Source of the DNA: Lacunisphaera limnophila
GTDB taxonomy: Bacteria > Verrucomicrobiota > Verrucomicrobiia > Opitutales > Opitutaceae
Assembly (NCBI RefSeq): GCF_001746835.1
Contig: NZ_CP016094.1
Span: 372,001 to 436,000, forward strand
DNA length: 64,000 nt
Reading direction: 5' to 3'
Part shown: positions 1 to 64,000 of the stretch, piece after piece
Numbering within the stretch: position 1 is the stretch's first letter
Layout of the letters: every line of letters starts with the position of its first letter
Notes under the pieces: generated by a model
Database searches by the model: none
What the model saw: the letters and a program-made list of their open reading frames with translations, nothing else
What the model was told of the DNA's origin: nothing
Position numbers and translations under genes: made by a program

Positions 1-75
1 ACCCTGGGCAAGATGTGCGCATTGCTGGCCAAGGACCGCCGGTCCCGCCGGCCGGTTTGGTGCTATGCTCACCGC

Positions 76-525
76 ATGAAAACCTTCCTCGTGCCCGTCG
101 ATTTCTCGCCGGTCACCGACAAGGTGATTGACGCCGCCCTGGGTTTCGCCCGGGCCATGCAGGGTCGGGTTATCCTGCTCCACATCATCCAACCCCCCGT
201 GATCGCCGGCGGAGAGCACGCCCTCCCGGCCGATGTGATCGAGGAGGTGGTCCAAAACAACCAGCGCGCCGCCCTGCAGAAACTCGACGGCCGCCGGGAG
301 AGCTTCCGCAAGGAGGCGATCGACTGCAGTGTCGCCGCCGAGGTCGGCGCCCCCGACCGCGTAATCGTGGCCGAGGCCGCCAAACGCCAGGCTGACTTCA
401 TCATCATGGGGTCACACGGCCATGGCCGGCTCTACGACTTCCTCGTCGGCAGCACCGCCAGCGGCGTGATCAAACAGGCTACATGCGGCGTGATCGTGAT
501 CCCGCCCGCCGACCGGCACGACTGA
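76..525 (+). CDS. Universal stress protein (UspA family)
   Basis: Single-domain UspA protein of 149 residues, the usual length. It opens with MKTFLVPVDFS, the first beta strand of the fold. Near the C-terminus is the ATP-binding signature G-S-H-G-H-G followed by GSTASGVI, matching G-x2-G-x9-G-S/T, so ATP binding is likely. The reading frame is open further upstream, but the ATG at 76 gives the canonical N-terminus. A second UspA gene at 28722 has very similar ends and lies beside ric in the nitrogen-oxide island. The family is cytoplasmic and linked to stress or anaerobic survival; the specific role here is unknown. Confidence 0.9.
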   Translation: MKTFLVPVDFSPVTDKVIDAALGFARAMQGRVILLHIIQPPVIAGGEHALPADVIEEVVQNNQRAALQKLDGRRESFRKEAIDCSVAAEVGAPDRVIVAEAAKRQADFIIMGSHGHGRLYDFLVGSTASGVIKQATCGVIVIPPADRHD

Positions 526-721
526 ACCCATCCCCCCGCCGCCGTTTTTCACCGGTGAACGGCGCACCGCAAAAACGGACCGTCCGACCGCGATCCGGGC
601 GCAATTCGCGGCCTTCTCCCTTGGCAGACCCCGCCGCGTGACTACGGTCGCCAGACCCCGTTCAGGCTTGGTTAGTCCGTCGTCCGTCGTCTGTCGTCTC
701 TAATCCGTCCTCCCCCTCCCC

Positions 722-2206
722 ATGAACCACCCCACCCCCACCGGTGTCGACCGGCGCGCCTTCTTCAAAACCCTCTCCGCCGCCGGCCTCGTGCTGGGCG
801 CCGCCCCGGGCCGCCTCGCCGCCGCCGTGGCCGGCCGCCGCAAACGCTACGCCATCGTCGGCCTCGGCTCGCGCTACCGCATGTATCACGACGCCATCGA
901 AAAAACCTACCCGGAACACGCCGAGCTCGTCGGCCTGTGTGACAAGAATCCTGGCCGCCTCGCGCTCGCCCTGCAGCGCTCGGCCGAAAACGGCGCCCCG
1001 GTGCCGCGCGGCTACGTCCACACCGATTTCGACCGGATGATCGCCGAGACGAAACCCGACGTTGTCATCGTCACCACCATGGACGCCACCCACGACGACT
1101 ACCTCGTGCGGGCCATGGAGCTCGGCTGCGACACCGTCACCGAGAAGCCGATGACCACCACGCCCGCCAAGGCGCAGCGCATCCTCGATACCCGCGCCCG
1201 CACCGGCAAACTCGTACGCGTCCTGTTCAACTACCGCTACTCGCCGCCCCGCACCCAGGTGAAGGACATCCTCATGTCGGGCGAGATCGGCGAGGTGCTC
1301 TCCGTCGACTTCCAGTGGCTGCTCAACACCAGCCACGGCGCCGACTACTTCCGCCGCTGGCACGGGCGGAAGGAAAATTCCGGCGGGCTCATGATCCACA
1401 AGGCCACCCACCACTTCGACCTCGTCAACTGGTGGCTCGGCGCCGTGCCTGTCTCCGTCAGCGCCACCGGCAAACGCGAGTTCTACACCCCGGCCATGGC
1501 CCGGCGCTTTGGCCTCTCCTCCCACCATGACCGCTGCCACACCTGTCCGGAAAAGGAGAAATGTGGCTTCTTCATGAGCCTGGCCGACAACCCCTCGCTC
1601 AAGACCCTCTACCTCGACCAGGAACACCACGACGGTTACTTCCGTGACCAGTGCGTCTTCAACCCGCGCATCGACATCGAGGACACGATGAACGTCATCG
1701 TCGGCTACAACAACCACGTCACCCTGAGCTACAGCCTCAACGCCTTCAACGCGTGGGAGGGCTACCAGATCGCCTTCAACGGCACCCTCGGCCGCCTCGA
1801 GCACCGCATCGTCGAGCAGGTCTACGTCAACGGCGCGGACTCCGACGCCAGCCAGGGCGCGATCGCCGAGGACGGCGTCACGACGACGGTGATTCCCCTG
1901 CGCGGCGCGCCCCGGCGGCTCGAGGCCTGGACCGGCGCCGGCTCGCACGGCGGCGGCGACAAGCTCATGCTCGACGATCTCTTCCTGCCCGTGCCCCCCG
2001 CCGACAAGTACCAGCGCGCGGCCGACGAGCGCGCCGGCGCCGTCTCCATGCTCATCGGCGCCGCCGCCAACCAGTGCTTCGCCACCGGCCAGCCGGTGGA
2101 CGTCACCAAACTCGTCACCGGCCTCGGCACCCCGGAATACGCCCCCATGCCTGGTCGCACCGGCCCCCTGCCGATGCCCGCCCGCGCCCGCACCCGCCGC
2201 GGGTGA
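722..2206 (+). CDS. Tat-exported Gfo/Idh/MocA family oxidoreductase
   Basis: NAD(P)-dependent oxidoreductase of 494 residues. The N-terminus has a twin-arginine signal (DRRAFFKTLSAAG, about residues 9-21) followed by a hydrophobic stretch and an Ala-rich cleavage region, so export by Tat is expected; tatC lies at 48494. The Rossmann motif IVGLGSRYR follows at about residue 42, and the family EKP motif (EKPMTTTP) comes near residue 141. A cysteine cluster, CHTCPEKEKC, sits mid-protein and might bind a metal. Secreted members of this family in this phylum usually act on sugars or glycans, but the substrate cannot be read from sequence. It appears to be monocistronic. Confidence 0.88.
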   Translation: MNHPTPTGVDRRAFFKTLSAAGLVLGAAPGRLAAAVAGRRKRYAIVGLGSRYRMYHDAIEKTYPEHAELVGLCDKNPGRLALALQRSAENGAPVPRGYVHTDFDRMIAETKPDVVIVTTMDATHDDYLVRAMELGCDTVTEKPMTTTPAKAQRILDTRARTGKLVRVLFNYRYSPPRTQVKDILMSGEIGEVLSVDFQWLLNTSHGADYFRRWHGRKENSGGLMIHKATHHFDLVNWWLGAVPVSVSATGKREFYTPAMARRFGLSSHHDRCHTCPEKEKCGFFMSLADNPSLKTLYLDQEHHDGYFRDQCVFNPRIDIEDTMNVIVGYNNHVTLSYSLNAFNAWEGYQIAFNGTLGRLEHRIVEQVYVNGADSDASQGAIAEDGVTTTVIPLRGAPRRLEAWTGAGSHGGGDKLMLDDLFLPVPPADKYQRAADERAGAVSMLIGAAANQCFATGQPVDVTKLVTGLGTPEYAPMPGRTGPLPMPARARTRRG

Positions 2207-2217
2207 AGGTTCTTCAA

Positions 2218-2243
2218 GGTGGAACCTGCCCTCCGGGCAGGTT
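2218..2243. repeat. Short palindromic repeat (GGTGGAACC type)
   Basis: Inverted repeat reading AACCTGCC-CTCC-GGGCAGGTT, placed right after the oxidoreductase stop. Related copies lie at 31241-31268 and 53408-53434. It can fold into a hairpin but lacks a following T-run, so it is a dispersed repeat rather than a clear terminator. Confidence 0.6.
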
Positions 2244-2317
2244 TCTTCCCGGCATGGTTCCCGGGTAGAAAATTTCCCCCAGGCAAAAGACCGAGCGTTC
2301 GCCCCGCCTGGCTCGTG

Positions 2318-2388
2318 GTGGGCGGTCAGCTCGCTGACGCCACGCCCGCGGATCACGCGGCGTGAGCAAGCTCACCGCCCACCCGCCA
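2318..2388. repeat. Imperfect palindromic repeat (GTGGGCGG...CCGCCCAC)
   Basis: The outer arms GTGGGCGGTCAGCTCGCTGA and the complement of GTGAGCAAGCTCACCGCCCA face each other around a short core between convergent genes. Related arms occur at 9051-9113 (inside ydiJ), 34321-34432 and 52366-52393. Confidence 0.6.
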
Positions 2389-2412
2389 GGAGCAAACGGA
2401 CCGCCCGCGCCC

Positions 2413-3960
2413 TCAATCGCCAAACGTGATCCCCTGCGCCAGCGGCAAATCATTCGAATAGTTGATGGTGACGGTCTGGCGGCGCATGTACGCCTTCCAC
2501 GCGTCGCTGCCGCTCTCGCGACCGCCGCCGGTCTCCTTCTCCCCGCCAAAGGCCCCGCCGATCTCCGCGCCGCTGGTGCCGATGTTCACATTCGCGATGC
2601 CGCAGTCACTGCCGCGCGCGGACAAAAACTGCTCCGCCTCGCGCAGATCGGTGGTGAAGATCGCCGAGCTCAACCCCTGCGGGACCGCGTTCTGCAGCGC
2701 GATGGCCTCGGCGAGCGTTTTGTAGCCCATCACGTACAGGATCGGGGCAAAGGTCTCGTGTTGCACGACCGGCCAGTCGTTCCGCGCCTCGACGATCGCA
2801 GGCGTAACGTACCCGCCTTTGAGACGTCCACCGCCTTGCAGGATCCGCCCGCCCTGCTTCTTCACCTCGGCCAGCGCCTTTTGCATGGCCTCCACCGCGG
2901 CCTCGTCGATCAACGGGCCGACCAGCGTGCCGGGCTTGAGCGGGTTGCCCACCGGCAGCTGCCGGTAGGCCGCGACCAGGGACTCGGTGAACTTCGCGCG
3001 GATGGACTCGTGCACGATGATCCGCCGCGTGCTCGTGCAACGCTGCCCGGCGGTGCCGACCGCCCCGAAGACCACCGCGCGTTTCGCCAGCTTCAGGTCG
3101 GCGGAGGGGGCCACGATGATAGCATTGTTGCCGCCGAGTTCGAGCAGCGACCGGCCGAAACGCTTCGCCACCACCTCGCCCACCCGGCGGCCCATGCGGG
3201 TGGAACCCGTGGCCGAGACGAGCGGGATAAGGCCGTCATGGCTGAGCAGCTCGCCGACCGTCGGGCCGTCCCCGATCACCAGCGAGAAAACCGCCGGATC
3301 AACGCCGTGCGCGAGGCAGACCTTTTCCGCCAGCCGGATGCACGCGATCGCGGTGAGCGGGGTCTTCTCCGAGGGCTTCCAGAGCGTGGCATCACCGCAC
3401 ACGGCCGCCAGCGCGCTGTTCCACGCCCAGACCGCCACCGGGAAATTGAAGGCCGAGATGATGCCCACCACGCCAAGCGGCTGCCATTGCTCCATCATCC
3501 GGTGCCCCGGCCGCTCCGAGGCGATCGTCAGGCCGTGCAGCTGGCGCGAGAGGCCGGTGGCAAAATCACAGATGTCGATCATCTCCTGCACCTCGCCCGC
3601 GCCCTCCGCGCGGATCTTGCCCGCCTCGAGCGTGACCAGCAGGCCGAGCTCCTGCTTCAGCCCGCGCAGGGCCTCGCCGTAGCTGCGGACCACCTCGCCC
3701 CGCTTGGGCGCCGGCAGGTCGCGCCACGCCAGGAAGGCTTTCTGTGCGGCCGCGACCGCGAGCTCATAGTCCCCGGGCGTCGCCTGCCGTACCCGCCCGA
3801 GCAGCGAGCCGTCGATCGGCGAATGCTTCGCCAGCACCGGCCCCGATCCACCCCAGGCTCCGGCAAACACCCCGGGATTCGTGGCGACCTGCGACAACCC
3901 GAGCTTGGGAAAGATCGCCTTGGCGATGGCGGAAACGGAAGTGGATTTAAGCATGGTCAT
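2413..3960 (-). CDS. ALDH7-type aldehyde dehydrogenase, probable 2-aminoadipate semialdehyde dehydrogenase
   Basis: NAD(P)-dependent aldehyde dehydrogenase of 515 residues. The N-fold motif ISAFNFPVAVWAW is at about 168-180, the general base Glu lies in LLELGGNNA near 274, and the nucleophilic Cys lies in GTAGQRCTSTRR near 308. The ELGGNNA and AGQRCTSTRR forms are typical of the ALDH7 (antiquitin/AmaB) branch, which oxidises 2-aminoadipate 6-semialdehyde (in equilibrium with piperideine-6-carboxylate) to 2-aminoadipate. The neighbouring gene upstream on the same strand encodes a lysine 6-dehydrogenase-like enzyme that would make this substrate, which supports the call. The start is the ATG at 3960; an ATG two codons on is equally possible. 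Confidence 0.88.
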   Translation of the reverse strand: MTMLKSTSVSAIAKAIFPKLGLSQVATNPGVFAGAWGGSGPVLAKHSPIDGSLLGRVRQATPGDYELAVAAAQKAFLAWRDLPAPKRGEVVRSYGEALRGLKQELGLLVTLEAGKIRAEGAGEVQEMIDICDFATGLSRQLHGLTIASERPGHRMMEQWQPLGVVGIISAFNFPVAVWAWNSALAAVCGDATLWKPSEKTPLTAIACIRLAEKVCLAHGVDPAVFSLVIGDGPTVGELLSHDGLIPLVSATGSTRMGRRVGEVVAKRFGRSLLELGGNNAIIVAPSADLKLAKRAVVFGAVGTAGQRCTSTRRIIVHESIRAKFTESLVAAYRQLPVGNPLKPGTLVGPLIDEAAVEAMQKALAEVKKQGGRILQGGGRLKGGYVTPAIVEARNDWPVVQHETFAPILYVMGYKTLAEAIALQNAVPQGLSSAIFTTDLREAEQFLSARGSDCGIANVNIGTSGAEIGGAFGGEKETGGGRESGSDAWKAYMRRQTVTINYSNDLPLAQGITFGD

Positions 3961-4025
3961 GAAGGGATAGAGAGAGCCTTGCTCCGCTGGGCCGCGGCTC
4001 AGCGGGAGGTGAGCCCACCGGGTGG

Positions 4026-5108
4026 TTATTTTGCGTTGTCACCATATACCTTGCCGCCCCACTGCGTGCCGAGGAAATCCTCCAGCGAGACGGATTCCTG
4101 CTTCACGAAGCCGGGGCCGAGCTTCTTCTTCGCGAACAGCTCCAGTACGCCAGTGATGCCGGCGGCGGTGGTGAGCTGGATGGCGTTGAGCTTGCGCCCC
4201 TGGATCACGGCGCCGTGCATCTTCTTGATGAAACTGCGCTGCTTGAGCCGGCCCTCGCGGTCCGTGCCGACGACACTGACGTAGAACACGACCACGTCGG
4301 ACTCCGTCAGCGGCACCTCCTGGTCGAAGATCTGCGTGACCAGCTCCTGCCGCGGCGCGAGGTTCAGGTCGTGCAGCAGAAACTTCATCAGGTCCCGGTG
4401 CCCCGGGTAGCGGAGGGTCTTGTAGTTCAGCTCCTGCACGCGGCCCGCAAAGGTCTCCCCCATCGTCGCCACGCCGCCCGAGGTGTTGAAGGCCTCGTAC
4501 TCGGCGCCATCAATCGTGATGCGTTCCACGCCGTCGAGCGGCATGGTCGTCACCCGCCGCCCGGCGTAAAGCGCGTCCCCGGGCTGGCAGTATTCATTGA
4601 TCAGGCCGGCCGTGCTCCAGCTCAGGTAATACTTCATCTGGTTGCTGGCGTTCAACGGCAGCGCCCCGACCCGCATCTCGCACGTGCGGACATTGTCGAG
4701 CGAGGCGGCCAGCGAGCCGCCCACGATGTTGATCGCGCCGGGGGCCAGGCCGCACTGCGGCATGTAGGTGCCCTTGTGCCGGGCCGCCAGGTCACGCACG
4801 AAGGTCGTGGTCTCGACGTCCTCCGTCAGGTCAAAGTAACTCACCCCGGCCTGCGCGCACGCGGCGGCGATCGTCTTGTTGAGGAAGTAGGGCGCGGCGC
4901 TGACCACCGCGTCCATCCGCCCGACAAAGGCCGCGAGCGGGGCGGCCTGCTTCACGTCCACGAGGACGAACTTCGCCTTCTTCAGGCCCGTGAGGGAAAC
5001 GCCCGGGCGGACGTCCGCCAGCGCGACACTTTTGCAGAATTTGCAGGACTCGAGCAGGGTGGCGATGGTTCCGCCGACCTTGCCGGCGCCGATAATGCCA
5101 ATTTTCAT
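4026..5108 (-). CDS. Saccharopine dehydrogenase-fold enzyme, lysine 6-dehydrogenase-like
   Basis: Protein of 360 residues beginning MKIGIIGAGKVGGTIA, a Rossmann GxGxxG nucleotide-binding site; this fixes the start at 5108 although the frame is open further upstream. CGLAPGAINIVGG (mid-protein) and AFNTSGGVATM followed by LRYPGH (about residues 215-245) match the layout of NAD-dependent lysine 6-dehydrogenases as I remember them. Those enzymes oxidatively deaminate lysine to 2-aminoadipate semialdehyde. A saccharopine reductase role is the main alternative. The semialdehyde dehydrogenase that would consume the product is the next gene downstream, about 65 bases away. Confidence 0.8.
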   Translation of the reverse strand: MKIGIIGAGKVGGTIATLLESCKFCKSVALADVRPGVSLTGLKKAKFVLVDVKQAAPLAAFVGRMDAVVSAAPYFLNKTIAAACAQAGVSYFDLTEDVETTTFVRDLAARHKGTYMPQCGLAPGAINIVGGSLAASLDNVRTCEMRVGALPLNASNQMKYYLSWSTAGLINEYCQPGDALYAGRRVTTMPLDGVERITIDGAEYEAFNTSGGVATMGETFAGRVQELNYKTLRYPGHRDLMKFLLHDLNLAPRQELVTQIFDQEVPLTESDVVVFYVSVVGTDREGRLKQRSFIKKMHGAVIQGRKLNAIQLTTAAGITGVLELFAKKKLGPGFVKQESVSLEDFLGTQWGGKVYGDNAK

Positions 5109-5132
5109 GGGGTTCGTGGGTAGGTTTTTTTG

Positions 5133-5205
5133 ACCACGGATTACACGGACTGGCACGGAGGGAGGGGCCCCGGCTTTTCTGGTCCGTGATAATCCGTGTT
5201 ATCCT
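5133..5205. repeat. Inverted pair of a 'ccacggattacacgga' motif
   Basis: ACCACGGATTACACGGAC at 5133 faces GGTCCGTGATAATCCGTGT at 5179 across a short GC-rich core, immediately upstream of the lysine dehydrogenase-like gene. It is AT-richer than its surroundings. It belongs with other low-GC dispersed motifs seen at 17111, 32122, 48455, 59226, 60661 and 63051. Confidence 0.5.
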
Positions 5206-5225
5206 TGGCTAAAATGAGGGGGAGT

Positions 5226-6614
5226 TCAGTGCGCGTGCCCGGCCTGCACGGCCCGCGGATCGGTGGCGGCGATGATGGCACTGACCGCCTTCTGGTTGAA
5301 ACCCTTGAAGCCGCCCTTGCGCTCGAGGTTCTCCAGGTGGCTGCCAATGGCCCCGTCCTGCCGGAAACCCTCGGCCTGCGCCGGGGTGATGAGGTTGTTC
5401 GCCTGCAGCGCGGCCACGCGCCGCGGGTCCACCCGCCAGCGCTCACCCTCGGTGAAGGCCTGCTTCAGGAACGGGAAGTCCGAGAAGGGCTTCATCGTGC
5501 CGATTCCCTGCTCCGCCAGCTGCTCGCGCAGCACACCGTGATTGAAGCGCGCCTCGAGGTGGTGCATCCCGGCCTGCAGGAAACTGTCCCCGTGCAGCCC
5601 GCACCAGAGGCCGACCGTGCGTACCGCCGGCATGTCCGGCAGGCGCTTCGCGGCGTAGTCCTCGTTCACCTCGCCGGGCAGCAGGTCCACGTCAGCGAAG
5701 ACCACGATGCCGACGGTCGCCGACTCCATGACCTGCGCGCCCCACCCGGCCTCGGCGCCGGCGTAGAACCGCTCGCGTTTCTCCAGCCCGAGTTGCTCCA
5801 TGAATGTCACCAAGTCCGGGAAATACCGCCGCGAGCACCGGAAGGTGTGGTGGTCGTGGTTGGCCCAGCCCAGCCCGAGCTGGTCCTGCCGGCGCTTCTG
5901 CACGCGGCCGGCGCGGTTGCGGAACATCCAGTAGTCCCGCTCCTCGGCGAAGAACAGCTCGCAGGCCACGTCCCGGCCCACGTGGGCGAGGGCTTTTTCC
6001 AGCACCGCGAAGGCTTCCCGCGCCCCGTCGTCGTCGTGGTCAAAATCCCGCTTCCGCGTCCGCCACAGCTCGCGCACCCGCAGGACGGCGTCCGCGAAAC
6101 CGGGGGCCGGCTCCTGCCCGGTGAAACCGCGATAGCCCAGCCGCTCCACGGCCTGCAGCCGTGCACCGTTTTCCTCGTTGACCGTGAGCACACGCAACCG
6201 GGCGCAGGGCCGTCCGGCGATCTCGCCCCGGAGCCCGTGCCGGCTCATGAAATCGGCCAGATACTCCGGCCGCACCGCCAGCGACCGCGGGAACGCCGAG
6301 GCCGCCGCCCGGGTGTCCACCAGCACACGCGGCAGCATCGCATGGGGATGCGCCAGCGCCCGGTGGCCGTCGGGCACGTCGGTCGCCTCCGGACGGAAGC
6401 CGACCGCATGAAATTCCTGCTCCTGCTCCGGGGAGAGGACCAGGTGGTCCGTCCACTCGAAGAATTCCGTACCCGTCTCGTCGTGCATGCGCTGCGCGAG
6501 CCGGGCGGCGAAGGAGTTTTGGGCGAGAAAGGCGTGGAGGTGCCGCGAGAGCAGCGCCTCGGCCTCGTAGGCCAGCGGCCAGTTGAAGTTTTCCGGGGTG
6601 GGAAGCGTGGACAT
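5226..6614 (-). CDS. Uncharacterised 462-residue protein, possible VOC-fold dioxygenase
   Basis: I do not recognise this family with certainty. The start at 6614 (MSTLPTPENFNWP) is preferred over a longer open frame. Notable residues are an early EFFEWTDHLVLS segment (about 50-60) and ANHDHHTFRCSRRYFPDLV near 251-269, followed by hydrophobic strands (VGIVVFADVDL). The H-x3-R spacing in HHTFR recalls the metal and substrate residues of VOC-fold enzymes such as the DUF1338 2-oxoadipate dioxygenase HglS, but overall similarity is not evident by eye. It sits between lysine-oxidising genes and a D-2-hydroxyglutarate dehydrogenase-like gene, exactly where an enzyme converting 2-oxoadipate to D-2-hydroxyglutarate would be needed. 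Function is inference only. Confidence 0.7.
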   Translation of the reverse strand: MSTLPTPENFNWPLAYEAEALLSRHLHAFLAQNSFAARLAQRMHDETGTEFFEWTDHLVLSPEQEQEFHAVGFRPEATDVPDGHRALAHPHAMLPRVLVDTRAAASAFPRSLAVRPEYLADFMSRHGLRGEIAGRPCARLRVLTVNEENGARLQAVERLGYRGFTGQEPAPGFADAVLRVRELWRTRKRDFDHDDDGAREAFAVLEKALAHVGRDVACELFFAEERDYWMFRNRAGRVQKRRQDQLGLGWANHDHHTFRCSRRYFPDLVTFMEQLGLEKRERFYAGAEAGWGAQVMESATVGIVVFADVDLLPGEVNEDYAAKRLPDMPAVRTVGLWCGLHGDSFLQAGMHHLEARFNHGVLREQLAEQGIGTMKPFSDFPFLKQAFTEGERWRVDPRRVAALQANNLITPAQAEGFRQDGAIGSHLENLERKGGFKGFNQKAVSAIIAATDPRAVQAGHAH

Positions 6615-6862
6615 GGGGTGACTTTTGCCTGTGTCATAAACTCCGCCCGCCATTAACCAAGCCTCTTCTGGCGATCCTGCCTCCAAACCGCGACACCCCC
6701 CAGGCATCTCCAGCGTAGCGATCCGGGATCCGGTCAGCCGACGCCGCGGGCTGCAATCAGACGACGACCCACTGGCGGGACCCGCTGCGTCGCGTTTCGT
6801 GGCCGGCCGCGCGGCGGCGGCTTTGCGCTTTGCGGCGGCGTGGCTTCGTGTTCACATCGTCC

Positions 6863-9800
6863 ATGGTTTCCGCCGCCCCTGACCTTGCCCTCCTGGCCGG
6901 CCGCCTCACCGGCGAGCTGCACACGGGGCGGACGATGCGCGCGCTCTATGCGACCGATGCCTCCGAATACCAGGAAATGCCGCGGGCCGTCGCCCTGCCC
7001 CGCACCGAGACCGACGTGCGCGAACTGGTCCGGTTTGCCCATGAACATCGCCTCGGCCTCATCCCCCGCGGCGCGGGCACCTCCCTCGCCGGCCAGGTCG
7101 TGGGCTCCGGCATCGTCGTCGACCTCGGCCGCCACCTGAACCGCATCCTCGCCTTCGACGCCGCCACTCGCCGCGTGCGCGTGCAACCGGGCGTCGTGCG
7201 CAACGAGCTCAACCTCTTTCTCTCTCCCCACGGCGTGTTCTTCACGCCCGAGACCTCCACCGCGAACCGCGCCATGATCGGCGGCATGGTCGGCAACAAC
7301 TCCTGCGGCGCCAACTCCATCGTCTACGGCACCACCCGCGAGCACCTCGTCTCGGCCCGCGGCTTCCTCAGCGACGGCTCCGAGGTCACCTTCGGCCCGC
7401 TCACCCCGGCGGAGTTCGCCGCCAAGTGCGCCGGACCGGACACGCTCGAGACCAGGATCTACCGCACCGTCCGCGACCTGCTCGGCGACCCCGCGCACCG
7501 CCAGCTCATCCGGGACCACTACCCGAAACCCACCGTCACCCGCCGCAACACGGGCTACGCCCTCGATCGCCTGATGGACTGCGGCGTCTTCGACCCGGCT
7601 TCGCCCACCCCCTTCAACCTCTGCCGCCTCCTGGCTGGCTCCGAAGGCACGCTCTTCCTCGGCGTCGAGTTCGAGCTCAACGTCGAGCCCCTGCCCCCAC
7701 CGGGCGCGCTGATGTGCGCGCACTTCGCCACCATCGCCGACGCCCTCCAGGCCACGCTCATCGCGATGCGGCACCGGCCCCACGGCTGCGAGCTCATCGA
7801 CCGCCACATCCTCGAGTGCACCAAGGCCAACCTCGAGCAGGCCCGGAACCGCTTCTTCGTCCAAGGCGACCCCGGCGCCGTCCTCGTCATCGAGCTCCGC
7901 CGCGATACCCGCCCCGCCATCGAAACCGAGCTGAGCGCGCTCGAGGCCGAACTCCGCGCCGCCGGCCTCGGCTACGCCTTCCCGGTCCTGTGGGGCGATG
8001 ACTGCAACCGCGTCTGGGACCTCCGTCGCGCCGGCCAGGGCCTGATGAACAACGTCGTGGGCGACGCCAAGCCGCGGGAGATCGTCGAGGACACCGCCGT
8101 CGCCGTCGAGGACCTCCCCGCCTACATCGCCGAGTTCGACGCCCTCATGCGCGGCAAATACGGCCTGAGCTGCGTCTACTACGCCCACGCGGGGGCCGGC
8201 GAACTCCACACCCGCCCGCTCTTCAACCTCAAGACCCCGGCGGGCCTGAAACTCTTCCGCGCCATCGCGACCGACGTCGCCGCCCTGGTGAAGAAATACC
8301 GCGGCTCCCTCTCCGGCGAGCACGGCGACGGCCGCCTCCGCGGCGAGTTCATCCGCTTCATGGTCGGCGACGCCTGCTACGCGCTCATGCGCCGCGTGAA
8401 GGAAACCTTCGACCCGCACGGCATCTTCAACCCCGGCAAGATCATCGACACGCCGCCGATGGACACGTCGCTGCGCCACGGTCCGGATCAGCCGACCCCG
8501 GACTACCAGACCATCTTCGATTTCAGCGCCACCCAAGGCGTCCTTCGCGCCGCCGAGGCCTGCACCGGCGTGGGCGAGTGCCGCAAGACCGCCCTCATGG
8601 GCGGCACCATGTGCCCGAGCTACATGGCCACGCGCAACGAGGCCGACACCACCCGCGCCCGCGCCAACCTCCTCCGCCAGGTCCTCACCCACCCGCGCGA
8701 CGTGGCCAACCCTTGGGACAGCCCCGAGGTCGCCGGCGTCATGGACCTCTGCCTCTCCTGCAAGGGCTGCAAATCCGAGTGCCCCTCCAACGTGGACGTC
8801 ACCCGCCTCAAGGCCGAGTGGCAGCAACACTACCACGACACCCACGGCGCACCCCTCCGTTCCCGCCTCGTGGCCGGGTTCGCCCGTTCCATGCGTCTGG
8901 CCGCCCTCGCCCCCGCGGTCTACAACTGGCTCATCACCGCCCCCGACGTCTCCCGCTGGATCAAGGATTTCGCCGGCTTCGCCCGCGGCCGCAGCCTGCC
9001 GCCGCTGCACACGACCACCCTGCGCGCTTGGTTCGCAAAACGTGCCGCTGTGGGCGGCGAGCTTGCCCGTTCGACGGGCTCAGGGCCCCGAGCCTGTCGC
9101 GGGGCTCGCGCCACCCCCGCGGCGCTCACAAACTCCGCCCCCCGCCGCGTCCACCTCTTCTGCGACGAGTTCACCGACTACAATGACACGGCCATCGGCA
9201 TCAAGGCCGTGGAACTGCTCACCCGCCTCGGCTACGAGGTCATCATCCCCGAGCACGTTGAGAGCGGTCGCGCGCAGCTCTCGAAGGGTCTCGTGCGTGA
9301 CGCCCAGGCCCTCGCCATCCACAACGTCGAACTGCTCCAGGAGGTGATCACCGCCGACGCCCCGCTCATCGGGATCGAGCCCTCGGCCATCCTCGGCTTC
9401 CGCGACGAATACCCCGACTTGGTGCCCGCGAAGCTGAAACCCGCCGCCCGCGCCCTCGCGAAGAACGCCCTTCTGATTGACGAGTTCATCGCCCGCGAGG
9501 CCGCCGCCGGCCGCATCCGTTCCGACCAGTTCCGCCCCGCCGCCCGCACCATCAAGCTTCACGGCCACTGCCACCAAAAGGCCCTGTCGTCGCTCGGCCC
9601 CACCATGCATATGCTCAGCCTGCCCGCCGGCCACCAGGTCACCGCCATCCCCAGCGGCTGTTGCGGCATGGCCGGCTCCTTCGGCTACGAGGCGGAGCAT
9701 TTCGCCCTGTCCCAGCAGATCGGTGAACTCGTCCTCTTCCCCGCGGTGCGCGCGGCCGACCCGGATACCCTGATCGCCGCCCCCGGCACCAGTTGCCGCC

Positions 9801-9871
9801 ACCAGATAAAAGACGGCACCGGCCGCACCGCCCTGCACCCGATCGAGATCCTGCACGCAGCTTTGCTCTAG
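6863..9871 (+). CDS. ydiJ: YdiJ-type FAD/Fe-S dehydrogenase, probable D-2-hydroxyglutarate dehydrogenase
   Basis: Large flavoprotein of 1002 residues, close to the length of E. coli YdiJ. Order of parts: FAD-binding type 4 domain (PRGAGTSLAGQVVG, then MIGGMVGNNSCGANS), FAD-oxidase C domain to about residue 530 (SGEHGDGR), Fe-S segment with CLSCKGCKSECP near 633-644, and C-terminal cysteine-rich CCG region (GHCHQKAL; SGCCGMAGSFG). The family oxidises D-2-hydroxyglutarate or D-lactate-like acids and passes electrons to an acceptor. Beside lysine catabolic genes, D-2-hydroxyglutarate is the likely substrate. The ATG at 6863 is chosen over an upstream TTG. Residues about 730-751 are encoded by a dispersed palindromic repeat (see 9051-9113). 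Confidence 0.88.
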   Translation: MVSAAPDLALLAGRLTGELHTGRTMRALYATDASEYQEMPRAVALPRTETDVRELVRFAHEHRLGLIPRGAGTSLAGQVVGSGIVVDLGRHLNRILAFDAATRRVRVQPGVVRNELNLFLSPHGVFFTPETSTANRAMIGGMVGNNSCGANSIVYGTTREHLVSARGFLSDGSEVTFGPLTPAEFAAKCAGPDTLETRIYRTVRDLLGDPAHRQLIRDHYPKPTVTRRNTGYALDRLMDCGVFDPASPTPFNLCRLLAGSEGTLFLGVEFELNVEPLPPPGALMCAHFATIADALQATLIAMRHRPHGCELIDRHILECTKANLEQARNRFFVQGDPGAVLVIELRRDTRPAIETELSALEAELRAAGLGYAFPVLWGDDCNRVWDLRRAGQGLMNNVVGDAKPREIVEDTAVAVEDLPAYIAEFDALMRGKYGLSCVYYAHAGAGELHTRPLFNLKTPAGLKLFRAIATDVAALVKKYRGSLSGEHGDGRLRGEFIRFMVGDACYALMRRVKETFDPHGIFNPGKIIDTPPMDTSLRHGPDQPTPDYQTIFDFSATQGVLRAAEACTGVGECRKTALMGGTMCPSYMATRNEADTTRARANLLRQVLTHPRDVANPWDSPEVAGVMDLCLSCKGCKSECPSNVDVTRLKAEWQQHYHDTHGAPLRSRLVAGFARSMRLAALAPAVYNWLITAPDVSRWIKDFAGFARGRSLPPLHTTTLRAWFAKRAAVGGELARSTGSGPRACRGARATPAALTNSAPRRVHLFCDEFTDYNDTAIGIKAVELLTRLGYEVIIPEHVESGRAQLSKGLVRDAQALAIHNVELLQEVITADAPLIGIEPSAILGFRDEYPDLVPAKLKPAARALAKNALLIDEFIAREAAAGRIRSDQFRPAARTIKLHGHCHQKALSSLGPTMHMLSLPAGHQVTAIPSGCCGMAGSFGYEAEHFALSQQIGELVLFPAVRAADPDTLIAAPGTSCRHQIKDGTGRTALHPIEILHAALL
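9051..9113. repeat. Dispersed palindromic repeat inside ydiJ, in frame
   Basis: This stretch closely matches the reverse complement of the intergenic element at 34321-34432: GAGCTTGCCCGTTCGAC and GGGCCCCGAGCCTGTCG are shared almost base for base. It is read in frame and adds about 21 residues (GELARSTGSGPRACRGARAT) between the Fe-S and CCG regions of the dehydrogenase. The encoded peptide looks like linker sequence and breaks no motif. Confidence 0.75.
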
Positions 9872-9982
9872 ATGGAGCGCGTTGCCCCCAACGCGCTGGC
9901 CTGGTGTCTTGCGGCCAAGCCGCCCCACCCCAAGATTCCACCCAAGGCTGGCATCCCCATTGCTCCTGCCTAGTCTCCTCCC

Positions 9983-11800
9983 ATGCCTCTCACCCGCTTC
10001 TCCGTCCCGCCCCTCCACACCGTCACCCGTTCGCTCTCCGCCGTGGCCATGGGCCGCGAGGCGCCCGATCTCGTCATCACCGGTGCCCGCCTGCTCTCGA
10101 CCTACACCGAGCGCATCCACGAGGGCCGGGAGGTCTGGATCAAGTCCGGCCGCATCGCCGTCGTGAAACCCGCCGGCACGTTCCAGCCCGCCGTCGGGGT
10201 GAAAACCAAGATCTACGACGCCCGCGGCGGCCTGCTCGCCCCCGGCCTCGTCGACCCGCACATCCACATCGAGAGCTCGATGATGACCGCCTGCGCCTAC
10301 GCCGAGGGCGCCCTGCTCAACGGCACCACCACCATCTTCTGCGACAGCCATGAGATCGGCAACGTCTGCGACGCCGCCGGCATCGAGTGGATGCTCCGCG
10401 ACGCCCGCCAGGCCCCGCTCAACATCTTTCTCACCGTCCCCAGCACCGTGCCCGCCACCTCGCCCCGCTTCGAGACCGCCGGCGGCGACCTCACCCCGGC
10501 CAAGATCGGGAAACTCTTCGACAAGTGGCCCGAGGCCGTCGCGCTCGGCGAGAAGATGGACTTCGTGCAGGTCGCCATGGGCGACAAGCGCAGCCACGCC
10601 GTCCTCGGCGAGGCCATCCGCCGCGGCAAACCCGTCTGCGGCCACATCTACGGCCGCGAGTTCGTCGCCGCCGGCGCCGCCGCCGGCATCACCGATACGC
10701 ATGAGTCCATCGACCGCGACATCGCCGACGACTTCCTCGAGAACGGCCTGTGGATCTTCCTCCGCGGCGGCCCGCCGACCACGCCGTGGCACTCCCTTCC
10801 CCTCGCGATCAAGACCGTCACCGAGCTCGGCGCCAACCCGAAGCGCGTCTGCGTCTGCACCGACGACCGCGACGCCGACGACCTCTTCCTCTTCGGCCTC
10901 GACTGGGTCGTGCGCGAGGCCGTGAAGCACGGCATGAAGCCCGTCACCGCCTGGAGCATGGGCTCCCTCCACCCGGCCACCCGCTACGCCAAGGATGCCG
11001 ACCTCGGCGGCATCGCGCCCGCCCGCCGCGCCGACCTCGTGCTGCTGAACGACGACCTCGTCCCGCAAAACACCTGGTACGGCGGCGAACTCGTGGTCGA
11101 AGACCGCAAGGTCACGCCGATCCTCGATAAAGCTCTCTCGAAGCGCTACCGCTACCCCAAGGCCGCCTACGCGACCGTGAAGATCGCGCCGAAACTGAAA
11201 CTCACGCCCGCCCTGCCCACCGGTCCCGTCACGGCGAACGTCATCCGCACCGCCCTCCCCGGCATCATTCTCTTCCACGACAAGGTCGCCCTGAATCCGG
11301 CCCCCGGCCAGACTTGGCCCGACCTGTTTGCACAGCACGGCCTCTGCTTTGTCACGGTCGTCGAGCGCCACGGCAAATCCGGCCGCGTCGCCCACGGCCT
11401 GCTCAAGGATTTCAACCTGCAGGAAGGCGCCGTCGGCAGCTCCGTGGGTCACGACGCCCACAACATCATCCTCGCCGGCACCCACGAGGCCGACCTTCAG
11501 CTCGCTCTCAAGACCATCAAGGCCATGCGCGGCGGCGTCTGCGTCGTGCGCGGCGGCAAGGTCGTCGCCAAGATCGCCCTGCCCGTCGCCGGTCTGCTCT
11601 CCGACAAGCGCGCCACTGTGGTCGCCGCCGAATCCACCGCCCTCAAGGCCGCCTGGACCGCGGCCGGCTGCACCCTGCCCTACATGGGCTTCAACCTCAT
11701 CCCGCTCTCCGTGATTCCGGAAATCCGCATCACCGACCAGGGCCTCGTGACCGTACCGGGCATGCAGATTTTACCTCTTTTTGAGCCGGCGGCGGACTGA
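9983..11800 (+). CDS. ade: Adenine deaminase
   Basis: Amidohydrolase-superfamily protein of 605 residues, the length of the Ade/AdeC family, which hydrolyses adenine to hypoxanthine and ammonia with two metal ions. The metal-binding segment [13 protein letters not shown] follows an N-terminal beta-sandwich strand ([17 protein letters not shown]). Further expected pieces are [22 protein letters not shown], and the C-terminal [13 protein letters not shown] and [10 protein letters not shown] segments of the adenine deaminase C domain. It has its own upstream gap and no obvious operon partner; the purine salvage role is family knowledge. Confidence 0.93.
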
Positions 11801-11837
11801 TCCCTGGCTTTCCCCCTTGAGCCGAATTCCCCGAGCC

Positions 11838-14800
11838 ATGACCTTCAGATCCATGAAACGGCTCAGCCTTTTTATGCTCGCGTGTCTGGCGGGTGCCTCC
11901 GCCCTCGCGCAGACCACCTACACGTGGACGGGGTTTGGCACCGACGGCCTCTTCAGCAATCCCGCCAACTGGCAGGGCGGCTTGGTCCCGACCGGCAATG
12001 CGACGGATCGTATCGTCATCCCGGCCAACCCGCGCCCGTTCATCTACTTTTCCGCGCCGGTCAGCGTGGGTGACATCACGTTCAGCGGCATCCAAAACGG
12101 GCAATACCTGCAGGCCCAGCCGGAGACTTCCCCCAGCATCACCCTGCACGGCAACGTGAGCACCACCCCGGGCTCCACCTATTGGGGCCTGTTTAGTGTC
12201 CCCGTCATCCTGGCCGCCGGCAACCACACCTATGATGCCGGCGGCGCGGCCGACCTCTATCATTTCGCAGCCTTGTCCGGCAGCGGTGGCATCACCAAGA
12301 CCGGCGCCCGCGGCCTGATCCTCACCGAGACCAGCACCTACACCGGTGGCACGATCATCAACCAGGGGACGGTCTACGCGGGCGCCGACAATGCCCTGGG
12401 CACCGGCCCGGTCACCCTGAACAGCAATGGCGGTCTCTCGACGGCCTACCTGGATGGCGCGGGTTATCCTTACGTCACCCTGAGCAACAATTTCCTCCTG
12501 GGTGCCACCGCGCGCTTCGGCGATTTCTTCTACCAGACCGGCCCGCTGGTCCTCACCGGGACGGTCGCCCCCGTGACCGGCGTCACCGCCGTGACCGTGC
12601 AGCAGGCGGGGTCGCAGCCGCTGGCCTTCGAGGGCGCCCTGACCGATGGCGCCGCGCCCACCAGCTACAGCTTCACCGGCGGCCGATTTTACCTCGGCGG
12701 CACCAACACCTATACGGGTGGCACGGTGGTGGACGACGACAGCCAGCTGATTTTCCGGACCGCGGCGTCCGTCCCCACCACCGGACTCATCAAGCTCGGC
12801 GGCTATGTGGGCCTCCAGGACAATACGATGAGCGCCACCACCTTCGTCAGCCGCTTCAATCCCGCGTTCTTCGGCGGGATCATCGGATTTGACGACGACG
12901 GCGCTTTCACCGGCGACATTGACCTCTCCGCCTTCTACGATCCGACCAACACCCGCCTCGGCACCCTGTCCGAACGCGCCATCCTCACCGGCCAGATCAC
13001 CCCCTACGGTAACTACAAGTTCGAGGGCAGCGGCCAGCTGCGCCTGCAGGGCACCCATCCGCTGACCGGTTCCGCCGGACTGGATGTGGCCACCCTCCCC
13101 GACAGCGCCCCCCTGCTGCTTGTGCTCGGCCAATCCGCGGCCAACAACTACAGCGGCCAGACCTACGCGGTGAACGCGGGCGTGATCTTCGACTCCGCCG
13201 GCGCCCTCTCGGCCAACACCACCCTCCACCCGGACATCGCCGGCTACTTCGGCTTCACCGACAACTCCGGGCTGTCCGCCAGCACGCTCATCAGCCAGCT
13301 GAATGTCGGCGGCAACATCGGCATCCTCGGCTTTGATGCCAGCGCCGAGCTCAATTTCACCACCAGCACGCCGTTTGAGTACGAGAGTAACGTCAACCTG
13401 GGCACCCTCTCGTCCGCCAACGGCGTCGTGTTCCTCGGCTCCGCCAGCCACGCGAAGCTGACCGGGTCCCTGACCACGCAGGATGCCGGCGCGGCCAATT
13501 ATTTCTTCACCGGCTACCGCGGGGGCTCCCTCGAGGTCGCCAGCCTGCTCGAGGGCAACCGCTCCGTGCAGGTCGGCCTGCCTTCGTTTTATCCGCTCGA
13601 GCAGGGGGAGATCACCGGCCAGGTCATCCTCTCTAATCCGGCCAACACCTACAGCGGCGGCACCGAACTCGTCTCGGGCGTGCTGACCGTGTCCAACGAC
13701 GCGGCCCTGGGCACCGGTGGCCTGACCATCAGCAGCGGATCGTCTCCGGTCACCCTGCAAACCGGCGCCAGCTTCACCAAGAACATCCTGCTCGCCAGCG
13801 GCATCCTGGAGCTATCCCCCCTCAGCATCCCCACCAATGTGAGCGGTATCCTCTCGGGTCCGGGCTCGCTGGCCGCCGCCAACCCGCTGATGCTGAGTGG
13901 CGCCAACACCTTCAGCGGGGGCGTGCAGTTCAAATGGACGGAGTTCACCGTCGCCCATAACACGGCCCTGGGTACCGGCGGGGTCGTGCTGGAGGACGGC
14001 GCGGACCTGATCTTCACCACCACCGCGCCGGTCATGGGCAGCCTGCTGCTCGGCACTGCCAACTACGATGAGGGCACCGATAACAGCGGGCTTTACTTCA
14101 GCGCGGGCGGCAGCCCGGTGGTCCTGACGATCAACCAGACCGAGGACGCGTATTATGACGGCGCACTGATCGAGAACGGGTCCGTGGGTTCGCTGGTCAA
14201 GACCGGACCGGCCGCCCTCACGATCTACGGCAGCCGTGGCTTCTACGACACCCCCTACACCGGCGGCACCACCATCCTCGCCGGCAAGCTGATCGCCGGG
14301 AACGCCGACGCCCTCGGCACCGGCCCGATCACCCTCAACGGCGGCGAACTCGCGGCCTCGCCGGGGGTGACGATCAGCAATGCCCTCACCCTGCTCAGCG
14401 GCCGCCTTGGGGGCAACGGAACCTTCGCCGGCCCCATCAGTGTCGGCACCGGGGTGACCCTCGCGCCGGGGGAATCACCCGGCACCCTGACCTTCGCCGC
14501 CGGGCTCACCCTCGGACCGGGGGCGCGCTCGACTTCGAGGTGCAATTCCCCGCCGGCGCGGCGGGCACTGGTTACGACACCTTGCTGGTCACCGGCGGCG
14601 CCATCACGGTGACCGCCACCTCCGGCAATCCGTTCAGCCTGCGGGTAATCTCCCTCAGCGCCGGCGGCGATCCGGGCAACGCGTCCGGCTTCAGCGCCAG
14701 CACCGCCTATTCATGGCTCCTCGCCACGGGCAACCCGGGCGGAGGCATCAGCGGGTTCGATGCCGCCGACTTCCTGATCGATACCACCGCGTTCAGCAGT

Positions 14801-14959
14801 CCGCGCGACAGCGGGGTTTTCTCCCTGAGCCAGGGCCTGAGTGGCGGCAATCCCGCCCTGTTTCTGAATTTCACCCCGGTGCCGGAGCCCTCGACCTACG
14901 CGTTGCTGGGCGTGGGCCTGGGGCTGGTCTTGCTCACCGTGCGCCGTCGCCGGCTCTAG
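11838..14959 (+). CDS. PEP-CTERM protein with autotransporter-type beta-strand repeats (frameshifted)
   Basis: Large exported surface protein of about 1040 residues once the frame is repaired. An N-terminal signal peptide (MKRLSLFMLACLAGASALA) is followed by Gly/Thr/Asn-rich repeats. Units such as NTYTGGT, NTYSGGT and TPYTGGTTI recur with ALGTG(P/G) blocks, characteristic of autotransporter-associated beta-strand repeats. The C-terminus is a PEP-CTERM sorting signal: VPEPSTYALLG, a hydrophobic helix, then RRRRL. The first 900 or so codons and the last 140 are in different frames. The join lies at the G-run at 14519-14523, where one more G restores GPGGALDFEVQFPAG. The start may be the ATG at 11838 or 11853. 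The PEP-CTERM signal predicts exosortase-dependent surface sorting. Confidence 0.85.
14519..14523 (+). other. Probable one-base deletion in a G-run (frameshift site)
   Basis: Five Gs here; a sixth would join the upstream frame (ending LTLGPG) to the downstream frame (ALDFEVQFPAGAAGTG) and produce one continuous PEP-CTERM protein. A homopolymer suggests sequencing error or a slippage-prone tract; sequence alone cannot tell which. Confidence 0.75.
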
Positions 14960-15043
14960 GCGGCGCGTCACCACCCCGGGGCATGACCCGGGCATGACTT
15001 TCTTCCCCTATCGCCCCGCGCGGGGTTGTGCTAGGCTACGCGG

Positions 15044-16234
15044 ATGGATTTCAGGCCCAAGGACCGCGGCACCTACTACACCTCCTTTGCCTTCGGGAGT
15101 ATCGTCTTTGCCTGCTACGGCGGCGTTTTCACGACCGACACCTTCTTCGCCTGGTCGTGGTTGCCCGTCCCTTCCGAGTGGCTGATGCTCGCCTCCATCC
15201 TCCTCGGCATGGTCTACACGCTTCTGGGTGTTCTGGGTGACGGCTTCGTGGATTGCCGGCAGGGACGCTACATCTGGCTCTATTTTTTCCTCCAGTGCGC
15301 TTTGCTCACGATCATTGTCGTGATCAGCCCCACCCGCGGCTTCATGGGCATGCTGTGCCTGCCCGTGGTGAGCCAGTCGATCTTCCGCCTCCGCTGGCCC
15401 GGCCGGGTCGCGGTCTGCGGCTATCTCTTTGCCCTGACCGTCGCCCTCTGGGGCATACCTTACGGCTGGAATTCGGCCTTCAGTGCCATGATCAGCTACT
15501 CGGCCGGCTTCGCCTTCACTATCGCCTTCACCTTCATCACCACTCAGGCCCTCGCGGCCCGGGCCGGTTCCGAGAAACTCCGCCACGAGCTGGCGGAGGC
15601 CAACGCCCAGCTCCGGGCCCAGGCGGAGCAGACGGCCGAGCTGGCCACCACCCGTGAGCGGAACCGCGTCGCCCGTGAGATCCACGACGGCGTCGGCCAT
15701 TACCTCACTGTTATCAAGACCCAGCTCGACGCCGCCTCCGCCCTGCTGCCCACGCAACCGGAACGGGCGCGCGAGGCCGTCACCAAGGCGGCCAAACTCT
15801 CCGCCGAGGCGCTCGACGACGTCCGTCACTCCGTCGGCGCCCTCCGTACCGACACCGGCCGGCCGCCGCTGCCCGAGGCCCTGCGCGAGCTCGCCGGCCA
15901 CGGCGACCCCGTCCCCACGCTCACCATCGAGGGCGAGCCCCGCACCCTGGCGCCCGGCGTTGAGCACGCTCTTTACCGTGCGGCCCAGGAGGGCCTGACC
16001 AACATCCGCAAACATGCCCGGGCCACCCACGCCCAGCTGCGCCTGGACTTCCGGACCCCGCACACGCTCCGGCTTGAACTGGCGGACAATGGCATCGGCA
16101 CCGGCCCGGACGCGGACCAGACCGGGTTCGGCCTGCGCGGCCTGCGGGAGCGCATCGCGGTGCTTGGCGGCAAGGTCGAATCCGGCAACCGCCGCGAAGG
16201 AGGCTTCCAGCTGCGCGTGGAGGTCCCGGCGTGA
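15044..16234 (+). CDS. NarL-family membrane sensor histidine kinase
   Basis: Sensor kinase of 396 residues. The first 165 or so residues form about five to six hydrophobic segments with no recognisable extracytoplasmic sensor domain. A short coiled coil (about 175-203) leads to the HisKA_3 dimerisation segment RNRVAREIHDGVGHYLTVIKTQLD with the phosphoacceptor His near 214. A HATPase domain follows (EGLTNIRKHA; ELADNGIG; GFGLRGLRERI). It would phosphorylate the LuxR/NarL-type regulator encoded about 100 bases downstream; a dispersed repeat separates the two genes. The signal is unknown. Confidence 0.9.
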   Translation: MDFRPKDRGTYYTSFAFGSIVFACYGGVFTTDTFFAWSWLPVPSEWLMLASILLGMVYTLLGVLGDGFVDCRQGRYIWLYFFLQCALLTIIVVISPTRGFMGMLCLPVVSQSIFRLRWPGRVAVCGYLFALTVALWGIPYGWNSAFSAMISYSAGFAFTIAFTFITTQALAARAGSEKLRHELAEANAQLRAQAEQTAELATTRERNRVAREIHDGVGHYLTVIKTQLDAASALLPTQPERAREAVTKAAKLSAEALDDVRHSVGALRTDTGRPPLPEALRELAGHGDPVPTLTIEGEPRTLAPGVEHALYRAAQEGLTNIRKHARATHAQLRLDFRTPHTLRLELADNGIGTGPDADQTGFGLRGLRERIAVLGGKVESGNRREGGFQLRVEVPA

Positions 16235-16248
16235 AACTGAAGATCTTT

Positions 16249-16329
16249 TGTAGGGCGGGGTCGCCGAACCCCGCCGCGAACGTGATGTCATGTTCGCACG
16301 AAGGCGGGGTTCGGCGACCCCGCCCTACA
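16249..16329. repeat. Long palindromic repeat, TGTAGGGCGGGGT type
   Basis: Near-perfect inverted repeat: TGTAGGGCGGGGTCGCCGAA on the left mirrors TTCGGCGACCCCGCCCTACA on the right around a core with CGCGAACGTGATGTCATG. Same family at 38636-38715 and 45328-45435. It separates the kinase and regulator genes. Confidence 0.85.
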
Positions 16330-16337
16330 CCCAGACC

Positions 16338-16994
16338 ATGAAAAAAATCCGCCTCCTCCTCGTCGACGACCAGTCGCTCTTCCGCGAGGCCCTGCGCACG
16401 CTGCTCTCCCTCCAGCCGGACCTGGAAATCGTCGCCGAGGCCGAGAACGGCGAACGCGCCCTTGCCCTCGCCAAGGTGCACCAGCCCGACGTCATCCTGA
16501 TGGATCTCCGCATGCCGGTCATGGGCGGCGTCGAGGCCACGCGCCGCATTCAGCAGACCGCCCCCGCGATCCGCGTCATGGTCCTCACCACCTTCGAGGA
16601 GGATGAGGAGATCTTTGAGGCCTTGCGCGCCGGGGCCGTGGGTTACCTGCTGAAGGCCTGTTCCGCCGACAAGTTGTGTGAATCGGTGCGCGCCGCCGCC
16701 AAGGGCGCCGCCGTGCTCGAGCCTTCCGTGGCCGCCCGACTGATGGCCGAGGTCAACCGGTCCGCTGCGCATAGCGGCCGGAAGGCGACCCAGGTCCTCG
16801 CCGACCCGCTGACCGAGCGCGAACTCGCGGTCCTGAAGCTCCTCGCTGCCGGCCGCAGCAACAAGGAGATCGGCACGGGCCTGAACATCACCGAGGGCAC
16901 GGTGAAGAACCACATGACCAACGTGCTCGGCAAGCTCGGCGTCCTCGACCGCACCCAGGCCGCCCTCAAGGCCCGCGAGCTGGGGCTGATCTGA
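16338..16994 (+). CDS. NarL/LuxR-family response regulator
   Basis: Two-domain regulator of 218 residues. The receiver domain starts MKKIRLLLVDDQ, with the phosphoacceptor Asp near residue 56 (VILMDLRMPVMGG), Thr in VMVLTTF and Lys in YLLKA. The C-terminal LuxR-type HTH begins LTERELAVLKLLAAGRSNKEIG and continues ITEGTVKNHMTNVLGKLGV, all family hallmarks. The start at 16338 is chosen because the upstream codons of the open frame come from the palindromic repeat. Its partner is the histidine kinase at 15044; targets are not evident. Confidence 0.93.
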   Translation: MKKIRLLLVDDQSLFREALRTLLSLQPDLEIVAEAENGERALALAKVHQPDVILMDLRMPVMGGVEATRRIQQTAPAIRVMVLTTFEEDEEIFEALRAGAVGYLLKACSADKLCESVRAAAKGAAVLEPSVAARLMAEVNRSAAHSGRKATQVLADPLTERELAVLKLLAAGRSNKEIGTGLNITEGTVKNHMTNVLGKLGVLDRTQAALKARELGLI

Positions 16995-17110
16995 AGCAAG
17001 TCACCAGATACCAACCACACCCTCAGGCTAAACGACGCGAATCCGAACCCATGAGCGATGAATAGCGTCCCTTAGTGGTTCCCGCCCCCAGATCATCGCC
17101 TGTCTGTCGT

Positions 17111-17149
17111 CTTCCTTTTCGTGGGTTTTTGTGCCTTTTTGTGGCCAAG
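17111..17149. repeat. Low-GC dispersed motif abutting the aminopeptidase start
   Basis: The stretch reads CTTTTCGTGGGTTTTTGTGC then CTTTTTGTGGCCAAG, ending exactly at the ATG. Similar wording occurs at 32122, 48455, 59226 and 63051. It could act as a promoter or leader, but no -35/-10 pair is convincing. Confidence 0.4.
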
Positions 17150-18427
17150 ATGAATTTTGACTTCCCCGCCCGCCGCGCCCGCATCGCCCGTGCGCTCGCC
17201 CTGACCGACGAAGTGCTGCTCATCGGCTCCGGCCACCCGCTGCCCAAGCCCGAGATCAGCGACGCCCTCCTGCCCTACATCGCGCACCAGGAATACTATT
17301 TCCTGACCGGCCACCTCGACGCCATCGGCGGCATCCTGGCCTTTGATCCGCGCGACGGCGCGTGGACCTCGTTTGTCCCCGAGGTGACCGAGATGGATCG
17401 GGTGTGGGAAGGCCGCGAACAGCTCCCCGGCGAACCGCTGACCTCCTTTCCCGCCTGGTTCTCCGCCCGGCGCGGCCGGCCGGTCGTGCTGCTGGGCGCG
17501 CCGGTCAGCGGGATCTCCGCGGACGAGACCCGCACGGCCGCGGTCCGCGAACGCTACAAACACGCCCGGCGCCCGAAGGAGGCCGCCGAAATCGCCGTGC
17601 TGCAGCGCGGCGCCGCCGCCACCGCCGCCGGCTACGCGGCGATCCAGCCGCTGCTGCGGCCCGGCGTCAGCGAGCGCACACTCCAGATCGAACTGGAGGC
17701 GGAGTATTTCCGGCACGGTGCCCAGACCACGGGCTACGACTCGATCGTCGGGGTCGGCCCGCAGAGCGCAGTTTTCCATGGCTCGCCCTCGCCCGACCGT
17801 GTGGCGCGGAACGGGGATTTCATCCTCATCGACTCCGGCGCGCAAGTGGACCGCTACGTGACCGATGTCACCCGCACCTACGTGGCGGGTCGGGCGTCGC
17901 CCTTCCAACGTGACCTCTACCAGGTCGTGCTCGGCGCCCAGGAACGCACCTGCGCCCTCTGCCGGCCGGGCGCCGAATGGAAGGATCTCCACTACGCCAC
18001 CGCCACCGACCTGATGACCGGGCTCGCGGCCATGGGCGTCGTACGCGGCAACCCCTCCTCACTCGTCGAACAGGAGGTGCACACCCTGTTCTATCCGCAC
18101 GGTCTCGGCCACATGGTCGGCCTCGGCGTTCGTGACGCCAGCGGCCTCGAACCCGGCCGCACCCGCGATCCGCGTCCGAGCCTGCGCAGCCTCCGCATGG
18201 ACCTGATCCTGCGCGAAGGCTACGTCGTGACGGTGGAACCCGGCCTCTACTTCATCCCCGCCCTCCTGCGCGACGCCGGTCGCCGCTCGCGCTACGCGCA
18301 GGCGGTCGACTGGGACCTCGTCGACCGCCACCTGCACCTCGGTGGCGTGCGGATCGAGGACAACCTCCTCGTCACCGCCGGCGCCCCGCTGAACCTGACC
18401 GCCGCGATCCCGAAGGACCTGAAGTAA
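17150..18427 (+). CDS. M24 family aminopeptidase (Xaa-Pro aminopeptidase type)
   Basis: Dimetal peptidase of 425 residues with an N-terminal creatinase-like domain (to about 165) and a C-terminal pita-bread domain. Metal-ligand segments are visible: the two Asp in DSGAQVDRYVTDVTRTY, His in HGLGHMVGLGVRD and Glu in VEPGLYF near the end, with RIEDN as the last Glu ligand. This pattern fits Xaa-Pro aminopeptidases, cytoplasmic enzymes that remove N-terminal residues before proline. The ATG at 17150 follows directly after the low-GC motif ending TTTTTGTGGCCAAG. Confidence 0.9.
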   Translation: MNFDFPARRARIARALALTDEVLLIGSGHPLPKPEISDALLPYIAHQEYYFLTGHLDAIGGILAFDPRDGAWTSFVPEVTEMDRVWEGREQLPGEPLTSFPAWFSARRGRPVVLLGAPVSGISADETRTAAVRERYKHARRPKEAAEIAVLQRGAAATAAGYAAIQPLLRPGVSERTLQIELEAEYFRHGAQTTGYDSIVGVGPQSAVFHGSPSPDRVARNGDFILIDSGAQVDRYVTDVTRTYVAGRASPFQRDLYQVVLGAQERTCALCRPGAEWKDLHYATATDLMTGLAAMGVVRGNPSSLVEQEVHTLFYPHGLGHMVGLGVRDASGLEPGRTRDPRPSLRSLRMDLILREGYVVTVEPGLYFIPALLRDAGRRSRYAQAVDWDLVDRHLHLGGVRIEDNLLVTAGAPLNLTAAIPKDLK

Positions 18428-18462
18428 GCGGCAGGGCGGGATCCGAAAATCCCGCCTTCCAC

Positions 18463-20916
18463 TCACACCTTCAGCCAGCGCCGCATGCCGGCGCCGACGA
18501 TGGCGAGCGAGAGCAGCGAACTGACCGGCATGATGATCGCCGCGAGCAGTGGGTTCATGTGGCCGCTGACCGCCAGGCCGACGGCGAACGCATTGTAGAC
18601 GACCGAGAAGACCAGCAGCGCGGTGTGGGTGCGGCGGCGCGCCGCGTTCACCGCGAAGAGCCGGCGCAGCCCGCCGATGCCCTGGCCGAGATAGTAGAAA
18701 TCCGCTTTCCCCTCGAGCACGCCGCGGTGGATCACCGGGGTCCCGCGGGCGAAGGCCGTGTCAAACGCGAGGCTGTCGTTGGCGCCGTCGCCCAGCATGA
18801 GGGTGTCGCGCCGGTCTAGCATTTTCACCCACGCCGCCTTCTGCTCGGGACTCACGCCGGCGACGCCGTTGGCCGCGGGCAGCCCCAAGGCCCGGGCCAT
18901 GGCCGCCACCTTGTCCGGTTGGTCGCCGCTGAGGATATAGGCCTCGAAACCATCGCGCCGCAGGGCCGCCACCTCAGCCACCGCGTCGGCCCGCACCGCG
19001 TCCTCGAATACAAAGCGCGCGAGCACGACCCCGTCGCAGGCAAATTCCGTGCCGGCCATTTCCGGCTGCCGGGCGCGGTCGTCGCACCCCGCCTTGCCAC
19101 CGGCCCACCCCGCCCGCCCCAGGGTCCAGGTCCCGGCCCCCGTCTCCAGCTTCACGCCATACCCTGTTTCCTCGCTGATCACGCCCGCCAGGGGTTCCCC
19201 GCCGCCGGGACCGGCGAGCAGGTTCTCGCAGAGGCTCTGGCTCACCGGGTGCGCGTTGTCCCGGACCAGGGTGAGCAGGGCGGCGCGGGCGGTCGGGGCG
19301 AGACCGGCCAGCGCGTCCGGGTTGCGCAACACCGGCGTCTCCAAGGTGAGCGTGCCGGTCTTGTCAAAGATGAGCTTGCGGATGCGCGCCAGCCGCGGCC
19401 ACAGGTCCGCCTCGCGCACAAACACGCCGTGCCGGCGCAACGCCACCGTGGCCATCTCGTCGGCCAGCGGCAGCGACAGGCCGATCGCGCAGGGACAGGA
19501 CACCACGAGCACGGCGGTCACGACCGAGAAAGCGTGCACGGCATCGTGCGTGGCCAGCCACCAACCCGCGCCAGCGAGCGTCGCCGCAACAAAGATGGCG
19601 ATGAGGTAGCCGCCCACCACCCGTTCCAGCCAGCGGTGGCGGAAGGCATCACGGCCGGCGGGCTGCAGCAGCTTGGCCAGCAACGAATCGGTCCACCCCT
19701 GCAGCGCGCGCAGCTGGATCTCGCCGCGCACGAGCGACACTGCCCCGGCCGGTACGCGGCCACCCTGGCGGTATTCACGCGGATCGGCCTCACCGGTGAT
19801 CCAGGCGGTGCCAAAGGTCGCCGCGGACGATTCCAGCTGGGCCTCCACGGGGACTACCTGGCCCGAGCGCACGCGAAAAATGTCTCCGGGCCGCAGGTTC
19901 TCTACCGGCTGGTCCACCGCCGCGCCGGAGGGGCCGAGCACCCGCACCTTGTGCGGCCGCGCCTGCACGCTGAGCAGCCGGCGGCGGTTGTGCTCCACCG
20001 CGGCGACCTGCGCCCAGCGACCGACAAGCATCAGCAGGATGAAGGTGCCGACGAAATCGAAATAGACGTATTCCTCGCGGCCGGCGATCCAGCCGAAGAA
20101 GGAGCCGGCGTAGGCACCGAGGATGCCCACGGCGATCGGCAGGTCGATATGCAGCACCCCGCTGCGCAGCGCTCCCAGGGCCCGGCCGAAGAAGTAGCTG
20201 CCGCCCGTCAGCAGGCTCAGCGTGGCGAAAACCATCGCCAGCGTGTTGAACAGCGGGGCGTACGCGAAGGACGCCTCCATGCCGAAATACGCGGGCAGCG
20301 CAAACAGCATGATGTTCATCGAGAACGCCGCGCACAGGCCCACGCGGCGGACCAGCTGCCGGCTCTCCGGCACCGCGGGTTCCTCGCCCGGAGGCCCCAC
20401 CAGATAGTTGAACCCCTGCAGGGCGCGCGCGAAAGCCACCGCGTCAAACTCCCCCCGCGCCCACTGCAACCGCATGCGCCCGACCTGGGCATCGGTCTGG
20501 ATGGCGAGCGAACCCTTCTGCTGGTGAAAAATCTTCTCGATCAGCCACACGCAGCCGGCGCAGGAGATGCCCTGCACCTCGAGCATCAGAGCGGACGGAC
20601 CGGGGGACTTCTCGACCTCCAGCTGCATCTCTGCCAGCCACGCGTAGTCGCGCGGCTGGAACACCACCTGGTCAACCGGCGCCACGACCGTGTCCCGGAT
20701 CTTGTAATAACCCTCCAGGCCGTGCTCATGCACCAGCCGGAACACGTAGGCGCAGCCGGTGCAGCAAAAGCCGCTCTCCCGCGTGCGTTCCGTCTGCAGC
20801 GGCGTGCCGCAGTGGCGGCAAAGGTGAACGGGGGCGGCTGGCTCGGCACGCAGTCCACGCACTCGCACCGTCGGGCTCACACCCCCGTTCACCAAGTTTT
20901 TTCCGAAGAAAGTCAT
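18463..20916 (-). CDS. ccoI: Copper-translocating P-type ATPase for cbb3 oxidase assembly (CcoI/FixI)
   Basis: P1B-type ATPase of 817 residues. The N-terminus has a cysteine-rich zinc-ribbon-like segment (HLCRHCGTPLQ, then GFCCTGCAYVF), then an HMA domain with GISCAGCVW. Transport motif SCPCAIGLSLP, phosphorylation motif DKTGTLT and hinge GDGANDS are all present, and eight membrane segments can be counted roughly. The cytochrome oxidase branch of this family moves copper across the inner membrane for the CuB site of cbb3 oxidase. It is the last gene of the cco cluster. The frame is open well upstream, but MTFFGKNLV at 20916 is the sensible start. Confidence 0.93.
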   Translation of the reverse strand: MTFFGKNLVNGGVSPTVRVRGLRAEPAAPVHLCRHCGTPLQTERTRESGFCCTGCAYVFRLVHEHGLEGYYKIRDTVVAPVDQVVFQPRDYAWLAEMQLEVEKSPGPSALMLEVQGISCAGCVWLIEKIFHQQKGSLAIQTDAQVGRMRLQWARGEFDAVAFARALQGFNYLVGPPGEEPAVPESRQLVRRVGLCAAFSMNIMLFALPAYFGMEASFAYAPLFNTLAMVFATLSLLTGGSYFFGRALGALRSGVLHIDLPIAVGILGAYAGSFFGWIAGREEYVYFDFVGTFILLMLVGRWAQVAAVEHNRRRLLSVQARPHKVRVLGPSGAAVDQPVENLRPGDIFRVRSGQVVPVEAQLESSAATFGTAWITGEADPREYRQGGRVPAGAVSLVRGEIQLRALQGWTDSLLAKLLQPAGRDAFRHRWLERVVGGYLIAIFVAATLAGAGWWLATHDAVHAFSVVTAVLVVSCPCAIGLSLPLADEMATVALRRHGVFVREADLWPRLARIRKLIFDKTGTLTLETPVLRNPDALAGLAPTARAALLTLVRDNAHPVSQSLCENLLAGPGGGEPLAGVISEETGYGVKLETGAGTWTLGRAGWAGGKAGCDDRARQPEMAGTEFACDGVVLARFVFEDAVRADAVAEVAALRRDGFEAYILSGDQPDKVAAMARALGLPAANGVAGVSPEQKAAWVKMLDRRDTLMLGDGANDSLAFDTAFARGTPVIHRGVLEGKADFYYLGQGIGGLRRLFAVNAARRRTHTALLVFSVVYNAFAVGLAVSGHMNPLLAAIIMPVSSLLSLAIVGAGMRRWLKV

Positions 20917-20957
20917 GTTATCTGGTCGGCGAGTTGCAGTGGGCCGGAATTCGCGCC

Positions 20958-21659
20958 TCAGAAACACACAAAGTCGTTCACCCCGGGGCCGCCCAGGCCG
21001 AGCGTGCCGCGCAGGCGCCACACCAGGATGGCGGCCACGACCAGAGCCATCGCGGTCTGGATCCGGCCCAGCCACACCGGGCCGATCCGCACGCGGATGA
21101 GATGGTAGTTGGCCTGTGCGAACCAGAGCAGCGGCACGGTGCCGAGGCCGAAGGCGAGGAGCGTCTCCGCCCCGCGCGCGGCGGAGCCGGACAGCAGGGC
21201 CAGCGACAGGAGGAAGTACAGCGGCCCGCAGGGCAGCAGCGGCGTGGCGATGCCGAGGAGGCCGGCGGCCCGCAGGCGCGAGCCCCCGCGCAACCGGGCC
21301 GACACCGCCCCATAGGCACGACCGAGCAGTGGCAGTTTCGGCAACCGCTGGTCGAAGCGCACCGCCACGGCCACGAAAAACAGCACGAGCAACCACGGCA
21401 GGTAGCGCATCGCGCCCTCGCCGATGAACGACAGCGGCACGCGGCCGATGCCCCCGACCAACGCGCCCAGCAACGTGTAGCCAGCCAGCCGGCTGAGATG
21501 ATAGACCGTGGCCACGGTATGCGGGTCGGCCTCATCGCGCCGCGCCGGCATGAGCGAGCAAGCCAGCGGTCCGCACATGCCGGCACAGTGCAGGCTTGTG
21601 ACCAGCCCGGCCAGCAGCGCGGATCCGGGGCCGGTGATGCCGGCAAGCTCGGCGGTCAT
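20958..21659 (-). CDS. SafE/TauE-like membrane protein (UreH-like) of the cbb3 cluster
   Basis: Polytopic membrane protein of 233 residues with about six hydrophobic segments. Conserved cysteine motifs LHCAGMCGPLACS near residue 23 and TPLLPCGPLY near 140 are typical of the sulfite exporter-like/UreH-like proteins commonly encoded with ccoI and ccoS, where copper delivery to cbb3 oxidase is the proposed role. Its ATG overlaps the stop of the preceding small gene (ATGA at 21656-21659), so translation is probably coupled. Confidence 0.85.
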   Translation of the reverse strand: MTAELAGITGPGSALLAGLVTSLHCAGMCGPLACSLMPARRDEADPHTVATVYHLSRLAGYTLLGALVGGIGRVPLSFIGEGAMRYLPWLLVLFFVAVAVRFDQRLPKLPLLGRAYGAVSARLRGGSRLRAAGLLGIATPLLPCGPLYFLLSLALLSGSAARGAETLLAFGLGTVPLLWFAQANYHLIRVRIGPVWLGRIQTAMALVVAAILVWRLRGTLGLGGPGVNDFVCF

Positions 21660-21847
21660 GGCTTCGCCTCCTGCTTCGCCAGCGGCACCGACTGCACGTT
21701 CGCCTGCCGCGCCACCGTAAACATGACACCCCAGCCGATCACGAGCAGCAGGAAGCCGGCGCCGACCCAGAGCCAGAGGCTCCAGGCAGTCCCGCCCGAA
21801 GCGGGCGGGTTGGAGGCGGACCCCACGCCCGGGTCATTTGCCGTCAT
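21656..21847 (-). CDS. ccoH: Small single-TM protein in the CcoH/FixH position
   Basis: Protein of 63 residues with one membrane helix (WLWVGAGFLLLVIGWGVMFTVA) and a short hydrophilic tail. It sits between ccoG and the SafE-like gene, where ccoH/fixH normally lies, and overlaps both neighbours (start inside the ccoG end, stop in an ATGA with the next start). FixH proteins are usually more than twice this length, so this would be a minimal form or a replacement. ATGs at 21850 and 21853 are also possible starts. The gene call rests on position, overlap and the clear helix; the symbol is tentative. Confidence 0.65.
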   Translation of the reverse strand: MTANDPGVGSASNPPASGGTAWSLWLWVGAGFLLLVIGWGVMFTVARQANVQSVPLAKQEAKP

Positions 21848-23345
21848 CATCATGCTCCTTCTTTGATCCGGCTGACTCGCGCGCATGCTCCACCCGCTCC
21901 TCTTCATCCTCGCGCAGCAATTTCGGATCGGGCCCCATGAACTCGACCACCCGGGACAGTTCGTAGGTGCGGTCCACATCCTCCACCTTCACGGTGAAAT
22001 GGAAGGCGCCGGTGTAGCGGTGGCGGTCCACGGAGAGCACGAGGGGCGAGACCTGCTCGGCCTGCGCCGCCAGTTGGACCGGGGCGTCAAACCCGGTGAG
22101 GTGCACCCCTTCCGGCACGCCCTCGGCAGTGACGAGGTAGGTGGCCGGAATGGAGCGCTTGTTGACGAGGCGCACCATGAATTGGTTCCGCACGGCGTCC
22201 TCGCCCACGAAGTAGGCGGCCCCGCTCATGCGGTACACGAGAAAACCAGCCGGCTTGACGGTCGAGAAGGCGAAGGTGGCGACGGCGACGCCAACCAGCA
22301 GCAGGATGAAATAGACGATCGTGCGGGGCCGGACCCAGCGGGTGCGGCCGCCAGCCAGGCCGACGAAGGAATCGTAGCGCACCAAGCCCTTCGGACGGCC
22401 GACCTTCGTCATCACCTCGTCACACGCGTCGATGCACGCGGCGCAACCGATGCACTCCAGCTGCAGGCCATGGCGGATATCGATGCCGGTCGGGCAAACC
22501 TGCACGCAGCGGTTGCAGGCCACGCAGGCGCCCGCATCGGGCGTGCCCAGCTTGCCCCGTGGCTCCCCGCGCTTGGTGTCGTAGCCGATGACCATCGAGT
22601 TATCGTCGGTCAGCGCGGACTGCAGGCGGCCGTAGGGACAGATGACGATGCAAAGCTGCTCCCGGAACCAGGCGAAGTTGAAATAGAGGATGCCGGCGCT
22701 CACGAACACGAAGACGAAGGCCGCCCAGTGTTCCCCCGGGGCCGCGCTCATCATGTGCCAGACCTCGGGCAGACTCACGAAATAACTGAGGAAGAGGTGC
22801 GTGATCAGCAGCGAGGCCACGATGAACAGCCCATGCTTGGCCACGCGCTTGCCCACCTTGGCGCCCGTCAGCGGGGCTTCCTTCAAGGCGCGGCGCTCCG
22901 GGGCGTCCCCGTCGATCCAACGCTCGATCAGCCGGTAGACGTGCTCCAGATAGACCGTCTGCGGGCAGGCCCAGCCGCACCAGAGGCGGCCGAAAAGGGC
23001 GGTCAGGAAGAACAGCGCAAACCCGAGCCCCGTGAGGCCGAAGAAGAGCAGCCACGTGTCCTGGGCCGCGAGGGTGTAGCCGAAGAAGTGAAAGCGCCCC
23101 TCCGCGATGTCGATGAACACCGCCGGGTGGCCGTTGACCGGGATCCAGGGCAGGACCAGGTAAAACGCAATCAGCGCCCAGCCGCTCCAGCGGCGCGCGA
23201 CGGTGAACCGCCCGCCGACATCCGCCGGATGGATGTCCCGGCGCGAGCCGTCGCTGGCGATGGTCGTGACCGAGTCGACCGAGGGCGCGAGACGCGCCTT
23301 CGGGTGCTTGGCCGACGAGGGGGTGAGTTTGGAAGGTTCGCTCAT
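21834..23345 (-). CDS. ccoG: cbb3 oxidase assembly iron-sulfur protein CcoG (RdxA/FixG)
   Basis: Membrane ferredoxin-type protein of 503 residues. Several N-terminal helices include the NapH-like motif LWCGWACPQTVYLEHV (about 123-138) and ICPYGRLQS. Two 4Fe-4S motifs follow: CVACNRCVQVCPTGID and CIGCAACIDACDEVM. The C-terminal part after one more helix is the FixG immunoglobulin-like domain. CcoG reduces copper for cbb3 assembly in studied bacteria. It follows ccoP and overlaps the small ccoH-like gene. Confidence 0.93.
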   Translation of the reverse strand: MSEPSKLTPSSAKHPKARLAPSVDSVTTIASDGSRRDIHPADVGGRFTVARRWSGWALIAFYLVLPWIPVNGHPAVFIDIAEGRFHFFGYTLAAQDTWLLFFGLTGLGFALFFLTALFGRLWCGWACPQTVYLEHVYRLIERWIDGDAPERRALKEAPLTGAKVGKRVAKHGLFIVASLLITHLFLSYFVSLPEVWHMMSAAPGEHWAAFVFVFVSAGILYFNFAWFREQLCIVICPYGRLQSALTDDNSMVIGYDTKRGEPRGKLGTPDAGACVACNRCVQVCPTGIDIRHGLQLECIGCAACIDACDEVMTKVGRPKGLVRYDSFVGLAGGRTRWVRPRTIVYFILLLVGVAVATFAFSTVKPAGFLVYRMSGAAYFVGEDAVRNQFMVRLVNKRSIPATYLVTAEGVPEGVHLTGFDAPVQLAAQAEQVSPLVLSVDRHRYTGAFHFTVKVEDVDRTYELSRVVEFMGPDPKLLREDEEERVEHARESAGSKKEHDDDGK

Positions 23346-23396
23346 GCGTGGTTTGAGCGGGGGCCCGTTTCCCGGACGGGCCTGGCCGGACGGGGG

Positions 23397-23984
23397 TTAT
23401 TTGGCGATCTCGACGGTGATCGGTTCGCCTTGTTTATGATGGGAGAGAAGGTAAGCGACGACCTCGGCGGTCTTTTTCTGGCCGAGCACGGGCTCCCAGG
23501 CGGGCATGCCCTTGGCCAGCACGCCACTCTTCAGGGTCGCGTAGATTTCCTTCGGCGTGCCGCCGTGGATCCAGGCCGTGTCGGTGAGGTCCGGACCAAC
23601 CGCGCCGGGGTTCTCCCCCTTGCCCTTGAGGCTGGCCAGATGGCAGGCCACGCAGAGCGAGTTAACGGTCGCCTTGCCGGCCTCGGTGAAGACCGGGTTG
23701 GCGCTCATGTCCCAGAAGAGCTGATCGTTGGTGACATCGATGGACGAGGCCATCTTGGCGGCGGCGATCTGCGCCATCGCGGCGTCCACCCGGGCGCCAT
23801 CCGTCGGCAGGATCTTGGCGATCATGTGGGCGAACCAGAACACGATGGAGAAGGCGATGGCGCCGTACAAGGTGTTCAGCCACCAGTTGGGCAGGCGCTG
23901 ATCGAACTCCTGGATGCCGTCATAGATGTGCGGCCGGAGGGCGGGACCGTTCTGGTCCGGAGGCGGCGTCGGGTGCGAATTCAT
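23397..23984 (-). CDS. ccoP: cbb3 oxidase subunit III, monoheme CcoP
   Basis: Protein of 195 residues. The N-terminal cytoplasmic segment HIYDGIQEFDQRLPNWW is the CcoP signature and is followed by one membrane helix (about 38-58). A single c-type heme site, CVACH, lies near 111-115, and the distal Met candidate is GMPAW. Most CcoP proteins carry two heme domains and are about 100 residues longer, so this is a short monoheme form. It delivers electrons from periplasmic carriers to CcoNO. Confidence 0.92.
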   Translation of the reverse strand: MNSHPTPPPDQNGPALRPHIYDGIQEFDQRLPNWWLNTLYGAIAFSIVFWFAHMIAKILPTDGARVDAAMAQIAAAKMASSIDVTNDQLFWDMSANPVFTEAGKATVNSLCVACHLASLKGKGENPGAVGPDLTDTAWIHGGTPKEIYATLKSGVLAKGMPAWEPVLGQKKTAEVVAYLLSHHKQGEPITVEIAK

Positions 23985-23993
23985 GAAGGGAGA

Positions 23994-24152
23994 TCAGTCG
24001 GTTTCGAAGGGCAGGTTGGCCATCCGCTCGCCCTGGGCGGGCTTCATGCGCGAGGCGCGCCAGGCGGCGGCGAGGAAAACGATCGACGCCACGGCGAGGG
24101 CGACGACGGGGAAAATGAGCTGCCAGTCTTCGTAGATGATGCGGCGGAACAT
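23994..24152 (-). CDS. ccoQ: CcoQ-like small membrane subunit
   Basis: Open frame of 52 codons starting ATG at 24152 (MFRRIIYEDWQLIFPVVALA) and ending TGA at 23994, nine bases before ccoP starts. One membrane helix (about residues 12-31) is followed by a charged tail, RASRMKPAQGERMANLPFETD. Size, single helix and position between ccoNO and ccoP match CcoQ, which stabilises cbb3 oxidase. A GGGAGGAT-like sequence near the start is on the opposite strand and is not a ribosome site. Sequence identity with other CcoQ proteins cannot be judged by eye. Confidence 0.75.
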   Translation of the reverse strand: MFRRIIYEDWQLIFPVVALAVASIVFLAAAWRASRMKPAQGERMANLPFETD

Positions 24153-24227
24153 GGGAGGATGGGGTTGAAGTGAGAGTGAACGTGAGGGTGAGTGGGTGCG
24201 GAGGTTGGCCGGTGTTCTTGGTCCTTG

Positions 24228-26543
24228 TTACTTGGCACTTGTGACTTGGGCGCCCGTCGCCTGCCACTTCTTGCCCAGCGACTGCAGGTAGGCGGTGAGG
24301 GCGACGATTTCCTTGTTGGGCTCGGTGAAGCGGCCCTGGTCGCGCAGTTCTTGCGTGATCTGCTTGGCCTGCGCCTTGGCGAGGGCGTCAATCTCGGCGG
24401 GGGACCAGTTGGGGAACGGGACGCCCAGCATGCGCTGCACGCGGATCTTGGACGGGAGCGCGGCGTAATCGGTCTCCTGCTCATGCAGCCAGGTGTAGGC
24501 CGGCATGTTCGAGCCCGTCGAGATGGCGCGCGGGTCGCGCATGTGGTCGTAGTGCCAGGCGTGGTTGTATTTGCCGCCGACGCGCGCGAGGTCGGGACCG
24601 GCGCGGCGGGAGCCCCACTGGTACGGGTGATCCCAGATGGACTCGCCGAGGCGGGAGTAGTCGCCGTAGCGCATGACGTCCGGCACCAGGGTGCGGATCA
24701 TCTGGGAGTGGCAGGTGTAGCAGCCCTCGCGGACGAAGAGGTCGCGGCCGGCGAGCTCAAGCGGGGTGTAGACGGCGGCGACCCGGTCCTCGGTCTGGAG
24801 CCGGCGCTCGATGGTGAGCATCGGGATGATCTGGATCAGGCCGCCCACGGCGACCGCCAGGAAGGTGAGGACGGTGAACGGCAGGGCGTTCAGCAGGAGC
24901 TTGTCGTACCACTCGCCCCAGGACTTGCCGCGGCTCTGGAAATGGCCGATGGCGAGGAGCACGCAGAAGGCGGTGGCGACCAGGCCGAGGATGTTGAGCC
25001 AGCCGGTGGTGAACATCCAGATGAAGGCGGCCAGACAGCCCAGGGTGCTGAAGATGACCGGGGCGTTGAAGATCGTGGCGCCGGCGCTGAGCGTCTCCTC
25101 GGGGGTGTGCTTCTCGACGTAGACTTCCATCGAGCCGTTGACCACCTGGGCGCCGCGGATGGACCGGAAGATGTTGTAGGCCATGATCAGGAAGCCCGTA
25201 AGGTACGCGCCGCCGCCGACCACGCGCAGCAGCATCAGGAAGCGGATCGAGTTCAGCGTCTCGAGGAAGTTGGGGTACTTCAGGATCGTGCCGCCCTCGG
25301 CCGTGGCGTTGAGCATGAGGCCCTGGGTGATACCCGAGGCCCACATGGCGCCCATGTAGAGCAGGATGCCGAACATCCCGAGCCAGAAGTGCAGGTTGGC
25401 CAGCGACTGCGAGTGCAGCGGCCGGTTCCAGAGGCGCGGCACGAGCCAGTAGAACATGCCGGCCGCCATGAAGCCGTTCCACCCGAGCGCGCCGCCGTGG
25501 ACGTGGCCGATGATCCAGTCGGAATAATGCGCGAGGGCGTTGACCGACTTGATCGAGAGGAGCGGCCCCTCGAAGGTGGCCATGCCGTAGAAGGTGACGC
25601 CGGCGGCGAAGAACTTGATGACCGGGTCGGTGCGGAGCTTGCCCCACGCGCCGCGCAGGGTGAGCAGACCGTTCAGCATGCCGCCCCAGGAGGGCGCCCA
25701 GAGCATGAGTGAGAAGGTCATGCCGAGGAGCTGGAGCCAGTTGGGCAGCGCGGTGTTGAGGAGATGGTGGGGGCCGGCCCAGATGTAGAGGAAGACCAGC
25801 GACCAGAAGTGGATGACCGAGAGCCGGTACGAGTACACCGGCCGTTCCGCCGCCTTCGGCAGGAAGTAATACATGATGCCCAGGATCGGCGTGGTCAGGA
25901 AGAAGGCCACGGCGTTGTGCCCGTACCACCACTGGACCAGGCCGTCCTGCACGCCGCCGAAGACCGGGTAGCTGTGCACCCACGAGGTCGGGATCGACAG
26001 GTGGTTGACGATGTAGAGCATCGCCACGGTGATGATCGTCGCGATGTAGAACCAGATGGCGACGTAGAGGGACTTCTCGTGGCGCTTCGCCAGGGTCCAG
26101 AAGAAGTTGACCGCAAAGACGACCCAGATGAGCGCGACCGCGATGTTGATGGGCCAGATGAGCTCCGCGTATTCCTTGCCGCGGGTGAGGCCGAGCGGGA
26201 GGGTGATTGCGGCCGAGACGATGATCAGCTGCCAGCCCCAGAAGTGGAGGTTCGACAGGAAGTCGCTAGCGAGGCGGGCCTTCACCAGGCGCTGCGTCGA
26301 GTAGTAAACGCCGGCGAACATCATGTTGCCGACGAAGGCGAAGATCACCGCGTTGGTGTGCAGCGGGCGGAGGCGGCCGAAGCTCAGCCACTGCTGGCCG
26401 AAGTTCACCTGCCAGAAATTGAGCTGGGTCGCGATGAGCACGCCGACCAGCATGCCGACGGCCCCCCAGATGACCGAGGCGAGCAGGAACTGCCGCACGA
26501 TCTTGTCGTTGAATTCAATGATGGTTTTTTGTCCGGTCGTCAT
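24228..26543 (-). CDS. ccoNO: Fused cbb3 oxidase subunits I and II (CcoNO)
   Basis: One protein of 771 residues. Residues 1 to about 490 are CcoN: low-spin heme His in RPLHTNAV, helix VI WYGHNAVAFFLTTPILG with the CuB His and the TTP/Y region, AGPHHLLNTALP with the His-His CuB ligands, and HVHGGALGWNG near the end. After a transition region the rest is CcoO, a membrane-anchored monoheme cytochrome with REGCYTCHSQMIR. The catalytic parts look intact, so this should be a working high-affinity O2 reductase. Fusion of the two subunits occurs in several phyla. The start is the ATG at 26543; upstream codons of the open frame overlap the ccoS end. Confidence 0.95.
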   Translation of the reverse strand: MTTGQKTIIEFNDKIVRQFLLASVIWGAVGMLVGVLIATQLNFWQVNFGQQWLSFGRLRPLHTNAVIFAFVGNMMFAGVYYSTQRLVKARLASDFLSNLHFWGWQLIIVSAAITLPLGLTRGKEYAELIWPINIAVALIWVVFAVNFFWTLAKRHEKSLYVAIWFYIATIITVAMLYIVNHLSIPTSWVHSYPVFGGVQDGLVQWWYGHNAVAFFLTTPILGIMYYFLPKAAERPVYSYRLSVIHFWSLVFLYIWAGPHHLLNTALPNWLQLLGMTFSLMLWAPSWGGMLNGLLTLRGAWGKLRTDPVIKFFAAGVTFYGMATFEGPLLSIKSVNALAHYSDWIIGHVHGGALGWNGFMAAGMFYWLVPRLWNRPLHSQSLANLHFWLGMFGILLYMGAMWASGITQGLMLNATAEGGTILKYPNFLETLNSIRFLMLLRVVGGGAYLTGFLIMAYNIFRSIRGAQVVNGSMEVYVEKHTPEETLSAGATIFNAPVIFSTLGCLAAFIWMFTTGWLNILGLVATAFCVLLAIGHFQSRGKSWGEWYDKLLLNALPFTVLTFLAVAVGGLIQIIPMLTIERRLQTEDRVAAVYTPLELAGRDLFVREGCYTCHSQMIRTLVPDVMRYGDYSRLGESIWDHPYQWGSRRAGPDLARVGGKYNHAWHYDHMRDPRAISTGSNMPAYTWLHEQETDYAALPSKIRVQRMLGVPFPNWSPAEIDALAKAQAKQITQELRDQGRFTEPNKEIVALTAYLQSLGKKWQATGAQVTSAK

Positions 26544-26562
26544 GGGAGATTCGGGAGGGGGT

Positions 26563-26850
26563 TCAGAAATAGGCGGGTTCCTGGGCATCGAGGCGCTGCA
26601 GGCAGCCGCGGCAGGGGGGGCGGACGCCACGCCGGCAGCCGCAGCCGCCGGAGGCGTGGGCCGCGGGGGCGGGAGTGACGGGGGCGGTCGGGCGGGCGGG
26701 CACGATCAACGGCGTCTCATCGGCGAGCGGGAGCAGGGAATCCCGCTCGGGGCTGGTCAGGTGGCGGCGGCGCTGCTCGCGGGCAAAAAGCACCACGAAG
26801 GTGCCGGCCAGGAGCAGGCTGAAGAATATAGTGAGGGGGATGACAGACAT
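26563..26850 (-). CDS. ccoS: CcoS-like protein with cysteine-rich tail
   Basis: Protein of 95 residues with one N-terminal membrane helix (MSVIPLTIFFSLLLAGTFVV) and the short charged segment typical of CcoS, an assembly factor for the metal centres of cbb3 oxidase. Unusually, it continues for about 45 residues with a Pro/Ala-rich linker and a tail containing GCGCRRGVRPPCRGC, four Cys that could bind metal. It lies directly upstream of ccoNO on the same strand, with a 19-base gap. CcoS is usually nearer 50-60 residues. Confidence 0.75.
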   Translation of the reverse strand: MSVIPLTIFFSLLLAGTFVVLFAREQRRRHLTSPERDSLLPLADETPLIVPARPTAPVTPAPAAHASGGCGCRRGVRPPCRGCLQRLDAQEPAYF

Positions 26851-26873
26851 GGCGTGGATATGTCTGCTTTACC

Positions 26874-27107
26874 CTAGTCTTTTCCCTGGGGGTCCGGCTG
26901 CGCATCCCTTGCTCTAGACGCGGCAGGCCTTGTCAAAAAATGCGTGGCCACGTGGACCGAGTGCCGGAGCCGGGCCTGGGCGCTGAACCAAAACTCTTCA
27001 TCGCGGCCGGGCGGGCAGCCCGCCTGCTCCCACAGCAGGTAGGCCGCGTGCTGGATGTCACGTTCACTGGGCTCCGGGGCCGGGGCGCGGGGCGGGCGGG
27101 CTTTCAT
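26874..27107 (-). CDS. DUF2934 domain protein
   Basis: Small protein of 77 residues. The segment ERDIQHAAYLLWEQAGCPPGRDEEFWFSAQ (two pieces either side of AGCPPG) fits the DUF2934 pattern: an Ala-rich helix with LWE, G-x-P-x-G-R, then W-x-x-A. The ATG at 27107 is used because the upstream part of the open frame is antisense to the next gene. It lies 23 bases upstream of ccoS and may share its transcript. The molecular function of the family is unknown. Confidence 0.72.
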   Translation of the reverse strand: MKARPPRAPAPEPSERDIQHAAYLLWEQAGCPPGRDEEFWFSAQARLRHSVHVATHFLTRPAASRARDAQPDPQGKD

Positions 27108-27243
27108 GCCGCCACTGTAACTGCCTCGGGACGGACCGGCTCCGCGCCCCTTGGCCTTCGTGCCGCGATGCTTGTCCAAGATATGCGCAGAGCCCGCCAA
27201 CGGCTGCGGCGCAGCGGACTCGTCCCTGTGGCATCCTGCCGGC

Positions 27244-27714
27244 GTGACTCCTGCACTCGTCCAAAGCCTGGCTGCGCTTTGTCCCGCCATTAAAAAGGAG
27301 TGGGGTCAGCTGCTGCACGGTGAGCCGACGATCACGCCGCTGGGCCGTCCCGATACCCTGATGTACCTGATGGATGCGACGCTGGCCCAGCTCTTCTCGG
27401 GCCTGGAAACGGGGTCGAACCGCTCGACACAGCAGTGGCTGCGGCGCTGCACGCCGCTGATCGGGCCGGTGCACGGTTACTGCGCGTGCGGGCTCAACCC
27501 GCTGCTGAAATATTTCACCACCGGCGAGCTGGCGCTGCACGCCGCCGCCGGGCCGCTGCTCGGCAAGGAACTGGAGGAGGTGCTGCTGCTCTTCCGCGCC
27601 CTCGCCCAGCAGGAAATCCAGACCCTTTGTTCCGTCTGCCAGCACAAGGGCGTGCCCGGCTGCTGCGAGATGGCGGACAAATCAGCCGGCTCGTCCGAGG
27701 CCCGCGCGCATTAA
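27244..27714 (+). CDS. Uncharacterised helical protein, paralogue of the one at 43359 (GTG start)
   Basis: Protein of 156 residues. The start is set by comparison with the paralogue at 43359-43790: VTPALVQSLAALCPAIKKEW here aligns with MKPELRHALERRRPEIRARW there, so GTG at 27244 begins the protein. Shared positions include a W-x-x-LL helix, RPDTL-Y-L-D-x-TLA-x-x-x-S, NP-x-x-x-YF with a Leu-rich helix, and LA-x-x-EI near the C-terminus. This copy is richer in Cys (CACGLNP, LCSVCQ, GCCEM). Probably all-helical and cytoplasmic. Both copies lie in the nitrogen-oxide island, suggesting a regulatory or redox-sensing role, but none is known to me. Its stop overlaps that of the convergent AraC gene. 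Confidence 0.75.
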   Translation: MTPALVQSLAALCPAIKKEWGQLLHGEPTITPLGRPDTLMYLMDATLAQLFSGLETGSNRSTQQWLRRCTPLIGPVHGYCACGLNPLLKYFTTGELALHAAAGPLLGKELEEVLLLFRALAQQEIQTLCSVCQHKGVPGCCEMADKSAGSSEARAH

Positions 27715-28625
27715 CCGGCCGCGGAACGCCGGTGGAGCTTGTCGCGCCAGGTGGTCGGCGCCTCGCCCGCAATCTTGCGGAATACGCGATTGAACTGAGA
27801 CAGAGACTGGAACCCCGCCTCGTAGGCCGCCTCGCTGATGCGCTTGTGCGGGTTGAGGAGGAGGTTCTTCACCTTTTCGATGCGCACCCGCGCGAGGTAG
27901 TCGGTGAAGGTGAGGCCGGTGGCCTGCTTGAACATCTTGCAGAAATAAAACGCGCTGGTGTTCACCGCCCCGGCCACCTGCCGCAGGGACATCTCCTCGC
28001 TCTGGTGCTCGGCGATGAAGACCTTGGCCCGCGAGATCATGGGGGACTCGGCCTGCTTGGCGGAGACCATGAGTTCGTTGCTGAGCGTGGCGAGATGCTG
28101 GGCGAAGATGGTCAGCAGCCGGAGCACCGCCTCGTATTGCTTCTTTTCCAGCACGCGGGTCTGGAAATAGGCCTCCTCCAGCCGCTTCAGGTCACAATCC
28201 ACCCCGAAATTGATCAGCTCGCGAGTGAACTTCTTGAACTCCCGCTGGCTCGGCGTGTGCAGCAGGATCTGACCGGTCTGCAGGAAGGCGACGAGGTTCT
28301 CCCCCACCCGCACCGGCACGGCGGAGTCGCAGAGACCGGCAAAGCACTTGAGGGTCTTCGGCTCCATGCGCGCTTCCTGCTCGACGCGTTTCTGCAGTTG
28401 CAGGCAGGCGGAGCAGGTCTGGTTGGTCTTGGCCAGGAGGGCACAGAACGGATTTTCGTTGGGATCCGTGTGGTGCGGCAGGTCAAAGGCCTCGATGGGC
28501 CGCAGATTGATCGGCAAACCCGTCGTTTCGCGGAAGGCCTTCTCGTAATCCTTGTAAATCTCCGAATCGTGGAGCTGGCGGACCAGTTCCCGGCTTTGTC
28601 GGACATTGTCGGATGGGGTTACCAC
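27711..28625 (-). CDS. AraC-family regulator with PocR sensory domain
   Basis: Transcription regulator of about 304 residues. The N-terminal half is a PocR-type ligand domain: YKDYEKAFRETTGLPINLRP, then NPFCALLAKTNQTCSACLQLQ and CFAGLCDSAVPVRVGENLVAF. This domain binds small hydrophobic or diol ligands in studied cases, and its cysteines may bind metal. The C-terminal AraC HTH pair follows (SAFYFCKMFKQATGLTFTDY and ISEAAYEAGFQSLSQFNRVFRK). The GTG at 28625 gives a normal PocR-family N-terminus; an upstream GTG at 28688 in the same frame is the alternative. Targets and ligand are unknown. Confidence 0.85.
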   Translation of the reverse strand: MVTPSDNVRQSRELVRQLHDSEIYKDYEKAFRETTGLPINLRPIEAFDLPHHTDPNENPFCALLAKTNQTCSACLQLQKRVEQEARMEPKTLKCFAGLCDSAVPVRVGENLVAFLQTGQILLHTPSQREFKKFTRELINFGVDCDLKRLEEAYFQTRVLEKKQYEAVLRLLTIFAQHLATLSNELMVSAKQAESPMISRAKVFIAEHQSEEMSLRQVAGAVNTSAFYFCKMFKQATGLTFTDYLARVRIEKVKNLLLNPHKRISEAAYEAGFQSLSQFNRVFRKIAGEAPTTWRDKLHRRSAAG

Positions 28626-28721
28626 GGACGCACTCAAACGTCCTATCCGGCCATGTGCAAATAAGATATTACCCCACCGCACCGTCACCAGTGCGGCTAA
28701 GCAGGCCCAATAGCGGCGTTT

Positions 28722-29186
28722 CTAGCCCCGGCGGGCTTGGCGCCGGCTCACGGGGGGGACCACGAGGACTGGACAGGGTGCCTGCATGAGGACCCCATGG
28801 GTGGTACTGCCGACGAGCAGGTCATAAATCGCCCCGTGGCCGTGTGAGCCCATCACAATGTAGGCCGCCCGGGCCGAGACCGCCTTGGCCAGGATCGCCG
28901 CCACGGGTGCCCCGCTCCGCTGCACGGTCGTGGCGCGGACCCCGCGCTTGCCGCAATGCCGGTCCAGCGCCCGCAGGCTGCGCGCGGCGGTTTTGCCCGC
29001 CACCTCGGTGAGTTCGGTCAACTGGCCGGCGTCAAAGGCGTACACATCGCTCAGCATGACCGGCGGCGGGGGTACGACATGCATCAGGATCAACCGCCCA
29101 TCCACCCGCCGCGCCAGCTCACAGGCCGCGTTGCACACCTGCACCGCCGCCGGGGAAAGATCGAGGGGTACCAGGATCGTCTTCAT
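28722..29186 (-). CDS. Universal stress protein (UspA family)
   Basis: UspA-fold protein of 154 residues starting MKTILVPLDLSPAAVQ, with the ATP-binding motif GSHGHGAIYDLLVGSTTHGV near 113-132, so ATP binding is expected. It lies 78 bases downstream of ric on the same strand and may share the transcript driven from the FNR-type site at 30023. Universal stress proteins often belong to anaerobic or NO-responsive regulons; the exact job is unknown. It resembles the UspA at position 76. Confidence 0.9.
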   Translation of the reverse strand: MKTILVPLDLSPAAVQVCNAACELARRVDGRLILMHVVPPPPVMLSDVYAFDAGQLTELTEVAGKTAARSLRALDRHCGKRGVRATTVQRSGAPVAAILAKAVSARAAYIVMGSHGHGAIYDLLVGSTTHGVLMQAPCPVLVVPPVSRRQARRG

Positions 29187-29264
29187 GCCCCCACTATACT
29201 CCCTTGGCCCGCGGATGCCGGGCGGATCTTGCGACGGTTTCCGCGCCGGTTGCGGGCGTTACAA

Positions 29265-29987
29265 TCAGCCGGCGATGCGGGCCAGCGCCCGCGGGAACAG
29301 GACGTTGTTCTCCTTGTGCACATGGTGGTGCAGGTCGGCCTCGAGTTGGGCCAGCCCGGCGAGCATCGCGCGGTGCGTGTTGCAGGCGTCGGCGTCGGGC
29401 GCAAAGCCGTCGGTGAGCTCGCGCAGCCGCTCGAGCGCGCGGCCGGCGTCGGCATGCTCGGCCTCCATGCAAGCGATGGGCTCGGCAATGCTCGCGTGGA
29501 ACCCGCCGCGCACCCCGGCGTCAATCTGCCGCACGAGGGGGAACAGCACGACCTCCTCCTTCTGCATATGGGCGAGCATGTCGCTCGCGAGGTCCTGCAC
29601 CGTGGCGGCCAGCTCCGCGAGGCGCGCGTCGCGCCAGCCGTGCTTGGTGGCCACGCGGGCGGACATCTCCACCAGGCGCGGCAGCTCGGCCTTGAGGTAG
29701 CGGTGGTGGGACTGCTCGATGTGGTCGGCGAGCTGGCTGAGGGAAAGGGTGGCGGCGTTGACCTCGGCCGGGCCGGCGGCAAGCGCGGCGGTCGCCGCCT
29801 CCAGCAGGCCGATGACGGTCAGCACGGAAAGCCCGCGCGAGTCGCTGGCGGCGGCGAGGCTCTGCTTGCCGCCGCAGCAATAGTCGAGGCGCAGTTCTTC
29901 AAAGACGCGGGCGAGCGAGGGGCACGCGGCAACGAGGTCGCCGATGCGTGATTCCGGGGTGATGGCAGGCAGGGTCGTGGTGGGCAT
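29265..29987 (-). CDS. ric: Iron-sulfur cluster repair di-iron protein (RIC, YtfE/ScdA)
   Basis: Protein of 240 residues with the family's two parts. The N-terminal ScdA_N-like segment has ELRLDYCCGG, the conserved Cys pair, near residue 38. The C-terminal hemerythrin-like four-helix bundle has iron ligands visible as IEQSHHRYLK, MLAHMQKEEVVLFP, MEAEHADAG and LHHHVHKENNVLFP. RIC proteins repair Fe-S centres damaged by NO or oxidants. An FNR-like site (TTGAGCTGGGTCAA) sits 36-49 bases upstream of the ATG at 29987, so induction by the Dnr-like regulator is likely. A GTG three codons upstream is the alternative start. Confidence 0.93.
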   Translation of the reverse strand: MPTTTLPAITPESRIGDLVAACPSLARVFEELRLDYCCGGKQSLAAASDSRGLSVLTVIGLLEAATAALAAGPAEVNAATLSLSQLADHIEQSHHRYLKAELPRLVEMSARVATKHGWRDARLAELAATVQDLASDMLAHMQKEEVVLFPLVRQIDAGVRGGFHASIAEPIACMEAEHADAGRALERLRELTDGFAPDADACNTHRAMLAGLAQLEADLHHHVHKENNVLFPRALARIAG

Positions 29988-30022
29988 GGCGTCCACTCTA
30001 CCCCGCCCCCGCCGTCCCGGCC

Positions 30023-30036
30023 TTGAGCTGGGTCAA
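30023..30036. promoter_or_regulatory. FNR/Dnr-type operator upstream of ric
   Basis: TTGAGCTGGGTCAA, a TTGA-N6-TCAA palindrome one base per arm off TTGAT-N4-ATCAA. It lies 36 bases upstream of the ric ATG. Confidence 0.75.
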
Positions 30037-30111
30037 GCATCCTTCGATCCGCTGGTTTGATTGGTGGGTCAGCGCGCTCGCGGCGGGTCGAAATACATCG
30101 GACGGCCTTGG

Positions 30112-30190
30112 GGTAGGAGCCTGCTTGCAGGCGAATCACGGCCTCAACCGCGGGTGCAGGCCCGGAATCGCCTGCAAGCAGGCTCCTACA
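30112..30190. repeat. Palindromic repeat, GTAGGAGCCTGCTTGCAGG type
   Basis: GTAGGAGCCTGCTTGCAGGC at the left end is mirrored by GCCTGCAAGCAGGCTCCTAC at the right end around a core of about 40 bases. Other copies: 42711-42783, 44425-44483 and a half element at 52263-52286. Confidence 0.88.
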
Positions 30191-30241
30191 GGCATACGCT
30201 GGGCCCCCGCCAACCTCTCCGCACCCTGAGCCCGACGGCCC

Positions 30242-30961
30242 TCAACCTTCGCCGAGGTTCCGGCGCAGCATGGCGACCAGGCGGGCGGGCTCGTGCACCG
30301 TGATGGTCTTGGCGGCGACCGTGATGAGGGCGCCGTCGCGCAGGCGCGCCAGGGTGCGGGACAGGGTCTCGCTGCTCGTGCCGAGCTCGGCGGCCAGCAC
30401 CCGCTTGGTGCCCGGCAGCTGGATCACGCCGGCCCGGGCGCCGCGGTGGTGCTTCACCAGCCAGTTGAGCAGGCGGGATTCCACATCCTTCAGCGTGAGG
30501 TCGTCGAGGGCGCCGACCAACACCCGCAGGTGCGCGCTCATCGAGCCGAGCATGCGCAGCGCGAGGTCGGGGCGTCGGCCGATGAGCTCGAGGATCGGCG
30601 CCTTGGGGATGAGCAGGACCGCCGACGGCTCGACCGCGCGCGCATTGGCCGGGTAGCCCGTGGGCGCGGCCAAGGCGGCCTCGGCGAACGACTCGCCCAT
30701 CCGGAAAACATGGATCACCTGCTCCTTGCCCGCCGCGCTGACCCGGTGCACGTTGATCGCCCCGGCCTGCACGACGTAGAAGCCGCGCGAGGCCTCGCCC
30801 TCGTGGAACAGGTAATCGTCCTTCGCCAGCCGCAGCACCTGGGTGAAGCCCGCGATGGCGGTCAGATCCTCGGGGGAAAGTCCGGTGAAGAGCTGGCAGC
30901 AACGCAACGAGCTGACCAAGCCGGTGAGCTTGAGTTCGACGGAGCGGGGTGCGGTCGGCAT
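30242..30961 (-). CDS. Crp/Fnr-family regulator, Dnr/Nnr-like
   Basis: Regulator of 239 residues from the ATG at 30961. A cyclic-nucleotide-type beta-barrel (about 25-130, with RGFYVVQAGAINVHR and FRMGESFAEAALA) is joined by a long helix to a winged HTH (LPGTKRVLAAELGTSSETLSRTLARLRD). The recognition helix carries E-x-x-S-R, which in Fnr/Dnr proteins reads TTGAT half-sites. The N-terminal FNR Cys cluster is missing; only a Cys pair (LRCCQLF) is seen, so it should not sense O2 through a 4Fe-4S cluster. Seven matching operators occur in this window, making it the likely NO or nitrogen-oxide regulator of the island. The inducing signal is inferred. Confidence 0.88.
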   Translation of the reverse strand: MPTAPRSVELKLTGLVSSLRCCQLFTGLSPEDLTAIAGFTQVLRLAKDDYLFHEGEASRGFYVVQAGAINVHRVSAAGKEQVIHVFRMGESFAEAALAAPTGYPANARAVEPSAVLLIPKAPILELIGRRPDLALRMLGSMSAHLRVLVGALDDLTLKDVESRLLNWLVKHHRGARAGVIQLPGTKRVLAAELGTSSETLSRTLARLRDGALITVAAKTITVHEPARLVAMLRRNLGEG

Positions 30962-31335
30962 TGTTGGGAACCTGCCCGGCCTTCCCCGCCAAGTCGCGCT
31001 GAAAATGAGCCCCCATCCAAAGCAGGAGGGCCACAAATGGCGCAAAATACTTTCGCCCTGCAGAGGGTATCGCGCGAGTTTCCAAAGCGGCGGCCAGGAT
31101 GACACTTGCTCCGGCCAATCGCCGCCATGCCATACCGAAGGGTCGTTTCCATCTCCGCGGCGAAGGTGGAGCCCGACCTTCAGCCGTCGCCAAGCCTAGG
31201 GCTGACAGGCCGGGCGGGCTTCGGGCGAACGCGGCCTCAATCAACCTGCCCGGAGGTCAGGTTCCACCAGTCAGATCTTCCGCCGGCGATCGCCCGTCTT
31301 GACCAGATAACGCCCGCTGCGGCATCAAGGCCCCC
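30962..31335. other. Gene-free stretch between the Crp/Fnr and phosphatase genes
   Basis: No convincing coding region. A weak stem (GCGGCGAAGGT facing ACCTTCAGCCGTCGC) lies at about 31158-31191, and a GGTGGAACC-type palindrome at 31241-31268. No clear FNR-type site was found in front of the regulator gene. Confidence 0.5.
31241..31268. repeat. Short palindromic repeat (GGTGGAACC type, inverted)
   Basis: CAACCTGCCCGGAGGTCAGG followed by TTCCACC; the reverse-strand counterpart of the element at 2218-2243. Confidence 0.55.
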
Positions 31336-31995
31336 ATGCAGGGCCATGAACTCCTCGCCACCCTCAACTCCCTGACCGCGCACCGGGCGGTCGCGGCCGT
31401 GCTGCGGCATGCCGCGCGGCACCCGATCATCGATCCCCGCGAACCGCTCGCGGCGGAGCTGACCGCGGAGGGTCTCCAGGACGCGGAAGCCTTCGGGGCG
31501 AGGATCACCGGCTTTGACCGGCTGCGGGTCTTCCACAGTCCCGTGAAGCGCTGCCAGCAGACCGCCGAGCGCATCGCCGCGGGCGCGGGCCGGGCCGGTC
31601 TGGCGGTCGAGCTCGTCGGCCCGCAACCGGAGCTGGGCGTCGCCTATATCCTCGACCAGGTCGAGACCGGGCGCCTGAGCGGCGTGCACGGCGAACATTT
31701 CGTGCGCCTGTGGTTCACCAACCAGGTGCCGGTCGCATTCATCGAGCGAGGGCCGGATGTGGCCCGGCGCAAACTGGCCTATTTGCAGTCACGTTTGCGC
31801 GATCCGTCTGATTCCGGCCGGCGGCTTGACCTGCACATTTCGCACGATTGGAACGTGATCATCCTGCGCGAGCTCCTGCTCGGCGTGCGCCACGAGGAGG
31901 CGGGCTGGGCCCCGTTCCTCGACGGCGTGGCCTTCACCCTCGAGGCGGAAAAGCTCCGCGCCTTCTATCGGGAGAGGAAAGCGGTGGTGCCGTGA
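31336..31995 (+). CDS. Histidine phosphatase superfamily protein
   Basis: Protein of 219 residues with the phosphatase signature VLRHAARHP near residue 22 (usual form RHG/RHA), followed by LTAEGLQDAEAFGARI and FHSPVKRCQQTAERIA, and a second His motif, LHISHDWNVI, near 175. These supply the phosphohistidine and the assisting Arg and His residues. The fold covers phosphoglycerate mutase-like and SixA-like phosphatases; the substrate is unknown. It stands alone on the plus strand inside the nitrogen-oxide island and has no FNR-type site. Confidence 0.82.
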   Translation: MQGHELLATLNSLTAHRAVAAVLRHAARHPIIDPREPLAAELTAEGLQDAEAFGARITGFDRLRVFHSPVKRCQQTAERIAAGAGRAGLAVELVGPQPELGVAYILDQVETGRLSGVHGEHFVRLWFTNQVPVAFIERGPDVARRKLAYLQSRLRDPSDSGRRLDLHISHDWNVIILRELLLGVRHEEAGWAPFLDGVAFTLEAEKLRAFYRERKAVVP

Positions 31996-32029
31996 CTTAA
32001 CCAACGAAGCCGGATGGTTTGCCCAATCC

Positions 32030-32101
32030 TGTAGCGGCGGTCTATGACCGCCGAAACGAGGGTGGCGCGGCGCCCGACGGCGGTCATAGACCGCCGCTAC
32101 A
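32030..32101. repeat. Palindromic repeat, TGTAGCGGCGGTCTATGACC type
   Basis: TGTAGCGGCGGTCTATGACC and its exact mirror GGTCATAGACCGCCGCTACA bracket about 30 bases of core. A second copy with the same arms lies at 47930-48000. Confidence 0.9.
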
Positions 32102-32121
32102 CCAAGCTTGGATTTGCTCCG

Positions 32122-32154
32122 TCCTTTGGGTCTCTGTGTCTTTGTGGTCAAGCG
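32122..32154. repeat. Low-GC dispersed motif (CTCTGTGTCTTTGTGGTCAAG)
   Basis: Reads TTTGGGTCTCTGTGTCTTTG then TGGTCAAG, overlapping the 3' end of the cupin gene on the other strand. It matches the wording of the motifs at 17111 and 48455. Confidence 0.4.
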
Positions 32155-32504
32155 ACAGGCTTGGCCGGCGGCGTCGCCTGCGTGATCAGGATGGTCAGGT
32201 CCTCGAGCGCGCGCACGGCGTGCGGCAGTTTCGGCGGCATATGCAGGAGATCTCCGGCGTTCATGACCTGCTTGCGATCGGGAAAGGTAAACTCACAGGC
32301 GCCGGCCAGCACCTGGACGAGGGCCCGGGCGGGCGTGGTGTGCTCCGACAGCTCCTGCCCCGCGGCGAAGCGGAACAGCGTGACGCGCAGGCCCGGCGCG
32401 GTGAGCACGGCCTGGCTGACGATGCCGTGGGCGACATTCTGCGCTGGCGCCTGCAGGGAGCAGACGGCGGCTTGATCGGGGGCGAGGAGGGCGGAGGAAG
32501 ACAT
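32148..32504 (-). CDS. Small cupin-domain protein
   Basis: Single cupin barrel of 118 residues. Motif 1 is FAAGQELSEHTTPARALVQVLAG, with one His and an acidic position, and motif 2 is GDLLHMPPKLPHAV near 85-98. Proteins of this type are often encoded in denitrification or DNRA regions, where a sensory or protective role is suspected. A TTGATGCAGGTCAT site 55 bases upstream of the ATG at 32504 suggests co-regulation with the nitrogen-oxide genes. The start is chosen because the upstream codons are overlapped by that operator and a repeat. Confidence 0.85.
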   Translation of the reverse strand: MSSSALLAPDQAAVCSLQAPAQNVAHGIVSQAVLTAPGLRVTLFRFAAGQELSEHTTPARALVQVLAGACEFTFPDRKQVMNAGDLLHMPPKLPHAVRALEDLTILITQATPPAKPVA

Positions 32505-32558
32505 GGTGGGATGAGGGGGCGGTGTCCTCCACCCTACCCCATCCGCGCGGGCGGCGCC

Positions 32559-32572
32559 TTGATGCAGGTCAT
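32559..32572. promoter_or_regulatory. FNR/Dnr-type operator upstream of the cupin gene
   Basis: TTGATGCAGGTCAT: a perfect left half-site TTGAT and a degenerate right half. 55 bases from the cupin ATG. Confidence 0.65.
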
Positions 32573-32608
32573 GGTTTGGGCGGATGGATCGTCTTCCCCG
32601 TCTTCCCC

Positions 32609-32668
32609 TGTAGGGTCGCTGCTTGCGGCGACCTCGTGGGCGAGGTCGGCGCAAGCGCCGACCCTACA
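32609..32668. repeat. Palindromic repeat, TGTAGGGTCG type
   Basis: TGTAGGGTCGCTGCTTGCGG on the left mirrors CGCAAGCGCCGACCCTACA on the right with a few mismatches. It lies between nrfA and the cupin gene and has the same TGTAG...CTACA ends as the other families. Confidence 0.75.
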
Positions 32669-32716
32669 AAGGCCGCCTTCCCCTGGAGCCGGGGTGCCCT
32701 CACCCCGGTGGCGGGC

Positions 32717-32742
32717 CATGGGCCGGTCGGAGACCGGCCCTA
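32717..32742. repeat. Short palindrome forming the nrfA stop
   Basis: GGGCCGGTC-GGA-GACCGGCCC followed by TAC. Read on the minus strand, the TAG of GTAGGGCC is the stop codon of nrfA, so the gene end is built from the element. It may serve as a hairpin after nrfA, but no T-run is seen. Confidence 0.6.
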
Positions 32743-34203
32743 CTTCAACGCCCCGGTGCCGGCGGCGGTGGCGGGCCTCGTGTCGCGGCCGACGGCGAGC
32801 TCGCCCTGGCGGGCATAGTCGATGGCCTCGGCGAGGATGCGCGCGGCCTCCTGCGGGGCGTGGAAACCCATGGAGTTCTCCGCGGAGATGAAGTCGAGGC
32901 GCCACTGCGCCTTGCGGTGCAGATCGCGCGCGGCCTTGAGCTGCTCATCGGTCGCGCCGGCCCGATTCGCGGCGGCGATGGCATCCAGCAGGCCGATGAC
33001 GGCGGTCTCGCCCCGGTTGAGGAGCGCGACGTTGCGGTCCTGCACCTGCAGGGCGCGGGACTTGATCTCCTGCTCGGGGATGCGGTGACAGACCTGGCAG
33101 GACTGGGCGATGTTGAGGAGCGGCGAGCGGACATGGTGGTTGCTGACCTTGATCGCGCCCTCGCGCACGTAGGGCATGTGACAGTCGGCGCAGGAGACGC
33201 CGCTGCGGGCGTGGATGCCCTGGCTCCACAGCTCGAACTCGGGATGCTGGGCCTTGAGGATCGGCGCGCCGCTCTCGGTGTTCTTGAAATCCACGTGCTT
33301 CACCTCGTCGTAATAGGCCTCGATCTGCTCGACCTTGAGGCCCTTGTCCCACGGGTAGGTGACGAGCTTGCCCTCGCCCTTGAAGTAATACTCGACGTGG
33401 CATTGGGCGCAGACCATCGAGCGCATCTCCTGGCGCGTGGCGTCGGTGTTGGGCTCGTAGCGGCCCTCGCGGCCGTCGCGGCGCCAGCGCTCGATGCTGG
33501 GCAGGTGGGGCGTCGGGTAGTCGGAGTTGGCCAGCGCGCGGATGCCGTTGAGGAAACCGGGGCGGTTGACGCGGAGGCTCATCGTGTCGGCGTCGTGGCA
33601 GTCCACGCAGGACACGGGATGGGCCACGAGCTTGGTCGCCTCGGTGTAGGGCATGGCACAGACGACCTCGAAACCCTTCTGGATCTGCTCCTCCCAATGC
33701 TCCTTGCCCGCGGGCACGCCGGCCTTGATGCCCTCGCTGATGTAGGCGTTGAGCGTCGAGGCGTGGCACTGGAGGCAGGCGCCGGGCTGCTTGAAGTTCT
33801 TCACGCGCTCGGTCTCGCGCTGGTCGAGCAGCATGTAGGCGTGGCCGCGCTCCTCGCGGTAATCCACCCCGAAGGCGTAGCCGGCGAACAGGCGGCGCCA
33901 CACCGGGTCCTCGTCGAGATGCTGGAAGGCTTCGCTGCCGCCGTGGTTCGTGCGCTCGGTGTCAACCGTGCGCTTGTAGCTGTCGTACTGGCGCGGGTAG
34001 TTCTTGCCCCAGACGGCGGGGTCCTCCGTCTGGTCGCTGACCTCGACGACGCGGAAGACGTCCTTGGTGGCCTCGGCCTTCCGGGTGACGACGTTCTGAT
34101 AGAGCATCAGGATCAGGAAGGCGGCGCCGGCCGAGGCGGCGAGGAGGACGACGTAGACCCAGGTGGCGAGGCCGCGCTGGCGGGAGGCGGGGGAGGTATT
34201 CAT
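32740..34203 (-). CDS. nrfA: Pentaheme cytochrome c nitrite reductase (ammonia-forming)
   Basis: Periplasmic enzyme of 487 residues, membrane-anchored or signal-cleaved at an N-terminal helix (about 13-36). It reduces nitrite to ammonium with six electrons. Heme sites: CLQCH (143-147), CVDCH (199-203), CAQCH (265-269), CADCH (338-342) and CQVCH (369-373). The first is the catalytic heme and carries CXXCH instead of the more usual CXXCK. Conserved surroundings are QCHVEYYF (active-site Tyr), LKAQHPEFE (active-site His) and AQWRLDF near the end. NrfH, its electron donor, is encoded upstream. Confidence 0.95.
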   Translation of the reverse strand: MNTSPASRQRGLATWVYVVLLAASAGAAFLILMLYQNVVTRKAEATKDVFRVVEVSDQTEDPAVWGKNYPRQYDSYKRTVDTERTNHGGSEAFQHLDEDPVWRRLFAGYAFGVDYREERGHAYMLLDQRETERVKNFKQPGACLQCHASTLNAYISEGIKAGVPAGKEHWEEQIQKGFEVVCAMPYTEATKLVAHPVSCVDCHDADTMSLRVNRPGFLNGIRALANSDYPTPHLPSIERWRRDGREGRYEPNTDATRQEMRSMVCAQCHVEYYFKGEGKLVTYPWDKGLKVEQIEAYYDEVKHVDFKNTESGAPILKAQHPEFELWSQGIHARSGVSCADCHMPYVREGAIKVSNHHVRSPLLNIAQSCQVCHRIPEQEIKSRALQVQDRNVALLNRGETAVIGLLDAIAAANRAGATDEQLKAARDLHRKAQWRLDFISAENSMGFHAPQEAARILAEAIDYARQGELAVGRDTRPATAAGTGALK

Positions 34204-34524
34204 GGCGGGAGGGGAGAGAATCGAGGTTAGTGCAGCACGGTTGAACGCGAAGATGGCCCGAACTTAGCCACACCCCGCACCGTTATCCTGGGCCGTGCGC
34301 AGGATCCAAGACCGGGGAAGTGGGCGGTGAGCTTGCTCACGCCACGAATACCTTGTTGTGCTCGTGGCGCCAGCCCCTCGACAGGCTCGGGGCCCTGAGC
34401 CTGTCGAACGGGCAAGCTGGCCGCCCACCCGCCGGATCCTTCGCACGGCCCAGGATGACGCGCGCGTTGGTGTGGTTCTGATTCGGGTGTCTTCGGGTTC
34501 ATTCGTGGTTGTTGAATGAAAGAG
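34204..34524. other. Gene-free stretch between nrfH and nrfA
   Basis: No gene seen. It contains the long palindromic element at 34321-34432 and, at about 34482-34516, a low-GC motif (GGGTGTCTTCGGGTTCATTC). No FNR-type site is present, so nrfA probably depends on transcription from the nrfH side. Confidence 0.5.
34321..34432. repeat. Long composite palindromic repeat
   Basis: TGGGCGGTGAGCTTGCTCAC at the left and GCAAGCTGGCCGCCCACCC at the right form the outer arms. An inner stem is CGACAGGCTCGGGGCC / GGGCCCTGAGCCTGTCG. The reverse complement of the right half matches the segment inside ydiJ at 9051-9113. Confidence 0.8.
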
Positions 34525-35001
34525 TTACTTCAGCGGGCCGTGGCCGACCTCGCGGTGGCAGTGGAGGCAGTCGAGCATCTTCTGCGGGTCGCCCGGGTGG
34601 GTGTTGATGCCGTCCACGATCTGCTCGTGGCAGCCGACGCAGTTGGCCTGGAGCACGGCGACGTTGTGGCGGCGGATCATGATCGGCTCGTGAAAGTCCT
34701 GGAGCGTGAACCCCTTCGAGTGCCAGAAGCCGTTCTCCGCCTTGCTGAGGTATTTTGGGATGAAGCCGTGCGGGGTGTGGCAGTCGTTGCAGGTGGCGAC
34801 GGTGTGGTGCGGGCCCTTCAGCCAGCCGTCGAACTGCTCGCGCATGATGTGGCAGTTCACGCAGGCGGTCGGGTCGTTGGAGAAATACGACAGCCCGTGC
34901 GCGTAGGTGAACGTGTAGGTGCCGAGGCCCGCGAACAGCCCCAGCGTGGCCGTGATGGCCAGCAGGAAGAGCGTGCGGGAGCGGGGCGTGGGCAACGTCA
35001 T
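34525..35001 (-). CDS. nrfH: Tetraheme cytochrome c quinol dehydrogenase NrfH
   Basis: NapC/NrfH-type protein of 158 residues. One N-terminal helix (LFLLAITATLGLFAGLG) anchors it, followed by four heme motifs: CVNCH (47-51), CNDCH (71-75), CVGCH (121-125) and CLHCH (145-149). It oxidises membrane quinol and feeds NrfA. The ATG at 35001 gives the standard short cytoplasmic tail. It lies 321 bases upstream of nrfA, an unusually wide gap filled by a repeat, and 85 bases downstream of a DUF2249 gene that has an FNR-type site. Confidence 0.95.
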   Translation of the reverse strand: MTLPTPRSRTLFLLAITATLGLFAGLGTYTFTYAHGLSYFSNDPTACVNCHIMREQFDGWLKGPHHTVATCNDCHTPHGFIPKYLSKAENGFWHSKGFTLQDFHEPIMIRRHNVAVLQANCVGCHEQIVDGINTHPGDPQKMLDCLHCHREVGHGPLK

Positions 35002-35086
35002 GGGACGCGGGGGTGCCGGGCAGCCTGACGCGGCGCCGGTCGCCGCCAAGCCTGCAGATCGGCCGTTGCCGTTATGTCACGCATCG

Positions 35087-35320
35087 TCATTCCTTCCAGA
35101 AATTCACGGCCCACGCGCCGTCGGCCCGTCGTTCCATGGTCGAGCCGAAGCCCTCGCTCTTGAGCAGCTCGATGAGGGGCGCGGGCATGAAGGGCGCGAT
35201 GATCGTGACCCCCTGCCCCGCCCCGAGCCCGTCCACGCGGGCGCGGATGAGGGCGAAGGGTTCCTCGCCGCGCGCGAGCAGCGGCCGGACGTCGAAGGTT
35301 TTGAAATGGTGCGGTTTCAT
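35087..35320 (-). CDS. DUF2249 domain protein
   Basis: Protein of 77 residues: FKTFDVRPLLARGEEPFALIRARVDGL, a beta strand with DVR and a helix, then GVTIIAPFMPAPLIELLKSEGF and a C-terminal strand with the Trp of AVNFWKE. This layout is that of DUF2249, a TusA-like small domain often encoded with denitrification, hemerythrin-like or cupin genes. A TTGACGCAAGTCAT site lies 59 bases upstream. It is the first gene of the probable DUF2249-nrfH-nrfA unit. Biochemical role unknown. Confidence 0.82.
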   Translation of the reverse strand: MKPHHFKTFDVRPLLARGEEPFALIRARVDGLGAGQGVTIIAPFMPAPLIELLKSEGFGSTMERRADGAWAVNFWKE

Positions 35321-35378
35321 GGGCGCGAGGGAGGCGGAGGATCCAAGCCAACCCTACCGCCTTCCGGGATGCAACGCC

Positions 35379-35392
35379 TTGACGCAAGTCAT
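35379..35392. promoter_or_regulatory. FNR/Dnr-type operator upstream of DUF2249-nrfHA
   Basis: TTGACGCAAGTCAT, a TTGAC/GTCAT imperfect palindrome located 59 bases before the ATG at 35320. Confidence 0.65.
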
Positions 35393-35411
35393 GCCGCGGC
35401 CCGATTCGCGT

Positions 35412-35885
35412 TCAAGGCTCGAGTCGGTATCCCGTGGCGGAATCGAACGACAGCACCACCAGCTTTCCCTCCACGGCGAGGACTTCCCCGGTCCATTCCT
35501 GGCGGGGCGCGCCCGGGGCCGCGCCGCGCGCCACGCTGACGGCGATACGATGCCCCCCGGGGGCCAGCGGCACGCGCCATTCGCCCACGGAGGCCCCGTC
35601 GGACTTCACGCCTTTGGGCCGGTAAACCTGCTGCTGGACGAGACCGTCCACGTCCACGCTGACGACCACCACCGTGCGCCCGCGACCGGCGGGCGCGGTG
35701 GCCCGCATGTGGACCGGCCGGTCATCCTGCTCCGGGGCGGCTCCGCCCTGTTCCACCCGGCCGCCCAGGGCCCGGAAGGTAAAGATGAATTCCGCCCCCG
35801 CCGGGGCCGGATTGCGAAAAGGGGCGTCGCTTGCCGCCAGCAACGCGGCCAGCGCCACCGCCGTCAGGACGGTCGCCGCCAGCAC
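35412..35885 (-). CDS. Exported or anchored protein of unknown function, last gene of the NOR-like operon
   Basis: Protein of 157 residues starting at a GTG (35885) that overlaps the preceding gene by 22 bases. An N-terminal hydrophobic helix (LAATVLTAVALAALLAA) is followed by a beta-rich domain with no Cys or His cluster (EFIFTFRALGGRVEQ; TVVVVSVDVDG; GEWRVPLAPGGHRIAVSVA). It probably lies on the periplasmic face. Overlap with the cytochrome b/Fe-S gene suggests translational coupling and a shared complex. I do not recognise the family. Confidence 0.7.
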   Translation of the reverse strand: MLAATVLTAVALAALLAASDAPFRNPAPAGAEFIFTFRALGGRVEQGGAAPEQDDRPVHMRATAPAGRGRTVVVVSVDVDGLVQQQVYRPKGVKSDGASVGEWRVPLAPGGHRIAVSVARGAAPGAPRQEWTGEVLAVEGKLVVLSFDSATGYRLEP

Positions 35886-37531
35886 CGCCCGGAGCCGGCC
35901 CCCGCCTGAACCGGCGCGACCGGTTGGCGTTCGCGCAGGCGTTGCGCGGCCGTCGTGAGCAGGTGCGACCGCAGCGGGTCAAAATTGACGTGGGCGGTCC
36001 TGCGCGGATCGGCGCGGTTGGGCCGGAAGGCCGGTTCGCGCGTACCGTCGAGGCGGGCGGGCATCCAGCGGTTGCCCTCGCGGGCGAAGGCCTCGGCCGA
36101 CCCGCAGCCCACGATCAGGACCGCCGCCGCCCCCTTGCTGATGAGGCGCTCCAGCAGCTTGGGTTCGACCCAGCCCGAGCACGGGACGGGGCGCACCGCA
36201 TAGCCCGGCAGGCGCCGGGCCCACGCCACGTGGTCAAACAACTCCCAGCCGCCGCCGGTCTGCGCGCAAACGAGCGCGAGCGCCGGCGGCGTACCGCGCT
36301 CCACGCCCGCGACCACGAGCCCCTCCAGTTCCCTCGCCACCTGCTGGGCGTCAAACCACGCCAGGCCGATGCCCTGTGTGTCGCAGGAACCCGCACAGAT
36401 GCCGCAGCCCACGCAGCGGTCGGGATCGACCTGCGCCTGGGAGGGAAACGGCTTGCCGTCGGTGCGGGGCACCATGGTGATCGCGCCGAAGGGGCAATCG
36501 TGCGAGCAGAGCGTGCAGGCAAAACACCGGGAGACATTGACCGTGGCCTGGAAGACCGCGCGCGGCCGGCGCCGGGCCAGCCACGCCGGCACCGTGAGCA
36601 GCCCGGCCGCCGCCAGCGCGGTCGCCAGCCACAGCCCCCCGCCGGAGAGGCGCGCGGTGATCGCGAGCGGCCAGAGATACCACCAGTCCATGGTCAGCGC
36701 CACGGGCTTCACCGCCATCTGCGCCACCGGGGCGTTGGCCGCGGGATAGACCGCCGCGGCGAGCAGCACCGCGCCCGCGAGCCAGGCAATGAGCCGCCAG
36801 TCCGGCAGCCACTGCGCCCGGCTCAGGCGCGCCACATGCAGCACCAGCCCCGCCGCGACCCCCAGCGGCAGCGCCATGTGCAGGAAGAAGACGACGAAGA
36901 ACAACAGCGATGGCACCGTCCGGTCCGAGGTGAACAGACGCTGCAGCGGCTCGCCGAAGACCGGCAGCACGTCGAGGACCTTCATCGTGTCCAGCGCCAG
37001 CAACTGGGCCCGCTGGTCCCAGACCAGCCAGTAGCCCGTCCAGCCGATGAACCAGACCAGGGCGATCAGCCCCAGACCGCTCACCCACGCAAGCCAGCGC
37101 GCGTCGGCGAACTTCCGCGCCAGCAGCGCACGCCCCGCATGCGCCAGCACCAGCAACATCGTGAGGTCCGAGGAGTAGCGGTGCACACTGCGCACGATGC
37201 CGCCAAGGGAACGCGGCCCGAGGTCGGCCAACGAGTGCCAGGCCGACTGCACGCTCGCCGAATACCAGACCAGCATCAGCACCCCGGAGAGCGTGGCCAG
37301 CAGCAGCATGACGTTGGCCGCGGGCCCGAGGTGGGCCAGCGGGTTCACTTCCCGCGGCAGCCATCGCTCAAGCAGCGTGTCGGTCCTCGTCAGCAACCCG
37401 TCACCCGCGGCGAGCACGCGGGCGCCGCGCACGGGCGGCGGTGGCGGCGAGGAACCCGGTGGTTGCGGCGAAGTCCCCACCGCATCGGCCAGGGCCTCGC
37501 AGTCCGGCTCAGGATGCGCGTGCCTGCTCAT
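35864..37531 (-). CDS. Cytochrome b / double 4Fe-4S ferredoxin / MvhD-like fusion
   Basis: Protein of 555 residues with three parts. (1) About 60-315: cytochrome b6-like membrane domain with two H-x13-H pairs (His 117/131 and 218/232) that would hold two hemes b. (2) About 330-390: two 4Fe-4S motifs, CFACTLCSHDCP and CVGCGICAGSC. (3) About 415-515: a domain resembling the MvhD/FrhD hydrogenase iron-sulfur subunit, with Cys in LVCAQT, VPCSGW and VGCGSAE. This architecture joins quinone-type and ferredoxin-type electron transfer. It sits downstream of the SCO gene in the NOR-like operon. Direction of electron flow and partner are unknown. Confidence 0.85.
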   Translation of the reverse strand: MSRHAHPEPDCEALADAVGTSPQPPGSSPPPPPVRGARVLAAGDGLLTRTDTLLERWLPREVNPLAHLGPAANVMLLLATLSGVLMLVWYSASVQSAWHSLADLGPRSLGGIVRSVHRYSSDLTMLLVLAHAGRALLARKFADARWLAWVSGLGLIALVWFIGWTGYWLVWDQRAQLLALDTMKVLDVLPVFGEPLQRLFTSDRTVPSLLFFVVFFLHMALPLGVAAGLVLHVARLSRAQWLPDWRLIAWLAGAVLLAAAVYPAANAPVAQMAVKPVALTMDWWYLWPLAITARLSGGGLWLATALAAAGLLTVPAWLARRRPRAVFQATVNVSRCFACTLCSHDCPFGAITMVPRTDGKPFPSQAQVDPDRCVGCGICAGSCDTQGIGLAWFDAQQVARELEGLVVAGVERGTPPALALVCAQTGGGWELFDHVAWARRLPGYAVRPVPCSGWVEPKLLERLISKGAAAVLIVGCGSAEAFAREGNRWMPARLDGTREPAFRPNRADPRRTAHVNFDPLRSHLLTTAAQRLRERQPVAPVQAGAGSGRCWRRPS

Positions 37532-37618
37532 GCGCCCCTCCCTCCGGACGACCCGATCCCCAGGTAGTTCAACAGACTACTTGATGCCCGGGGACGGGAC
37601 CGGTGTGGGCGGGAGGGG

Positions 37619-38620
37619 TTATTGGGCAGGAATGGGGGCATGGGATTCAAGCAGGAGTTGCCGCAGGCCGGCGCGGAGCCACGCCCGGTGGCGCGGATCC
37701 AGCGTGAAGCGGTAGGCGATCCGGCCGGAGCGGTCGACGAGCAGGAACAGGTTGGCGTGGTCGAGTACCCCGGTCTCGGGATTGCGGGTGACGGAGAACT
37801 GGAGCCGCTTCAACACGTCGCGCATCCCGGCGGGATCACGGCCGTTGACGTAGCGGAACTCCGGGTAGGTGAAGCCGCGGCCCTCCGCCATCGCGGCCAT
37901 GATCTCGGTGGTCTCGTATTCCGGGTTCAGCGAGAGGGCGACGACGCGCAGGTCCGCGCGCTCGGCGGCAGTGAACTCAGTCAGCAGGGCCTGGACTTCC
38001 TTGAATATCTCCGGGCAAGTCGTGGAGCAGGCGGCATAGACGCCGGTGACCAGCACCACCTGCCCGCGCAGGTCAGCCAGGCGGAAGTCCATGCCGCGCT
38101 GGTCGAGCAGCGGCGCATCGGGCACGGCGAGGTTCACGCGGATGCGGGCGCCGGGGAACGGGGGCAGTTCCTGGGCGCGGGCCGCATCGAGCCGGGCGTA
38201 ATAGACCAGCCCGGCCACGCAGATGGCGATCACACCAAACCCGGCCGCGGCGGCTCGGGTATGCGCGAGCCAGAGCCGCGGATCGCGGAGCGGCACGATG
38301 ACCTGGCGCCACAGCACCACCGCCGCACCGACAATGAAGCAGGGCTCCAACATCATCACCGACACGGCCAGCCACGAGATGCCGCCGGTGCGCGGGTCGC
38401 CCCGGTAACACCAGAGTTGGAAGTCGCGCACAAAATCCCCCAGCAAGCCGCCCTCGGTCGGCCCGAAGATCGTCAGCAGCAGGAACCCCTCGTAGGCCGC
38501 CAGTGCCGTGAACAGGAACACCAGCAGGCCCGGCCCGGTGAGAAACCGCTCGCCGGGCGAGTCAACGTGGGCCGGCGCCGGGATGATGGCCGGCCCGGGT
38601 GCGTGGGTGGGGGTGAGCAT
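37619..38620 (-). CDS. SCO1/SenC-family protein with N-terminal membrane helices
   Basis: Protein of 333 residues. Three membrane helices (about 30-55, 80-105 and 123-145) precede a thioredoxin-fold SCO domain carrying the copper motif YAACSTTCPEIF and a downstream His in LDHANLFLL. SCO proteins insert copper into the CuA site of subunit II, and the CuA protein is encoded three kilobases upstream in the same operon. Most SCO proteins have only one anchor helix, so the extra helices are notable. A palindromic repeat (38636-38715) precedes it. Confidence 0.9.
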   Translation of the reverse strand: MLTPTHAPGPAIIPAPAHVDSPGERFLTGPGLLVFLFTALAAYEGFLLLTIFGPTEGGLLGDFVRDFQLWCYRGDPRTGGISWLAVSVMMLEPCFIVGAAVVLWRQVIVPLRDPRLWLAHTRAAAAGFGVIAICVAGLVYYARLDAARAQELPPFPGARIRVNLAVPDAPLLDQRGMDFRLADLRGQVVLVTGVYAACSTTCPEIFKEVQALLTEFTAAERADLRVVALSLNPEYETTEIMAAMAEGRGFTYPEFRYVNGRDPAGMRDVLKRLQFSVTRNPETGVLDHANLFLLVDRSGRIAYRFTLDPRHRAWLRAGLRQLLLESHAPIPAQ

Positions 38621-38635
38621 GGGAGCGGGTGAATT

Positions 38636-38715
38636 TGTAGGGCGGGGTCTCCGAACCCCGCCTTCGTTCGATCGCGATATCTCGTTCGTGGCGGGGTTCG
38701 GAGACCCCGCCCTAC
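38636..38715. repeat. Long palindromic repeat, TGTAGGGCGGGGT type
   Basis: TGTAGGGCGGGGTCTCCGAA and TTCGGAGACCCCGCCCTAC flank a core containing TCGATCGCGATATC. Same family as 16249-16329 and 45328-45435. It lies between the SCO and subunit I genes of the NOR-like operon. Confidence 0.88.
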
Positions 38716-38725
38716 CGTTCCGGCC

Positions 38726-40444
38726 TCAGCGCACCGGCCAGACGTCGGCCAGGGCCTTCCAGTTCGCGAAGTAATACACCGCGAAGCAGGCGAGGAAGAG
38801 GATGGTCAGGACGATGGTGCCCTTGGTGGCGTAATGGTCCTGGGCCAGCGAACCGGCCGCACTGCCCGCCAAGGCCGGCGGCGTGCCCCAGTCCGACATG
38901 GCTGTGCCCGCGCCGATCTTCCGGCCGAAGAACAGCGTGCCCACGCAGAGCAGCACGAAGGTGAGCAGGCCGAGGAAGGCGAGCACACCGCCGATGCCAA
39001 GCACGCCGAGCCAGAGATGCGCGGCGGGGCCGTAGATACCCTGCGCGTCGATATCCCAGCTGCGCCGCGAGACGCCCATGGAACCGGCAAACGACATGCC
39101 AAAGGACATCAGCGTGATGCCGAGACCGAACAGCCACGGCTGCCAGCGGGCGACCCCGCGCAGGATGAAATCGCGCTGGAAGATCAGCGGGATCACGTAG
39201 TAGGCCAGGCCCATGAAGGCCAGCGAGGTGCCGCCGACCACCGTGACATGAAAATGCCCGGGGATGCGCAGCGTGTTGTGCGCGATGATGTTGATCTGCT
39301 GCGTGCCGAGCGTGACCCCCGTGATGCCGCCGAGGAAACCGAAGATGATGACCGACAGGACGGTGGCGGAAAGCGCGGGATTTTTCCACGGGAGGGCGGT
39401 GACCCAGCCGAAGATGCCGCGCGTGTAGCCCTTCTCGCGCATGGCGATCTCGATGCCGGCCGGCACGGTGAAGCCGTGGATCATCGAGGCCAGCACGGCG
39501 AGATACATGGCGTAGGACGTGTTCCAAATCTTCCACGTGGCCCCGACGCCCGGGTCGACCAGCAGATGGTGGGCCGAGGCGAGGTTGATGAAGAGGATGT
39601 AGAGCACGAAGGCGGTGCGGCACACAGCCTCGTTGACCGGGCGTGCGCCCAGGATGACGTGCGAGAGCAGATACCACACGCTCACCATCGCGCAGACATT
39701 GACCTGCTGCGACTGGTGGCCGAGGCCCCACCAGATGAGGCGATACCAGGCCGGGTCGGGCTGGGGCGTCCAACCCATCGAATAGGTGAAGGTCGGGATC
39801 ATCACGATGGCGCCATGGAGCAGCGTGACGACGGCGATGATGGCCGCGGCGGTGGCGCCAAAGGTGACGATCGGCACCGAGCCGGTATAGGCCTGGTCCC
39901 GCTTGGCCACGTAGAGCGTGGCAAAGAAGTTGAACACGCCGATGAGCGTGCCCACCGCGACGAGGATGATGCCGAGGTAGAACAGCGGGTGCGCCAGCAA
40001 CGGCAGGTAGGAGGTCATCATCACGTCGGCCTGCCCCGCGAGGATGATGTAGTCCACCATCACGCCGCCGGTGAGCATCATGCCGAACGAGACCCACGCG
40101 ACCTTCCTGGAAAAGAGCCGGGCGTTGAGCGGCGTGGTGCAGGCGAAGTAGAGGATGGCGACCTCGAAAAAGAGGATCCACAGGATCAGCATGTTGATGC
40201 CGTGGAAGGTGAGGATGCGGTAGAACCAGTCCGCCGGCAGAAGGTGCACGGTCTGCCAGCGGGTGAGGGCCAGCAGGAGCGCGGCGATGCCGCCGAGCAG
40301 GAGGAAGACGATGCCGACGACGGCATTGAGCTTGATGAAGCGCTGGGCGTCGAGGCAGACGCTCAGGCCGGTCGTGCCGCAGACGCGGCCGGGGACGCCG
40401 GGCGCGGTGAGCGCGTGGGAGGAGGAAGCAGGGGCGGTGGTCAT
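38726..40444 (-). CDS. Heme-copper oxidase superfamily subunit I, probable non-canonical NO reductase
   Basis: Membrane protein of 572 residues with about 13 helices. Heme and CuB ligands are present: His81 (LTFHGINML), His243 (WGLGHQSQQVN), His292-His293 (SAHHLLVD), His397 and His399 (PGHFHVTV). The residue four after the CuB His, which is the cross-linked Tyr in O2 reductases and Glu in cNOR, is Gln247 here, and the P-E-V-Y motif is absent. That argues against O2 reduction. With a CuA subunit II and a SenC/SCO gene adjacent, and nirK nearby, the set resembles the norS-norY-senC arrangement known for sNOR-type NO reductases. Assignment to sNOR, eNOR or a related class is tentative. Confidence 0.85.
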   Translation of the reverse strand: MTTAPASSSHALTAPGVPGRVCGTTGLSVCLDAQRFIKLNAVVGIVFLLLGGIAALLLALTRWQTVHLLPADWFYRILTFHGINMLILWILFFEVAILYFACTTPLNARLFSRKVAWVSFGMMLTGGVMVDYIILAGQADVMMTSYLPLLAHPLFYLGIILVAVGTLIGVFNFFATLYVAKRDQAYTGSVPIVTFGATAAAIIAVVTLLHGAIVMIPTFTYSMGWTPQPDPAWYRLIWWGLGHQSQQVNVCAMVSVWYLLSHVILGARPVNEAVCRTAFVLYILFINLASAHHLLVDPGVGATWKIWNTSYAMYLAVLASMIHGFTVPAGIEIAMREKGYTRGIFGWVTALPWKNPALSATVLSVIIFGFLGGITGVTLGTQQINIIAHNTLRIPGHFHVTVVGGTSLAFMGLAYYVIPLIFQRDFILRGVARWQPWLFGLGITLMSFGMSFAGSMGVSRRSWDIDAQGIYGPAAHLWLGVLGIGGVLAFLGLLTFVLLCVGTLFFGRKIGAGTAMSDWGTPPALAGSAAGSLAQDHYATKGTIVLTILFLACFAVYYFANWKALADVWPVR

Positions 40445-40457
40445 GGCGGGGAGACGG

Positions 40458-41012
40458 TTACTCGACGAAGATTTTCCCGGTCATGGCATGGTGGCCGATG
40501 CCGCAGAATTCGTTGCAGACGATGGTGAACTCGCCCTTGGACGTCGGCGTGATGGTCAGCACGTGGTCGTAGCCGGGGAGAACCTGGAAGTTCATGTTGA
40601 GCGGCTGGAGCGAAAAGCCGTGCTGGAGGTCGAGCGCGGAGAGGTGCAGCCGGTAGGTCTCGCCCACGCGCAGGCGGAGGGCGGGCCACCACTGCCACAT
40701 CCGGCCGGTGATGTAGGCGTCGCCGCCCGGGGGCGGCTCGGCGATGGGCAGCTCCGGCACGAGCGCGTTGGCCTCGACGGTGTTCCTGAACGTGCCGACG
40801 CGGTTGGCCTCGACGAACTTCTCCGTGCGGGCGAGGAAGTCGGCGGGCGTCACGGCATAGGCCTCGCCGGTGCTGTTCTGTTTGCCGCGGAAATGCCAGT
40901 AGGGCATCATCAGCGACATCACGAAGCACCAGAGAAGGGCAAGGCCGAGCCAAAGCTTCTCGTGGCCGGCCGGGGCATGGAACCAAGGGGTGGTAAGGGG
41001 ACGCAGGCTCAT
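40458..41012 (-). CDS. CuA-containing subunit II of the heme-copper enzyme
   Basis: Protein of 184 residues with one N-terminal helix (LWLGLALLWCFVMSLM) and a C-terminal cupredoxin domain. The CuA ligands are complete: His in LDLQHGFSL and C-NEF-C-GIG-H-HAM in the motif VCNEFCGIGHHAM. It would accept electrons from a periplasmic donor such as azurin or a cytochrome c and pass them to subunit I, encoded 13 bases downstream. The spacing suggests one transcript with the genes at 41028 and 41182. Confidence 0.92.
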   Translation of the reverse strand: MSLRPLTTPWFHAPAGHEKLWLGLALLWCFVMSLMMPYWHFRGKQNSTGEAYAVTPADFLARTEKFVEANRVGTFRNTVEANALVPELPIAEPPPGGDAYITGRMWQWWPALRLRVGETYRLHLSALDLQHGFSLQPLNMNFQVLPGYDHVLTITPTSKGEFTIVCNEFCGIGHHAMTGKIFVE

Positions 41013-41027
41013 AAAGGGGGACTCCGG

Positions 41028-41177
41028 TCAGGGCAGCAGCGCCGGTTTGGTGAGCATCAGTTCGATCCAGCCCCACGCGGTGTAGGACAGGAAGGGGATG
41101 AGGACGCCGAGCACGAGCAGCAGCCACGGGTTGTCGAGGAGCCGCTGCCACGGATGGATCTTGGGTTCGTTGTTCAT
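41028..41177 (-). CDS. Small single-TM subunit of the NOR-like operon
   Basis: Forty-nine codons from ATG at 41177 to TGA at 41028. The sequence starts MNNEPKIHPWQRLLDN and has one membrane helix (PWLLLVLGVLIPFLSYTAWG). It sits between the subunit I-like and CuA genes with gaps of 4 and 15 bases, which supports translation. Small one-helix subunits are common in heme-copper oxidases, so a structural role is likely, but no family is recognised. Confidence 0.72.
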   Translation of the reverse strand: MNNEPKIHPWQRLLDNPWLLLVLGVLIPFLSYTAWGWIELMLTKPALLP

Positions 41178-41181
41178 GAAT

Positions 41182-42597
41182 TCAGACGGGTTGGGGTGAG
41201 CGGTGCCGCCACGTGCCGATGCAGCGCAACATGACCGCGAGGAAAAGGAGGCCGCCGGCCACCGCCACGAGGCCGCCGAGGCCCATGACGCCGAGGCCGA
41301 GGTATTCGCCGACGGAGCGCACGTGCTGCTCCGCGCCGTATTGCTTGCGGCCGAGCCCGTAGGCTCCGGCGAGCGCGAAGCCGAGGCCGAAGACCGCCTG
41401 GCCGCAGCCGAAGCACAGGAGCTGGACCCGGCGCCAGCGCATCGCGGGCGGGGCCCCCGCCGACGTCGCGGCGCAGAAATCATAGGCGGCCGTCATCAGC
41501 GCCAGCGTCACCGCGCCGATGGCGCAGTGATAGTGACCGGGCACGAGCGTGCTGGAGCCGCGGATAAGCGAGCCGAGGATGAAGCCGAGCACGGTCAGCG
41601 TGGCACTGCCGGCCAGACCGACCAGGCGCCAGTTGCCGGCGGCGGCGCGCTGCGCCCAGTGCCGCCCCACGTGCCGGAGGCCGAGGCCCAGCACGATCAG
41701 GACGACCGGGAAGATCGTCCACCGCATCAACTGCGTCGCTGTCTCGGTGTAGGCCGGACGGGAGGTGCCGGCGAGCGCGAGCAACGGCAGCACGCCCTGC
41801 GGCAGCACGAGCGCGGCCAGCAGCCAGCGGATGGCCGCGGGTGAAATCACGGTGTGCCCCGACCAGCGGTGCAGAAGCATCAGCCAAAGCCCCAGCATCA
41901 TCGCGACGTTGGCGACCTGCAGAACATGGCCCCCACCCCAGGCCAGCAGCTCGTAATAACCGATGGCCGGCAGGCCGGGCAGCGTCGTGCGCCAGGCGGC
42001 GATGAAGGTGGCAAGCGCCACCAGGTTGGCCAGCGCGGAGGCGCGGAGCGCGACGAGCGCATCATCGGGCAGGATGCGGGGGCACGCGGCCGGGGCCGCG
42101 AGGGCCCCGGCGAAAAACACCCCCGTGCCGGCGAACCAGCAGACGAGGCCGCCGATGAAGACCGGGTGATCGATCACCGGCACGTAATTGGCCAGGACCG
42201 GCTGGGCGCCGGGCATCACCGCGCCGGCGAGCAAGCCGATCACGCCGGCGAAGGCCAGCGCGCCGGCGACGACCTTGCCGACCCGCGGGATCGCCGCGCC
42301 CAGCGCGAGGGCGAGGAAGGTCGCGGCTCCGGCCTGGAACCAGACGACCATGGCGAGATCCACATGCACCACGAGCGCGCGCTTGAAGAAAAGCGGGTCG
42401 GTGAACAACCAGCCCATGAACGGCAGCCGACCCACGACAAGGGTCAAGGACAGCAGCCCGGCCAGCACGAGGCTGCCCACCGCCAGGAGAAACCAGAAAC
42501 GCGCGCCCGTGGCCGCCAGCCGGGACCCGACGACGCGATCAGGCGGTTCGTTGGCGAGGGCGGGCGAAAACCCGGCAGGGACATGGACCGTGGGCAT
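41182..42597 (-). CDS. Second heme-copper subunit I-like protein lacking the His-His CuB ligands
   Basis: Polytopic protein of 471 residues with about 12 helices. Positions matching heme-copper subunit I helices are visible: His78 in LVVHVDLAMVVWF (helix II), His224 in WGGGHVLQVANVAMM (helix VI), and His355/His357 in STLVPGHYHCAIG (helix X). The helix VII region (VLPQGVLPLLALAG) lacks the His-His pair, so CuB should not form normally. It could bind hemes and act as an electron-transfer or structural partner of the complete subunit I encoded downstream. A near-perfect FNR-type site is 35 bases upstream of its ATG, so it heads the operon. Confidence 0.82.
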   Translation of the reverse strand: MPTVHVPAGFSPALANEPPDRVVGSRLAATGARFWFLLAVGSLVLAGLLSLTLVVGRLPFMGWLFTDPLFFKRALVVHVDLAMVVWFQAGAATFLALALGAAIPRVGKVVAGALAFAGVIGLLAGAVMPGAQPVLANYVPVIDHPVFIGGLVCWFAGTGVFFAGALAAPAACPRILPDDALVALRASALANLVALATFIAAWRTTLPGLPAIGYYELLAWGGGHVLQVANVAMMLGLWLMLLHRWSGHTVISPAAIRWLLAALVLPQGVLPLLALAGTSRPAYTETATQLMRWTIFPVVLIVLGLGLRHVGRHWAQRAAAGNWRLVGLAGSATLTVLGFILGSLIRGSSTLVPGHYHCAIGAVTLALMTAAYDFCAATSAGAPPAMRWRRVQLLCFGCGQAVFGLGFALAGAYGLGRKQYGAEQHVRSVGEYLGLGVMGLGGLVAVAGGLLFLAVMLRCIGTWRHRSPQPV

Positions 42598-42631
42598 GGA
42601 AGGGGTTTACCCGAAATCGCGCCCGGCCGCC

Positions 42632-42645
42632 TTGATGCGAATCAA
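42632..42645. promoter_or_regulatory. FNR/Dnr-type operator of the NOR-like operon
   Basis: TTGATGCGAATCAA, a perfect TTGAT-N4-ATCAA palindrome. It lies 35 bases upstream of the ATG at 42597. Confidence 0.88.
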
Positions 42646-42710
42646 GGGACCGGAGCTTTGGGCGTCATTCTCCTTCGCGTTCCGGATGAGACGAACCCGC
42701 CACCTTGCCG

Positions 42711-42783
42711 GAGCCTGCTGGCGGACGATCCGGGACCGTCTCAACCGGCGAGCGCCGCGCATCGCCTGCAAGCAGGCTCCTCG
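42711..42783. repeat. Degenerate GTAGGAGCCTGC-type palindromic repeat
   Basis: GAGCCTGCTGGCGGACGATC on the left faces ATCGCCTGCAAGCAGGCTCC on the right. The outer TGTAG end has decayed. Confidence 0.65.
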
Positions 42784-42821
42784 CGCCAGCCCCCCCATCC
42801 CAGCTTGAACGCGACCAGGAC

Positions 42822-43313
42822 TCATGGGCGGACGATGAGCTTGCCCTTCATCAACGCGGCGTGGCCGGGGAACGTGCAGAGGAAGGGATACTCGCCGGGT
42901 TGGGCAGGCACCGTGAATTCGATGGTATCGCTCTCGCCGCCGCCGAGGATCCGGGTGTGCGCCAACACGGCGGACTTATCGTCGGGGAGATAGTCGGGCA
43001 TCCTCGCGGCGGCGGAAGCGGCGAAGGCGAGCACGGCCGCGTCGTCGCGGGGCGTGAGCAGGACCCAATTGTGCCCCATCGCCTGTTTGGGCATCCGGCC
43101 CAGGTTGGTGAGGGCGACGCGCAGCTTCTCGCCGGGCTGGGCGCGGATTTCCGTCAGGTTGAATTTCATCGTGTCATTCGCGGTGATCTCGATGGTCCGC
43201 ACCCCGTCGGCGGGGGCCGCGCTGGGAGCGGGGGCTTCGGACTTGCCGCAGCCGGTGAACAGGAGGGAGGCGCCGGCGACGAGCGCCAGCAGAATTCGGG
43301 TTGGGTGGTTCAT
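42822..43313 (-). CDS. Azurin-like blue copper lipoprotein
   Basis: Cupredoxin of 163 residues. A lipoprotein signal peptide ends in LLFTGC (Cys22), so it is probably lipid-anchored. Type 1 copper ligands are visible: His in MGHNWVLL, then Cys, His and Met in FLCTFPGHAALM. Azurins shuttle electrons to NirK and to NO reductases in denitrifiers. A TTGACGCGGGTCAA operator 36 bases upstream of its ATG, overlapping the stop of the next gene, fits co-expression with nirK and the NOR-like operon. Confidence 0.93.
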   Translation of the reverse strand: MNHPTRILLALVAGASLLFTGCGKSEAPAPSAAPADGVRTIEITANDTMKFNLTEIRAQPGEKLRVALTNLGRMPKQAMGHNWVLLTPRDDAAVLAFAASAAARMPDYLPDDKSAVLAHTRILGGGESDTIEFTVPAQPGEYPFLCTFPGHAALMKGKLIVRP

Positions 43314-43348
43314 CGCCCGCAGCCTACCGGCGCGGACCGCCGGCCGCC

Positions 43349-43362
43349 TTGACGCGGGTCAA
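43349..43362. promoter_or_regulatory. FNR/Dnr-type operator upstream of azurin
   Basis: TTGACGCGGGTCAA, a TTGAC/GTCAA palindrome 36 bases from the azurin ATG, overlapping the stop codon of the gene at 43359. Confidence 0.75.
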
Positions 43363-43790
43363 ACCTCCGGCACTTCCGCGGGCATTGCGGGGCAGAGGCG
43401 GTCGAACAGACCGATCTCGCGGCGAGCCACCCGCCGCAACTGCTGGCAGAGCTCCCCGACGCTGGCGACCTTGTCCGTCGGGGTGAGCGCGGGGTCTTCG
43501 CTCTGGGCCCAGATCAGGGCCTCGAGCAGGGACTGCTCCAGCGCGGCGAAATAATAACGGAAGGGGTTGCCCTCGCTGCGACATTCGGGGCGTTCGCCGA
43601 CCCGCTCAGGGCGCGCCCCGCGGCCGGGCTCCGGGGAGAGAACCTCGGCCAGCGTGTGGTCGAAGAGATAGACCAGCGTATCGGGCCGGGCCAGGGCGGT
43701 CGGCGCCTTTTCCAGACGCAGCAGCGCCTCCCAACGCGCCCGGATTTCCGGCCGCCGCCGCTCCAGGGCGTGCCGCAGTTCCGGTTTCAT
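43359..43790 (-). CDS. Uncharacterised helical protein, paralogue of the one at 27244
   Basis: Protein of 143 residues from the ATG at 43790. It shares its layout with the protein at 27244-27714: an N-terminal helix with RARWEALLRLEKAP, then ARPDTLVYLFDHTLAEVLS, NPFRYYFAALEQSLLEAL and LRRVARREIGLFDRLCP. Probably all-helical and cytoplasmic. It is the last gene of a probable nirV-sco-43359 unit, nine bases downstream of the SCO gene. The family is unknown to me. Two copies beside NirK/NOR genes and the PocR regulator hint at a role in nitrogen-oxide response. Confidence 0.8.
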   Translation of the reverse strand: MKPELRHALERRRPEIRARWEALLRLEKAPTALARPDTLVYLFDHTLAEVLSPEPGRGARPERVGERPECRSEGNPFRYYFAALEQSLLEALIWAQSEDPALTPTDKVASVGELCQQLRRVARREIGLFDRLCPAMPAEVPEV

Positions 43791-43799
43791 CGGGGCAGG

Positions 43800-44522
43800 T
43801 CAGCGGGCGGCGGCCAGGGCCCGCACCGTCTCGTCGAGCCCGCCCTGCAGGCCGGTGCGCTGGTGCACGACCTCGCCGGCGGGATTGAGGATCGTGATGA
43901 GATTCGAGTGGGCGAACATGCCGTCGGCCTCCTGCCGGTACTTCACGCCCAGCAGCGCGGCGAGTTCCCGGACCGCGCCGTCGTCGCCGTGCAGGAGCGT
44001 CCACGAGGCGTCGAGCTGGCGCTGGCCGCGGTAGAGGGCGAGCGCGGCCGGGGTGTCGCGCACGGTGTCGAAGGACACGAGCACGAACGCCGCCCGGTCC
44101 CGGATCGCCGCGGGGAGCTTCGCCCGGATGGCCTGCATGTCCGTGAGCAAAAGCGGGCACGCGTAGCCGCAGGAGGCGAAGAACATCGTGAGCACGACGG
44201 GCCGCCCGCGCAGCGCGCCGAGGGCGAACGGCTGGCCGCGGTCGTCGGTGAAGGTGGCGTCGAGCTGGTAGAGGGAGGCGGGGGAGAAATTTTGGATTTG
44301 TGAGTCTCGATTTTCGATTTCTGTCACTGAGCAGCACGCGTCTTTCTTCTCGGGTTCGGTCGGACAACACGCGGCCGATTTGGGTGCGGGCTCGGCGGCG
44401 CAGCAGGCGGCGGGTTTGTCTTCTTGTAGGAGCGTGCTGGCACGCGACGGGCTCAAGGCATCGCCTGCAAGCAGGCTCCTACAAATGGCCAGGGCCAGGC
44501 AGAGGGTGATTTTCGTTTTCAT
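43800..44522 (-). CDS. SCO1/SenC-family copper protein with Cys-rich linker
   Basis: Protein of 240 residues. The SCO domain (about 80-240) carries MFFASCGYACPLLLTD, the copper CxxxC motif, and the later His in MFAHSNLITIL. Before it is a linker with ACCAAEP, ACCPTEP and ACCSVTE, three Cys pairs that may bind copper. The N-terminal signal peptide is partly encoded by a palindromic repeat (44425-44483). It overlaps the nirV-like gene by ATGA (44519-44522), so translation is coupled. Likely role: copper delivery or redox support for NirK or CuA. Confidence 0.88.
   Translation of the reverse strand: MKTKITLCLALAICRSLLAGDALSPSRASTLLQEDKPAACCAAEPAPKSAACCPTEPEKKDACCSVTEIENRDSQIQNFSPASLYQLDATFTDDRGQPFALGALRGRPVVLTMFFASCGYACPLLLTDMQAIRAKLPAAIRDRAAFVLVSFDTVRDTPAALALYRGQRQLDASWTLLHGDDGAVRELAALLGVKYRQEADGMFAHSNLITILNPAGEVVHQRTGLQGGLDETVRALAAAR
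44425..44483. repeat. GTAGGAGC-type palindromic repeat inside the sco signal-peptide region
   Basis: TGTAGGAGCGTGCTGGCACG at one end and GCCTGCAAGCAGGCTCCTACA at the other. Read on the minus strand it supplies residues about 14-33 of the SCO protein (CRSLLAGDALSPSRASTLLQ) without breaking the frame. Confidence 0.85.
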
Positions 44523-45313
44523 GGGAGGGATGACGCGCAGCGGAAGCCGAGCGAGGTCGTGGTATTGTTGGCCTGGAGGGAGGAGCGCAGGGCCGAGCGC
44601 ATGAAGGCGGCGTAGTCGCTGGTGTCCTTCGCCCCGGCGGCGCCGGCGCCGCAGAAGAGGTCGCGCTCGAGGCCGGTGTCGGCGCGCGATTCCCCGGTGA
44701 CCATGGCGGTGTTGAAGTCGTCCACCCACTCCCACACGAGGCCGTGCAGGCCGCGCACGCCGTGCAGCGTGGCCCGGGCGGTGGCGACGGACGGCAGGAT
44801 GTCCGGCACGGGCCGGGCGAGCCAGGCGTAGAGGTCGCGGTTGAAGGCGGGTTCGTTTTTCCCCGCGGGCGTGGTGTAACCGGCCGCCGCCGCGAGTTCC
44901 CACTCGGCGGTGGTGGGCAGGCGCTTGCCGGCCCAGCGGGCGTAGGCGCGCGCGGCGAACCACGAGACCCGCACCACCGGGGCATCGGCCGGCGCCCGCG
45001 CGCCGGGCTCGAGGTCACCCGCCCAGTGCCCGAGGTAGGAGGCGTCGGCGAAGAGCGGGCTCACGGCGGAGCGGCGCCACTTCGGGACGGCGGTGACGAA
45101 GGCGAGGAAGTCGGCGTTGGTCACGGGCCGCTCGTCGAGCCGGAAGGCCGCCACGGGCACCGACTCCGGATCCTGGGTGGAACGTTGCACGGGCACGTAG
45201 GCTCCCGTCGGGATGGACTGCATCCCGACGGAAGCATCTACGGCTTCACACCTACCCGCCACCGCGCTGGCGAGCGCCAGGGCAATCCGTAAGCTGCGGG
45301 TGATGGAATTCAT
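44519..45313 (-). CDS. nirV: Formylglycine-generating enzyme-like protein, NirV type
   Basis: Protein of 264 residues with an N-terminal signal peptide and a SUMF1/FGE-sulfatase domain: FRLDERPVTNADFLAFV, WFAARAYARWAGKRLPTTAEWELAA split over 100-140, GLVWEWVDDF and a C-terminal GFRC. Genes of this type (nirV) are often found beside copper nitrite reductase genes; their exact function is unsettled. nirK is upstream across a repeat, and the downstream sco gene starts in its stop codon. Residues about 25-40 are encoded by a hairpin-like stretch (45197-45241). Confidence 0.85.
   Translation of the reverse strand: MNSITRSLRIALALASAVAGRCEAVDASVGMQSIPTGAYVPVQRSTQDPESVPVAAFRLDERPVTNADFLAFVTAVPKWRRSAVSPLFADASYLGHWAGDLEPGARAPADAPVVRVSWFAARAYARWAGKRLPTTAEWELAAAAGYTTPAGKNEPAFNRDLYAWLARPVPDILPSVATARATLHGVRGLHGLVWEWVDDFNTAMVTGESRADTGLERDLFCGAGAAGAKDTSDYAAFMRSALRSSLQANNTTTSLGFRCASSLP
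45197..45241. repeat. Hairpin-forming element in the nirV signal-peptide region
   Basis: GCTCCCGTCGGGATG and CATCCCGACGGAAGC form a 15-base stem with one mismatch around GACTG, bordered by GTAG and CTAC. The borders match the TGTAG...CTACA repeat families, suggesting an in-frame insertion. Confidence 0.6.
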
Positions 45314-45327
45314 GAGGAGGGTTTGGT

Positions 45328-45435
45328 TGTAGGGCGGGGTCGCCGACGAAGGCTTGGCGGAGATGGCGAAGCAACCCCGCCGCGAACGTGATAGCGCGCT
45401 CGGACGAAGGCGGGGTTCGGCGACCCCGCCCTACA
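45328..45435. repeat. Long palindromic repeat, TGTAGGGCGGGGT type, with insertion
   Basis: TGTAGGGCGGGGTCGCCGA and TTCGGCGACCCCGCCCTACA flank a core with CGCGAACGTGAT. About 30 extra bases (GAAGGCTTGGCGGAGATGGC onward) are present relative to the 16249 copy. It lies between nirK and nirV. Confidence 0.88.
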
Positions 45436-45439
45436 GTTT

Positions 45440-46939
45440 TTAATGCGCCTCGTTCTTCACGCGGCGGACGTCGTCCACGGTGTAGGGCTCGCCGGCGTTG
45501 CCCCAGCTGTTGGTGACGAAGGTGAGGACATCGGCGACCTGCTCGTCGGTGAGCGGCTGCGGCGGCATGGCGCTGTTGTAGGCCACGCCGTTGACGGTGA
45601 CCGGCCCGGTGAGGCCCTTGAGCACGATGCGGATCGCGCGGTCGCGGTCGGCCTTGAGGAAGTCGGAACCGGCGAGCGGCGGGAAGACGTTGGCCATGCC
45701 CTTGCCGTCGGGCAGATGGCAGGCGAAGCAGCTCGCCATGTAGGTCTGCTTGCCGCGCTCGAACTGCACCTCCTTGGTGAGGCCGGCAATGGCGGGGTTG
45801 GCGCGCATCTCGGCGGCGATCTTTTCCTTGAGCTCGGCCTCGCGCTTGGAGGAATCGGTGCCGGCCTCGGCCTGCGAGCCGAAGTAGACGGCGTCGATCT
45901 CCTTGCCGGAGTAGATGACGCGGTCCTCGGGCCCGGAGGCCTTGAGCATGCCGAGGGCGCCCTTGTTGAAGGCGCGGCTCAGCGAGTGGTCCACGAGCAC
46001 GTAGGTGCCGGGCACATCCAGCTTGAACTCGACGATGGCGGCGCCGCCGGACGGGATCATCGTGGTCTGCACGTGCTCCTGCACGTATCTCATGCCGCCC
46101 TCGGGCCAGACCTTGTCGAAGATCTCGCCGATGACGTGGAAGGACGACGTGAGGTTGGGGCCGCCGACGCCGAAGTAGATGCGCACGCGCTCGCCGACCG
46201 CGGCGGCGAGGGCCTTGTCGCCGACGAGGGAGCCGACGGCGCCGTTGAACAGGACGTAGGTCGGGTGCTCGTCGATGGACTTGGCCATGTCGAAGTTCTG
46301 CAGGCCGGGGGCGCCGAAGGTACCCTGGGTGTAGAACTCGCCCTGCATCACGTAGAATTCCTTGTCCACCGGCGGCAGGCCGTCCTTCGGCTCGACGAGG
46401 ATCAGGCCGTACATGCCGTTGCCGATGTGCATGGGCACGGGGGCGGTGGCGCAGTGATAGACGTAGAGGCCGGGGTTGAGGGCCTTGAAGGTGAATTTCG
46501 AGCCGTGGCCGGGCGCGGTGAACGTGGACGCCGCGCCGCCGCCGGGCCCGGTCACGGCGTGCAGGTCGATGTTGTGCGGAAGTTTCGAGGAGGGGTGGTT
46601 GTTCAGCGTGAACTCGACGATGTCGCCCTCGCGGATGCGGATGAACGAGCCGGGCACGCTGCCGCCGTAGGTCCAGAAGGTGTACTCGGCGCCGTCGGCG
46701 ATCTTCATGACCACCTCGCGCACCTCGAGGTTCACCACGACGCGGGCGTTGTGCTTGCGCGCGATCGGCGGCGGCACGTGCGGCGGGGAGGTGAGGATGG
46801 CCTGCTCGACGGGCAGGGCCTGGACGGCGGCCGGGAGGACGACCGGGCCCTGGACGCCGGTGGGGCCCTCGGAGGCAAAAGCGGAGGCGGTCAGGGTCAG
46901 ACCAAGGAGGGCGGCGGGTAACACGTGGATTTTTTTCAT
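45440..46939 (-). CDS. nirK: Copper nitrite reductase with C-terminal cytochrome c domain
   Basis: Exported enzyme of 499 residues (signal peptide about 1-22) that reduces nitrite to NO. Two cupredoxin domains hold type 1 copper (His in [10 protein letters not shown]; Cys, Met and His in [18 protein letters not shown]) and type 2 copper (NIDLHAV; second-domain His in [10 protein letters not shown]). Residues about 385-495 form a cytochrome c domain with CFACH at 404-408 and a likely Met ligand in SAMPPQ. The fused heme domain gives a built-in electron entry. A perfect FNR-type site is 51 bases upstream. Confidence 0.95.
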
Positions 46940-46989
46940 GGCGGGTGGGATTCTGGGGGTAAGCTTACAAGAGAGGGCGGTGCGGTGCC

Positions 46990-47003
46990 TTGATGCGGAT
47001 CAA
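46990..47003. promoter_or_regulatory. FNR/Dnr-type operator upstream of nirK
   Basis: TTGATGCGGATCAA, a perfect TTGAT-N4-ATCAA site 51 bases upstream of the nirK ATG. Confidence 0.88.
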
Positions 47004-47023
47004 GCCTTCCGGGATTGCGGGGT

Positions 47024-47851
47024 TCAGAGGGAAGGCCAGAGGCTGGAAATCATGACCACGTAAAGGAGGCCCAGTGCCGCCTCCATTTGCCCGATCCGGC
47101 GGGCCGGCCAGGCGGGGCGCCACGGACCGGTGAGCCACAGCGTCCGGGTGAACAACACGGCCCCGCACCCGGCGGCGACCGCCGGCGACAGCTTGGCCGT
47201 GACCAGCGCCACCAAGACCAGCAGCGCGACCCCGGCGGACCAGACGGACAGGCCGGCCCCGGCCGGTTCCCCCTTGGCGCTGCGCAGGCAGCTGCGGACC
47301 GTGAGAATGGCCGGGAGACTCCGGGCCGCCGCGACGGTCGCGAGGGCCAGCGCGACGGCCGGTCCCGCTCCGGCGAGCGTGGCGACGGCGGCGGGCACAA
47401 AGGCAAAGGCCGCGCAGCCCGCGAGCTCAGCCGCGGCGGCCCGGGAATTGTTCCGGCCGTCATACCAGACGAACAATCCGCCAAACGGAACCGCCAGCAG
47501 GAGTGGCCACAATGCCGGCCCTCCGCCAAGCACCCCCGCCTCGAACAGACCCGCGCCCGCCAGCGCGGTCCACATGAACAGCGTCTCGCGCGCGGTCACC
47601 CGGCGTGCACCGTTCACCGGGTCGAAGGCCGCCTTCAGGGGACGCCGTGCAAAAAAGCCCGCGAGCACCGCGGCCGCCAGCGCGCCGCCGGCCCAGGACG
47701 GCGCCACGAGCAAACCGAGCGCCAGCGGCTCAAGGGCCAGCGACCACGAGCCATGCTCCTTCGGCAAGAACACGGAGCTGGCCGGCCGGGCCGCGATCCC
47801 GGCGGGGATCGGTGGGGGAGCGGGGCTGATGTATCCAAGGGTGGCGTCCAT
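47024..47851 (-). CDS. YwiC-like membrane protein
   Basis: Polytopic protein of 275 residues with about eight to nine helices. The segment FLPKEHGSWSLALEPLALGLL near residue 30 contains the PKEHG-W motif of YwiC-like proteins, which in Bacillus are encoded next to fnr and nitrate respiration genes; their function is unknown. The ATG at 47851 lies 35 bases from a perfect FNR-type site, so anaerobic or NO-responsive expression is predicted. Codons upstream in the open frame overlap the operator and are excluded. Confidence 0.82.
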   Translation of the reverse strand: MDATLGYISPAPPPIPAGIAARPASSVFLPKEHGSWSLALEPLALGLLVAPSWAGGALAAAVLAGFFARRPLKAAFDPVNGARRVTARETLFMWTALAGAGLFEAGVLGGGPALWPLLLAVPFGGLFVWYDGRNNSRAAAAELAGCAAFAFVPAAVATLAGAGPAVALALATVAAARSLPAILTVRSCLRSAKGEPAGAGLSVWSAGVALLVLVALVTAKLSPAVAAGCGAVLFTRTLWLTGPWRPAWPARRIGQMEAALGLLYVVMISSLWPSL

Positions 47852-47885
47852 GCCTCCAGTATCGGCCAATACCGCCCGGAACACC

Positions 47886-47899
47886 TTGATGCACATCAA
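47886..47899. promoter_or_regulatory. FNR/Dnr-type operator upstream of the YwiC-like gene
   Basis: TTGATGCACATCAA, a perfect TTGAT-N4-ATCAA site 35 bases upstream of the ATG at 47851. Confidence 0.88.
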
Positions 47900-47929
47900 G
47901 ACCCGGCGCTTTCGCGGATCGGCCGTCCC

Positions 47930-48000
47930 TGTAGCGGCGGTCTATGACCGCCGGGCGAGAGCGCCATCCGACCCGTCGGCGGTCATAGACCGCCGCTACA
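47930..48000. repeat. Palindromic repeat, TGTAGCGGCGGTCTATGACC type
   Basis: Same arms as 32030-32101 (TGTAGCGGCGGTCTATGACC / GGTCATAGACCGCCGCTACA) with a different core. Confidence 0.9.
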
Positions 48001-48077
48001 GAAAACCGCCGAGCCGGCCTGCCGGACCGCCCAAGTTTCGGTTGGACAAAGCCCCGCCGGCTCCTTGAGTTGCGGGC

Positions 48078-48314
48078 ATGTCATCGTCCGAGAAAAAGCC
48101 GTTCAATGTCGTCAGCCTGGTCATCGACCTGGTGCTCACCGGCATCGCCTTTGTGATCTTCTACTCGCTCGTGCACGTCCACGTGCCCTCCCATGATCCG
48201 GCGATGATCAAGCTCTGGGGCGGCCTGACCGCCGGCTGCATGGCCGGCGTGTTCTGGATCGCCTGGAACATGTTCAAGGTCGTCTTCAAGTTCCAGCGCG
48301 CCTCGCGGAAGTAA
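48078..48314 (+). CDS. Small two-helix membrane protein of unknown function
   Basis: Protein of 78 residues with two hydrophobic segments (about 11-31, VVSLVIDLVLTGIAFVIFYS, and 46-66, LWGGLTAGCMAGVFWIAWNM) and charged ends. The first loop has VHVHVPSHDP, three His that could be incidental. It is followed 27 bases on by a clear hairpin terminator, which supports it being a separate transcription unit. No family recognised. Confidence 0.75.
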   Translation: MSSSEKKPFNVVSLVIDLVLTGIAFVIFYSLVHVHVPSHDPAMIKLWGGLTAGCMAGVFWIAWNMFKVVFKFQRASRK

Positions 48315-48340
48315 GCGGGGAGTCAGTTCGGTTCACCCAC

Positions 48341-48367
48341 CAGCCCGGTCTTCACCGGGCTTTTTTA
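48341..48367 (+). terminator. Rho-independent terminator after the small membrane protein gene
   Basis: AGCCCGGT-CTTC-ACCGGGCT stem-loop followed by TTTTTTA. Confidence 0.9.
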
Positions 48368-48454
48368 TTATCCTGAGTTCCCCGTGACCATGGCCTCAGG
48401 CCGGTCCGCCGGTGATTCCCCACCGAGACCCCTGAGACCCGAAGCCAATTCCTG

Positions 48455-48486
48455 CCTCCGTGTCTTCGTGTCTCTGTAGTTCAACT
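48455..48486. repeat. Low-GC dispersed motif (GTGTCTTCGTGTCTCTGTAG)
   Basis: TCCGTGTCTTCGTGTCTCTG then TAGTTCAACT, just past the tatC stop. Same wording as 17111, 32122 and 63051. Confidence 0.4.
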
Positions 48487-48493
48487 CTTACCC

Positions 48494-49294
48494 TCACTCC
48501 TTCCCCACCCGCCGGCCGATGAAGGCCGAGACCCAGATCGAGAGCTCATAGAGCACGATCAGCGGGAGGGCGAAGAGGCACTGGTTGAGCGGGTCGGGCG
48601 TCGGCGTGACGATCGCGGCGATCACGAACATCACGATGATGGCGTGGCGCCGGTACGTGCGCAGCGTCTTCACCTCGATCAGGCCCATGTACACGGCCAG
48701 CACCACCAGCAGCGGGAACTCGAAGGCCGCGCCCATGCCGAGCGTCATCCACATCAGCAGGCTGTAATACTTGTCGGCCGTCCACATGATGGTGTAGCCG
48801 AGCAGCTCGTTGAGCTCAAAGGCCACGCGGATCGTGCTCGGCGTGAGCAGAAAATACCCGAAGGCCGCGCCGGCCAGGAACAGCAGGAAGGCCGCGAGCC
48901 CGGTCGGAACGATGACCCGCAGCTCCTTCTTCGTCAGGGCCGGGGCCACGAACTGCCCGAGAAAGAACAGCCAGAGCGGCAGGGACAGGATCACCCCGCC
49001 CATCAGACAGATGTTGATGATGACCGTGAACACGCCCATCGGGGTGTTGGTCACCAGGTCGGTCTTCATGGCGGGATACTCCGCCTGGATCTGCTCCAGC
49101 GGCCAGTTCAGCAGCACCGCGGCATCCTTCATCTGGTAGGCGATGAGCGTGACAAAGAGGGCGAAGACCACCGCACACTTGATCAGGGTGCCGCGCAGCT
49201 CCTCCAGGTGCCCGAGAAAACCCATGGGCTTGCCGCCGGCCACGGCCGGGGGGCTGCTCTCATCGTATTCATCCACTGGGGGTTGCTGGCTCAA
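48494..49294 (-). CDS. tatC: Twin-arginine translocase subunit TatC
   Basis: Polytopic protein of about 266 residues with six helices. The family N-terminus [15 protein letters not shown] is present, then [22 protein letters not shown] and [15 protein letters not shown]-type C-terminal helices with the ITPTPDP-like segment ([10 protein letters not shown]). No ATG precedes the conserved block at a normal distance: a TTG at 49294 gives [12 protein letters not shown], while the ATG at 49225 (MGFLGHL) gives a shorter form. TatC is the signal-peptide receptor of Tat export, relevant to the Tat-type oxidoreductase at 722. tatA/B are not seen nearby. Confidence 0.88.
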
Positions 49295-49469
49295 GGAAGG
49301 ACCTGACAAACACCTTTCCCCGCATCTCGCAACACCTGTGTTTGCCGTCGGATCGACCCCGGGCCCGGTCCGCGCCCCCCGGCGGATTTTGCTCGGTCCG
49401 GCCGCCTCCGCCGTTGACACCCCCCCGGCGGACCGCTCCGATGGCCGTTCCCCATTCTTTTCCACAACC

Positions 49470-52253
49470 ATGGCCAAAAAAACCTCCGCCAAGAAGCCCG
49501 CCAAAAAAGCGGCCCCGTCCAAATCGAAACCCGCCGCCAAGGCCCTCAAATACGTCTACACGTGGGGCGCCGGCAAAGCTGATGGCAACGGCTCCATGAA
49601 AGCCCTGCTCGGCGGCAAGGGCGCCAACCTCGCCGAGATGACCCGCATCGGCCTGCCCGTGCCTCCCGGCTTCACCATCACCACGGAGGTCTGCACCTAT
49701 TACTACGCCAACAAGCGCACCTACCCGGCCGCGCTCCAGGCCCAGATGGAGGCCGGCGTTGCCAACATGGAGAAGATCATGGGCACGAAGTTCGGCGCCA
49801 CCAACGGCATGCCGCTCCTCGTCGCCGTCCGCTCGGGCGCCCGCGACTCGATGCCCGGCATGATGGACACCATCCTCAACCTCGGCCTCAACGACCAGAC
49901 CGTCGTCGCCCTCGAGAATTCCACCAACAACCCCCGCTTCGCCTGGGATTGCTACCGCCGCTTCATCCAGATGTACGGCGACGTCGTCATGGGCGTCCAG
50001 AAGAAGGAAGGCGAGGACCACGAGCCGTTCGAGACGGTCATCGAGGGTTTCAAGCACGAGAAGTACCACGCCGACATCGAGGACTCCAAGCTCACCGCCG
50101 AGGACAACAAGGAGCTCGTCAAGCGCTTCAAGGCCCTCGTCGCCGAGCGCACGGGCAAGCAATTCCCGAACAGCCCCTGGGACCAGCTCCGCGGCGCCGC
50201 CGGTGCCGTGTTCGGTTCCTGGATGAACGACCGCGCCAAGGTTTACCGCGCCAAGTACAACATCCCCTCCGAGTGGGGCACCGCCGTCAACGTCCAGGCC
50301 ATGGTGTTCGGCAACACCGGTGAGACCTCCGGCTCCGGCGTCGCCTTCACCCGCAACCCCGCCAACGGCGTCAACGAGTTCTACGGCGAGTTCCTCATCA
50401 ACGCCCAGGGCGAGGACGTCGTCGCCGGCGTCCGCACCCCGGAGCCCGTCCTCGAGCTCAAGAAGCAGATGCCCAAGTCCTACGCCGAGCTGCTCAAGGT
50501 CCGCGCGACCCTCGAGAAGCACTTCAAGGATGTGCAGGACGTCGAGTTCACCATCCAGGACGGCAAGCTGTTCATGCTCCAGACCCGCAACGGCAAGCGC
50601 ACCGCCGCCGCCGCGCTGAAGTTCTCCATCGATATGGTGAAGGAGAAGCTCATCGACTGGAAGACGGCCGTCATGCGCAACCCGGCCGACCAGCTGGAGC
50701 AGCTCCTCGCCCCGATCTTCGACCTCGCCGAGGTCAAGAAGGCCGCGGTCATCGCCACCGGCCTCCCCGCCGGCCCCGGCGCCGCCACCGGCAAGATCTA
50801 CTTCAACGCCGAGCGTTCCGTCCAGGCCGCCGAGAAGGGCGAGAAGGTCCTCCTCGTCCGCGTCGAGACCTCCCCCGAGGATCTCCGCGGCATGATCGCC
50901 GCCGAGGGCATCCTCACCGCCCGCGGTGGTGTCTCCTCCCACGCGGCGCTCGTCGCCCGCCAGATGGGCAAGGTCTGCGTCTGCGGCGCCGCCGCCCTCC
51001 AGATCGACTACGACAAGAAGACGGTCACCGTCTCGGGTCACACCTACCACGAGGGCGACTTCCTCTCGATCGACGGCACCTCCGGCACCGTGTACGCGGG
51101 CCAGATCAAGACCGCCCCGTCCGAGATCATCGCCGGCCTCGTGAACAACGACGCCGCCGCCAAGGCCACCGAGAAGTTCAAGAGCTTCACCCAGCTCATG
51201 AAGTGGTGCGCCCAGGCCACCAAGCTCAGCGTCCGCACCAACGCCGACACCCCGGAGCAGGCGCGCATCGCCGTCGCCTTCGGCGCCGTCGGCATCGGCC
51301 TCACCCGCACGGAACACATGTTCTTCGAGGGCGACCGCATCGACGCCATGCGCGAGATGATCCTCGCCGACTCCCTCGGTGGCCGCGAGGCCGCCCTGGC
51401 CAAGCTCCTCCCCTACCAGCGCGAGGACTTCGTCGGGATCTTCAAAGCCCTCAAGGGCTTCCCGGCGACCATCCGCTTCCTCGATCCCCCGCTGCACGAG
51501 TTCCTGCCCCACTCCAAGGAGCAGCAGATGGACCTCGCCCGGAAGCTCAACATCCCGGTCGAGAAGATCATGCACCGCGTCCACGAGCTGCATGAGTTCA
51601 ACCCGATGCTTGGCTTCCGCGGCTGCCGCCTTGGCATCAAGTTCCCGGAGATCACCGCGATGCAGGCCCGCGCCGTCATCGAGGCCGCCGTCGAGGCCAA
51701 GAAGCAGGGCTTCAAGGCCAACCCCGAGATCATGATCCCGCTGGTCGGCTTCAAGAAGGAGCTCGATCTGCAGGTCGCCGTGGTCCACGAGGTCGCCGCC
51801 AAGGTGTTCGCCGAGCAGAAGACCAAGGTCGCCTACTCCGTCGGCACCATGATCGAGGTCCCCCGCGGCGCGCTCACCGCCGACGAGATCGCCAAGACCG
51901 CCGAGTTCTTCAGCTTCGGCACCAACGATCTCACGCAGACCTGCCTCGGCATGTCCCGCGATGACTCCGGTTCCTTCCTCGCCCCCTACCAGGAGGCCGA
52001 GGTCTTCAAGAAGAACCCGTTCGCCTCGGTCGACCAGACCGGCGTCGGCCAGCTCATGAAGATCGCGATCGAGAAGGGCAACCAGACCCGCCCCGGCATC
52101 AAGCTCGGCATCTGCGGCGAGCACGGCGGCGACCCGGACTCCGTGAAGTTCTGTCACCAGATCGGCCTCACGTACGTGTCCTGCAGCCCGTATCGCGTCC
52201 CCGTGGCGCGCCTCGCGGCCGCCCAGGCCGCCATCGCCGACGCCAAGAAGTAA
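49470..52253 (+). CDS. ppdK: Pyruvate, phosphate dikinase
   Basis: Enzyme of 927 residues that interconverts pyruvate, ATP and Pi with phosphoenolpyruvate, AMP and PPi. N-terminal ATP-grasp part: [32 protein letters not shown]. Central phosphohistidine domain: [25 protein letters not shown], with the catalytic His in SSHAA near residue 490. C-terminal PEP/pyruvate barrel: [22 protein letters not shown] and [13 protein letters not shown]. The first 30 or so residues are an Ala/Lys-rich tail ([20 protein letters not shown]) not normally part of the enzyme. A strong terminator follows. Confidence 0.96.
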
Positions 52254-52262
52254 GCCCGTTCT

Positions 52263-52286
52263 TGTAGGAGCCTGCTTGCAGGCGAT
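52263..52286. repeat. Half copy of the GTAGGAGCCTGCTTGCAGGC repeat
   Basis: TGTAGGAGCCTGCTTGCAGG plus CGAT directly after the ppdK stop; only one arm remains and it runs into the terminator. Confidence 0.75.
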
Positions 52287-52293
52287 TCCTTTC

Positions 52294-52327
52294 AAGCCCC
52301 GGTCCTGACGGACCGGGGCTTTTTTAT
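52294..52327 (+). terminator. Rho-independent terminator after ppdK
   Basis: AAGCCCCGGTCC-TGAC-GGACCGGGGCTT stem followed by TTTTTATTT. Confidence 0.92.
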
Positions 52328-52365
52328 TTCGGCCCGGGAGCCACCCTGCATCCGGCCCTGTCGGG

Positions 52366-52393
52366 TGGGCGGCGAGCTTGCTCGCCACCCACG
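52366..52393. repeat. Short GTGGGCGGCGAGCTTGCTCG palindrome
   Basis: GTGGGCGGCGAGCTTGCTCG then CCACCCAC; a small member of the family at 2318 and 34321. Confidence 0.55.
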
Positions 52394-52458
52394 GCCTGGC
52401 AGCCCTGCTTCCGAAACCGGCTCGACGCCCTGCGCCGCGCCCCGTAGGCTGGCCGGTC

Positions 52459-53406
52459 ATGAAACTCCGCCTCTTCCTCGCGGCGCTCGCCGCTTCCCTC
52501 ACCCTTTTCTCCGCCGCCCCGGCCCAAGACGCCGCCCCGGCCCCCAGCCCGGCCCTGACCGAGCTCCAGGCCCTGGTCGAGAAGATCACCACCAAGCTGC
52601 GCGCCGGCAGCCGCACGGCCGAGGCCCTCGCGCCCGAGCTCGCCGAGTTCGACGGCCTCCGCGCCAAGTACACCGAGAAGAACGAGGACACCGCGCAGAT
52701 CGCCATCATGCACGCCATGCTCTACGCGCAGGTGCTCAATGATGAGGACAAGGCCCGCACCCTCCTCGCCGCCCTTGTGGCCGACTACCCCGGCACGAAA
52801 CCCGCCGAGATGGCCGCACGCGTGCTCGAGCAGATGAGCCCCGAGGCCCGCGCCGCCGCCGAGGCCGCCCAGGCCGAACGTGAGGCCAAGCTCAACGCCC
52901 TCGTCGGCCAGCCCGCCCCCGCCCTCACCTTCAAGTGGTCGTCCAAGGAAGGCCTCAAGACCCTCGCCGACCTCAAGGGCCAGGTCGTGGTCCTCGACTT
53001 CTGGGCCACCTGGTGCGGCCCCTGCATCTCCTCCTTCCCGCAGGTCCGCGAGCACGTCACCCACTTCGCGGGCGCGCCCGTCACCTTCCTCGGCGTCACC
53101 AGCATCCAGGGTTTCGTGGCCAACATGGGCCCGCGCATCGACACCAAGGGTGACGAGGCCAAGGAAATGGCGCTCATGACTGATTTCATGAAGGCCAAGG
53201 AAATGACCTGGGACGTGGTCATCAGCGACCAGGAGGTCTTCAACCCCGACTACGGCATCGAGGGCATCCCCTTCGTGGCGATCATCGCCCCGGACGGCAC
53301 CGTGCGCCACACCGGCCTGCACCCCGGCGACCCGGAGTCCGATATCACCGCCAAGGTCGTGGCCCTGTTGAAGGAATTCAACCTCCCGCTGCCCGCGAAG
53401 TCCTGA
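52459..53406 (+). CDS. Exported thioredoxin-fold (TlpA/ResA-like) protein
   Basis: Protein of 315 residues: signal peptide (MKLRLFLAALAASLTLFSAA), a helical region of about 130 residues with many Ala/Glu, then a TlpA-like thioredoxin domain with the active site WATWCGPC near 185 and cis-Pro in GIEGIPFVAII. These proteins reduce disulfides in the periplasm, for example apocytochrome c cysteines before heme attachment. The window encodes many c-type cytochromes, but no direct link is shown. Terminators lie upstream and downstream, so it is a single-gene unit. Confidence 0.9.
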   Translation: MKLRLFLAALAASLTLFSAAPAQDAAPAPSPALTELQALVEKITTKLRAGSRTAEALAPELAEFDGLRAKYTEKNEDTAQIAIMHAMLYAQVLNDEDKARTLLAALVADYPGTKPAEMAARVLEQMSPEARAAAEAAQAEREAKLNALVGQPAPALTFKWSSKEGLKTLADLKGQVVVLDFWATWCGPCISSFPQVREHVTHFAGAPVTFLGVTSIQGFVANMGPRIDTKGDEAKEMALMTDFMKAKEMTWDVVISDQEVFNPDYGIEGIPFVAIIAPDGTVRHTGLHPGDPESDITAKVVALLKEFNLPLPAKS

Positions 53407-53407
53407 G

Positions 53408-53434
53408 GGTGGAACCCGCGCTCCACGCGGGTTG
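53408..53434. repeat. Short palindromic repeat (GGTGGAACC type)
   Basis: GGTGGAACCCGCGCTCCACG then CGGGTTGA directly after the stop; compare 2218-2243. Confidence 0.6.
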
Positions 53435-53448
53435 ACCGCCCCCGCTGC

Positions 53449-53483
53449 AAGCCCCGCTCCTCCCGGACCGGGGCTTTTTCTTT
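53449..53483 (+). terminator. Rho-independent terminator after the TlpA-like gene
   Basis: AAGCCCCGCTCC-TCCC-GGACCGGGGCTT stem (one unpaired position) followed by TTTCTTT. Confidence 0.85.
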
Positions 53484-53527
53484 CGCGGTGGCGCCGACTG
53501 GCCCGGCGCAACCGAACGCCGATCCCG

Positions 53528-54130
53528 TCACACCCCGAGTTGCGCCTGCATCCGGGCGGTGCACTCCGGACAGATGGTGTGCGCCAGCCGTGGCAACGGC
53601 GTTGCCCGCAGCAAATCCGTCGACTGCACCGCCGCTTCCATGGAGTGCCAGAATCCGTCAGGCAGGAGCACCCGTTGGCACCAGCTGCACATGCCCAGCT
53701 CGCGTGCTTCATCCCGGGGGGCTTCACATTCCAACAAGCTGACCGACGGTCGGGCCTCCTCCGCCACCGGCACGGAGCTGAACTCCACTTCGCCGTCCGG
53801 CAGCAGGGCGATGCTCATGCGGAAGGTCCGCCGCTTCGTCGCCGTGTCGCAGCGGTAGAGGAAGTGCACTGGCCTTCCCGCTCTCACGTGGGACACCAGA
53901 CAACTGTAGATTTCCCGCACCATGGCGTCGTGGACGAAATCCCACAGTTTCCGGCCCAGCACTCGCTCGGGGAGAAGTTCATCGGCCTTCTGCTCCTTCG
54001 CATGCATCATCCAGGTGAAATTCACGACGGTCAGGCAGTCGGCCGCATCAATGCGGTAGAGCAAAGCCGACCGGGGCAGCCCAGCCGTACCTGACGGACG
54101 CAGGACGGGGATCACCCCACCACAATACAT
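53528..54130 (-). CDS. Putative sensory protein with C-terminal paired CxxC motif
   Basis: Protein of 200 residues from the ATG at 54130. The N-terminal part (SALLYRIDAADCLTVVNFTWM, then LWDFVHDAMVREIYSCLVSHVRAGRP and FLYRCDTATKRRTFRMSIALLPDGEVEF) reads like a PAS-type sensor fold. The C-terminal part has CSWCQRVLLPDGFW, about 25 residues, then ICPECTARM: two CxxC pairs with a G-x-W between, a pattern seen at the C-terminus of several sensor and regulator proteins and probably zinc-binding. No output domain is present. Function unknown. Confidence 0.72.
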   Translation of the reverse strand: MYCGGVIPVLRPSGTAGLPRSALLYRIDAADCLTVVNFTWMMHAKEQKADELLPERVLGRKLWDFVHDAMVREIYSCLVSHVRAGRPVHFLYRCDTATKRRTFRMSIALLPDGEVEFSSVPVAEEARPSVSLLECEAPRDEARELGMCSWCQRVLLPDGFWHSMEAAVQSTDLLRATPLPRLAHTICPECTARMQAQLGV

Positions 54131-54492
54131 TCCGTAGAACGCTAGGCAAGACCGGCCACGCTTCCAGCTTCTGCAGGCCAGGGTGGAGTGCGCCGCGATT
54201 CCTGAATCGCCCCCACGCTCGGGCCGGACCCCGGATCGTGCGCCCGTTTCGCCGCCGACACCGTCCGGCATAGGTAGAAACACGTAGCGAATGCGCTGAC
54301 CCCAACTTCACACCTTTGGCCATCCCCGCACCCGCTTGCATGCTACCGGCTTGGTCGGAATGGTGCAGTCAATGGGGGATCAGCGCGCGGGCGCGCGTTA
54401 CCGAGCGCCCACGGAAGGCCGGCTCCACCCCCGCACCCGCCCTCCCGCCTTCGGGTGAAGTCGAGTCCATTTCGTGGTTAAACCGGATCGCG
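54131..54492. other. Gene-free stretch
   Basis: Between two minus-strand genes. No supported coding frame, no palindromic element of the families seen elsewhere and no FNR-type site. A GCGCGCGGGCGCGCG run lies near 54382 and may fold on itself. Confidence 0.4.
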
Positions 54493-55356
54493 TTAAAGCG
54501 TCCGCTCAAACCACGCCACCGTCAGTGCCCGCGCGCGCGCCGCGTGGCCGAGCTCGGGCTGGAACACATTGAAGATGTGGTCCGCCCCGCCGATCAGCAC
54601 GGCCTCCGCGGGGGAGCCGGGCAGGACGGAGGCGGGCCGCGCGGCAAGGATCTTCATCAGCTCGTCCTCGCGGTGCGCCAGGTAATCGGCCGAACCCCGG
54701 ACCGCGAGCAAGGCGCCGGGATACTTCGCCAGCGCCTCGTCGAAATTGAAACCGCGGAAACTCTCATAGAACTCGCGCTTGGTTGTGAGCGTTTTCCAGC
54801 CCGGGATCTCCTGCGTCGCCTCGCCGTCGCGCAACGCGCGTTGCGCCGTCTCGTCATTCGCCCACAACGCAAACAGATCGCCGCTCGGGGCCGACCACAC
54901 GGCGATCGACTTGAACCAACCCGGGTGCCGCGCGCCGGTCACGACGGCCGTCGGCGCGCCGAGACTGAAGCCGAACGCCCCGACGCGCCCGGTCGCCACG
55001 CCGGCTTGCTGCAGCAGCCAGGCGTGGGCCGCGGCGGCATCCTCCAGCCGCGTGATGAAGGTGGACTCGATCTTCGTGCGGGCCTGATCGCCTTCGCCCC
55101 GAAAATTGATCCGCAACGAGGCGATGCCGCGTTCGGCCAGCCCCTGCGCCAGCAGCTTCAGGCTGCCGCCCGCATCGTCCATGTCCGAGGCCATGCCGTG
55201 AAACAGCAGCACCGTGCGCCCGTCCCACACGCCCTCGGGCGTGACCCAGGCGCCCCGCACTTCCGGTGCGATCTCGACGAAAGTCTCGCCGGCCCGCCCC
55301 ACCAACCCGGTGAGCACCACCAGCAGCCCGATCCTGAACCAGTTCGAGATTGTCAT
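54493..55356 (-). CDS. Exported alpha/beta hydrolase
   Basis: Protein of 287 residues with an N-terminal signal peptide (WFRIGLLVVLTGLVGRA) and an alpha/beta hydrolase fold. The oxyanion strand is TVLLFHGMASDM, the nucleophile elbow is GAFGFSLGAPTAVV (Ser near 140), the acid is probably in AVRGSADYL, and the catalytic His lies in LIGGADHIFN. Related small serine hydrolases act as esterases or peptidases; the substrate is unknown. No operon partner. Confidence 0.85.
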   Translation of the reverse strand: MTISNWFRIGLLVVLTGLVGRAGETFVEIAPEVRGAWVTPEGVWDGRTVLLFHGMASDMDDAGGSLKLLAQGLAERGIASLRINFRGEGDQARTKIESTFITRLEDAAAAHAWLLQQAGVATGRVGAFGFSLGAPTAVVTGARHPGWFKSIAVWSAPSGDLFALWANDETAQRALRDGEATQEIPGWKTLTTKREFYESFRGFNFDEALAKYPGALLAVRGSADYLAHREDELMKILAARPASVLPGSPAEAVLIGGADHIFNVFQPELGHAARARALTVAWFERTL

Positions 55357-55454
55357 GACCCTGCCATGCCGGATCCCACCCGGGCGGGCGAGGAAAACCC
55401 GCTCTCACGCTGACACCCGGCGTTCGTTTCACCTCGGACACCGCGACGTGAGGA

Positions 55455-55715
55455 TTAGCCCGGCCGGATGACGACTCCATCGGTCTCGGCCGGCCGCATC
55501 GACGTCATCCGGGGCGCGGTGGCTTGCACGCGTTCGGCGGACTCCCGCAGTTGCCGTCCGACCCGCAGCACCACGAGGCACACGTTCTCCCGCACCACGC
55601 AATCATCCGTGCCCACCCAGCAGCCCCGTCGCTCCGCCTCCAACCACGCCTCGTCGCAGATGATCTGCCGGTTCGCCGGCAGTTGGATGAAAAGAATGGA
55701 CGCAGACTGGCTCAT
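55455..55715 (-). CDS. Small hypothetical protein
   Basis: Protein of 86 residues from an ATG at 55715: MSQSASILFIQLPANRQIIC, then DEAWLEAERRGCWVGTDDCV and RENVCLVVLRVGRQLRESAE. The composition, with beta-strand-like starts and a charged helix, is protein-like, and the opposite-strand frame over the same bases is less convincing. Four Cys are present without a recognised motif. No family recognised. Confidence 0.5.
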   Translation of the reverse strand: MSQSASILFIQLPANRQIICDEAWLEAERRGCWVGTDDCVVRENVCLVVLRVGRQLRESAERVQATAPRMTSMRPAETDGVVIRPG

Positions 55716-55841
55716 GACGATCGGGGTACTTCGAGGGCGAACCCGGCCACTTTAACCCTTCCCAACCCGCGGCACACTGGGGTGTAGCCCTAAGGGCCGG
55801 GCGGGACCTTTGTCGCCAACCCGGGTCTGAACAGCACGAGC

Positions 55842-56405
55842 ATGCAACTTCCACCCTACAAGGCCCCCCACCCCACCGGTCCGGCCCGGCGCCTCCCCGA
55901 CACCCTCCACCTCCTGAAAATCCAACTGCGCGACTACGTGCCGTTGCTGGCCCTGCTCGCCGTCACCGTGCTCGCCGCCTCGGCCAAGGACGCCTCCTAC
56001 GGCCCCGACGGCCGGCCGCTGCGCTGGATGCACGACTTCATGGGTTTCTTCCTGCTCGTCTTCGCGCTGCTGAAGCTCTTCGACCTGCCGGGCTTTGCCG
56101 ACGGTTTCCAGAAATACGACCTGCTCGCCAAACACTCGCGCCGCTACGCGCTCGCCTATCCCTTCATCGAACTGGCGCTCGGTCTGGGCTACCTGTCGTT
56201 CTGGCGCCCGCCCACCGTCTACCTCGCCACCATGATCGTCCTCGGCTTCGGCGCGCTCGGCGTCATCACCGCCCTGGCACGGGGCCTCGACCTCAAGTGC
56301 GCGTGCATGGGCAGCGCCCTCAAGGTCCCGCTCTCGACCGTGGCGCTGGTCGAGGACATCGCCATGTTCGCGATGGCCGCCGGCCTTTGGCTGCGCCTGC
56401 ACTAG
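55842..56405 (+). CDS. MauE/DoxX-family redox-associated membrane protein
   Basis: Polytopic protein of 187 residues with four to five helices (YVPLLALLAVTVLAA, FMGFFLLVFALLKLF, ALAYPFIELALGLGYL, LATMIVLGFGALGVI, VALVEDIAMFAMAAGLW). The conserved Cys pair of the MauE group appears as LKCACMGSALKVP near 152. MauE-like proteins are linked to disulfide or redox handling in the membrane. It stands alone; a TlpA-like protein is about 2.4 kb upstream. Specific function unknown. Confidence 0.8.
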   Translation: MQLPPYKAPHPTGPARRLPDTLHLLKIQLRDYVPLLALLAVTVLAASAKDASYGPDGRPLRWMHDFMGFFLLVFALLKLFDLPGFADGFQKYDLLAKHSRRYALAYPFIELALGLGYLSFWRPPTVYLATMIVLGFGALGVITALARGLDLKCACMGSALKVPLSTVALVEDIAMFAMAAGLWLRLH

Positions 56406-56419
56406 GCGATGGCCCGCGT

Positions 56420-56443
56420 TGTAGCCGGGGTCGCTGACCCCGG
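56420..56443. repeat. Short palindrome (GTAGCCGGGGTCGCTGACCC)
   Basis: CCGGGGTC-GCT-GACCCCGG after the MauE-like gene, preceded by TGTAG; probably one arm of another TGTAG-type element. It could also weakly terminate transcription. Confidence 0.5.
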
Positions 56444-56454
56444 TGATCGTGGCC

Positions 56455-56874
56455 TCACCGCGGCGCCCGCGCGCCCGCCTTGACCCCTGCCGTGCGAAGG
56501 GGGCCGTGGATTTCCTCGAGGTCAAACGGGATGCCCGACTCGCGCGGCTCGGTCGACGCCGAGAGCCAGGCCCGGGCGTGCAGTTCGCCCGCAAAGCGCC
56601 GGTGCAACAGCTTTCCCCCGAGCCGCATCGCGGCTTCCCAATACACGCTCATCCGTCCGGGCAGGGCCACCCGATAGAGCCGCGTGCCCCGCAAACCGGT
56701 CGACAGCCGCTGCCAGCCCGCCGGCAGACCCCCGCCGACACCGCTGCCGCCCGCCGCTTCCTCTCCTCCGTTCGCCGGCCGGCTGACAATGAAAGCCGCA
56801 TCCAGCGTATCCTGGCGCAGCCGATAACCGCCGGCGAAAAACTCAGATGGGGCGGTGAGAAGGGGGGAAGCCAT
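56455..56874 (-). CDS. Hypothetical protein
   Basis: Possible protein of 139 residues from an ATG at 56874 (MASPLLTAPSEFFAGGYRLR). The middle has a Gly-rich stretch, then GWQRLSTGLRGTRLYRVALP and SVYWEAAMRLGGKLLHRRFA, which look like real strands and helices. An in-frame TTG at 56892 could also start it. No motif or family recognised. Support is composition and lack of a better frame on either strand, so the call is moderate. Confidence 0.45.
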   Translation of the reverse strand: MASPLLTAPSEFFAGGYRLRQDTLDAAFIVSRPANGGEEAAGGSGVGGGLPAGWQRLSTGLRGTRLYRVALPGRMSVYWEAAMRLGGKLLHRRFAGELHARAWLSASTEPRESGIPFDLEEIHGPLRTAGVKAGARAPR

Positions 56875-56983
56875 GACGCGGGAATCGTGCAATCCCCCTT
56901 ATACCACTTCCGCATCCCCCGGCCTATAGGGTGCCCACCTACGTTACCCGTAATGTGAACAACTTTTTCCCGCCCGACGGTGT

Positions 56984-58099
56984 TTACCGCCGGTCCGGAT
57001 GCTCGATCCACGGCAGATGCATCCGGCCCGTGCGCACCCGGAAGAATTCACGGCCACCCACCCGGGCCTTCTGGTATTGCTCGAAACGCACGGGATACGC
57101 GTAGGTAAACGCGGGCGCACCGGGGGTCATCGGTTCCAGGTGCAACACATACGTGGTCGAGCGTCCGCCCCGGCGCCGCCGGTGGGTGCGCTCCTCTTTC
57201 GCCGTTACCCGATACTCATGCACCGCCACGGGCGCCGCGTCGCGACTGCGGTTGTAATCATCCACAACCTGGATGCCGGACAACGGCAGGCCGATCAACA
57301 GGACCAAACCACATTCGGCCATCACGCGGCGTCCGCGGGAGGAACCGCGCAGCAGCCCCACCACCACCCCAAGAAGCGCGACGAACGCCCCGACCGCCAC
57401 CCGCAGCCCGGGTTCGACCAGCGCCCACGGGTCAAAATACATCCGGCCGTGGCCCAGCGCGATCTCCCGGTGGAGCACCTCGACCAGTCCGGGTACACCG
57501 TACAAGGCGACCGACCACACCAGCGCCTCGACACCGATCGCCGTCCACAGGAAACGGTCGAAGCGGCGTGGCCCGGCCTCCCTCTCGGCCCGCCGGAGGA
57601 CGCCGACGATGCGGTGGAGCGTCTGCAGGTCCTCGCGGGCGGCGTGCTCCAACTTGGCCGATTCGACCCAGAGGTGACGTCCATCACTGAAGATCCGCGC
57701 GGCATCCCGCGCCATGAGCGTGGAGACCGCCGTCCGGAACCCAGTGTCTTCCTCGAGCAATCGCTGCAACGTGGGATGATCACCCTCCACAAAGACCCGG
57801 CGGTCGAACGCCTCGTCGCCCGTCTCCACCTCCATGGTCAGCCCCATGGCCTTGAGGAAGCGGTCCACGCCGGACTCGGTTCGCAGCGAAAACACGAGCG
57901 TCGTCGGGCATTCGAGCCCCCAATAGAGTTTCACCAGCTCCTTGTGCCGGTTGCGACCCCGCCCGACGGTCTTGCTTTTCGTGAACAACACCTGCCGCGT
58001 ATCGGCAAAAACCGAGGATTGCTCCACCCCTTGCCGCCGCCAAAGCAGGCGCGTCACGAAGACCACGGCGGCAAAGGCGAATCGGATCAGGACCCACAT
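56984..58099 (-). CDS. Hypothetical membrane protein
   Basis: Protein of 371 residues: an N-terminal hydrophobic segment (VLIRFAFAAVVFVTRLLW), a soluble region of about 150 residues rich in charged residues, two to three helices around 200-290 (GVEALVWSVALYGVPGLVEV; LRVAVGAFVALLGVVVGLLR; CGLVLLIGLPLSGIQVV), then a basic C-terminal part with ERTHRRRRGGRSTTYVLHLE. No catalytic motif seen. It appears monocistronic. Family not recognised. Confidence 0.8.
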   Translation of the reverse strand: MWVLIRFAFAAVVFVTRLLWRRQGVEQSSVFADTRQVLFTKSKTVGRGRNRHKELVKLYWGLECPTTLVFSLRTESGVDRFLKAMGLTMEVETGDEAFDRRVFVEGDHPTLQRLLEEDTGFRTAVSTLMARDAARIFSDGRHLWVESAKLEHAAREDLQTLHRIVGVLRRAEREAGPRRFDRFLWTAIGVEALVWSVALYGVPGLVEVLHREIALGHGRMYFDPWALVEPGLRVAVGAFVALLGVVVGLLRGSSRGRRVMAECGLVLLIGLPLSGIQVVDDYNRSRDAAPVAVHEYRVTAKEERTHRRRRGGRSTTYVLHLEPMTPGAPAFTYAYPVRFEQYQKARVGGREFFRVRTGRMHLPWIEHPDRR

Positions 58100-58202
58100 G
58101 GCGAGGCCGGCAACCTGCGGAAACGGCCGCGCCAGGGCAACCGGATTATCGCCGCCGCGCCCCGAGGGTCATTCCCAATTCCTCCTTCGTACTTCTTCCT
58201 TC

Positions 58203-59174
58203 TTACTTCTCCACGTCCCGGAACATCCAGCGCAGCATCTCCGGCAACAGCGCGCCGCCGTGCGAATCGTTGTGCGCGCCATCACCCCACTCGTGCCTCA
58301 CGTCATAGCGCGGGCCCTCGAGCTTGCGGCGGTCCGCGCTGGTGTTGGCAAAGAGCAACGCGGCCAACATCTGCTGGTTTGCCAGGAACCAGCTGCCGTG
58401 CGGATTATCGAGGTCGTTCGAGCCATCCTGCAGGAAGATGCGGATGTTCTTCGGCGGGGTCTTGCGAATCAGCGTCGGGTAGAGGTCGCCGCCGGGGATC
58501 ATGGGCTGGTTGCCGCGCGCCGGCTGAAATCCGATGGAGGTGTAGCTCCCGATCATGCTCAGGACCTTCCGAAACTGGTCGGGCCGCTCCCACGCCGTCG
58601 TCCACGCACAGATGGCACCGCTGCTCGTGCCGCCGATCACGCGCTTCTCCACGTCGTCACTGAGGTTGTAGGTCTTCTTCAGTTCCGGGATGAACTCCTC
58701 GGCGAGCATCCGGGCGTAGGCGTCGGTGAGCACATCGTACTCCTGGGCGCGGTTGTTCGGGTTGCTCATCGCGAGGTCATCGGGATAACGCTCACTCAGG
58801 TTGCCGGGCGTGATGAACAGGCCGATCATCACGGGAATCTCCTTCTTGTGGATGAGGTTTTCCATCACCTGGTCCACGCGCAGCGGTCCCTTGGGATTCA
58901 GCGCGCGCTGGCCGTCATGGAACACCAGCAACCCCGCCGGCTTCGCGGCGTCGTACTGCGCCGGCACATAGATCCAGTAGCGGCGCACCGTGCCGCGGAT
59001 GATCTGGCTCTTCCATTCCAGCGGCCCGATCAGCTGGCCCTTGGGCACGCCCTCCTGCGGCAGCGAATCGGCGGTGAGCGGGTAGTCGCCCGGCTTCCGC
59101 GCGGGCGCCGCATCCTGGGCCAAAGCCAGGGAACCGAGGAACGAAAACAGGACACAGGTCAGGAGGTATTTCAT
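58203..59174 (-). CDS. Exported esterase of the enterochelin esterase/EstD type (alpha/beta hydrolase)
   Basis: Protein of 323 residues with a signal peptide (MKYLLTCVLFSFLGSLALA). The putative-esterase fold is recognisable: RRYWIYVPAQYDAAKPAGLLVFHDGQ (in two strands), GLFITPGNLSERYPDDLAMS, nucleophile segment VIGGTSSGAICAW, acid side DGSNDLDNP and catalytic His in WGDGAHNDSHGG. Family members hydrolyse carbohydrate or siderophore esters in the periplasm or outside; the substrate here is unknown. The start at 59174 is chosen for its signal peptide. Confidence 0.87.
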   Translation of the reverse strand: MKYLLTCVLFSFLGSLALAQDAAPARKPGDYPLTADSLPQEGVPKGQLIGPLEWKSQIIRGTVRRYWIYVPAQYDAAKPAGLLVFHDGQRALNPKGPLRVDQVMENLIHKKEIPVMIGLFITPGNLSERYPDDLAMSNPNNRAQEYDVLTDAYARMLAEEFIPELKKTYNLSDDVEKRVIGGTSSGAICAWTTAWERPDQFRKVLSMIGSYTSIGFQPARGNQPMIPGGDLYPTLIRKTPPKNIRIFLQDGSNDLDNPHGSWFLANQQMLAALLFANTSADRRKLEGPRYDVRHEWGDGAHNDSHGGALLPEMLRWMFRDVEK

Positions 59175-59225
59175 GGGGTAAACGAGGGGGTGATTTGCGA
59201 CAAAAGGCCTAGTCGGCACAAAACT

Positions 59226-59262
59226 ACTCTTTGCGCTTTTTGGGCTTTTTGTGGCCAAACAG
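59226..59262. repeat. Low-GC dispersed motif upstream of the esterase gene
   Basis: CTCTTTGCGCTTTTTGGGCT then TTTTGTGGCCAAA, nearly the same ending as at 17111-17149, but here facing away from the gene start. Confidence 0.4.
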
Positions 59263-59355
59263 ATTGGGGCCGGGGCGTGGGGTAGAAGCCATGACACGAT
59301 TGCCGCGGTGGCCGCGACATCAAAGCGACAACTGCTCTCTTTGTAGAACGCCCCC

Positions 59356-60597
59356 TCACTCTGCCTGCCTGCCCCGCGTCCGCCCCATCGTCCACCACAC
59401 CACCCCGCTGGCAAACGCACAGGCCGCCATCATCCCGGTCATCGGCCGCGCCGTGCCGTCGTGCAACCACCCCACCACCGCCCCGGCTCCCGCGCCGACG
59501 CCAAACTGGATCGTGCCCAGCAGCGCCGAGGCGCTGCCCGCCACCTCGCCGAAGGGCGCCATCACGATCGCCGCGATGTTGGGCGAGATCAATCCGCCCG
59601 CCGACAGATTCAGGAACAACAACACCAACAACAGCGGCAACCCACCCCACCCCGTCACCCCGGTGACCAGCAGGGCCAGGCCGACCAAGGCCAAACCCAC
59701 CAGCGTCCCGTTCAGGATGGCCCGCAGCGCAAACCGCCGCAGCAGCAGACGGTTAAGCTGCGAGGCGAAGATGAGCGCCAGGCCCACAAAACCGAAGGCC
59801 AGCGCGTATTGTTTCGGACTGAGGCCGTGCAACTCGATCAGCACAAACGCCGAGCCCGCCAGGTAACAGAAGACCGCGCCGACCATGAAGCCCGCCACCA
59901 AGGCGGGGCCGATGAACCGCCGGTCACGCAACAGCCGGCCATACGTCCGGAACGCCTGGCCGATGCCCCCGGACGCGGGCGGCGTCCGCCGCGCGGTCTC
60001 AGGCAACGACCAGAAAACCGCCGCCGCGCAGGCGAGTCCGAGCCCGACGAGCATCCAGAAAATCCCCCGCCAGCCCGTCCAGTCGAGGAACAGCCCGCCA
60101 ACCGAGGGCGCGAAGACCGGTGACACCGAGAGGATCACCATCAGCAGTGAGTACATCTTCGCCGAGTCCGTTTCGTTGAAATGATCCCGCACGACCGCCC
60201 GCGGCACCACCATGCTCGCCGCCGCCCCCAGCGCCATGACCAGCCGCCACGCCAGCAGCGCCGCCATCGACTCTGCCAACGCGCAGCCGACGCTCGCCAG
60301 CACGAAAAAAGCCAGGCCAACGAGCAGCGGTCCCCGCCGCCCCCAGCGGTCCACGATCGGGCCGAGGCAGGCCTGCCCCGCCGCCAGCCCAAGCAGGTAG
60401 ATGGACAAGGTCTGCTGCACCGCACCCACATCCGTGCCCAGATCCAAGCCGATCGCCGGCAGGGCCGGCAGGTACATGTCGACCGCAAAGGGCCCGATCA
60501 CCGTCAGCGCCCCGAGGATGAACACCAGTCCCCGGCCCGGTTGCCGCAGCGGCGGGACAGGCTGCGGAGCGGACGCGGAGGGATTGGTTTCGGCCAT
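59356..60597 (-). CDS. Bcr/CflA-type MFS drug exporter
   Basis: Membrane transporter of 413 residues with 12 helices. The first helix region VIGPFAVDMYLPALPAIG is the Bcr/CflA hallmark. The loop 2-3 motif GPIVDRWGRRGPLLVG and the motif C-like RWGxRxP regions are present, followed by PRAVVRDHF, also typical of the group. Such proteins export bicyclomycin, sulfonamides or similar compounds using the proton gradient. The ATG at 60597 is used; the longer open frame overlaps a low-GC repeat. Confidence 0.9.
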   Translation of the reverse strand: MAETNPSASAPQPVPPLRQPGRGLVFILGALTVIGPFAVDMYLPALPAIGLDLGTDVGAVQQTLSIYLLGLAAGQACLGPIVDRWGRRGPLLVGLAFFVLASVGCALAESMAALLAWRLVMALGAAASMVVPRAVVRDHFNETDSAKMYSLLMVILSVSPVFAPSVGGLFLDWTGWRGIFWMLVGLGLACAAAVFWSLPETARRTPPASGGIGQAFRTYGRLLRDRRFIGPALVAGFMVGAVFCYLAGSAFVLIELHGLSPKQYALAFGFVGLALIFASQLNRLLLRRFALRAILNGTLVGLALVGLALLVTGVTGWGGLPLLLVLLFLNLSAGGLISPNIAAIVMAPFGEVAGSASALLGTIQFGVGAGAGAVVGWLHDGTARPMTGMMAACAFASGVVWWTMGRTRGRQAE

Positions 60598-60660
60598 GAA
60601 GCGCCCCAAAGAGCAAGTCCGCGGCCAATTCGCAAACGGAACCACACGAACAGATGAATT

Positions 60661-60757
60661 AGAACCGCGAAGAACGCGGAGGAGCGAGAAGCCCCGACCA
60701 AACCCACCCTCCACCCCAGTTTGCCCTTCGCGAATCTTCGCGTCCTTCGCGGTTAAT
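60661..60757. repeat. Inverted pair of an AACCGCGAAGGACGCG-like motif
   Basis: GAACCGCGAAGAACGCGGAG at 60661 faces CTTCGCGTCCTTCGCGGTTA at about 60738, separated by roughly 55 bases that include the MFS upstream region. It could form a long stem. Confidence 0.5.
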
Positions 60758-60777
60758 GCCTGGGTGACTTCAAACGC

Positions 60778-61389
60778 TCAATCGTAGGACTTGAGCAGCG
60801 CCTCGAGCTCGGTCTTTCGCGGCAGTAACTTCCGTTGATGATGGAACCAGCTCCAAATCAGCATGCCCACCACATAGGCGGGATAAATCACCAGTGCCGG
60901 GATCACGATCTCACGGCCGGCTTTGCCAACCTCCATCAGTTGGTAAACGATGATCGGTAGCATCAACACGCTGGTAACCAGCAGTCCCGCGATGAACTTG
61001 TAACGCGCGCGCTCCGCCCGGTTCTCGTCGAGCAATGCCGCCACACTCGCGCTGATCGATGCATCGCTGTGCGGGTGCCTGACGTGGTGCCGCCAGTGCA
61101 GTCGCACCATGAGCAGCCAGCCGATCCACGGCAGCGCGAAGAACGGGATGATCGCCCACTCCCGGGCCAGGTCCACGCGGTTCAGCGCCGGGTCGGACCA
61201 GATGACCTGAAGCACGACCTTGCCGGTCATGAACAGCAGCAGGCTGAGGATCAGCCCGAGAAAGATAAGATTGCCGCGGCGGCGGCGGCGCAGGTCGGCG
61301 ACGAATTCCATTTTTTGTTTCTCCAGTTGGGCCGCAGGCGGCCGGTTGTGTGGCGAACGCCACGTGTTTTCGATGTCAGCGAAGTTCAT
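60778..61389 (-). CDS. Membrane protein co-transcribed with an ECF sigma factor, possible anti-sigma or accessory
   Basis: Protein of 203 residues with a short soluble N-terminus (ADIENTWRSPHNRPPAAQLE) and four helices (LIFLGLILSLLLFMTGKVVL; WAIIPFFALPWIGWLLM; FIAGLLVTSVLMLPIIV; VIPALVIYPAYVVGMLIW). It overlaps the sigma factor gene by 14 bases, so the two are translated together, the usual arrangement for a membrane regulator of an ECF sigma factor. No zinc-binding anti-sigma motif is seen, so the role is inferred from position. Confidence 0.8.
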   Translation of the reverse strand: MNFADIENTWRSPHNRPPAAQLEKQKMEFVADLRRRRRGNLIFLGLILSLLLFMTGKVVLQVIWSDPALNRVDLAREWAIIPFFALPWIGWLLMVRLHWRHHVRHPHSDASISASVAALLDENRAERARYKFIAGLLVTSVLMLPIIVYQLMEVGKAGREIVIPALVIYPAYVVGMLIWSWFHHQRKLLPRKTELEALLKSYD

Positions 61390-61897
61390 GGGACATTTCC
61401 TCCATTGCGTCGGTCAGTTTCTGTTTCAGGCGGTTCAGCTTCACCCCGACGTTGCTTTCGGTGAGGCCGTGAATCTCCGCCATGCCGGCGTAACTGACGC
61501 CGTCGAGGTGGAGCAAGATGAGGGACCGGTCCACCGGCGGGAGCCGGCGGATCTGCGCGTAAAGCAGTTCGAGCGCCTCGCGTTCCCGGATCCCTGCGGC
61601 TGGCTCGGCGTGCGTGGCGCGCCAGGCATCGGCCTCGAATCGGTCCACCTGCCGGCGGTAGTTCCGCTCGGTGCGCTTCCAGGTCAGCGCGGTGTTGTGG
61701 GCCACCCGATAGATGAAGGTCGAGGGTTGCGCCCCGCCGCGGTAAGCCGGCACCGCCCGCCACACCGCGAGCAACAGCTCCTGCATCAGGTCGTGCCGGT
61801 CCGTCCCCTCGGCGAATCCGTTCACCACGTGGTGCAACACCGCCGCGTGTTCCGCCAGCCAGCGCTCAAAGAGGAGATGTTGTTCGGCGGCCTGCAT
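61376..61897 (-). CDS. ECF-subfamily RNA polymerase sigma factor
   Basis: Sigma-70-type factor of 173 residues. Region 2 is DLMQELLLAVWRAVPAYRGG, then STFIYRVAHNTALTWKR. Region 4 has LPPVDRSLILLHLDGVSYAGMAEIHGLTESNVGVKLNRLKQKL (seen here in overlapping segments), the HTH that reads the -35 element. It is first in a unit with the overlapping membrane protein gene at 60778. Signal and targets are unknown. Confidence 0.92.
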   Translation of the reverse strand: MQAAEQHLLFERWLAEHAAVLHHVVNGFAEGTDRHDLMQELLLAVWRAVPAYRGGAQPSTFIYRVAHNTALTWKRTERNYRRQVDRFEADAWRATHAEPAAGIREREALELLYAQIRRLPPVDRSLILLHLDGVSYAGMAEIHGLTESNVGVKLNRLKQKLTDAMEEMSHELR

Positions 61898-61951
61898 GGG
61901 TGGTGCGCCCTGTTAGATGCCGCCCGCCGCGATTACTTACAGGCAATCGTG

Positions 61952-62329
61952 CTATTCGGGTCGAATCTCCCGCCCATCCTGCCAGCGCCACCCATGGTAC
62001 AGGCCCAGCGCGATCACCATGGCGATGATCAGGAGGTCAAAGGCCGAGAGATACCGCAGGCCCGGCTGGCCGCCGCGCGTCAGCTTGACCAGCAAGGCGT
62101 GCCCAAAGACCGCGACGGCCGACACCGGCAGGGCCAGCCGGATCGACTTCAGTTTCAGTTGTTCGACGCGCTCGTCCTGTTCCTTTTCCCGGGAGAAGAA
62201 GACCACCATCAGGCAGGTGGCGACCATGACCGAGGCACCGGACCACCGGAAATCCGGGTTATACAGGCTGCCTGCGGCCGTGGTCGCGGCCAGGGTCAGG
62301 TAGAGATATTTGAGTGAGTGGTTTTCCAT
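61952..62329 (-). CDS. Small membrane protein of an XRE-regulator module
   Basis: Protein of 125 residues with four hydrophobic segments (YLYLTLAATTAAGSL; GASVMVATCLMVVFF; LALPVSAVAVFGHALLV; AFDLLIIAMVIALGLYHG) and a charged middle (SREKEQDERVEQLKLKSI). It lies 29 bases downstream of the XRE gene and belongs to a membrane protein-HTH-membrane protein module. The segment KEQDERVEQLKLKSIR resembles that of the companion protein at 62560 (RRDELEQRIVSDA), hinting at a shared fold. Confidence 0.78.
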   Translation of the reverse strand: MENHSLKYLYLTLAATTAAGSLYNPDFRWSGASVMVATCLMVVFFSREKEQDERVEQLKLKSIRLALPVSAVAVFGHALLVKLTRGGQPGLRYLSAFDLLIIAMVIALGLYHGWRWQDGREIRPE

Positions 62330-62358
62330 AAGAATCGGGGGTTGGGGGTGGCGACGCG

Positions 62359-62553
62359 TCAGCCGCGGTCGGTGAAGATGTCCTCAATCGGACACTTGAA
62401 GAGTTTCGCGATCTTGAAGGCCAGCGGCAGGCTCGGGTCGTATTTTTCGGTCTCGATCGCGTTGATCGTCTGGCGTGACACGGCCAACTTCTCGGCGAGG
62501 TCGCCCTGCGACCACTCGCGCGCAGCCCGGAGTTCCTTGAGGCGATTTTTCAT
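62359..62553 (-). CDS. XRE-family helix-turn-helix regulator
   Basis: Protein of 64 residues, almost all of it an HTH_3 domain: LKELRAAREWSQGDLAEKLAVSRQTINAIE, then KYDPSLPLAFKIAKLFKCPIEDIF. This short form with the QGDLAEKL-VSRQTINAIE pattern is common in modules with small membrane proteins and probably controls their expression. It starts six bases after the upstream gene ends, so all three genes look like one operon. Confidence 0.9.
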   Translation of the reverse strand: MKNRLKELRAAREWSQGDLAEKLAVSRQTINAIETEKYDPSLPLAFKIAKLFKCPIEDIFTDRG

Positions 62554-62559
62554 GATGAT

Positions 62560-63012
62560 TCAGCGATAGCGTCGCACTGACCATACCCAGCCGGCGCCGA
62601 GGGAAATCAACATCGCTTTCTCCCACACCCCGGGGGTCCAGGCGAAATCCGCCAGTATCCCACCCGAGCGTAACATGCCGGCGATAGTGAGCATGAGGAA
62701 GAGTACGAAGAAACCGGCCGCGGCCGCGTCGCTGACAATGCGCTGTTCAAGCTCATCGCGGCGGCCGCGTGTCGCAGAATGATAGCAGTACACGCCGTAG
62801 GCAAAAGGGAGCAACGGAGTCAGGGCGAGGGGGACCCTTAGCCAGCCCATGATATCGTAATGTCTGAGCATGCCCCGCGCGCCGACCGCACAGAACGCGT
62901 TTAGCAGCACACTCCACAAAAGAAACTTGAAGAAGGGTCGCATCTTTGGCGCGGGAACATCGGGGGTATTGGAGGCGGTGTGCATTCGCTCGATGTAAAG
63001 CATCCTTGTCAT
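62560..63012 (-). CDS. Small membrane protein, first gene of the XRE module
   Basis: Protein of up to 150 residues with four helices (FFKFLLWSVLLNAFCAVG; VPLALTPLLPFAYGVYCYH; AAAGFFVLFLMLTIAGML; WEKAMLISLGAGWVW) and a charged loop (RGRRDELEQRIV). Starts at 63012, 63003 and 62985 are all ATG and none has a strong ribosome site; 62985 gives MHTASNTPDVPAP. The upstream sequence has a TTGACA and near-repeats of ATGACAAG-ATGC that may be an operator for the XRE protein. Confidence 0.75.
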   Translation of the reverse strand: MTRMLYIERMHTASNTPDVPAPKMRPFFKFLLWSVLLNAFCAVGARGMLRHYDIMGWLRVPLALTPLLPFAYGVYCYHSATRGRRDELEQRIVSDAAAAGFFVLFLMLTIAGMLRSGGILADFAWTPGVWEKAMLISLGAGWVWSVRRYR

Positions 63013-63032
63013 CTGTCAAGCATGCTTGTCAT
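62985..63032 (-). promoter_or_regulatory. Candidate promoter and operator of the XRE module
   Basis: On the minus strand, ATGACAAGCATGCTTGACAG is followed by ATGACAAGGATGCTTTACAT. The unit ATGACAAG-ATGCTT occurs twice 21 bases apart. TTGACA (63019-63014) could be a -35 box; the -10 (TTTACA or TACATC) is poor. A direct repeat of this spacing suits a dimeric HTH. Confidence 0.45.
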
Positions 63033-63050
63033 GCCGATTTGAACCACCCA

Positions 63051-63104
63051 GGCACGAAGACACAAAGAGTACCCGAACCCTTCGGGCCTTTGTGGTTACT
63101 TGGC
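63051..63104. repeat. Low-GC palindromic motif at the end of the esterase gene
   Basis: GCACGAAGACACAAAGAGTA on the left faces CTTTGTGGTTACTTGG on the right around a CCCGAA-CCC-TTCGGG hairpin. Arms match the CTTCGTGTC-TTTGTGG wording found at 32122 and 48455. Confidence 0.5.
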
Positions 63105-63108
63105 TCGC

Positions 63109-64000
63109 TCAGATATGAGGCCCCATCCACCCCTGCGCCTTCAGCCACGCCGTCAGCTCCGCCGCCATCACCCGGTGGTCACGCACCCGCGGGTGCTGCT
63201 CCGTCCAATGCTGGAAAACGAAATGGCTGATCGCGGGGTCGGCGGCCTCGAGCTCCCCCACCGCCGCCGCCCACGCTGCGCGCAGTTCCGGGTTCGTCGC
63301 GCCGCCCGCCATGCCGCCGCGTAACAGGACGATGTGCGCCGCCGGATAAGCCGCGCGCACGGCCTTGATCAGCGCGACATAAGCTGTCGTGAACCCCGCC
63401 GGGAACGGCCGCCCGTTCGCCTGAGTGAAGGCCGCGTCGTTCTCGCCGAGGTTCACGCAAACGACCTCCGGCACCCACACGGATAGATCCGCACGGCGCG
63501 GATTGTCCCGCGGGTAGACCTTGTCCCACGCCTCGCCGGCCACCATCGGCACAAAACCCTCGCACAACCCCATCCCGCTCACCGCCATCGCCCGGTGATC
63601 CGCCCCGAACGCTTGCGAAGTGAGATAGCCGTAACTCAACGCGTGGTTGTGCGTCCGCCGGTCTTCCCACTGGTCCACGGCACCATCCTCGTTGTTGGCC
63701 CCGGCCGTGATCGAGTCTCCGATAAACTCCATGCGAAATCGGTACGCCCGCGGCTCCGGTGCCCAGGCCTGCGCACCGGCCGCCAATTCCACGCCGTGGA
63801 AGGCCACCTGCCCGGCGTCGGCTTCCGAGCGCTTGAGGAGTTCCAGCCGGTGCCTCCCCGTCCCGAGTCCGTGCGGGCAGACATACCGGCCGGCCGAACC
63901 CGCCACCACCTCGGTCACCCCGTCCACCGTAAGGTCAAAATAGCTCTGCCCCGTGGCCGTCCCGAAAACCACCGCCAGTACGGGGCCCTCAAAATCCACC
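63109..64000 (-). CDS. CE2-like SGNH acetylesterase, partial at the window edge
   Basis: At least 296 residues are visible; the N-terminus lies beyond base 64000. The visible start (AVVFGTATGQSYFDLTVDGV) reads as the inside of a jelly-roll carbohydrate-binding domain, followed by an SGNH hydrolase domain: RMEFIGDSITAG with the nucleophile Ser, VCVNLGENDAAF, and a C-terminal HPRVRDHRVMA with the catalytic His. A jelly-roll plus SGNH order is typical of CE2 acetyl-xylan/glucomannan esterases, which remove acetyl groups from polysaccharides. The substrate is inferred. Confidence 0.83.
   Translation of the reverse strand, partial: VDFEGPVLAVVFGTATGQSYFDLTVDGVTEVVAGSAGRYVCPHGLGTGRHRLELLKRSEADAGQVAFHGVELAAGAQAWAPEPRAYRFRMEFIGDSITAGANNEDGAVDQWEDRRTHNHALSYGYLTSQAFGADHRAMAVSGMGLCEGFVPMVAGEAWDKVYPRDNPRRADLSVWVPEVVCVNLGENDAAFTQANGRPFPAGFTTAYVALIKAVRAAYPAAHIVLLRGGMAGGATNPELRAAWAAAVGELEAADPAISHFVFQHWTEQHPRVRDHRVMAAELTAWLKAQGWMGPHI

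Follow-up and report, generated by a model that had tools for sequence, protein, structure and literature searches.

In ammonia oxidisers, sNOR is encoded as norSY-senC-orf1. The eNOR of Rhodothermus marinus, reportedly characterised by Murali and colleagues in PNAS in 2024, is said to reduce NO. The families of nitric oxide reductase (NOR) differ in an active-site residue, which Table A4 of PMC8756737 gives as Asn for sNOR and for bNOR/CuANor, Gln for eNOR, Asp for gNOR and Glu for cNOR and qNOR; the same table assigns one conserved proton channel to eNOR. A biochemical characterisation of eNOR exists according to the accessible text of PMC11388526. Within the Opitutales, an isolate possessing NirK, an eNor homologue and NrfAH, Verruconatronum alginivorum, is described in the available part of PMC13274419 as respiring nitrite to N2O, and the occurrence of eNOR in this order is thus already in print.

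The locus considered here belongs to a member of the same order and resembles the system of V. alginivorum in combining NirK, an eNOR and NrfAH-type proteins, as far as the description of the latter goes (PMC13274419). It lies in a 64,000-nucleotide stretch of the genome of Lacunisphaera limnophila (NZ_CP016094.1, positions 372,001 to 436,000, hereafter the window), the features of which are collected in Table 1. The genes for subunits I and II very probably encode an eNOR-type nitric oxide reductase, to judge from their sequences, and the most likely reaction of the enzyme, a member of a known but uncommon family, is the reduction of NO to N2O. An earlier, sequence-only reading of the window had delimited these two genes correctly, but the conserved unit is larger, spanning positions 42597 to about 35412, and includes a subunit-I paralogue and a cytochrome b/Fe-S protein which that reading had missed.

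Table 1. Features in and around the eNOR locus (positions in the window).
Feature	Position	Strand	Remarks
cbb3 oxidase	24228..26630		PF00115 match
NrfA-like ammonia-forming cytochrome c nitrite reductase	32740..34203	-	PRK11125 312.3 bits, below the cut-off of 595
NrfH	34525..35049	-	TIGR03153 162.3 bits, cut-off 134.2
Separate frame	35412..35885	-	matches the C-terminal part (TM helix and further domain) of intact cytochrome b/Fe-S homologues
Cytochrome b6-like protein with two 4Fe-4S motifs and FlpD-like stretch	35864..37531	-	frame change near the 3' end in the window genome
SCO1/SenC-type protein	37619..38620	-	several predicted TM helices; PF02630 48.2 bits; conserved downstream of subunit I
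Probable eNOR subunit I (catalytic)	38726..40444	-	intact ORF, 572 aa; PF00115 220.5 bits; six His ligands; Gln247 at Tyr position; GHxxQQxN
Probable eNOR subunit II	40458..41012	-	184 aa; complete CuA site (CNEFCGIGHHAM, His131); one predicted N-terminal TM helix
Small single-TM ORF	41028..41177	-	49 aa; phmmer matches; no Pfam match
CuB-less subunit-I paralogue	41182..42597	-	intact ORF, 471 aa; H78, H224, H355, H357 and R417/K418 kept
Azurin, candidate electron donor	42822..43313	-	lipobox-like LFTGC; azurin model 103.6 bits, just below the cut-off of 105.1
ORF	43359..43790	-	143 aa; without family match
Second SCO1/SenC-like protein	43800..44414	-	57.4 bits; start position tentative
Formylglycine-generating-enzyme-like protein, NirV-like	44519..45313	-	PF03781 111.2 bits; NirV name presumed
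NirK with C-terminal cytochrome c domain	45440..46939	-	TIGR02376 364.7 bits, cut-off 296.3; likely NO source

Residues 67-499 of subunit I align with the ba3 oxidase of Thermus thermophilus (2qpd), and the HMMER alignment pairs H243 with the CuB ligand H233 and Gln247 with the cross-linked Tyr237; the ba3 numbers given here are the 2qpd chain numbers minus 6, which we take to be the proper offset. Helix VI reads G242-H-Q-S-Q-Q247-V-N249. The six His ligands (H81, H243, H292, H293, H397 and H399), the Gln at the position of the cross-linked Tyr and the complete CuA site of subunit II had all been read from the window before, and all three readings are borne out. Among the window sequence and 82 relatives (83 loci, L036-L118, minus L109 with its broken ORF), H81, H243, H292, H293, H397, Q246, Q247 and N249 are invariant (83/83), as is the motif G-H-x-x-Q-Q-x-N. 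H399 is present in 82 of the 83, Lys standing there in one copy from a Thermus plasmid, and R460 and R461 are likewise invariant, as are H131, C166, C170, H174 and M177 of subunit II. This conservation of ligands and motif is far beyond chance.

Subunit I has in common with ba3 oxidases the B-family fold, the six His and part of the K-channel residues. Polar residues are retained at some K-channel positions (Y258, S320 and H323, each 83/83, together with E18 of subunit II), whereas the equivalents of ba3 Tyr244 and Thr312 differ, being Val254 and His323; ba3 Tyr237 is Gln247. Gln occupies that position in 31/31 eNOR rows of the alignment and Tyr in 7/7 oxidase rows, and the plasmid-derived sequences L241, L242 and L243 also carry Tyr. 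Where cbb3 oxidases carry their helix VII Tyr, presumably six residues before the His pair, 82 of the 83 sequences have Ile286. This rejects a C-family Tyr on helix VII and, for this position, speaks against the Tyr from another helix that had been named earlier as a possible refutation.

The 31 eNOR rows, including the R. marinus homologue, form a clade of their own (98/96 in the tree without the paralogue) that excludes the ten rows of B-family oxidases and the single A-family row; the clustering with O2-reducing oxidases that would have spoken against a NOR is not seen with these rows. L240 is a long-branch outlier adjoining this clade. These results bear on the alternative that the enzyme is an O2-reducing ba3-type oxidase whose Tyr was lost by drift or is supplied from elsewhere. 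The fold, the nearest solved structures, which are ba3 oxidases (the AF2 model of subunit I has a pLDDT of 80), the CuA site and the retained K-channel-like residues would all suit such an enzyme, yet we consider it very improbable, since helix VI offers no cross-linkable Tyr, Gln is fixed in the 83 sequences as well as in all five copies examined from the R. marinus group, the clade is separate, the helix VII position is Ile, subunit I evolves under dN/dS of 0.01-0.17 (11 operon pairs), and nirK lies in the neighbourhood.

A reading as sNOR, eNOR or a related enzyme had been proposed from the sequence, with a gene content of the norS-norY-senC kind; the Gln and the 98/96 clade narrow it to eNOR. 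As in sNOR loci, a CuA subunit, a subunit I and an SCO protein are indeed encoded together, but this does not single out sNOR. That the enzyme is an sNOR is very improbable in spite of this resemblance, as sNOR and bNOR/CuANor carry Asn according to Table A4 of PMC8756737 and the window type carries Gln in 83/83; both are rejected on this ground, and the enzyme is best filed as eNOR. The tree has no sNOR, gNOR, nNOR or bNOR references, those families being judged by the active-site residue alone, and no sNOR was recognised among the plasmid records fetched, in which L241, L242 and L243 have Tyr and L239 is a fragment. A cNOR or qNOR is likewise rejected, with Gln and a CuA subunit here versus Glu and no CuA. 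The features of eNOR membership found are thus Gln at the Tyr position, six His, a cupredoxin subunit II with CuA and a clade shared with R. marinus.

A search of 244 Rhodothermia genomes separates subunit I matches into tiers. The uppermost (895-1011 bits, 19 genomes) is of the window type, the middle one (574-629 bits, 11 genomes) is the R. marinus group, and the lowest (212-286 bits) is oxidase-like; four matches below 110 bits are the paralogue. The genome of R. marinus DSM 4252 falls into the middle tier and was identified through its second contig, which agrees with the plasmid pRMAR01 at 100% over the 3000 bases compared. Its subunit I reads GHGSQQIN, the same GHxxQQxN site as in the window, and all five copies read from this group have Gln at the Tyr position. 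The gene order small ORF-CuA subunit II-subunit I is common to both. However, the two subunits I share 42.8% identity over 558 columns and belong to different subclades, and the 16-kb stretch surrounding the R. marinus eNOR contained nothing recognisable as a paralogue, an SCO gene or a gene for the cytochrome b/Fe-S protein.

The extended operon is strongly conserved among the relatives of the window type. Named loci are the best 80 of 226 relatives from a contig scan, and the counts that follow refer to these. The SCO and cytochrome b/Fe-S genes follow subunit I in all 65 loci with 3.2 kb downstream, the paralogue lies upstream of eNOR in 64 of the 69 with 2.6 kb upstream (it is absent in L081, L083, L085, L103 and L105), and the 60 loci that yielded all five genes share one gene order. 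In the cytochrome b/Fe-S protein, four His and eight Cys are invariant. The small ORF has phmmer matches in 54/80 loci and is perhaps a subunit IIa-like peptide, a likeness to ba3 subunit IIa that we assume. The outer genes are more variable: NirK-core matches above 150 bits occur in 12 of the 44 loci whose flanks reach 5 kb in both directions (15/44 at any score) and were not found in the flanks of the other 32, NirV-like proteins in 16/44, and azurin in 3/80, or 1/80 by motif. A Defluviimonas plasmid has the order small ORF-CuA-subunit I-cyoE-SCO-cytochrome b without the paralogue, and a Thermus plasmid copy of eNOR adjoins an Rrf2 regulator and a DUF542 gene.

The host genome (4.2 Mb, one contig, 99.99% complete) yields five PF00115 matches, namely an A-family oxidase (L001), the cbb3 oxidase, eNOR, the paralogue and a CcoN-like protein (L004) without the helix VII His pair. 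Judged by their motifs, none of the five is a cNOR or qNOR, and eNOR is the sole NOR candidate found. TIGR04246, the sole NosZ model run, gave two matches on this genome, of 33.8 and 23.6 bits, the former being eNOR subunit II itself. The earlier suggestion of a verrucomicrobial denitrifier can accordingly be kept for the path from nitrite to N2O but not beyond N2O, where NosZ was not found with this one model; with nirK and eNOR present, the organism is a likely source of N2O. The best NCBIfam match of the eNOR gene is CtaD, far below its cut-off. Genes of this kind are easily named cytochrome oxidase, so that the organism could pass as one without an NO reductase. Among the best 80 of 226 relatives, the closest are Opitutae/Opitutaceae MAGs (about 91% identity), and the remainder extend over Verrucomicrobiota, Myxococcota, Acidobacteriota, Spirochaetota (with Leptospiraceae), Bacteroidota and Rhodothermota. 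Subunit I was found in 41 of 329 sampled genomes of the phylum of L107, judged from its loci to be Myxococcota.

The B-family heme-copper fold, the six His, the CuA subunit and the Gln in place of the catalytic Tyr are all seen in the sequence, and from them a route for electrons and protons can be proposed. NirK, encoded upstream, would supply NO. A periplasmic copper protein or cytochrome c would deliver electrons to CuA, with azurin a plausible donor in the window, and from CuA they would pass through the low-spin heme to the high-spin heme/CuB site, where two NO would be converted to N2O, a course that accords with what is established for heme-copper enzymes. Protons would be drawn from the cytoplasm via a modified K channel. 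The usual Tyr-radical splitting of O2 is not expected at a Gln site, and the replacement would hence argue against O2 cleavage. The cytochrome b/Fe-S protein may be a quinone-side electron partner, which is our guess. The available text of PMC13274419 terms the eNorB of V. alginivorum quinol-dependent, unlike the CuA route assumed for the window; it names eNorAB and, in that portion, mentions no paralogue.

The conserved pseudo-oxidase beside eNOR is the part of this locus most worth following. The paralogue set comprises the window copy and 68 further sequences, L088 being left out as partial. H78, H224, H355 and H357 are invariant (69/69). Judged by the alignment with subunit I, H78 is the counterpart of the helix II ligand of the low-spin heme, H224 of the helix VI CuB His, H355 of the His ligand of the high-spin heme and H357 of the second His ligand of the low-spin heme. 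The helix VII His pair, the K-channel residues and the active-site residue are lost, and His is absent from both helix VII CuB positions in all 69 sequences. With one of three CuB His kept (helix VI), the paralogue is rejected as a functional heme-copper oxidase. It resembles heme-copper subunit I (PF00115) in its fold, the His of low- and high-spin heme, the helix VI His and the Arg/Lys pair, but lacks the CuB His pair and has its K-channel residues replaced. In the 20 aligned paralogue rows Arg-Arg has become Arg-Lys, Arg at 235 is Glu, and Y258, S320, H323 and H389 are all replaced (20/20 for each). That Glu, Glu216 of the paralogue, is found in 69/69, and eNOR and B-family oxidase rows have Arg (once Lys) there. 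Gln246 is kept in 18 of the 20 rows, where oxidase rows have Val, which is a hint of an eNOR-like origin. One helix turn ahead of the lost pair, at position 267, 30 of the 69 copies have a His and 23, the window's among them, a Gln. This His is not conserved, but in the copies that have it it could act as a further ligand, and a residual metal site may exist there.

The paralogue forms a clade (100/100) adjoining eNOR on a long branch, the subunit I clade then receiving 75/92, and the two together are set apart from the oxidases (100/97). An origin of the paralogue within the operon-bearing clade is compatible with the AU test (p 0.447), as is an earlier one. PF00115 recognises 25 of 39 paralogue members at E<=0.01, and the window copy, at 23.6 bits, stays below the cut-off of 34.8. 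The AF2 model is confident (pLDDT 90, pTM 0.91); ranked by E-value, its Foldseek matches are headed by the Aquifex oxidase 7deg, and the highest TM listed, 0.76, belongs to ba3 chains. A profile of four paralogue sequences had no match among PDB sequences at E<=1. The His of both hemes (H78, H355, H357, 69/69) and the heme-copper fold predict heme binding. No CuB-less paralogue is described in the literature searched, which consisted of titles and abstract openings and did not include the main eNOR paper.

The paralogue is under purifying selection, less constrained than subunit I. In 11/11 operon pairs its dN/dS is 0.10-0.29, which is higher than the subunit I value of the respective pair by a factor of 1.3 to about 16. 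This excess and the loss of catalytic residues might be taken for the marks of a decaying duplicate, a reading that is extremely improbable given dN/dS values this low, four His conserved in 69/69 across several phyla and the intact ORF in the window; a pseudogene is rejected on the dN/dS. The paralogue offers a natural experiment on what is retained of a heme-copper enzyme that has lost its copper pair, its active-site residue and its proton channel.

The likeliest reading, to which we give about an even chance, is that the paralogue is an extra heme-carrying membrane subunit derived from an eNOR-like subunit I, unable to perform heme-copper catalysis, which would serve as an electron relay or store, an NO-binding partner or a dimer partner of subunit I. 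More tentatively, it could represent a new kind of redox subunit, a subunit I without CuB site and proton channel but with two hemes, which would pair with eNOR in an active/pseudo-active heterodimer and there store electrons on heme alone or bind NO. Its electrons would come from the operon's own cytochrome b/Fe-S protein, and where eNOR has been lost it could adopt a heme role of its own.

The distribution of the paralogue bears on these readings. Of 244 Rhodothermia genomes, 15 hold paralogues that score above 450 bits, 16 copies in all. Three of these copies are orphans without an adjoining eNOR, namely L200 in G683, L232 in G688 and L233, the second copy of G695. No eNOR-tier match occurs in G683 or G688, Rhodothermia genomes whose completeness is not stated. 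None of the three orphans has lost any of the four His or the Arg-Lys pair, and L232 and L233 as a pair show a dN/dS of 0.116. Because such orphans exist, the main rival to a heme-carrying partner of eNOR is a free-standing heme role, in which the paralogue would be a sensor or NO-binding protein that merely travels with eNOR; the absence of the CuB pair, K channel and catalytic residue would suit it. We regard this as rather unlikely, as the paralogue stands upstream of the CuA gene in those 64 of 69 named loci (among the best 80 of 226) and the orphans nest within the Rhodothermia branch of the operon-borne clade, so that their independence looks derived. Their neighbourhoods also differ between G683 and G688/G695, and nothing common to the three was found that explains them.

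Since the paralogue is absent in five of 69 loci and present without eNOR in two genomes, it is neither required by every eNOR nor tied to eNOR. Elsewhere it occurs in 7 of 387 sampled Verrucomicrobiota genomes and, above 600 bits, in 1 of 297 genomes of the phylum of L090, which yielded one further weak match of 84 bits.

The CuB-less paralogue of subunit I, which has lost the CuB His pair of helix VII, carries His at position 267 in 30 of 69 cases and Gln in 23 of 69, and this position lies one helix turn ahead of the lost pair. In Rhodothermia, three such paralogues (L200, L232 and L233) are located apart from eNOR as orphans, and reading of the neighbourhoods places a P-type ATPase gene a few genes from L232 and L233. 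The helix VII His pair is likewise missing, as read from the sequence, from a CcoN-like protein (L004) elsewhere in the L. limnophila genome.

Coordinates of the features discussed
Feature	Position	Strand	Location	Basis
NirK	45440-46939		window	
Azurin	42822-43313		window	
CuB-less paralogue	42597-41182	-	window	
Cytochrome b/Fe-S gene	37531-35412	-	window	
L004, CcoN-like degenerate oxidase-like protein	C1:2503828-2505069		L. limnophila genome	sequence reading

In the eNOR subunit I encoded on a Thermus thermophilus plasmid (L117), Lys replaces the second low-spin heme His, helix X reading H-F-K instead of the usual H-F-H; this copy retains both His of the helix VII pair as well as the GHxxQQxN motif. 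One TAG or TGA within the subunit I match was reported for loci L102 and L107 (genomes G340 and G332), and likewise in genomes G397, G620, G443, G578, G588 and G455.

The cytochrome b/Fe-S gene of L. limnophila is split by a frame change, which may represent either a real break or an assembly error; 63 of the 72 homologues found gave single-ORF matches of at least 650 residues.

NirK has a cytochrome c domain at its C-terminus; PMC4770552 reports this type of NirK from Verrucomicrobia, among others. The azurin may be lipid-anchored, because a lipobox-like LFTGC is read at its start.
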